The notes under the pieces: generated by a model
Told to the model about the DNA's origin: nothing
Databases searched by the model: none
What the model saw: only the letters and a program-made list of their open reading frames with translations
Shown here: positions 1 through 26,232 of the stretch, piece by piece
Layout of the letters: every line of letters begins with the position of its first letter
How positions within the stretch are numbered: position 1 is the stretch's first letter
Assembly: GCA_003857395.1 (NCBI GenBank)
Contig: RPRC01000120.1
Span: 1 to 26,232, forward strand
DNA from: Geobacter sp.
GTDB lineage: Bacteria; Desulfobacterota; Desulfuromonadia; Geobacterales; Geobacteraceae
Length of the DNA: 26,232 nt
Direction of reading: 5' to 3'
Made by a program: the position numbers and the translations under genes

Positions 1-390
1 ATAGAGCTGCACCATCAGGAAATCGCCATAGCGGTCTACAGTCAGGCCCGGCAGGCCGTCACCTTCGGCATTAACCAGTCGGTAGGCGTTTGAGTCCGCT
101 AGATCGGCATGATCGTTTCGCAGGTCAATGGCAGCTTTCAACTGCCCGGTCAGCCAGGATTGATCGAGCATGATGCACCTGCGTGACAGCACCCGTGCCA
201 CAATGCGATCAGCCGGATCGAGCAGGGCGGTAGCCAGAAAGCGATCTGCGCTGTCCGTCAAGGCGACCACCTGCCCCGCCTGCCCGGACGGCCAGCGTTT
301 CGTGTAACTGTCGGCGATCACCCAAGGATGCCACAATTCCAGCATTTGGACCGTTTCCGGTCCGACAATTCTCTTTTCCAACTGCTTCAA
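1..390 (-). CDS. Class I SAM-dependent rRNA methyltransferase, RlmI family (partial, N-terminal part)
   Basis: The minus strand is open from a TTG at 390-388 to the window edge, giving 130 residues of an unfinished protein. It begins MKQLEKRIVG and shows the PUA-type N-terminal module of the RlmI/YccW family: an HPWV motif near residue 21, a DPADRIVARVLSRR strand near 64-77, and the family signature EGDGLPGLTVDRYGDF just before the methyltransferase domain. RlmI itself methylates cytosine-1962 of 23S rRNA using SAM. The catalytic Rossmann domain and its cysteine lie outside the window, so the exact target cannot be assigned. The TTG start is supported by an AGGAG about 7 bases upstream and by the position of the HPWV motif; no ATG fits better. 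It is divergent from the TetR gene at 610. Confidence 0.85.
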   Translation of the reverse strand, partial: MKQLEKRIVGPETVQMLELWHPWVIADSYTKRWPSGQAGQVVALTDSADRFLATALLDPADRIVARVLSRRCIMLDQSWLTGQLKAAIDLRNDHADLADSNAYRLVNAEGDGLPGLTVDRYGDFLMVQLY

Positions 391-532
391 AATGGTACTC
401 CTGTCAGGTTTTGTGATTTTTTGACGGTATCGCCCTCCAAAGCAAATCGCAAGCATTTTTTCAGGCAGCCAATCGCCGTAATTTGAAGAGTGCTTAGAAG
501 ACCCTATATTCCTGCAAAGTTTCATAGGTGAC

Positions 533-583
533 TTGACCTTTACATTTCGACTGATATTCTTTATGAAAGTGAGTGCTCACTTT
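533..583 (+). promoter_or_regulatory. Promoter with palindromic operator for the TetR gene
   Basis: A candidate -35 TTGACC (533-538) and -10 TATTCT (555-560) are 16 bases apart. Directly downstream is an inverted repeat with 8-base arms AAAGTGAG (566-573) and CTCACTTT (576-583) and a 2-base spacer, overlapping the expected transcription start. That size and placement fit an autoregulatory TetR-family operator. The palindrome is seen directly; binding by the adjacent regulator is inferred. Confidence 0.55.
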
Positions 584-609
584 TATACATGTAAGAAAGG
601 GGCAGTTCG

Positions 610-1218
610 ATGTGTGCCAGGCAACGAGAAACAACCGAAATACGACAGCAACAGATAACTGATGCTGCGTTAGATATAATCGGCAGCAAGGGTATCCATG
701 GCGCAACGATAGCTGAAATTGCCACGGAGGTCGGCATTTCAGAGGGGAATATTTACCGACACTTCAGAAACAAGGAAGAAATCCTGAAGTCGGTAATCGA
801 GAAAATTGGCGAAGATCTCTGCCGGATATTGACCTCCGTGCAAGATACTTCCGACCCTTTGCAAAGGATGGGCGAAATATTCCACGGTCACCTGGCCTAT
901 GCAAAGAGCAACAAAGGTATCCCTCGCACGCTATTTTCCGAAGAAGTGATGGTCATCCAGGAGTCGCTCAGAGAAGAAATCAAGAAGCGGTTGATGTCCT
1001 ATTTCAAAGGTGTCTGTGAGACGATTCGTGAAGGCCAACGACGGGGGTTCATAGTATCGGAATTGAATGCTGAAGCTGTCACCAGCATGTTCATCGGAAC
1101 AATAAATTTTACCGTTATCCGCTGGACGCTCAGTACCTTTCAACTCGATATGGAAGCCGAGGGAAAAGTTCTCTGGGAAACATTTATGAAATCTATTGCC
1201 GTCGATACAGGAAATTGA
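610..1218 (+). CDS. TetR/AcrR family transcriptional regulator
   Basis: A 202-residue protein of typical TetR length. Residues about 10-56 form the DNA-binding domain, with the recognisable TIAEIATEVGISEGNIYRHF helix-turn-helix followed by a KEEILKSV helix. The all-helical C-terminal half would bind a small-molecule ligand, and its pocket cannot be assigned from sequence. The ATG at 610 has an AAAGGGG ribosome site about 7 bases upstream, and an 8+8 palindrome overlaps the promoter, suggesting autorepression. The next gene on the same strand is hcp, 201 bases away, so control of the stress block downstream is possible but unproven. The family often controls efflux or lipid/stress genes. Confidence 0.88.
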   Translation: MCARQRETTEIRQQQITDAALDIIGSKGIHGATIAEIATEVGISEGNIYRHFRNKEEILKSVIEKIGEDLCRILTSVQDTSDPLQRMGEIFHGHLAYAKSNKGIPRTLFSEEVMVIQESLREEIKKRLMSYFKGVCETIREGQRRGFIVSELNAEAVTSMFIGTINFTVIRWTLSTFQLDMEAEGKVLWETFMKSIAVDTGN

Positions 1219-1310
1219 GGCAGGTGTTCTTGAGAATTAACTATCAGAGGGCACGTGAAGGCTACGTTACTTGAGTGAGGTTTTCTATTCCATGATTTAT
1301 CAGGTATTTT

Positions 1311-1324
1311 TTGACTAAAGTCAT
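1311..1324 (+). promoter_or_regulatory. CRP/FNR-type inverted repeat upstream of hcp
   Basis: TTGAC-TAAA-GTCAT lies about 95 bases before the hcp start. The inner arms TGAC/GTCA are perfect and the outer position differs from symmetry by one base. CRP/FNR-superfamily regulators such as HcpR are known to control hcp in deltaproteobacteria through TTGAC-N4-GTCAA-like sites. The match is short and could arise by chance. No HcpR gene is in the window. Confidence 0.35.
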
Positions 1325-1419
1325 GGGTTTCCTAACATATCCGGGTTATTTGTACCATCAGTAGGACAAAAGAACCATCACCTGAGATAACAGCACACCA
1401 ATACCAAGGAGGATTTATC

Positions 1420-3021
1420 ATGAGCATGTTTTGTAACCAATGCGAGCAGGCAGCCAATGGGACCGGATGTAACATTTCTGGTGTCTGCGGCAAAAAGCCC
1501 GACGTGGCAGCCCTGCAGGACCATCTGCTGTACGGCCTGAAGTCCCTGGCACTGTATGCCGACAAGCTTGGCCGTAATGCTGAAATCGACCGCTTCACCG
1601 TTGAGGTGCTCTTTACCACTGTCACCAACGTCGATTTTGATCCTGCGGCCATCGGCACAATGATTCAGAAATGCTACCAGTTGAAGGAAAAGGCCAAGGC
1701 CGTTTCCGGTGCATCCATTGTCGGGCCGGTGGCTGATTGGAAGCCCGCGGACGATCTGGCCGGCATGGTTGCTCAGGGTGAGCAGCACGGCATCAACACC
1801 TGGCATGTCAACGAAGATATTCGTTCCGTGATCGAGATCCTGATATTCGGGTTGAAAGGGATGGCTGCCTATATGGATCACGCCATGATCCTGGGTAAGA
1901 GCGATGACAATGTCATGGCCTTCTTCCACAAGGCGCTGGCCGCAACCACCGATGCCAACCTCGGCCTGATGGACTTTGTTGGTCTTTGCATGGAATGCGG
2001 CAAGCAGAACCTGACCACCATGGGTCTTCTGGACGCCGTTCACAACGAGACCTATGGCGCACCGGTCCCAACTTCGGTCAACCTGGGTACCAGAGCCGGC
2101 AAAGGAATTCTGGTGTCCGGCCACGACCTCAAGATGCTGGAAGAACTCCTCAAGCAGACCGAAGGCAAAGGGATCAACATTTACACCCATGGTGAGATGC
2201 TTCCCGCTCATGGGTATCCCGGCCTCAAGAAATACCCTCATCTGGTCGGCAACTTCGGCGGGGCCTGGCAGGATCAGGCCAAGGAATTCCCCCTTTTTCC
2301 CGGCGCCATTATCTTTAACACCAACTGTATCCAGCGCCCGTCTGATTCCTACAAGGACCGTCTCTATACCTGGGGACTGGTACAATGGCCTGATGTGAAG
2401 CATATTGAAGGCTGGGATTTCAGTGCAGTAATTACTAAAGCATTGGAGTGTCCCTCTCTGCCGGAAAACCCCGGTCAGGAAATTCTTGTCGGTTTCGGCC
2501 ACAATGCCGTACTGGGGGTGGCCGACAAGGTCATTGCCGCAGTCAAAGGCGGCCAGATAAAGCACTTCTTCCTCATCGGCGGCTGCGACGGCGCCAAGTC
2601 GGGCCGCAACTACTACACCGAGTTCGCCGAGAAGGTACCCAATGATTGCGTGATCCTCACTCTGGCCTGCGGCAAGTACCGTTTCAACAAGCTTGAATTC
2701 GGCGACATCGGCGGCATCCCACGGCTGCTGGATGTGGGACAATGCAACGACGCCTACTCGGCGATCCAGATTGCCGTCGCCCTGGCCGGCGCCTTCGAGT
2801 GCGGCGTCAACGATCTGCCCCTGTCCATGATCCTCTCCTGGTACGAGCAGAAGGCGGTGGTCATCCTCCTGACGCTGCTCCACCTGGGCATCAAGAACAT
2901 CAAGCTGGGACCGACGCTGCCGGCCTTTATCACACCCAACGTGCTCAACTTCCTGGTGGAGAACTTCAATATCGCGCCAATTACCACAGCAGAGGAAGAT
3001 CTGAAGGCGATACTCGGGTAA
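1420..3021 (+). CDS. hcp: Hybrid cluster protein (hydroxylamine reductase / NO-defence protein), class I
   Basis: A 533-residue cytoplasmic iron-sulfur protein. The N-terminal cysteines are C5-x2-C8-x8-C17-x5-C23, the spacing of class I enzymes from anaerobes, which carry a cubane cluster there. All expected ligands of the hybrid Fe-S-O cluster are visible: H235, E259, C303, C389, C417, C442 and E476. Their spacing nearly equals that of the Desulfovibrio protein, so an active enzyme is expected. Family members reduce hydroxylamine in vitro and are linked to NO reduction and nitrosative stress in vivo. The start has a strong AAGGAGG. It is followed by a rubredoxin-like gene and a flavodiiron protein, consistent with a shared role in reactive nitrogen and oxygen defence. 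A long antisense open frame across the gene is a codon-bias shadow. Confidence 0.97.
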   Translation: MSMFCNQCEQAANGTGCNISGVCGKKPDVAALQDHLLYGLKSLALYADKLGRNAEIDRFTVEVLFTTVTNVDFDPAAIGTMIQKCYQLKEKAKAVSGASIVGPVADWKPADDLAGMVAQGEQHGINTWHVNEDIRSVIEILIFGLKGMAAYMDHAMILGKSDDNVMAFFHKALAATTDANLGLMDFVGLCMECGKQNLTTMGLLDAVHNETYGAPVPTSVNLGTRAGKGILVSGHDLKMLEELLKQTEGKGINIYTHGEMLPAHGYPGLKKYPHLVGNFGGAWQDQAKEFPLFPGAIIFNTNCIQRPSDSYKDRLYTWGLVQWPDVKHIEGWDFSAVITKALECPSLPENPGQEILVGFGHNAVLGVADKVIAAVKGGQIKHFFLIGGCDGAKSGRNYYTEFAEKVPNDCVILTLACGKYRFNKLEFGDIGGIPRLLDVGQCNDAYSAIQIAVALAGAFECGVNDLPLSMILSWYEQKAVVILLTLLHLGIKNIKLGPTLPAFITPNVLNFLVENFNIAPITTAEEDLKAILG

Positions 3022-3025
3022 TGAT

Positions 3026-3074
3026 GCTTGGGAAACAATCCCCCTTCACGATGAGGGGGGATTGTTTCCCGAGT
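3026..3074. repeat. Strong hairpin between hcp and the rubredoxin-like gene
   Basis: A perfect 15-base inverted repeat runs 3030-3044 against 3056-3070, with an 11-base loop; two further pairs plus G-U pairs extend it outward. No T-run follows, so it is not a clear intrinsic terminator. It may instead act as an mRNA stabiliser or partial attenuator that sets different expression of hcp and the downstream genes. Confidence 0.6.
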
Positions 3075-3106
3075 TGATGCGAAGAGGTAAGAAGGAGGTG
3101 AATGTC

Positions 3107-3226
3107 ATGCAAAAAGCAAAGCGCTGGCAGTGCACTGTCTGCGGATATATACACGAAGAGGCTGCCCCGCCAAAAATATGTCCGAAATGTGGTGTCGATC
3201 GTTCGAAGTTTGTACCGTACAAGTAA
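3107..3226 (+). CDS. 39-residue rubredoxin-like (rubrerythrin C-terminal type) protein
   Basis: A very short gene encoding MQKAKRWQCT... and ending VDRSKFVPYK. It has two knuckles, CTVCGY (residues 9-14) and CPKCG (25-29), that would hold one iron in a rubredoxin-type FeS4 site. The spacing between knuckles is short, as in the rubredoxin domain that ends rubrerythrins, rather than in classical 52-residue rubredoxins. AGGAGG lies 8 bases before the ATG at 3107. It sits between hcp and a flavodiiron protein that lacks its own rubredoxin domain, so it is a plausible electron donor to one or both. A shifted ATG at 3102 gives no recognisable protein. Confidence 0.88.
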   Translation: MQKAKRWQCTVCGYIHEEAAPPKICPKCGVDRSKFVPYK

Positions 3227-3312
3227 GAAGGAACCGTCCGTGGCGCCGCAAAGATTGCGATTGAGTTGAGGCGACCGGATTTTCCCCGGAGACATGTGGA
3301 GGAGGATTTTCT

Positions 3313-4503
3313 ATGGCCACTACCGTCAAGGACCATATCACCTGGGTAGGAAAAGTTGATTGGGAAATCAGGAAATTTCACGGGGAAGAATACTCCACCC
3401 GCAGAGGCTCCAGCTACAATTCGTATCTTGTCCGTGATGAAAAAACGGTATTGATCGATACCGTGTGGAAACCTTTCGCGCATGAATTCATCGCCAACCT
3501 GAAAAAAGAAATAGATCTGCAAAAGATTGATTTTATAATCGCAAGTCACGCCGAAAGCGACCACAGCGGCGCCTTGCCGGAGCTGATGCGCCTGATCCCC
3601 GACACCCCCATCTACTGCACCGCCAATGCGGTAAAGTCGTTGAAGGGCCATTACCATCAGGACTGGAATTTCAGAATCGTTAAGACCGGCGACCGCCTGA
3701 ATATCGGCTCGAAGGAATTCATCTTTATCGAAGCGCCGATGCTGCACTGGCCGGACAGCATGTTCTCCTATTTAACCGAAGATAATGTCCTGTTCAGTAA
3801 CGATGCCTTCGGACAGCACTATGCAACAGAACATCTTTTCAATGACCAGGTCGACCAGGCGGAACTGTTTCAGGAGTGCATCAAATACTACGCGAATATC
3901 CTGACACCCTTCAGCGCCCTGGTTGACCGGAAGATCAAAGAGGTCGTCGGATTCGGCCTGCCGGTGGACATGATCTGCACCAGCCACGGCGTTATCTGGC
4001 GGGACAATCCGCTGCAGATTGTCACCAGGTATGCGGAGTGGGCAGCCAATTACCGGGAAAATCAGGTGACCATCATCTATGACACCATGTGGGACGGGAC
4101 GCGAAAAATGGCCGAAGCGATTGCCGGGGGTATCCTTCAGGCGGATCCTGACGTGATGATCAAGATCTATAATGCCGCCCGCGCCGACAAGAACGACATC
4201 ATCACCGAAATTTTCAAGTCGAAGGCGATCCTGGTCGGTTCGCCGACAATAAATCGCGGCATTCTCTCGGCCATTGCCGGTATTCTCGAAGAAATCAGGG
4301 GTCTCGGTTTCAAGGACAAGAAAGCGGCGGCCTTCGGGGCTTATGGCTGGAGTGGCGAATCCGTGGCCATGATAACGGAACGGCTGCGCGAAGGAGGCTT
4401 CACACTTGTCACTGAAGGAGTCAAGGAGCTATGGAATCCAGATGAACAGGGCCTGGTTACCTGCGTGAACTTTGGCAGGGACTTTGGACGGCAGGTCAAA
4501 TGA
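3313..4503 (+). CDS. fprA: Flavodiiron protein (rubredoxin:O2/NO oxidoreductase, class A)
   Basis: A 396-residue soluble protein. The N-terminal metallo-beta-lactamase-like domain (about 1-250) carries the diiron ligands H79-x-E81-x-D83, H145, D164 and H225, nearly at the numbering of Desulfovibrio gigas ROO. The C-terminal flavodoxin domain (about 255-396) begins [19 protein letters not shown], with an FMN phosphate-binding loop. The enzyme reduces O2 to water and/or NO to N2O, taking electrons from rubredoxin. There is no fused rubredoxin domain, so an external donor is needed, and the 39-residue rubredoxin-like protein encoded upstream is the obvious candidate. A GGAGGAGG-rich ribosome site precedes the ATG. 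O2 versus NO preference cannot be read from sequence alone. Confidence 0.96.
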
Positions 4504-4578
4504 ACCGATGTTGAACAACCGGGACGCAGCACAGATCGCGTCAAATCAGAACCACATCAAAAAATGGGAGATTATTTT

Positions 4579-5247
4579 ATGACGATCCAAGACGCGGCAG
4601 CACTGGAGAAAACCAAAGCAGATTTTTCGGTTGAGAAAATGCTGGAGATCAGGGCAAAGGCACAGGAGGCGGTACAACTGATTGCTTCCCGGGTTAAAGC
4701 GGGCATGCTGGAGAAAGATGCCAATAAACTGGTGGTCGACACCCTGAAGGAGATGGGGGCGGCACAAGCGTTTCATAAACCGTATATCCGCTTCGGCAGC
4801 AACACCACCATTACCTTTGGCGCGGATTCCGTACCGGGTGTCAGTCTGGGTAAAGATGACATCTTCTTCATCGACATCGCTCCTATTTGGGATGGCTATG
4901 AAGGCGACGCCGGTGACACCTTCGTTACCGGCAGCAATCCGGAACTGAAACGCTGCGCGGTTGACGCCAGGAAAATCTTCGCAGCCGTTGCCGAAAAGTG
5001 GAAAAAAGACAAGGCTACCGGCGTCGAACTGTATGAATTCGCACAAAAAATGGCCAAAGATCTGGGCTGGGAATTGAACATGGATCTGGGCGGGCATCGC
5101 CTGGGCGACTATTCCAGTGCCGAGCACTACGAAGGACCGTTGCACGAGATTACCTTTCACCCCAAGGCTAATATCTGGATGGTTGAGATTCATATCCGGA
5201 ATCCGCAGAATACCTTCGGGGCTTTTTACGAAGACTTGCTCGTCTAA
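4579..5247 (+). CDS. M24-family metallopeptidase-fold protein (Xaa-Pro aminopeptidase-like)
   Basis: A 222-residue protein covering the pita-bread catalytic domain of the M24 family, without the N-terminal creatinase domain of larger prolidases. The metal-binding set is present: D99 and D110 (11 apart, as in methionine aminopeptidase), H173 in GGHRLGDY, E203 in MVEIHI and E218 in FYEDLL. A dinuclear metal aminopeptidase or related hydrolase is therefore likely, and its substrate is unknown. I place the start at 4579 because GGGAG sits 8 bases before it; the ATG at 4564 overlaps that ribosome site. It follows the flavodiiron gene by 75 bases and is followed by a hairpin, so it probably ends that transcription unit. 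Confidence 0.85.
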   Translation: MTIQDAAALEKTKADFSVEKMLEIRAKAQEAVQLIASRVKAGMLEKDANKLVVDTLKEMGAAQAFHKPYIRFGSNTTITFGADSVPGVSLGKDDIFFIDIAPIWDGYEGDAGDTFVTGSNPELKRCAVDARKIFAAVAEKWKKDKATGVELYEFAQKMAKDLGWELNMDLGGHRLGDYSSAEHYEGPLHEITFHPKANIWMVEIHIRNPQNTFGAFYEDLLV

Positions 5248-5266
5248 CAACCTGTAACACTGCTTC

Positions 5267-5306
5267 ATCGCCACCTCATTCGCGATCTCGCAAGTGAGGT
5301 GGCGAT
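5267..5306 (+). terminator. Probable terminator after the M24 gene
   Basis: A perfect 12-base inverted repeat, ATCGCCACCTCA (5267-5278) and TGAGGTGGCGAT (5295-5306), has a 16-base loop and lies 20 bases after the stop. The T-run is weak, so termination efficiency is uncertain. Confidence 0.55.
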
Positions 5307-5369
5307 TTGGCTCCCTCTTGGCAGCTTGGTCAAAGAACCTCTACGTATAAGATGAAAGGAGATTGTACG

Positions 5370-5702
5370 ATGAAATACACATCGATTTTTGTTGTTGCAG
5401 TTCTGTTTCTCTGTATGGCGATTACTTCAGTGTCTGCTGATTCGAACAAAAGCATGACCGAAATGGCCAAGCAGACGCCGTCTCTCAGCTTGATAACCGA
5501 AACTCCTGAACAAGGTTTTCAACTCGCAATCGCGCTGTCTCGAAAGGCAGTCAAAGCTACGCAGCCCAATAAAGAAATTCTTGTAAAGCTGCGAGATGTC
5601 TATTCAAAAAATGCAGATTCCTTGATTGCAGTTTCTCAGGTTGTCGCCATTCATTTTCAAACCGTTGCCGCAGCGAACAACTATTGGCGAGACAAGAAAT
5701 GA
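5370..5702 (+). CDS. Small exported protein of unknown function
   Basis: A 110-residue protein starting MKYTSIFVVAVLFLCMAITSVSADS, a clear signal peptide with likely cleavage after VSA near residue 23. The mature part is about 87 residues, polar and probably mostly helical, with no cysteine and no motif I recognise. AAAGGAG at 5355-5361 supports the ATG at 5370; an in-frame start at 5307 would add a non-signal tail and overlap the preceding hairpin. It is separated from the M24 gene by a terminator-like hairpin and is probably transcribed alone. Function unknown; periplasmic location is inferred from the signal peptide. Confidence 0.75.
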   Translation: MKYTSIFVVAVLFLCMAITSVSADSNKSMTEMAKQTPSLSLITETPEQGFQLAIALSRKAVKATQPNKEILVKLRDVYSKNADSLIAVSQVVAIHFQTVAAANNYWRDKK

Positions 5703-5735
5703 TATTCGGTAATCTGAATTAATTGAGTCATTTCC

Positions 5736-5928
5736 GACTCAAATCCCGCACTGGAATCTTGCCAGCCTCTTTCCTTGTAGTGAGGAAGACACGCAAGTCC
5801 GGAAAAATGAGTTGAGCACTTCCCTTGGTCAGAGCAATAGATTTTCTGACTGGTGCCCAGATTCATCCGCGCTGGGGAGTCACTTTTATAAGGGCTTAGC
5901 TTGGTTGTTAAGGCCAAGCCCTTTTTTT
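5736..5928 (+). ncRNA. Candidate structured RNA ending in an intrinsic terminator
   Basis: This gene-free stretch folds by eye into a branched structure. A closing stem joins GACTC (5736-5740) to GAGTC (5877-5881) and CCC (5745-5747) to GGG (5874-5876). GAATCT (5754-5759) then pairs with AGATTC (5859-5864). Within are two arms: TTCCT/AGGAA (5771-5775 with 5783-5787), and GCAC plus GGTCAGA (5816-5833) with TCTGACT plus GTGC (5845-5856). A terminator follows at 5889-5928. It does not match a class I can name. It may be a small RNA, a riboswitch-like leader or the 3' untranslated region of the gene at 5370. Confidence 0.35.
5889..5928 (+). terminator. Intrinsic terminator
   Basis: AAGGGC-(bulge)-TTGG pairs with CCAAGCCCTT around an 8-base loop, followed by a run of seven T (5922-5928). 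This is a textbook factor-independent terminator on the plus strand. It ends whatever is transcribed through 5370-5880. Confidence 0.85.
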
Positions 5929-5959
5929 GTTTCTTGTGCTCTCTGGTTTGACCTCTATC

Positions 5960-6095
5960 TATAATCTCGAACTCTCCAAAACGACTTGATCCTTGCATTT
6001 CCACTTCAAGTGACATAAACTTCCAAAACCATCCATGAAGCCCCCTTCTTCGTGTTCACGGAACGACCACGGAGAAGGAGGCTTCTTTCTTTTTT
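5960..6095 (+). promoter_or_regulatory. Possible dbpA leader: -10 box followed by an intrinsic terminator/attenuator
   Basis: A perfect TATAAT (5960-5965), with only a poor -35, would start transcription near 5972. An 18-base stem follows, 6037-6054 against 6068-6085, with one mismatch and one wobble, then TTTCTTTTTT. The structure ends about 45 bases before the helicase start. It could be a roughly 120-base small RNA or a leader whose terminator gates dbpA. Between 5703 and 6140 I see no protein gene. Confidence 0.45.
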
Positions 6096-6140
6096 CCCGG
6101 AATGCCAAACCCGGATACGCCCTTTGGAAGAAAACAACCC

Positions 6141-7523
<1,383 letters not shown>

Positions 7524-7553
7524 AATAGGCACCATCGTATAATCGGTTTACCC

Positions 7554-7590
7554 GGGGACTGGCTCCGCAGCTGCCTGTCCCCCTTTCTCT
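7554..7590 (+). terminator. GC-rich hairpin after dbpA, possible terminator or dispersed palindrome
   Basis: GGGGACTGGC (7554-7563) pairs with GCCTGTCCCC (7573-7582), one mismatch, 9-base loop, followed by CTTTCTCT. Elements of the GGGGACAGGC...GCCTGTCCCC type are common intergenic palindromes in Geobacter genomes, so this may be a repeat-family copy that also terminates transcription. Confidence 0.5.
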
Positions 7591-7641
7591 CAAGCTGAAA
7601 CAGCGGCTTTCGAAGTCACAATACACACGGTGGGAGAAGCT

Positions 7642-9081
7642 GTGAAAAAATCACCACAACTGTTTTTGCTGGACGGCTCCAGTTACATCTACCGCGCCTA
7701 TTACGGTGTCCGTGACCTTGCCACCTCCGGCGGCATGCCGACCAATGCCGTGTTCGGCTTTACCAGGATGCTGCTGTGCCTCCTCCAGGAACACAGCCCC
7801 GAGTACCTGGCCGTGGTCTTCGACCGTCCGCGGGAGGAAACCTTCCGCCGCGAACTCTATCCCGAATACAAAGCCAATCGCGACGCCATGCCCGAGGATC
7901 TCGTCCTGCAGGTTCCGTATATCAGGAAGGTCCTGCAGGCACTGAATATCCCGGCCCTTGAAGCCCCCGGTTTTGAAGCAGATGATGTCATTGCCAGCCT
8001 GGCCCGCCGCTCTGCCGCGGAAGGACTCCGGGTAACGGTAGTTACCGGCGACAAGGACCTGATGCAGATTGTCGGAGAGAGAATCTGCCTGCTGGACACC
8101 ATGAAGGACTGCTGTTCGGGACCGCTGGAAGTCCTTGAGCGTTTTGGCGTCCCCCCCGAACTGGTACCCGATGTCCTGGGGCTGGCCGGCGACACCGCGG
8201 ACAATATCCCGGGCGTTCCGGGAATCGGCGAAAAAACAGCCGCCAAGCTGGTCAAGCAATTCGGCTCCCTGGAAGGCGTCTTCCGCTGGAAAGATCTGGT
8301 CAACGGCAAGAAGCGCCGCGAAAGTTTACAATCCTATCAGGATCAGGCCCTGCTCTCGAAAACCCTGGCGACCGTCAGGTATGATGTTGACCTGAAAGTG
8401 ACCCTGGCAGATCTGCAGCGGCAGCGGCCGAATCTCTCCGACTTGATTCCCTTGTTGCGTGAACTGGAATTCGAGGCACTGGCGGTCGCCTTCACCCCAC
8501 CCCCAGCGGGCGTGGTCGAAATCCACTGCGATGGCTCGGGACAATCCTCGGGACCGGGGGGCTACGGCGTGATCCTCCGTTATGGGGAGAATGAAAAGGT
8601 GTTGAGCGGTTTTGAGCCGTCAGCCACCTCACAGAGGATGGAACTGCTGGCGGCGATTCGGGGGCTGGAAGCCCTGAACAACCCGAAGACGGTACGCGTG
8701 TTCAGCGATTCGCAGTACCTGGTCCGGGGCATGAGCCAATGGATTCAGGGCTGGATCCGCAAAGGTCGACTGTATACCCCGGATGCGCTCCTCAACCAGG
8801 ACCTCTGGCAGCAGCTTGTTTCCCTGGAGGCCAAACACAAGGTCAGCTGGGAATGGCTGCGGGGGCATGCCGGACACCCCTTCAATGAGCGCTGCGACAG
8901 ACTGGCAAAACGGGCAGCAGCGGACGGGATACGGGCAACCACAGCTGTTCAAAGCAAGGAAACAACCAAGGAAGAAAAGCCTATCCCTGAGCCGACTCCA
9001 CCTGCCCTGAAGATACCGCTTTCGCCCGGGGAGATGAGAGAATTCGAGGCCGACGAGGATGGCCAACTGAGGCTGTATTAA
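7642..9081 (+). CDS. Fusion protein: 5'-3' exonuclease (PolI N-terminal type) plus ribonuclease HI
   Basis: A 479-residue two-domain nuclease without a polymerase domain. Residues about 1-285 are the flap endonuclease/5'-3' exonuclease domain: LFLLDGSSYIYRAYYG, VVFDRPREETFR...YKANRDAMP, FEADDVIA, TGDKDLMQ, then the helix-hairpin-helix region LAGDTADNIPGVPGIGEKTA. Residues about 292-430 are RNase HI, with catalytic D297, E334, D356 and D419 at near E. coli spacing, plus an RGHAGHPFNERCD active-site region. A charged, proline-rich tail of about 50 residues follows. Both activities remove RNA primers, so a role in Okazaki fragment processing or R-loop removal is inferred. GGGAG five bases before the GTG at 7642 favours that start over the GTG at 7630. 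The stop codon overlaps the inverted-repeat element that follows. Confidence 0.92.
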   Translation: MKKSPQLFLLDGSSYIYRAYYGVRDLATSGGMPTNAVFGFTRMLLCLLQEHSPEYLAVVFDRPREETFRRELYPEYKANRDAMPEDLVLQVPYIRKVLQALNIPALEAPGFEADDVIASLARRSAAEGLRVTVVTGDKDLMQIVGERICLLDTMKDCCSGPLEVLERFGVPPELVPDVLGLAGDTADNIPGVPGIGEKTAAKLVKQFGSLEGVFRWKDLVNGKKRRESLQSYQDQALLSKTLATVRYDVDLKVTLADLQRQRPNLSDLIPLLRELEFEALAVAFTPPPAGVVEIHCDGSGQSSGPGGYGVILRYGENEKVLSGFEPSATSQRMELLAAIRGLEALNNPKTVRVFSDSQYLVRGMSQWIQGWIRKGRLYTPDALLNQDLWQQLVSLEAKHKVSWEWLRGHAGHPFNERCDRLAKRAAADGIRATTAVQSKETTKEEKPIPEPTPPALKIPLSPGEMREFEADEDGQLRLY

Positions 9082-9258
9082 TTCTACATTGTCAGATTTT
9101 CCGGTATGTGCATTCCATCGCTTTTGACGGCTGTTAAAATCCCCCTCAATCCCCCTTTCCTAAAGGGGGAGGCTGAAATTCGTGCCCTATTCCCCCCCTT
9201 TGTGAAAGGGGGGCAGGGGGGATTTAAAGTCTGCTGATAATCTGACGAAGTAGAATTA
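9079..9258. repeat. MITE-like inverted-repeat element of about 180 bp
   Basis: Terminal inverted repeats of 20 bases (9079-9098 and 9239-9258) match at 18 positions. Inside are two inverted copies of a GC-rich palindrome. The left copy reads AAATCCCCCTCAATCCCCC and continues TTTCCTAAAGGGGG. The right one is its mirror, with TTTCACAAAGGGGGG on the opposite strand. The size, terminal repeats and lack of coding capacity suggest a non-autonomous mobile element or REP-type cassette. Its left end contains the stop codon of the nuclease gene. Confidence 0.65.
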
Positions 9259-9324
9259 GCAGCCTGGTGGAAAAACAAAAAGGAAGTCAAGCCTGCGTAC
9301 CTTTAGACAACAGGGACGATAACC

Positions 9325-9840
9325 ATGAAAATCCAGAAAGTAACAGAGGAAAACCGCGTTAAAGTGTATGCGCTCCTGCGCCGCGCCTTTCCCGGCAGCG
9401 ACTACGAAGCGGAGTTGGTGCAGAAACTCCACGAAAACGGCAAACCGCCGTACGAATGGGTCTGTATTCATACCAACAAGGTCATCGCCTACCTGGCCTT
9501 TTCCCATGCCTATCACGGCAAAGAAATCTGCGGCCTGCACCTGGCACCCATGGCCGTGATGCCGGACTTTCAGAGGCAGGGGGTGGGCTCAGAGTTGCTG
9601 AGGTTTGCCTTGCGACAGGAAGGGATCAAAAGCCAGCCGCTGTTTGTCCTGGGTGCGCCCTGCTTCTACGCGAAATTCGGCTTCGAACCATGCAGCATGC
9701 CGATCTGCCCCTTTGACAAAGACAATGCGCATTTCTTCAGTATGCGCAATGAGACCACAACCAGCTTCATTGTCGGCTATGAACCCGAGTTTAAAACTGC
9801 TGAAAAGCAGCCCAGACTCCAGGGCAAGAAGCGCCGCTGA
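9325..9840 (+). CDS. GNAT-family N-acetyltransferase, YhbS-like
   Basis: A 171-residue protein with the GNAT fold. The acetyl-CoA pyrophosphate loop is in LAPMAVMPDFQRQGVGSELL (about residues 73-92), preceded by the LHL strand. The downstream LFVLGAPCFYAKFGFEP (about 111-127) is typical of the YhbS-like branch. It should acetylate a small molecule or protein amine, substrate unknown. The C-terminal 20 residues are basic (KKRR end). The ribosome site is weak (AGGGA about 9 bases upstream). It stands alone between the inverted-repeat element and a long non-coding region. Confidence 0.88.
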   Translation: MKIQKVTEENRVKVYALLRRAFPGSDYEAELVQKLHENGKPPYEWVCIHTNKVIAYLAFSHAYHGKEICGLHLAPMAVMPDFQRQGVGSELLRFALRQEGIKSQPLFVLGAPCFYAKFGFEPCSMPICPFDKDNAHFFSMRNETTTSFIVGYEPEFKTAEKQPRLQGKKRR

Positions 9841-10323
9841 AGCGGCCGCCGTTTAATACAGCTTTTGACCCGTTCCGGCCCGACTCTTCATTTTTCCTAC
9901 TCGATCAATAAGTAGCACCTGTCAGGGAATATTCCTGAATTATCTCACTACTTTCATCTCAGCATGAAAAATTAATACCTATGTATCACCCCCCGCTGCC
10001 CCCATTTGTTAATGCCCCCATGTACACCACGAGGCAATTCCCTCTCCCGCTACCGTTAATATTCAATTTTATCCTTTAGGTACTTACAGTTAAGCCTGTC
10101 AACGTAAAGCTGGAACCGCGTATGTATCATACTCTTTACACTATTGCTGAACACGTTGAGCTTCAATTCCCCTTATAGATAACCACGCTACAAGGCACTG
10201 CTCATACAAGCAGTAAAAACTGTAACGGCATCTTTACAGCCGGCATGTCGCAATCAACGGACAACTTCAGTGGTGCAATCAAATTACCCAACCATATCAG
10301 AATGTTACATCGCCAATAATCAC
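9841..10323. other. Long non-coding region upstream of the Fap-like operon
   Basis: No protein or RNA gene is supported in these 480 bases. It contains a short palindrome GGAATATTCC (9926-9935), an octamer TTACAGTT (10084-10091), and the spaced inverted repeat CTGTAA-N8-TTACAG at 10220-10239. Its length fits a sigma-54-controlled operon that needs upstream activator sites. Confidence 0.5.
10220..10239. promoter_or_regulatory. Candidate upstream activator site (inverted repeat)
   Basis: CTGTAA (10220-10225) and TTACAG (10234-10239) form a perfect 6+6 inverted repeat with an 8-base spacer. It is centred about 120 bases before the expected transcription start, where enhancer-binding proteins usually bind. 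The right arm extended by two bases (CTTTACAG, 10232-10239) recurs in opposite orientation as CTGTAAAG at 16917-16924, upstream of the activator gene. Function is inferred. Confidence 0.4.
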
Positions 10324-10338
10324 TGGCACAGGATTTGC
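10324..10338 (+). promoter_or_regulatory. Sigma-54 (-24/-12) promoter of the Fap-like operon
   Basis: TGGCAC (10324-10329), five bases, then TTGC (10335-10338): a match to the sigma-54 consensus at every conserved position, with GG and GC separated by exactly ten bases. Transcription would start near 10350, about 55 bases before the ATG at 10405. A sigma-54 activator with an intact GAFTGA motif is encoded in the same locus. Confidence 0.85.
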
Positions 10339-10404
10339 CTACTAAAAAAATAACAGCGCTGGCATGGTACCGTGCCCTATAAAACAAAGAAAGAGGAGGT
10401 AGTT

Positions 10405-11511
10405 ATGAAAAAGTATTCGGTAGCAGTTCCGGTAGTAATTGCACTTCTGACATTTGGGGTTTCAGGAAAAGTTATGGCATTGGACGTTGTAGTACCTGTT
10501 GCCGTCGATAGTTCCACCGCGGTCGGCGTAAATGACACCCTCAACGACAACGCACTGTTGAACGACGATGTAAGTGGCAAAGCGGCGGCGAATGATCAAT
10601 CCATTGCCACAAGTGACAGTCTCAACGGCAACAAACTGCTGAACGACGATGTAAGCGGCAAGGCAGCGGCGAATGATCAATCCATCGCCACAAGTGACAG
10701 TCTCAACGGCAACAATATCGCGGCTGACGATTCAATTGCGGTAAAAGACAGCGTGAATGGCAATACACTGACCGACATCGCCAATGACAAATCCAGTAAC
10801 AACGGCGATGCTGTAGCATTTGGCGCTGACAATGCTGTAGCAAACAACGGTTCAATAGCAATCGTGGATGACAGCATCAACATTTCCGATATCAGGGTTG
10901 CAGTTGCCACCAGTATTCTGGATGGTGAAGTTTCGTACAACGAGATTTCATTCGGAAACGGTACAGAGATGAAAGCATACGGTAACGAGGGCGGGTCCGC
11001 AGTTAACCTCTCATCCCAGAAGAACAAGGCGGCCGGATTAAATGGCGCACTGCAGGCTAACGGCACAGGTCAGGGTAACGGTGCCTTGCAAGGTAATGGC
11101 GCACTGCAGGGTAATGGCGCACTGCAGGGTGGAGAGACGGCAACTGCCGATAACAACGCTTATGATGTCGACGCCGAAGCGAACGGTTCTGACTTCGCAC
11201 TCGGGAAAAACGAGTCGGGCCAAGCCAACCTGGCACTCGGCGCCAATAAGGCCAAATCAGAAAACGAAGCATTCGGAGCCAACCTGGCAAGTGAAGCCAA
11301 CACTTCTGAACAGCATGCCGCTGCAACTACTGGCGATTACAGTGTGGTACAGGCGGCGTCGTATTCTCTTGCAACCGGTGCTAACAACCTGGCCGGTTCC
11401 ATAACCGCTAACGGAATTAACTCTGTCGCCATGAACACTGGAATTAACGCCCTGTTCCAGCAGTCAGTAAATGTTCAGGCAACAGTGAATAATCCCGGGA
11501 CAGTTCAGTAA
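10405..11511 (+). CDS. Repeat-rich exported protein, candidate Fap-type amyloid fibre subunit (FapB/FapC-like)
   Basis: A 368-residue protein with a signal peptide (MKKYSVAVPVVIALLTFG, cleaved near VMALD). The mature chain is low-complexity, rich in Asn, Ala, Ser, Gly and Asp, and has no cysteine. A 27-residue repeat (NDDVSGKAAANDQSIATSDS...) occurs twice almost identically at 10561-10722 and then decays. A hexapeptide repeat of type GNGALQ occurs five times at 11038-11127. The C-terminal part (NSVAMNTGINALFQQSVNVQ) recalls the Asn/Gln-rich repeats of Pseudomonas FapB/FapC amyloid subunits. AGGAGGT before the ATG at 10405, and the signal peptide, exclude the upstream GTG at 10372. First gene after the sigma-54 promoter; assignment as fibre subunit rests on composition plus the neighbouring FapD-, FapE- and FapF-like genes. 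Confidence 0.75.
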   Translation: MKKYSVAVPVVIALLTFGVSGKVMALDVVVPVAVDSSTAVGVNDTLNDNALLNDDVSGKAAANDQSIATSDSLNGNKLLNDDVSGKAAANDQSIATSDSLNGNNIAADDSIAVKDSVNGNTLTDIANDKSSNNGDAVAFGADNAVANNGSIAIVDDSINISDIRVAVATSILDGEVSYNEISFGNGTEMKAYGNEGGSAVNLSSQKNKAAGLNGALQANGTGQGNGALQGNGALQGNGALQGGETATADNNAYDVDAEANGSDFALGKNESGQANLALGANKAKSENEAFGANLASEANTSEQHAAATTGDYSVVQAASYSLATGANNLAGSITANGINSVAMNTGINALFQQSVNVQATVNNPGTVQ

Positions 11512-11525
11512 TTGCAGGCCGATAT

Positions 11526-11550
11526 CTGGTGGCGGTCGCCCCGCCACCAG
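11526..11550 (+). promoter_or_regulatory. Intercistronic stem-loop after the fibre-subunit gene
   Basis: A perfect 10-base stem, CTGGTGGCGG (11526-11535) with CCGCCACCAG (11541-11550), and a 5-base loop, without a T-run, in the 79-base gap between the first and second genes. It could protect the upstream message or cause partial termination, giving a large excess of the first protein over its helpers. Confidence 0.6.
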
Positions 11551-11590
11551 ACTTCCGAAAGTCACGTAACTCAAGAGGAGGCGGGAGAAG

Positions 11591-12001
11591 ATGCGAAAAT
11601 TCATGTTATCTTTGCTAGCGATATTTGCTCTCTGCGGCAGTGTGCTGATTGCGCATGTGTCGAATGCGGAGCAAGCCTCTCCGACTCCGGTACTAGAGCA
11701 GTCTTCAATGGATATTTCCGGCTTCGGACCAGCCCTGTCGAGCGATAATCTGGGCTCCCTGTCGGGACGACAGGCCTTGCAGATTGAAAAATTGGACACA
11801 ATAGTCAGTAATGTTAGTATGAACGGCAACCTGAATGACAACTCAATATCTGTTGGTGACAACAGTCAGTCATTGACGGGCAACAATTCAATAGCCGGCG
11901 AAGCATTTAAAGACATGAACGGATTTGCCACTGTCATTCAGAACTCAGGCAATCAGGTGCTTATTCAAAATGACCTTATTGTCAATGTTCTCGTAAACTG
12001 A
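11591..12001 (+). CDS. Small exported protein of the Fap-like locus (minor component)
   Basis: A 136-residue protein with a signal peptide (MRKFMLSLLAIFALCGSVLIAHVSNAEQ, cleavage near SNA). The mature part has an LGSLSGRQAL segment near residue 55 and an Asn/Ser-rich middle. It ends with alternating hydrophobic residues, TVIQNSGNQVLIQNDLIVNV. That VIQN-GN-IQN pattern recurs at the end of the protein encoded at 12725, so the two look like distant relatives. AGGAGG lies 9 bases before the ATG, and the FapD-like gene starts 13 bases after the stop. A role as minor fibre component, nucleator or periplasmic chaperone (FapA/FapE-like) is inferred from position and composition only. Confidence 0.65.
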   Translation: MRKFMLSLLAIFALCGSVLIAHVSNAEQASPTPVLEQSSMDISGFGPALSSDNLGSLSGRQALQIEKLDTIVSNVSMNGNLNDNSISVGDNSQSLTGNNSIAGEAFKDMNGFATVIQNSGNQVLIQNDLIVNVLVN

Positions 12002-12014
12002 TCAGAAGGATGCC

Positions 12015-12728
12015 ATGAAACGGTATGCGGCACTTAAAACGGGACTCCTGACATTTGCACTCACAGCAACTGTTTCTCAAGCAGAGGCAGGCCCGGTTGT
12101 AGTACCTGGCGTATCAGGCAGCAGCTTCACTGTTGATAAGGTAACGAGCCTGAAAGAGGCGCGTTACCTGTCGACAATCCGCCAGCAGTATGATTTCAGC
12201 TGCGGCTCAGCAGCGCTGGCATCCCTGCTTACCTTTCATTACCAAGACACGGTCACCGAACAGGAAGTCTTTATTTGGATGTACAAACACGGCGATCAGG
12301 CAAAGATACGCCGTGAGGGCTTTTCGCTGCTTGACATGAAACGGTACCTTGAAGCCAACGGCTACAATGCGGACGGCTTTTATGTCTCGCTGGACCAGTT
12401 GGCAGTCGCAGAGGCACCGGCAATCGTTCTGATCAATACCAAAGGCTACAACCATTTTGTGGTGGTGAAAGGCGTGACCGACAAAAATGTGCTGGTGGGA
12501 GATCCATCTTTGGGAACCAGGATTATCCCGCGAGAAGAGTTTGAAAAAATGTGGAATGGTCTGGTATTTATCATTCGCAACAGGAACATTTTGACAACAA
12601 ACAATTTCAACCGAATGGAAGAATGGCGTCGCGTAAAGGAAAAAGCACCGCTGGGTCTCGCCTTGAGAGACAGTGCCCTGGCAAATACTACTATGCTGAT
12701 GTCGGGGCCGGGAGGGGTCGGTCAATGA
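12015..12728 (+). CDS. fapD: FapD-like C39-family cysteine peptidase
   Basis: A 237-residue protein: signal peptide (cleavage near AEAG, residue 26), then a C39 papain-like domain. The catalytic set is visible: oxyanion Q57 and nucleophile C63 in RQQYDFSCGSAALASLL, H146 in YNHFVVVKG, and D162 in VGDPSLG. C39 domains in bacteriocin exporters cut leader peptides. In Fap systems the stand-alone, exported member is FapD, required for amyloid secretion. Residues 185-237 form a charged tail outside the core fold. It lies in an operon, 13 bases after the previous gene, and its stop overlaps the next start as ATGA, indicating translational coupling. Family and periplasmic location are well supported; its substrate here (the fibre subunit or the pore) is inferred. 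Confidence 0.88.
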   Translation: MKRYAALKTGLLTFALTATVSQAEAGPVVVPGVSGSSFTVDKVTSLKEARYLSTIRQQYDFSCGSAALASLLTFHYQDTVTEQEVFIWMYKHGDQAKIRREGFSLLDMKRYLEANGYNADGFYVSLDQLAVAEAPAIVLINTKGYNHFVVVKGVTDKNVLVGDPSLGTRIIPREEFEKMWNGLVFIIRNRNILTTNNFNRMEEWRRVKEKAPLGLALRDSALANTTMLMSGPGGVGQ

Positions 12729-13348
12729 AAAGGTTATGGAATAAAAGATTAGCCTCGGCCGCGTCGTTGACAGCGATTTTCGTGCTGGGGGGGAACCTCA
12801 CGGCTTTTGCAGACCAGTATATATTTGCGAACCGGCAGACTGTAACAATCCCCGAGTTAGATGCAATGCGCGGCGGATTTGTAACGAACGGCGGATTGCA
12901 GATTTCACTGGGAATCATTAAAGCTGTGTTAGTTGATGGTGTGCTGCAAACAGTCAATTCTCTCAATATTTCGAATATAACGAATGTAAACAACTCACTC
13001 AAAAATGTCACGACCGGTTCACTGCAAGTCAACAACATACCGTCAGAACCCGCGACAGGCCAAGCATCTAACGTTGAAACCGGCAATGCACCGAACAATG
13101 ATAGCACTATCGTACAAAGTTCCGGAATCCAGCTGCCTGTCCAACAGGAAAATGTGCCGAATCAACAATCCGGCGGCACCACTCTCGTACAAAACCTCGG
13201 AAACCTGACACTGATCCAGAACAGTTTGGACCAGAAGGTAATCCAGAATATTACCATTGTAAACACGACAGTGAACAGTCTCAGCATGCTCCGCCAACTG
13301 AACATGACCTCAAACATCAAGCAGCAATTCATCAATATGCTGCACTAG
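12725..13348 (+). CDS. FapE-like exported protein of the amyloid locus
   Basis: A 207-residue protein with a signal peptide (about residues 1-31, ending LTAFADQ). The mature N-terminus carries ELDAMRGGF and GLQISLGIIKAVLVDG, a segment typical of exported Fap/FapE-type proteins as I remember the family. A polar Asn/Gln/Pro linker follows. It ends with TLIQNSLDQKVIQNITIVNT and a helix NSLSMLRQLNMTSNIKQQF. The ATG at 12725 overlaps the fapD stop and has GGGAGGGG 7 bases upstream; longer frame-open starts inside fapD are shadows. FapE is an extracellular minor component in Pseudomonas, and I infer the same here. The shared VIQN C-terminal pattern links it with the 11591 protein. Confidence 0.72.
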   Translation: MKRLWNKRLASAASLTAIFVLGGNLTAFADQYIFANRQTVTIPELDAMRGGFVTNGGLQISLGIIKAVLVDGVLQTVNSLNISNITNVNNSLKNVTTGSLQVNNIPSEPATGQASNVETGNAPNNDSTIVQSSGIQLPVQQENVPNQQSGGTTLVQNLGNLTLIQNSLDQKVIQNITIVNTTVNSLSMLRQLNMTSNIKQQFINMLH

Positions 13349-13399
13349 AGCCTGTCGGACTTAGGGTAAATCTGCCGCGCATCTGGATTAGGTCCCTGC

Positions 13400-13603
13400 A
13401 TGAAGAAAATCCCAGTATTCACATATGATGACGACAAGTGTCAGGACGTGCCGGATTACCTGCTCGGTGAGTTAATAGCCGCGGGCAGGATCAGATCCTT
13501 TCGCAGGGCCTCCGGATGGGTGGTAATAGGTCGTGACCCTATCAGAGAATTGGGCAAAAGGGTAGAGGGGATGAATAGTGCGAAAGAAGGTCAAGTAAAA
13601 TAG
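13400..13603 (+). CDS. Small GSU3473-family protein
   Basis: A 67-residue cytoplasmic protein beginning MKKIPVFTYDDDKCQDVP. The core LLGELIAAGRIRSFRRASGW followed by VVIGRDPIR matches a small, uncharacterised family that I recall from Geobacter genomes as GSU3473-type. Basic residues (RIRSFRR) and the tight G-W-V-x-I-G motif suggest a compact single domain; function unknown. The ribosome site is weak (AGGT). It follows the FapE-like gene by 51 bases with no terminator visible, so it may be the last gene of the operon or an unrelated neighbour. Confidence 0.75.
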   Translation: MKKIPVFTYDDDKCQDVPDYLLGELIAAGRIRSFRRASGWVVIGRDPIRELGKRVEGMNSAKEGQVK

Positions 13604-13988
13604 TACCATGCTGCAACTTTCACATAGGGTAATCGGAGAATGTCTCAACAATAACTATCCCCTCCGCCTCAAGCTGCCGACCAGATTCTACCTGCTGAAA
13701 TCTTCACATACTCAAATATTTCGACACAATTCAAATCTTTCTGCCCTGAACAAGATCTTTGGGAGGGTATCGAAAACGATACGATAGGCCTCCCCTCTCC
13801 GGCATTCTTTCCACATTGCACTTCAATCAGGAACTACATGGTACATGGTATTTTCAGGAACCCTGCGGAACAGACTTTTTTCTCAAAACAAAAATCCACT
13901 GATGGAAGACACAGAAAAGCCAGGTCAAGGCATGAATTTTTCCTGCCCTTACCTGGCTTTCCGCTTCAGTGAATGGACTTGAAAAGAT
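13604..13988. other. Non-coding region between convergent units
   Basis: I find no gene here. It holds a small inverted repeat GTATCG-AAAA-CGATAC (13767-13782), a short direct repeat of ACATGGTA-type sequence near 13838-13852, and the large hairpin at 13897-13971. It separates the plus-strand Fap-like operon from the minus-strand activator/pore pair. Confidence 0.5.
13897..13971. terminator. Bidirectional terminator hairpin between convergent units
   Basis: AAAGCCAGGT (13916-13925) pairs with ACCTGGCTTT (13951-13960), with an outer CACTGA/TCAGTG pair (13897-13902, 13966-13971). Read on the minus strand the stem is followed by a T-run, so it should terminate the fapF-like gene, which ends 18 bases away; the plus-strand T-run is shorter. 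Confidence 0.65.
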
Positions 13989-15278
13989 TTAAATACTGAT
14001 CGGAACCCGCAATGTCAACTGGATATCAGGTGCATCTTGTGTAATACCAGCTTCGAGAGAAAAATTGATATTGACCCTGTTGCTCAACCGATACGAAGTC
14101 CCGAATACCAGGCTTCCCAGCGTGGTTGTCTGAGTTGCCGTTGGCGCAATAATAACAGAGGTGTTGTGTATTTCAGTCGGCATTACCAGGTAATGCTCGT
14201 AGCCGACACTGAATGATGTCTTTTCGTTCAAGGAAAAACCAATGCCGAAATTTAAGCCAAACGTGCCGCCTGGCTCGATATCTGTTTTTACGCCATTAAT
14301 GGGTTGGTCAGCCTGGAAATTATACAGATAGTTGACCGAACCGAAAAAAACCACCGGGTCAGTAGGGAAGATCACCGAAAGGCTCGGCTGAATTCCCCAA
14401 AAACCCGTTCCGGTTGGCAACTCTTCCTCATTACCGAGGGAATCGATGGGGACATGGAAAGGATCTTTTCCCGTAGGTGTTTTGGCAAGCAAACCGCCTA
14501 TGAAGATCGGGCCGCTGCCGGTTGGCATATTGAACTGATAGCGAAGGCCGAACTGCACGTCACCCAGATTATGGCCTCGGGCATTGAAGACCTGCTGAGT
14601 TGCGTCCGGGACATTTTGCGCAGTTTCCACCGAAGAATCATCCCGGTAAACAAAAGGCACATAAACCTGCATTTCGAGACGGTTTGTCAGGCCATAGCGC
14701 AAGGTGAGAGCCGGTATATAGGTGTTCCGATTGACGCTCTGGACATCTATGAGGCCGATGGTAATTGCAGGGACAATGGTGAACCCGCTCAGCACAACCC
14801 GATTGGATGAGGAAAAAGCGTATTGGAAGGAAGGCTCGAGGACAATCGTACCCTTGGGTGTCAGTACTCCTTGCCGGGCAAAAATTGCTTCAATCTCCTT
14901 ATACTGTTTAGATACGACCGGTTTCTCCGGAGGGCGGCCTACAGGTTGCGAAGGGAGTTGATCCTGCGACTGGGCTGCTTGTTTTCCACCTGCATCTTTC
15001 TCATTACTCCTTGTTTCCACGGGGGCATCCTGGTTCGGGAATTGACCAGTGTCAGCGCCTCCCCTGATATCAAGTGACCGATCATCCGCTCCGAATTGTC
15101 GCTGCAGTTTCTCGATTTGAAGCTGTTGTTCCTTCAGTTGCTGGCCCTGTTGTTCGACAATTTTCTTGAGTTGACTTGCATCATCCACTTGTGACTGGCC
15201 GGGCGGATTCCCGGCATAACAAGGGAGAGTCATACTGACTGCGAAGAGTAGTACAGATAAATGCAAACTTTTTTTCAT
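13989..15278 (-). CDS. fapF: FapF-like outer-membrane amyloid transporter
   Basis: A 429-residue protein with FapF architecture. A signal peptide (1-22, ending CYAG) is followed by a Gln/Lys-rich coiled coil (about 34-62), a long polar linker (63-122), and a short helix SKQYKEIEAIFARQG (123-137) that matches the pore plug. From about 141 comes a beta-barrel starting VLTPKGTIVLEPSFQYAFSS. The following GFTIVPAITIGLIDVQSVNR and RYGLTNRLEMQVYVPFVYRD strands are hallmark Fap-pore sequence. The Pseudomonas homologue is a trimeric 12-strand pore that passes Fap subunits across the outer membrane. GGAGGG precedes the ATG. It is encoded 60 bases downstream of the activator gene on the same strand and converges on the fap-like operon, whereas in Pseudomonas fapF is the last gene of one fapA-F operon. 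Confidence 0.9.
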   Translation of the reverse strand: MKKSLHLSVLLFAVSMTLPCYAGNPPGQSQVDDASQLKKIVEQQGQQLKEQQLQIEKLQRQFGADDRSLDIRGGADTGQFPNQDAPVETRSNEKDAGGKQAAQSQDQLPSQPVGRPPEKPVVSKQYKEIEAIFARQGVLTPKGTIVLEPSFQYAFSSSNRVVLSGFTIVPAITIGLIDVQSVNRNTYIPALTLRYGLTNRLEMQVYVPFVYRDDSSVETAQNVPDATQQVFNARGHNLGDVQFGLRYQFNMPTGSGPIFIGGLLAKTPTGKDPFHVPIDSLGNEEELPTGTGFWGIQPSLSVIFPTDPVVFFGSVNYLYNFQADQPINGVKTDIEPGGTFGLNFGIGFSLNEKTSFSVGYEHYLVMPTEIHNTSVIIAPTATQTTTLGSLVFGTSYRLSNRVNINFSLEAGITQDAPDIQLTLRVPISI

Positions 15279-15338
15279 CTTGTTCCCTCCTTTTTCATCG
15301 AATAAACAGCAGTCGGAAGTTTACCAGCAAAGATTCAC

Positions 15339-16676
15339 TCAAACTATGATATTAAATTTGTTGATAAGTCTGTATAGAGTTACACGTGATACCCCAAGAT
15401 CTTTTGCCGTTTTTGATATATTGCGATTGTTAATATCCAGGTAGCGTAGAATAACCTCAAGTTCCGCCTTATCTCTGGCGTCATCCAGTGATATCACATT
15501 CCGCGGTGCTGCTCGCTTCTCCAATCCAAGATCAGCCGGGGTTATCAGGCGGTGCTCGCACATCACCATAGCGCTCCTAATGAGATTCATCATTTCCCGA
15601 ACGTTACCCGGCCAATCGTAAACAGACATAACTCTCAGAGCCTGCTTGCTGAAACCCTTGACCGTATGATTCCTTTCTCCCGCGAATTCCTCGAAAAAAG
15701 TCCTTGCCAGCAGTTCAATATCTCCGTCCCGTTCGCGCAGCGGGGGAATTTTCAATTTAAGGACATTGAGCCGGTAATAGAGGTCCTCTCGGAATCGGCC
15801 CTCTTCCAAGGCATTTTCCAAATCTACGTGGGTGGCTGCAATCACGCGCACATCAACCTTTGTGGCTTCATTCGAGCCAACCCGCTCGATGGTCTTTTCC
15901 TGCAGAAAGCGCAGCAGGTTTACCTGCAGGTCCAGGGATAGGTCTCCTATTTCATCCAGAAAAATTGTCCCCCCCGCTGCTGACTCGATTCGCCCGGACT
16001 TACGTTGAAAAGCACCGGTAAATGCGCCTTTTTCATGGCCGAATAATTCGGATTGGATGAGATGGCTGGGCAGCGCCCCGCAATTTACCGCGACAAAAGG
16101 TGCTCGACTACGCGCCGAATGCTGATGGATCGCCCGCGCAGCCAGTTCTTTGCCGGTACCACTTTCGCCCCTGATCAGGACGGATGAATCGGTATTCTGG
16201 ATCTTGCGAAGATTGGCATAGAGTTCTTGCATAACCGGACTTATTCCGATCATCTGAAACTCACCGATATGAGGGTTTTGGATGGCCAGACTGCTTTTGA
16301 GGCGGGCCTTGCCAAAGGCTCGTCCCAGAGTAACCAGCAGGCGCGGCATGTCCAATGGCAAGGTATGGTAATCGTAGAAATATTCAAGAATAAACCTGCC
16401 GGAATTTTCAGATTGCAGAAAACTGGACGGCACAATTGCGATCCATTCCATATGGCTGCCCAGCAAGAGGAGTTCTTCAAATTTTTCCAGGACTGTGGCC
16501 GCTAAATTCTCAAGAAAAAACAGCCCTATATAACAGTCCTGGATTTCTTTGAGGCAGGAATTTGCCGACTCGATATCCGTAGTCGTTATCAGCTCCCACC
16601 CCTCTTTGCAAAGTTCTTTCGCAGGGAATTTGGACATGGTATTCATGCAAATTACGAGGATTTTTCGTTGCGACAT
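15339..16676 (-). CDS. VpsR-like sigma-54-dependent transcriptional activator
   Basis: A 445-residue enhancer-binding protein. Residues 1-125 form a receiver-like domain without an obvious phospho-acceptor aspartate where the beta-3 strand should end. It includes an LGRAFGKA segment resembling the N-domain of VpsR, the c-di-GMP-responsive biofilm regulator of Vibrio. The AAA+ domain has Walker A GESGTGKE (170-177), GAFTGA (217-222) and FLDEIG (239-244), so contact with sigma-54 should be functional. A Fis-type helix-turn-helix (NISKTAKDLGVSRVTLYRLI) closes the protein. The ATG at 16676 has GGAG 7 bases upstream; the ATG at 16682 is too close. It lies directly upstream of fapF and near a consensus -24/-12 promoter, so control of the locus is the simplest reading. 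FleQ plays a comparable c-di-GMP-linked part in Pseudomonas. Confidence 0.9.
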   Translation of the reverse strand: MSQRKILVICMNTMSKFPAKELCKEGWELITTTDIESANSCLKEIQDCYIGLFFLENLAATVLEKFEELLLLGSHMEWIAIVPSSFLQSENSGRFILEYFYDYHTLPLDMPRLLVTLGRAFGKARLKSSLAIQNPHIGEFQMIGISPVMQELYANLRKIQNTDSSVLIRGESGTGKELAARAIHQHSARSRAPFVAVNCGALPSHLIQSELFGHEKGAFTGAFQRKSGRIESAAGGTIFLDEIGDLSLDLQVNLLRFLQEKTIERVGSNEATKVDVRVIAATHVDLENALEEGRFREDLYYRLNVLKLKIPPLRERDGDIELLARTFFEEFAGERNHTVKGFSKQALRVMSVYDWPGNVREMMNLIRSAMVMCEHRLITPADLGLEKRAAPRNVISLDDARDKAELEVILRYLDINNRNISKTAKDLGVSRVTLYRLINKFNIIV

Positions 16677-17398
16677 CTTCATTCTCCACTACCAAAGGTA
16701 CCAACCTTTCGTGGCACCTCAGGCCTGATATAACTAGGAAGACGGTGAAGACCACGGGAGTAAGCGTATCGGTAAGGGCAAAAATTCAGAAGTTATTAGA
16801 TGATTTGCCTATGCCCTTTAAAGCAGCAAGCGCATCAGAGTTGAAGAAGTTTCTATCAGGGTGGTTGAGGCGCACTTTCTGATCCACACAATCTTTCTGA
16901 CAATAACTGTAAAGTGCAATTGATCAATGTCAAGTGGCGTACCCTTCAGAATACACATAAAACATGATACAAAATCTATGATATATAAATTATTAGCATG
17001 GAATACTATTGCAATATAATCTATTTTTAGTAACTAGCATAGATTTGTCACAAACAGAATTAGAATTTTCACAATCAACCCGCCTACAATGTTAATATAT
17101 TTTTATTTGAATGTTTTTCAGCAAGACACTTTAGTACCGGGAAAATGAATTTCTATTTTCCATAACCGAACTCAAGGCAGGGTTGTTGAACAGTGAACAC
17201 CATAATTTCGCTTAAGCCACTTTTTTTATTTGCAGAAATTTCTCTCGTAGACAGCGGGGGTACTGAACAAATATTATCCTAACAAAACAATGCGACTTGA
17301 AGTTCGAGAATTATTCAGTAAAGTTTTAGAAGAATTTTTATCCAGATCTAAGCAAGAGAAATAAAGTTTTCAGACGAATATTGAACAGAGGGAAACCA
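16677..17398. other. AT-rich divergent intergenic region
   Basis: About 720 bases between the activator gene (minus) and the AMIN gene (plus) with no coding signal. The part near 16960-17160 is strongly AT-rich. CTGTAAAG at 16917-16924 repeats an arm of the inverted repeat upstream of the sigma-54 promoter. A TGGAATACTATTGC sequence near 16999 resembles a -24/-12 element but has 9 instead of 10 bases between GG and GC. Promoters for both genes must lie here. Confidence 0.45.
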
Positions 17399-18481
17399 AT
17401 GGACCAGATATTTTACACTACAGGAGAGGAGACTACACGACGCACCGGGCCACGCACTTCTTTGGCAACGGCTATACTTTTTCTGATGGCAGCCTTTCTT
17501 CTTTGCCAAACAAGTTGCACAAAAGGCACTTATTTCGGCAAAAAACACGGGCTTGAAAATACTCAGGCAATCTTGCAGGATATAATAATCTCTGAAAATA
17601 GTACCAAAATAGCTATTCTTGCAAACAAGCCTCTGAAATATTCACTTCACAACATTGCCGAACCACCCCGGGCAGTTGTTGACCTTTACTCAGATGTACT
17701 CAGTCCTTTCATGCCTCCCGTAAAAATCAATACTTCTCTGGTCAGCCAGATTGATATTATAAAAAAAGAAACTGATGGTCGAATATTTACACGGGTTATA
17801 TTCAAGCTGAAGCGGAGCGTTGCATTTTCCGCAAAAACGGATCCTTCCCGCGTCAATGCGATACTATTGACCGTTACGCCCCCCCAGGAAAGTATCCAGG
17901 CAGGTGTCGAAACAAAACCCGACGGAGCGGTCCCGAAAGCTGAAACCGTAAACACCAATCAGCCAAAAGAGCACACGGACACTACTGACCGGTTCGGACG
18001 CGACAACACCACAATGCCGGCAAATTTCAAACATTCGCCCGCTGTCGACTCAAAAGTTTCCTCACCAGGTTCCCCCCTACCAGAAACCGGAACGCCAAAA
18101 CCTGTTGTTTTCCCGGAGACCGACAAAATATCCAGGAACACCGACGAAATACAGAGGCAATGCACTACGAAGAATACCGTGTATGGAATTAATTTTATTC
18201 AGAATGGAATAGAAATAGCTCTGAACGGTCTGGATGATGACAACTTAAAGTTCTTCAAGCTGACAAGGCCTCAGCGTTTGGTAATTGATTTATTCGGGGT
18301 CAAAAACTCACTTGAGAGAAATCTTATTCCGGCAAATCGCTTCGGGATTAAAAGTATCCGTATCGGAACATATCCTTACAAGGTCCGCATAGTACTAGAT
18401 TCTTCCGAGAAAATTTTCCCTGCCTGCAGAATCAGAACAGACAACCGGGGCGCTCAAGTTCTCTTTAACAACAATCCCTGA
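17399..18481 (+). CDS. Exported or membrane-anchored protein with two AMIN domains
   Basis: A 360-residue protein. A hydrophobic segment, SLATAILFLMAAFLLCQTSC (about residues 22-41), follows a charged N-terminus; it may be a lipoprotein signal (cysteine 41) or a membrane anchor, although the lipobox is imperfect. Two AMIN-like domains follow: about 55-155 (AILQDIIISEN...PPRAVVDLYSD...) and about 262-358 (YGINFIQNGIEIALNG...RPQRLVIDLFGV). A Pro/Thr/Asp-rich linker of about 100 residues joins them. AMIN domains bind peptidoglycan and occur in amidases and PilQ-type secretins, but no amidase or secretin domain is present. AGAGGG 8 bases before the ATG at 17399 makes it preferable to the TTG at 17381. 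A periplasmic, cell-wall-binding accessory role is inferred. Confidence 0.75.
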   Translation: MDQIFYTTGEETTRRTGPRTSLATAILFLMAAFLLCQTSCTKGTYFGKKHGLENTQAILQDIIISENSTKIAILANKPLKYSLHNIAEPPRAVVDLYSDVLSPFMPPVKINTSLVSQIDIIKKETDGRIFTRVIFKLKRSVAFSAKTDPSRVNAILLTVTPPQESIQAGVETKPDGAVPKAETVNTNQPKEHTDTTDRFGRDNTTMPANFKHSPAVDSKVSSPGSPLPETGTPKPVVFPETDKISRNTDEIQRQCTTKNTVYGINFIQNGIEIALNGLDDDNLKFFKLTRPQRLVIDLFGVKNSLERNLIPANRFGIKSIRIGTYPYKVRIVLDSSEKIFPACRIRTDNRGAQVLFNNNP

Positions 18482-18639
18482 GAAATTTTAGCCTGTTATT
18501 GAGGTCGTTGAAGAGCCCAATGAGAGCAATCCAGCCACTCGTATATCCCTTGTTTCTTTCAGACATGGCAATGAGGAACAAGACCTTGGTAGAAGTAGTG
18601 CATGTACGTGTAGAACTCTGCTTAGGCAGTTAGCTGATT

Positions 18640-19635
18640 CTAACGGAGAGTTTTCTTTCTCGTTAGGACAGATTTATTTTCTGAAAAAGCAATCTGTTCT
18701 TCAATCCATTGATAGGTCGCTATCAACCCATTGAGAAGAGGCTGTTGGGGTGACCAGTCAAGTTTTTCCCTGACCAGACAATTATCGGATCTTCGCCCGC
18801 GAACCCCCTGCGGACCAGGAATATGTATGGCTGACAATTTTTTACCGGATAATGTGATGATCATATTTGCCAACTGGTTAATCGTCACCATTTCTTCAGA
18901 ACCGATATTGACTGGGCCCGTGAAGGATGATTTCATGAGTCGCATCACTCCTTCAATACACTCGTCAATAAATAAAAATGACCTGGTCTGATAGCCATCC
19001 CCCCATATTTGAATTGGGCCGTCACCAGCCATTGCAACTTTTCTGCAGAGCGCGGCGGGAGCTTTCTCCTTTCCCCCTTGCCATGTTCCCATCGGACCAA
19101 AAATATTATGGAATCGTGCAATTCTCACGTCGATCCCATAATTTCTGCAATACGCCAGGTAGAGACGTTCACTGAACAGCTTTTCCCACCCATATTCACT
19201 GTCCGGGTTGGCAGGATATGCAGAGTCTTCCGAGCAAACAGGGTTATCTGCATCATCCTGATTATGTTCGGGATAAATACAGGCTGATGAAGCATAGAAT
19301 AATTTTTTGCTACCGTTCAGACGGCATGCTTCTACCATATTCAAATTTATCATCGCTGAATTTTGCATGATAGCGGCATCATTATGCCCGGTAAAAATAT
19401 ACCCGGCTCCCCCCATATCTGCAGCTAACTGAAACACCTCATCAAACTGTTCATCCATAAGTTCAAGACATGACCCCGGACTCCGCAGATCTGCAATCAC
19501 AAAAGAATCGGCCTTTGTTTTTTCAAACTCAGGATAATTGAGATCAACGCCCCTGACCCAATAGCCTTCTTTTTTGAGCCTGTTAACTAGGTGGTGACCG
19601 ATAAATCCGCCTGCCCCGGCAACCAGAGCTTTCAT
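18640..19635 (-). CDS. GDP-mannose 3,5-epimerase-like extended SDR enzyme
   Basis: A 331-residue NAD-dependent epimerase. GAGGFIGHHL (residues 7-16) is the Rossmann dinucleotide site. AADMGGAGYI (71-80), RFHNIFGPMGTWQGG and EKAPAA are hallmarks of GDP-mannose 3,5-epimerase. The plant catalytic set is conserved at the same spacing: S117, C119, Y148, K152 and K191 correspond to Arabidopsis S143, C145, Y174, K178 and K217. It should convert GDP-D-mannose to GDP-L-galactose and/or GDP-L-gulose for surface glycans; other NDP-sugars remain possible. GGAGGGG about 7 bases upstream fixes the ATG at 19635 rather than 19671. It is 41 bases downstream of a glycosyltransferase gene in the same direction, so it is probably in one operon. 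Confidence 0.85.
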   Translation of the reverse strand: MKALVAGAGGFIGHHLVNRLKKEGYWVRGVDLNYPEFEKTKADSFVIADLRSPGSCLELMDEQFDEVFQLAADMGGAGYIFTGHNDAAIMQNSAMINLNMVEACRLNGSKKLFYASSACIYPEHNQDDADNPVCSEDSAYPANPDSEYGWEKLFSERLYLAYCRNYGIDVRIARFHNIFGPMGTWQGGKEKAPAALCRKVAMAGDGPIQIWGDGYQTRSFLFIDECIEGVMRLMKSSFTGPVNIGSEEMVTINQLANMIITLSGKKLSAIHIPGPQGVRGRRSDNCLVREKLDWSPQQPLLNGLIATYQWIEEQIAFSENKSVLTRKKTLR

Positions 19636-19676
19636 ACTAGCCCCCTCCATTTCCGCACTTTCAATGCACAACCAGA

Positions 19677-20876
19677 TTAGAGCCGGAGTAGTCTACAAAG
19701 TTTCTGTTCCAGCATCGGCAGGTTGTTTACCGCATGATATTGGTCAAACTCCGCTCTCTCCAAGAGAGTCTCTCTGTTGCGAACATCAATCAAATAGTTA
19801 ACCGCTTCTAAAATTTCAGCCAATTTGCCTTCTGCAACAGTAAGCCCCAGTTTGTACTCTTCTACTCGTTTTCCCATGCAATACTTTTTACTGACGATAA
19901 CCGGCTTCCTGAATACAGCAGCCTTCGTCAGCAGCCCACTGCTATGATAAAATTTATCATACACAAGGTAGAGGATGTCACTCAGATTGACCAACGAGTT
20001 AAACACCGCTGCATCAGCGATATACTCCAAAATAAAAGAACAATTCTCACTGTTTCCCAGACTAAGAAGCCTTTTCAATTCTTCTCGTTCTGCAGGAATA
20101 AAGTCTTCCACGTTCAACTCGCCCGCCAACAGAAAATAACACTGATCAGGAGCTAGTGTCTCAGCCACACGTAAAAAATTAAGGACTCCTTTCCGTGGAT
20201 TCAGAACCCCAATCAGTCCGATGATTGGCCGTCCCGCCGCCTTCTGACGAATTTCAGTAACCCAATCCGCAGCAATGTCCGGCAATTGTTCATCAGTTAC
20301 ATCAGGCACAAGAATAACAGGTTTTTTGCCTATACTTTTTGACAAGTCAGCATACGCGCCGTCGTCCAAAATACCAACGCCATAACAGTTATCAGATTTG
20401 AAAATACCGTTGTTTCTCTTCATCTTACGGTTTCGTTTTTGCTGACGCATCTCTACGTCACTTCGAAAGATACCCGGCAAAAAATACAGCCCAACCCATG
20501 GATACGTCATAAAGTACCTGATACATGGAGATTGCCATCGCTTATCGGGAAACATGCCATCTAACCAGGTTAAAAGCAGAATATCAACTGACCATCCTGT
20601 ACTCCTCTCAGCCAAGCGGATATGGTCGCGGATACTTCTCCATAGCAGTATTTTTCTGAAAGAACTTTTGTCTTTACCCAGTGCGAAATACGAGGCATAG
20701 AACCTGTCGACATACTTTGGAATCGCGTTATCTACCCAACATTCCATAGCCTGTGGTTGGGGACACAAAACAATAACCCTACAGCCCTTCTTCAGTAGTA
20801 TCGGAACAAATAATTTCATTTGTGTTTCATAATGGCCGACCCACATCATTTCGGCAATTACAACAACTTTTCCCAT
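19677..20876 (-). CDS. Glycosyltransferase, GT-B fold (family 4-like)
   Basis: A 399-residue cytoplasmic protein. The N-terminal domain starts GKVVVIAEMMWVGHYETQMK, an acceptor-domain glycine loop. The C-terminal domain contains IIGLIGVLNPRKGVLNFLRV (about residues 216-235) and YKLGLTVAEGKLAEILEAVN, which match the nucleotide-sugar-binding half of GT4-type enzymes. The usual E-x7-E motif is poorly conserved (DKFYHSSGLLTKAAVFRKPV), so the family call is moderate. GAGGGG lies 7 bases before the ATG. It sits between the epimerase gene and a frameshifted glycosyltransferase, in a minus-strand polysaccharide cluster. By eye it is AT-richer than the AsmA and hcp regions. The sugar it transfers is unknown. 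Confidence 0.75.
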   Translation of the reverse strand: MGKVVVIAEMMWVGHYETQMKLFVPILLKKGCRVIVLCPQPQAMECWVDNAIPKYVDRFYASYFALGKDKSSFRKILLWRSIRDHIRLAERSTGWSVDILLLTWLDGMFPDKRWQSPCIRYFMTYPWVGLYFLPGIFRSDVEMRQQKRNRKMKRNNGIFKSDNCYGVGILDDGAYADLSKSIGKKPVILVPDVTDEQLPDIAADWVTEIRQKAAGRPIIGLIGVLNPRKGVLNFLRVAETLAPDQCYFLLAGELNVEDFIPAEREELKRLLSLGNSENCSFILEYIADAAVFNSLVNLSDILYLVYDKFYHSSGLLTKAAVFRKPVIVSKKYCMGKRVEEYKLGLTVAEGKLAEILEAVNYLIDVRNRETLLERAEFDQYHAVNNLPMLEQKLCRLLRL

Positions 20877-21072
20877 TCAAGTACCCCTCAACACACAAAC
20901 TTCTGGCCACGTATCGACATCATGAATTTTTATCATTTTTTTGTTCACGCCTGCCACCCCTGAAACATCTCTCGTAATCAAACATGATGTCACTGGAATT
21001 CCATAAGAAGCCCCTAAAAATGGACATCCTCGGGTGGTCAAGTTAGATGTATTGACTTTTATGGGAAGAATA
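20877..21072. other. Short gap between glycosyltransferase genes
   Basis: No gene is supported. A minus-strand open frame crosses this gap (to 21107) and contains NTSNLTTRGCPFLGASYG, but it overlaps the end of the upstream glycosyltransferase and lacks a good start. It may be chance or a remnant. Confidence 0.35.
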
Positions 21073-22172
21073 TCAGAAAGTCGAACCTGAGCCCGGAACT
21101 TCCCCAAGATGTTTTACAATAGTTTGATAGGCAGTTTGTGCAGAGTTTCTCCAGGAAAAACGCTGAGCATCTTCGTGAGCAGTCCACCCCTTAGCCAAAA
21201 CTTCGTCCTGGCTCTCAAATGCCCTTCTCATGAGAAAGCGAAGATGCCGGATATCCGGTTCAACCATTGCCCTGAGTGAATAGCAAAATCGTCATCGTGA
21301 GCATCAACCAGGCGTTCCACATCAAGCAAATAGCCGTTATCATCAGTAACAAAATCCACTGGAGCACTGTAACGAGTAACAATTGCTGGAACTCCGCAGG
21401 CCATCGATTCCAAAATAGGAAGTCCCCAACCTTCTGCCCTTGTCGGCATAACAAAACAATTGGCTGATCTATACAGTGCACGCAATGATATTGGATCGCA
21501 TTTTTCACTGAGGCGTATGTTGTTTACGTTTGATATTCCCAAGTCTTCGAGTTTCTTTTCCATCGAAAATCCTTGAATATATGGATTATGCGCGTGGAGA
21601 ATCAGCTCAACACCCTCTTTGGGATGAAATTCTTCAGTAAACGCTTTAATCAGCCCATCTTGGAATTTCCGTTCTTCCCACTTACCAACCATAAAAAATC
21701 TGAATTTACCGGAATATTTTTGGCCTGGCGTAAAAAAATCATTGTCCACGCCTGCGGGAACAATGAAGACTTTTTCCGGTTGAATGCCGTTAGCAGTGAG
21801 ATTTTGTCTTCCCCAGGAAGATGGTGTCCAGACATAATCAGTAGAGAGACAAAGTTCTCTTTGCGAAAGTGGAAGCCGGGTAGTTTCCCACACATTCCAA
21901 CACGCGGTAGTTTGTGGATGGGATGATCCACCAGAAATCACAACCCCGAAGTTTCCATAAAACTTTTTTCGCCCCAGCAGTCGCAACATTTGCTTATAAA
22001 ACGACTTTCGCAGTTTCGAACGACTATCCGTCCAGTAATTTACATGGGCAAACTCTCCCATTGCTTTTGAAAAACAGCTGGAAAACGTTGTCCAACCTGT
22101 CGCTTCTAACCGATGGCCGTATAGATCAATTGTCAACCTTCCCTTGAGACGTTTTCCCACACAGTACCTCAT
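21073..22172 (-). pseudogene. Glycosyltransferase family 4 gene interrupted by a one-base frameshift
   Basis: Reading from an ATG at 22172, a GT4 protein runs for 303 residues. It has VPAGVDNDFFTPGQ, a KWEERKFQDGLIKAF segment, ANCFVMPTRAEGWGLPILES (E-x7-E region) and GVPAIVTRYSAPVDFV. At 21264 the frame slips and soon stops at 21228. The missing C-terminus (VEPDIRHLRFLMRRAFESQD...RFSWRNSAQTAYQTIVKHLG) is intact in the next frame to 21073. One extra G on the coding strand, in a GG run, would restore a normal 366-residue enzyme. That pattern fits a recent inactivating deletion or a homopolymer sequencing error. The start has no clear ribosome site. The ORF itself looks otherwise unaltered. Confidence 0.8.
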
Positions 22173-22228
22173 AACGGTGTAAACAGTATTCGTGTTCAGC
22201 TACAAGTAACGGTACGGAACGCCGCCGC

Positions 22229-23392
22229 TTACCTTGTTGCGCTCAAGAGCTCCTGAAAAAAGGTCCGGACAATGCGATGATTATCTGCTTTAGAAGTAAG
22301 TTCGTGGGCCAGAGCAGCCATCATGAGTCCAAGTCGATCCCTGGCCCCAGGGTACTGGAATGTCAGGGCAATCCTGGCTGCGGCGTTCTGCAGAGCTTCA
22401 TCAGTCACAGAAAGCTGGTCATCTTCCTTGTAAATCATCAGCACGCCCGATCGGTCACCAAGCACCTGCGATGAGCCGCCCACCGTCGTCGTCGCAACGG
22501 GGACGCCGTTCTCCATGGCCTGCAAGGTTGAAAAAGGCAGAAATCCCTCCTGCCGGCTTGTCATGACATGCAGATCCAGGGCTGGAAGCAGATCCAGAAG
22601 ATCCGGTTGCGCCCCCCTGAGATGAATCCTGTCCCGCAGTGGTGAACGTTCCCGGTCCTCATGCAACGATTCCAGCACCCCTTCACGGGGGAGGCCTGCG
22701 ATCAAGACATGAACCGGGGAGGCAAGGCGCGGTTCCAGCATTTCCGCCAATGAAATAAGTCTGTTCAATCCCTTGTGATGGTCCAGGCGGCCCAGATACC
22801 CCATCAAGAAGGCTTCCCGGGGAATACCCAACCGATCGCGAACATCTTCACACGAAATCTGGTTCCTGTTACTGCCCCGGTATGAGCTGAACAGGGGATG
22901 TATGACTTGTGCCTCTTGAGGTCCCAACATGGCACTGACTCTTTCACGAAAATCCCAGCAGAGAACCCACGACTCCACCACACGGGCCACAGGCAGGTAA
23001 TCCCTCAAATGCGTTTCGTAGTGCTCGTGCAAGATACCAAACACCCTGGGGCCAAGCCAGAAACGATGCAGGAACCTCAAGGCTTTCAGCATGCGACGGG
23101 TTGGCCAGACGATAACCAGAAGTTCGGGACGCTGCTTCAGGAGCCACAGCCCGGCATCCAGGGAACGTTCAAGATGGACCACATGGCGGATATTAGGGTT
23201 TCGCGCCCTCAGCTCATCTTCCTGGAACCGTTCAGAGGGGTAATCCTGAAAGACCACACTGATATCGACAGGCAGTTCCGCGAGGCTGGCAATATACTCC
23301 AGCATGACCCGTTCGCTGCCTCCATAACGGAGGTTCACGCAGGAAAAAGTAATATGAGGGCGTTTTGCTACGGTAAGATTACGTTCAGGCAT
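22229..23392 (-). CDS. Glycosyltransferase family 4 protein
   Basis: A 387-residue GT-B enzyme. The N-terminal domain has FSCVNLRYGGSERVMLEYIA (glycine-rich acceptor-side loop, about 15-34). The C-terminal domain has MGYLGRLDHHKGLNRLISLA (about 193-212), DLLPALDLHVMTSRQEGFLP and STLQAMENGVPVATT, with the E-x7-E donor-binding pair. It probably adds a hexose to a lipid-linked or surface glycan, using an NDP-sugar in the cytoplasm; donor and acceptor are not predictable. Its start at 23392 overlaps the end of the upstream gene by 25 bases, with no clear ribosome site, which points to translational coupling. By eye its GC content is higher than that of the glycosyltransferase genes further downstream. 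Confidence 0.87.
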   Translation of the reverse strand: MPERNLTVAKRPHITFSCVNLRYGGSERVMLEYIASLAELPVDISVVFQDYPSERFQEDELRARNPNIRHVVHLERSLDAGLWLLKQRPELLVIVWPTRRMLKALRFLHRFWLGPRVFGILHEHYETHLRDYLPVARVVESWVLCWDFRERVSAMLGPQEAQVIHPLFSSYRGSNRNQISCEDVRDRLGIPREAFLMGYLGRLDHHKGLNRLISLAEMLEPRLASPVHVLIAGLPREGVLESLHEDRERSPLRDRIHLRGAQPDLLDLLPALDLHVMTSRQEGFLPFSTLQAMENGVPVATTTVGGSSQVLGDRSGVLMIYKEDDQLSVTDEALQNAAARIALTFQYPGARDRLGLMMAALAHELTSKADNHRIVRTFFQELLSATR

Positions 23393-24183
23393 TGTAGTGT
23401 GTCGTAGTCCCTTGGTGTGTGCTTGCAGAGTTCGAACCAGTCCGGGTGCTCATCAGTCAGAGCACGGTCCATAACATCGGTGAACGGATTCATCCCTGTT
23501 CCCTCAACAATATATTTGAATCTTTGAAACAGCTTCGACAAGAGCATATCGTCAACATTGAAGCAAGGATGCCGGTTTATTGCAAGATCTGCCCAAACTT
23601 GTGCAAGTCTGTCATCGGCGGCCAAGTCCCTGAAAAACCCCAGTGGCGCAAGGATGCCCGCATACCCGGCCACCGTGACAATACCGTCAAGTGAACCGGC
23701 ATCGTTGGCGAGTACGAGACGACGATAGTCTTGTAGGGATCTCCGCAGTCGAAGCTTCTCAAGCATTCGCTGGAAGAGACGCTTGCCTTGCAGAGCACAT
23801 CTCACGTGAAGTATCTCCAGCATTCGCTGAAAGACATGATCACGGAGAATAATATCGTCATCGGCAATATAGATATGCGTCACGTCTGCGTCGACCAGCG
23901 GAAGGTACGTCAGCAGGCCGGTAAATTTCGTTGCTGGACCCATATCTGCGCAGCGATGAATGACAAGCTGTTCCGTGCCGTATCGCGCAGAGAGAAAGGC
24001 TGGGTCGGGGTACGGCATACCTGTTCGGAGACTCCGATTCGGTATGAATAGGACGAGTTTGAACGGGCACGAAGTTTTTTGTGACACTAGGGAATCGAGA
24101 ACACGATACAAAAAGTGCGATGTTAATCGTTCCGGAGTGGTCGTCATGCAAACGAGCCAGGTACACGTCGATTTGTTTTGCAT
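23368..24183 (-). CDS. GT-A type glycosyltransferase-like protein with an internal 19-residue duplication
   Basis: A 271-residue protein. WLVCMTTTPERL near the N-terminus and THIYIADDDIILRD (about 106-119) look like the first strand and the DxD metal/nucleotide-sugar site of a GT-A enzyme. GYAGILAPLGFFRDL and CFNVDDMLLSKLFQRF resemble acceptor-side segments of such proteins. Just after the DxD site, two consecutive 19-residue segments, VFQRMLEILH... and LFQRMLEKLR..., are clear tandem copies (23779-23835 and 23722-23778). A GAGGGG ribosome site precedes the ATG. It is the first gene of the minus-strand glycan cluster and is translationally coupled to the next glycosyltransferase. Which sugar it uses is unknown; the GT-A call rests on the DxD context. 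Confidence 0.72.
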   Translation of the reverse strand: MQNKSTCTWLVCMTTTPERLTSHFLYRVLDSLVSQKTSCPFKLVLFIPNRSLRTGMPYPDPAFLSARYGTEQLVIHRCADMGPATKFTGLLTYLPLVDADVTHIYIADDDIILRDHVFQRMLEILHVRCALQGKRLFQRMLEKLRLRRSLQDYRRLVLANDAGSLDGIVTVAGYAGILAPLGFFRDLAADDRLAQVWADLAINRHPCFNVDDMLLSKLFQRFKYIVEGTGMNPFTDVMDRALTDEHPDWFELCKHTPRDYDTLQCLNVILP

Positions 24184-24421
24184 AACGCCCCTCAGGAAAA
24201 TGGCAAAAAGGTTTCAGTTCTCGAGGTTGACCGATCTCCTGGACATCTTTCGTCAGCCGTCAAGTCGGCCCTATGGAGTTTAGCAGGCTATTGCAAAGCT
24301 ATTGCGGGGTCGATCTGCAGCGATACCGTCCCAATACATTACGACAGGAGACGTTCAGACGTGCACTTTACTACAGTGGCCGGGACATTCACAACCGGAT
24401 TATCGACCTCAGGACAACAAA
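24184..24421. other. Gap between the AsmA gene and the glycosyltransferase cluster
   Basis: No gene, RNA or strong hairpin is supported. Plus-strand frames through here run antisense into the AsmA gene and show no family motif. A promoter for the minus-strand cluster is expected in this gap, but I cannot identify boxes with confidence. Confidence 0.4.
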
Positions 24422-26232
24422 CTATCTTCCGAAAATTCCTCGTATTGTCGTGCCCAGATCCTGTTCTCCCTGTTTCCGCTCGGTGCCCGTACCATCCCCT
24501 ATTTTTTTCAGGAGGGTTTCTCCGAGTTTTTCACCAATCCTGCGGCCAAGCTTTTTGCTGCTCAGGGAGAAACGGGGCTTGCCAACAGTGCCGGTTGCCC
24601 TCAGGGGGATTTCACCCCAACCTTGATTGTTGGTGACGAAACTCCCCACCGTGCCGCGTGCCACGGTGCCGGTAATGCGCGGGGCGACCAGGGTGTCGAT
24701 GTCCAGGTCGAGGCTTTTGTCGAAGCCGATCCTGCCCTGCGGTTTCATGCGGATGTCGGAACCGTCCAGTGCGGAATCCAGATAGACCTGCCCGCCTTTA
24801 ATGCGATAGGTCCCGGCGAATGAGCTGAAGCGGACGACCCGCAGATCCGCGCTGCCAAGGAAACCGGCCAGTTCGCTCATAAAACCGCTGCCGGTCAGTT
24901 TACCGTTTTTCATTTCGAAAGAGCCGGTTCCCGTGAGGTTCCGCTTCATGGCAACCGGGGTCACGCCACTGCCTGACAGATCGGCTTCTGCCGAAAGTAC
25001 CCCGGAGATGCTTCCGGCTGCCTTGGGTGCGAAGACAGCAACGATCTTCTCGGCCTGAACACTGTGCAGGGAGAGACTGGTCGAGTAGGAAAAACCGCGG
25101 GTCCCGAGATTGACCATAGCGGTATCAAGAAAGGAACCTCCTGCAATGCCCCCCTTCAGGTCTTCAACCGTAAGGATATTGTCTTTCAACCGGTAGCGGA
25201 GTGACAGCCCGGACACGGCAAGTCCTTTGAAAGTCACTGTTTTTACATTGACAGCACCGCGCAGGGTAAGCGGCAGTTTCAGGGGACCAGGTCCCGCTCC
25301 GTCACCTCCTGCCTTGGCGGGCGAGTTAGGTGCCTTGATCTTTTTCGCTGACGTCAACGCATTGATATCCAGCGACTCGCTGTTCGCATTCAGCTCAAGG
25401 GCAAGCGGCTTTCTGTCCAGGGGAGAGGTCTTCATCTGCAGATTCAGCCGGTTTTTTCCCAGGATAACGGCCAGGTTTCGCGATGAAAGTGACCGGTCGG
25501 CAAGAGCAACTGTCCCGGAAATCACCGGATTCTGGCCGCCTGCCGCCAGTTTGATTTCCTCCAATTGTACTTCACCGTCTTTGAGCATGGCAAGGGGTGT
25601 CTTGACCTCACCCGCAAGGTGGATGTTCGCTGAAATCTTGCCGGTTGGCGAGAGCAAGCGGAGCTTGGCCGAGATCCCGGGGGGCAGGCCGGCCAACGCC
25701 TTCGCCAGGTCGGCTACGGTCGCTGTGGCCTGGCCATCCAGCAACGGTCCGTTGGCAAGCCGTGCAACGGTCCCGCTGAAGCCGAGTTCCATACCCGGTG
25801 CCGTAGCCTCAAATTCCAGGGGAAAGGGCTTGTCGGGAGTGAGATTGATGATCTCGATGCCGATATCCTGCAGATTGTACGTAAACGGCAAGCCGAAAAT
25901 CCCCTTCCGGTCGTCATAGCGAACATGACCGTCTGTTACTTCGACTTTGGAGACAGCAAAGGTAAAAGGGGGTTTTTCTTTCTCTGTGGTGGGAATCTCC
26001 GGTTGTTCTTTCCGGAGCAGATCGGTGAAATTGAACGAGCCGTCAAGGTTTCTGACGATAGTGATGTCAGGAGTATCGAGAACAACCTCGTCCACCACCA
26101 CCCGACGGGACAAAAGGGGCAGAAACTGGTAGTGGAGGCGCGCTTCCGCAAACGAAACGAAAGGCCCCTTCCCGTCCTTCTCGTATATTTTGACACCTTT
26201 CAGCGCTATACCGGAAAAGAGCCCGATTTTCG
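24422..26232 (-). CDS. AsmA family protein (partial, N-terminus outside the window)
   Basis: The frame is open from the window edge (first full codon at 26230) for 602 residues to the stop at 24422. The TTG at 26113 is internal, because the upstream residues continue the family pattern (GIALKGVKIYEKDG and EARLHYQFLPLLSRR). AsmA features are KVEVTDGHVRYDDRKG, the repeated beta-strand 'groove' segments, and a C-terminal domain with GSGVTPVAMKRNLTGTGSF, MKNGKLTGSGFMSELAGFLG and WGEIPLRATGTVGKPRFSLS. The tail is basic (LGRRIGEKLGETLLKKIGDG). The family spans the periplasm from the inner membrane and is implicated in phospholipid transport or outer-membrane assembly. It is separated by 238 bases without a gene from the glycosyltransferase cluster. 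Confidence 0.9.
   Translation of the reverse strand, partial: KIGLFSGIALKGVKIYEKDGKGPFVSFAEARLHYQFLPLLSRRVVVDEVVLDTPDITIVRNLDGSFNFTDLLRKEQPEIPTTEKEKPPFTFAVSKVEVTDGHVRYDDRKGIFGLPFTYNLQDIGIEIINLTPDKPFPLEFEATAPGMELGFSGTVARLANGPLLDGQATATVADLAKALAGLPPGISAKLRLLSPTGKISANIHLAGEVKTPLAMLKDGEVQLEEIKLAAGGQNPVISGTVALADRSLSSRNLAVILGKNRLNLQMKTSPLDRKPLALELNANSESLDINALTSAKKIKAPNSPAKAGGDGAGPGPLKLPLTLRGAVNVKTVTFKGLAVSGLSLRYRLKDNILTVEDLKGGIAGGSFLDTAMVNLGTRGFSYSTSLSLHSVQAEKIVAVFAPKAAGSISGVLSAEADLSGSGVTPVAMKRNLTGTGSFEMKNGKLTGSGFMSELAGFLGSADLRVVRFSSFAGTYRIKGGQVYLDSALDGSDIRMKPQGRIGFDKSLDLDIDTLVAPRITGTVARGTVGSFVTNNQGWGEIPLRATGTVGKPRFSLSSKKLGRRIGEKLGETLLKKIGDGTGTERKQGEQDLGTTIRGIFGR

Follow-up and report, generated by a model that had tools for sequence, protein, structure and literature searches.

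Does a locus that pairs a C39 peptidase with a FapF-like pore belong to the Fap system (fapABCDEF) of Pseudomonas and other Proteobacteria, and where would its peptidase cut? The question arises from a 26,232-nucleotide stretch of Geobacter sp. DNA (the window), for which an original prediction had proposed a Fap-type amyloid locus. By sequence comparison, the locus is related to the Pseudomonas system that exports Fap amyloid fibres, but it falls short of a fap operon proper. It is probably a Fap-related two-step protein secretion system carrying a FapD-type cleavage signal in double-glycine form. Its features are as follows:

10324-10339, plus strand: sigma-54 (-24/-12) site, TGGCACAGGATTTGCC, 65 bases ahead of P1
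10405-11511, plus strand: P1, 368 aa, exported and rich in repeats, without Cys beyond the signal
10540-10701, plus strand: two tandem repeats of 27 residues each (46-99 of P1), up to 26/27 identical
11395-11490, plus strand: P1 C-terminal domain common to P2 (at family level)
11591-12001, plus strand: P2, small exported protein, 136 aa
11750-11770, plus strand: candidate leader end of P2, L-G-S-L-S-G-R, residues 54-60
12015-12728, plus strand: FapD-like C39 peptidase with signal peptide, 237 aa (PF03412, E 1.8e-23)
12725-13348, plus strand: P4, 207 aa, small and exported, from a family related to FapE; shares 4 bases with the C39 ORF
12857-12877, plus strand: double-glycine leader end of P4, LDAMRGG at residues 45-51, with F52 predicted as the first residue after the cut
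13989-15278, minus strand: FapF-like outer-membrane pore, with coiled-coil helix (31-63), linker, plug helix (122-133) and barrel
15057-15074, minus strand: LDIRGG, residues 69-74 of the pore, within its linker, where C39 might also cut
15339-16682, minus strand: VpsR-domain sigma-54 activator, 447 aa

All six ORFs of the original prediction are present as described. P1, P2, the peptidase and P4, all four exported, follow one another on the plus strand with the sigma-54 site ahead, and the pore and activator lie convergent to them on the minus strand. The peptidase matches the NCBIfam FapD model at E 1.2e-44 and 152 bits; this falls below the curated cut-off of 330 bits, which genuine gammaproteobacterial FapD proteins also miss (197-284 bits). 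Its catalytic residues are Q57, C63, H147 and D163, the first two as predicted and the last two each one position beyond the predicted H146 and D162. Peptidase-containing ABC transporters share the C39 peptidase and the logic of double-glycine leaders; however, the peptidase of the window has no ABC domain, and both it and its putative substrates have signal-like N-termini. The putative pilus system FilB/FilC (NCBIfam) also has a related peptidase and pore, but these are weaker matches than FapD (E 5.7e-35; 121 vs 152 bits) and FapF (83 vs 160 bits) and lie far below their own cut-offs (475 and 630 bits, respectively).

The pore had been described as FapF-type, with coiled coil, linker, plug and barrel, and its predicted structure bears this out. 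These elements are present in the single-chain model, in which pLDDT is about 60-73 in the coil, mostly above 75 in the barrel and below 50 in the linker. Comparison with FapF crystal structures gave E 1.2e-34 by sequence and E 1.6e-19 by fold (target TM 0.81), with the COG4313 structure 4rl8 weaker at 1.9e-11. The Pfam label Phenol_MetA_deg and the structural match to 4rl8 would fit a COG4313-type small-molecule channel with coincidental neighbours. Such a channel is highly improbable, considering that the FapF matches are far stronger, that the model has a coil and a plug helix, and that the pore is present in 82 of 86 C39 loci, though most of these loci had been found through the pore. A plain COG4313 channel was rejected on the sequence and fold matches to FapF. 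Against the NCBIfam FapF model itself, the pore scores 160 bits, below the curated cut-off of 700 bits.

The predicted repeat-rich exported protein is recovered in P1, proposed as the main exported subunit, in which the two near-identical repeats are accompanied by an NGALQG hexapeptide run. Under a loose composition rule, 81 of 85 loci have an ORF labelled P1-like ahead of P2. The claim of two small exported proteins with related C-termini is likewise supported, since the P2 and P4 families have a common C-terminal domain (hhalign probability 95). At the family level this domain extends to P1: the P1 and P2 C-terminal domains align with hhalign probability 93 and score 37.6 (maximum of 12.5 in 20 shuffles), while the P2 C-terminal HMM does not match the window's own P1. 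Iterated P2 and P4 HMMs each recruit members of the other family and served solely to locate genes by position; claims of P2/P4 kinship rest on the repeat-HMM, hhalign and NCBIfam FapE comparisons.

Canonical FapB/FapC repeats were not detected in the window. An HMM built from 50 Fap repeats matched none of its proteins (best relative E 0.27), the P2 C-terminal domain aligned to the Fap repeat with an hhalign probability of 7.8, and that of P1 did not rise above shuffles. In Pfam and NCBIfam scans, P1, P2 and P4 gave nothing above noise; models of FapA, FapB and FapC may be absent from the NCBIfam library, and a presumed genuine FapA (locus L159, assigned by position) has no NCBIfam match either, which leaves the scan blind to FapA. 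The profile searches bear out the FapD and FapF relationships, both below curated cut-offs, and give no match for P1, P2 or P4. Strict Fap membership was rejected because these two cut-offs are not reached and Fap repeats are not significant. What stands of the predicted Fap-type locus is the FapD-like peptidase, the FapF-like pore, the sigma-54 site of its own, the VpsR-type activator and the conserved neighbourhood. The locus resembles the Fap system in having a C39 peptidase with a signal peptide, a pore with coil, linker and plug, a FapE-related protein adjoining the peptidase and a nearby sigma-54 activator, but differs in its GG leader end, where FapE has GR or GK, and in a pore convergent to the operon.

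Lack of neighbour conservation had been named as grounds for refutation; instead, the neighbours are kept together across C39 loci. P4 lies beside the peptidase in 84 of 86 non-redundant C39 loci and P2 directly upstream of it in 85. Six of these loci were chosen after their motif had been seen, and without them the counts are 78/80 and 79/80, these 80 loci having been found via the pore or peptidase. The split, convergent layout, put forward as distinctive, is not peculiar to the window, as 56 of the 86 loci encode the pore on the opposite strand. Colocalised fapD-fapF homologues outside complete fap operons were reported in five further phyla in 2018 (PMC6173800), with the same peptidase-pore pairing; however, the main text of that paper, as far as available, describes the pairing alone and does not mention P2/P4 partners, an RGG motif or a sigma-54 site. 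C39-FapF pairs lacking an RGG partner also exist (loci L112-L118 and L158). The P1-P2-C39-P4 loci would constitute a distinct Fap-related secretion family, and no description of this family or of the RGG motif was found in the literature covered, mainly open-access papers without their supplements.

The predicted sigma-54 promoter and VpsR-like activator are both present. The site, with zero mismatches, is the sole sigma-54 match with at most one mismatch in the window, where 2.26 such matches would be expected; taken alone it could be chance, and its weight rests on similar sites in 49 of the 69 other loci tested. Counting the window, 50 of 70 loci have a site scoring 9/11 or better ahead of P1, against 1.07 expected from shuffles. 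The closest genome relative by peptidase (L144, 69% identity) has none within 350 bases of the chosen start. The activator combines a VpsR domain (E 5e-18) with a sigma-54 ATPase domain (GAFTGA at residue 219) and an HTH, and of the 49 loci in which 6 kb or more flanks the peptidase on each side, 38 have a VpsR-type regulator. Built-in sigma-54 control, earlier seen as a difference from Fap, does not hold as such: among eight genuine fap regions, each roughly 10 kb long, six contain a sigma-54 activator (four of these with a VpsR-type N-terminus) and five contain sigma-54-like sites.

Double-glycine leaders typically have a hydrophobic residue at -12, L at -7, M, L or I at -4, G at -2 and G or A at -1. 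Behind its signal peptide, P4 of the window has a near-canonical leader of this form, L-x-x-M-R-G-G followed by F, and the peptidase is predicted from this motif to cut after LDAMRGG, before F52. A low-confidence AF2 model shows the leader as a helix (42-49) and then extended. The pattern is found in 84/84 P4s and in 4/13,537 other ORFs. It was drawn up after the P4s had been seen. Because the motif region forms part of the P4 profile and the scorer favours R-G-[G/R]-[F/Y], the 84/84 is to some extent a product of the method; independent of this are the location next to C39 and the background of 4/13,537. R-G-G is invariant in 42 aligned P4s, and among 83 scored P4s, all have GG, 79 have L and 4 have M at -7, and 63 have M, L or I at -4, the remaining ones carrying A, S, Q or another residue there. 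Positions -3 to -1 of P2 are RGG in 49/85 and xGR in 23/85, with SGR in the window.

Small proteins with GG sites also accompany a C39 peptidase and a FapF homologue in the Neisseria nap island, where they are peptides promoting autolysis (PMC11798529). By analogy, P2 and P4 might be bacteriocin- or Nap-like effector peptides exported via the peptidase and pore rather than matrix subunits. This seems improbable: in the accessible parts of that paper, Nap peptides are described as cationic and below 10 kDa, and no P1-type repeat protein is described, whereas P2 and P4 are precursors of 136-207 aa with signal-like N-termini, and their families have the C-terminal domain of the larger P1. A bacteriocin system was rejected on these sizes and N-termini together with the relationship of the P4 family to FapE.

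That relationship holds at the family level only. P4 family and FapE align with an hhalign score of 41.2 (maximum of 16.4 in 20 column shuffles), and the NCBIfam FapE model is matched by 4/42 P4s (best 2.3e-6) and not by the P4 of the window; an NCBIfam scan of ten relatives' proteins gave FapE and one weak match, nothing else. In genuine FapE, R or K replaces the second G of the leader motif in 13/13 fap loci, and the same form appears in 6/6 FapE matches over the FapE cut-off. No sequence named Pseudomonas was among the matches listed in the protein search for genuine FapE, and the FapE model was hence run on genomes. Eight of the 12 loci obtained fit the pattern; the other four, read by eye, have LRGK then A (L175), IRGKF with F-K in place of F-G (L177 and L178) and no visible motif (L180).

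A clean, near-invariant protease-type site in a relative of FapE points to one exact, degenerate candidate site in FapE itself, and the R/K form of the leader suggests where FapD may cut. R or K at -1 is not known to be accepted by canonical C39 peptidases. FapD activity is required and its target is described as unclear, and the first ~70 residues of FapE yielded no MS peptides (PMC5557850, accessible parts). The chances are about even that Fap-type secretion in its ancestral form used a free periplasmic C39 peptidase to cut a Sec-exported protein whose double-glycine leader follows the signal peptide, and that FapE [LM]-x-x-[LMIQ]-R-G-[R/K], followed by [F/Y], is the FapD cleavage site, which the published work covered had not located. 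Alternatively, L-x-x-[ML]-R-G-[G/R/K]-[F/Y] could be a conserved signal for docking or secretion that the pore or the peptidase reads and leaves uncut, with the peptidase cutting elsewhere, for example in the pore linker. R/K at -1 in FapE breaks the double-glycine rule, and pores close to that of the window carry LDIRGG-like linker motifs (RGG in 11/17 closest pores of alignment A1, window included, and in 0/11 others). In addition, non-cleaving C39-like domains are known in type 1 systems and FapF has been proposed as a possible FapD target, while the absence of the FapE N-terminus from published MS speaks for cleavage (PMC5557850, accessible parts). The fit of the P4 motif to the leader consensus and the retained catalytic residues also weigh against a docking signal, which is considered unlikely. 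Two peptidase residues differ between the groups (E101 to R/K and D120 to R), but no charge pattern supports an explanation of G versus R/K at -1, the signs being contrary to simple charge-matching.

Under the preferred reading, a cleaved double-glycine leader, secretion might proceed as follows. The VpsR-type activator and sigma-54 polymerase would start the P1-P2-C39-P4 operon, as the site and gene linkage suggest. Judging from their signal-like N-termini, P1, P2, the peptidase, P4 and the pore precursor would cross the inner membrane by Sec. The periplasmic peptidase would then cut P4, and probably P2, after their double-glycine-type leaders. By homology to FapF, a trimeric pore with coil and plug may export P1, P2 and P4. 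Least certainly, P1 and P2 might form a surface fibre or matrix, with P4, like FapE, as a processed anchor or starter; an extracellular amyloid product is conceivable on this basis. Observations that sit less easily with this explanation are the R/K at -1 in FapE, the SGR of the window's P2, the weak link of P1/P2 to canonical Fap repeats, the missing FapE-model match of the window's P4, L144 without a sigma-54 site and the RGG-less C39-FapF pairs.

An Rfam scan gave no RNA at gathering scores, and among ten further proteins scanned, matches were confined to two giant neighbouring ORFs. In the Geomonas order, 14 of 141 genomes have a strong match to a stand-alone peptidase; in the Janthinobacterium order, P2 is present in 17 of 200 genomes.

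The locus belongs to a Fap-related secretion family with linked sigma-54 control, which is found in the Geomonas order, Betaproteobacteria and Gammaproteobacteria and probably functions like Fap. All six genes of the original prediction, including its VpsR-like sigma-54 activator, are present within 10324-16682. The pore and activator genes converge from the opposite strand on an operon encoding an exported repeat-rich protein (P1), two small exported proteins (P2, P4) and a C39 peptidase; the Peptidase_C39, VpsR and sigma-54 domains were detected with Pfam.

Features of the locus
10324-10339, + strand: sigma-54 site upstream of P1
10405-11511, + strand: P1
11591-12001, + strand: P2
12015-12728, + strand: C39 peptidase (Pfam Peptidase_C39; NCBIfam FapD)
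12725-13348, + strand: P4
13989-15278, - strand: pore (NCBIfam FapF)
15339-16682, - strand: activator (Pfam VpsR and sigma-54 domains)

In an NCBIfam scan, the peptidase is closest to FapD (E 1.2e-44, ahead of FilB) and the pore to FapF (E 8.1e-47, ahead of FilC), but both fall far short of the curated cut-offs, and for P1, P2 and P4 neither Pfam nor NCBIfam gave a match above noise. The proposed Fap-type identity accordingly stands as membership of a Fap-related family and not as strict Fap membership. The FapF-type pore itself is supported: its sequence matches FapF crystal structures (E 1.2e-34, residues 140-426), and an AF2 model (mean pLDDT 70) shows helix 31-63, a low-confidence linker, helix 122-133 and a barrel, for which Foldseek ranks FapF first (E 1.6e-19, TM 0.81 by target). 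A fibre or matrix role is likeliest for the putative product.

Larger families are described as including FapD and FapF, with fapA loss and fapF separation the commonest deviations of fap (PMC3792158), and fapD-fapF colocalisation is reported from five more phyla (PMC6173800). When GTDB genome contigs were scanned with a pore profile, a C39 relative was present in 69 of the best 80 of 493 pore relatives, as in the window. A peptidase survey of the Geomonas order gave matches in 22 of 141 genomes: in 14 the peptidase has a strong stand-alone relative, accompanied in one genome by a weaker second copy, and in the other eight all matches are weak and fall in 553-747-residue frames that resemble ABC-transporter peptidase domains. 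Fetched and mapped regions were pooled with seven gammaproteobacterial loci into a non-redundant set of 86 C39 loci, in which the expected conservation of neighbours was evident, with a P4-type protein directly downstream of the peptidase in 84 and a P2-type protein directly upstream in 85 (78/80 and 79/80 without the gammaproteobacterial loci, which were chosen after the motif described below had been seen). At L065, one of the two loci scored without P4, a long ORF does carry that motif. The pore lies on the strand opposite the operon in 56 loci, on the same strand in 26, and is absent from the available DNA in four.

Double-glycine leaders typically have L at -7, a hydrophobic residue at -4, G at -2 and G or A at -1, counted back from the cut. 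The signal-like N-terminus of P4 is followed by V-T-I-P-E-L-D-A-M-R-G-G and F (residues 40-52), with the predicted cut before F. In the 83 P4s (of 84) that reach a score of 6 or more, position -7 is L in 79 and M in 4, R-G-G is universal and the next residue is F (74), Y (8) or M (1), although the scorer itself favours such letters (R-G-[G/R]-[F/Y]). The pattern [LIVM]xx[MLIVASQT]RGG[FYM], drawn up after the P4s were seen, fits 84/84 P4s, 1/85 P2s, 0/81 P1s and 4/13,537 other ORFs of those loci, one of these four being the L065 P4 and another the pore frame of locus L043. R49, G50 and G51 are invariant in a separate 42-row P4 alignment, and a low-confidence P4 model (mean pLDDT 58) places helix 42-49 before an extended stretch. 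A related site in P2 reads RGG at -3 to -1 in 49/85 and xGR in 23/85 (SGR in the window), and an LDIRGG-like linker motif occurs in the closest pores, where RGG is present in 11/17 nearest rows of the pore alignment and 0/11 other rows. Since the C39-FapF pairs at L158 and L112-L118 show no RGG partner beside the peptidase, the wider family may include at least one further kind of substrate.

Comparison loci were gathered by FapD score from 274 gammaproteobacterial genomes, with longer regions for seven, plus Aeromonas caviae; 50 distinct Fap repeats confirm them as genuine. The protein after FapD carries [LM]-x-x-[MLIQ]-R-G-[R/K]-[F/Y] and then F-G-[V/I/L] in 13/13 distinct fap loci, and L54, R58, G59, F70 and G71 are invariant across six aligned FapE. 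Six further FapE above the NCBIfam cut-off (genomes of 5.9-6.7 Mb) have [LM]-x-x-L-R-G-[R/K]-Y, closely behind the signal peptide in L169, whose full sequence was read; of six lower-scoring loci, two fit, three have R-G-K with an altered next residue or F-G, and one has no motif. Profiles of P4 and FapE align over 30 columns of the motif region (score 41.2, E 6.8e-6; maximum 16.4 in 20 shuffles), and FapE is the sole family model matched by more than one P4 (4/42, best 2.3e-6). Because of this motif and alignment, the leader of FapE appears to be a P4-type leader in which R or K has taken the place of the second glycine.

The G versus R/K swap tracks peptidase group. In a midpoint-rooted peptidase tree with long branches flagged, true FapD forms one clade (100/91); when the ABC-transporter peptidases are taken as the distant group, peptidases of the window type diverge earlier and do not form one clade. 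An ancestral GG leader would fit this order, which is consistent with it but not proof. FapD is described as a periplasmic protease required for FapC secretion with an unclear target; the same source states that Fap proteins have no canonical C39 sequences, and reports that the first ~70 FapE residues gave no peptides by MS (PMC5557850). In a 2025 review, the FapE N-terminus and the periplasmic portion of FapF are the presumed targets of FapD processing (PMC12822426). On the nap island, GG peptides occur together with a C39 peptidase and a FapF homologue (PMC11798529). In the portions of the literature available, no description of an RGG site in FapE relatives was found, and searching for the motif letters gave nothing relevant. 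The novelty lies in the leader, which provides one testable candidate for the FapD cut position.

At the family level, the C-terminus of P2 resembles those of P1 (probability 93, score 37.6 vs shuffled 12.5) and P4 (probability 95, score 44.9 vs 23.2). At E 1e-3, a P2 C-terminal HMM finds 84 P2s, 18/81 P1s, 1/84 P4s and one unlabelled ORF with a P1-like end; in the window it matches P2 (1.5e-19) and, weakly, P4 (0.018), with no match to P1. A Fap-repeat HMM gave 12 matches among 13,787 ORFs, nine P2 and two P1, with a best E of only 0.27. The P2 C-terminal HMM, run against genuine fap loci, matched mostly FapB-/FapE-type ORFs best (E 0.004-0.97). Comparison with the repeat profile scored 15.1 for P2 (shuffled 11.4) and 10.7 for P1, below its shuffled 11.8. 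A link of P1/P2 to Fap repeats is suggestive only.

The predicted built-in sigma-54 control is supported by the window site and by sites scoring at least 9 of 11 upstream of P1 in 50/70 loci, window included, against 1.07 expected from mononucleotide shuffles; the loci are related and so not independent cases, and individual rows may be wrong because simple rules set P1 identities and starts. By eye, 45/50 sites lie 57-85 bases before the P1 start. No site was found upstream of P1 in L144, the closest genome relative. A VpsR-type sigma-54 regulator occurs in 38/49 loci with at least 6 kb either side of C39. Sigma-54 activators also lie near six genuine fap regions (L159, L160, L161, L162, L163, L166), four with a VpsR-type N-terminus (L159, L160, L163, L166).

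Divergent from the activator, 17381-18481 (+) encodes an AMIN-domain protein with a lipobox-like signal; AMIN and pore share one protein in five pore relatives (P0033, P0036, P0037, P0038, P0040), a hint that the pore may be anchored to peptidoglycan through AMIN. In L144-L158, the 6.5 kb either side of C39 showed no AMIN protein. Giant ORFs (~1,400-2,450 residues), none of which occurs among the window ORFs, lie near many Geomonas-order relatives (L145, L146, L147, L151, L154, L156, L157); the two scanned contain RHS/FG-GAP repeats (L145) and PKD/Ig-like domains (L156). Between the convergent operons, 13400-13603 (+) encodes a GSU3473-family small protein (NCBIfam 62 bits, cut-off 40). An NAD-dependent epimerase and three group-1 glycosyltransferases adjoin the locus at 18640-23392 (-), which would suit a cluster for a surface or matrix polysaccharide. 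Farther upstream, a single ORF at 7630-9081 (+) resembles, by eye in translation, a 5'-3' exonuclease followed by an RNase H domain, and a TetR-type regulator, a hybrid-cluster (prismane) protein and a metallo-beta-lactamase/flavodoxin protein at 610-4503 (+) possibly form a nitric oxide response set.
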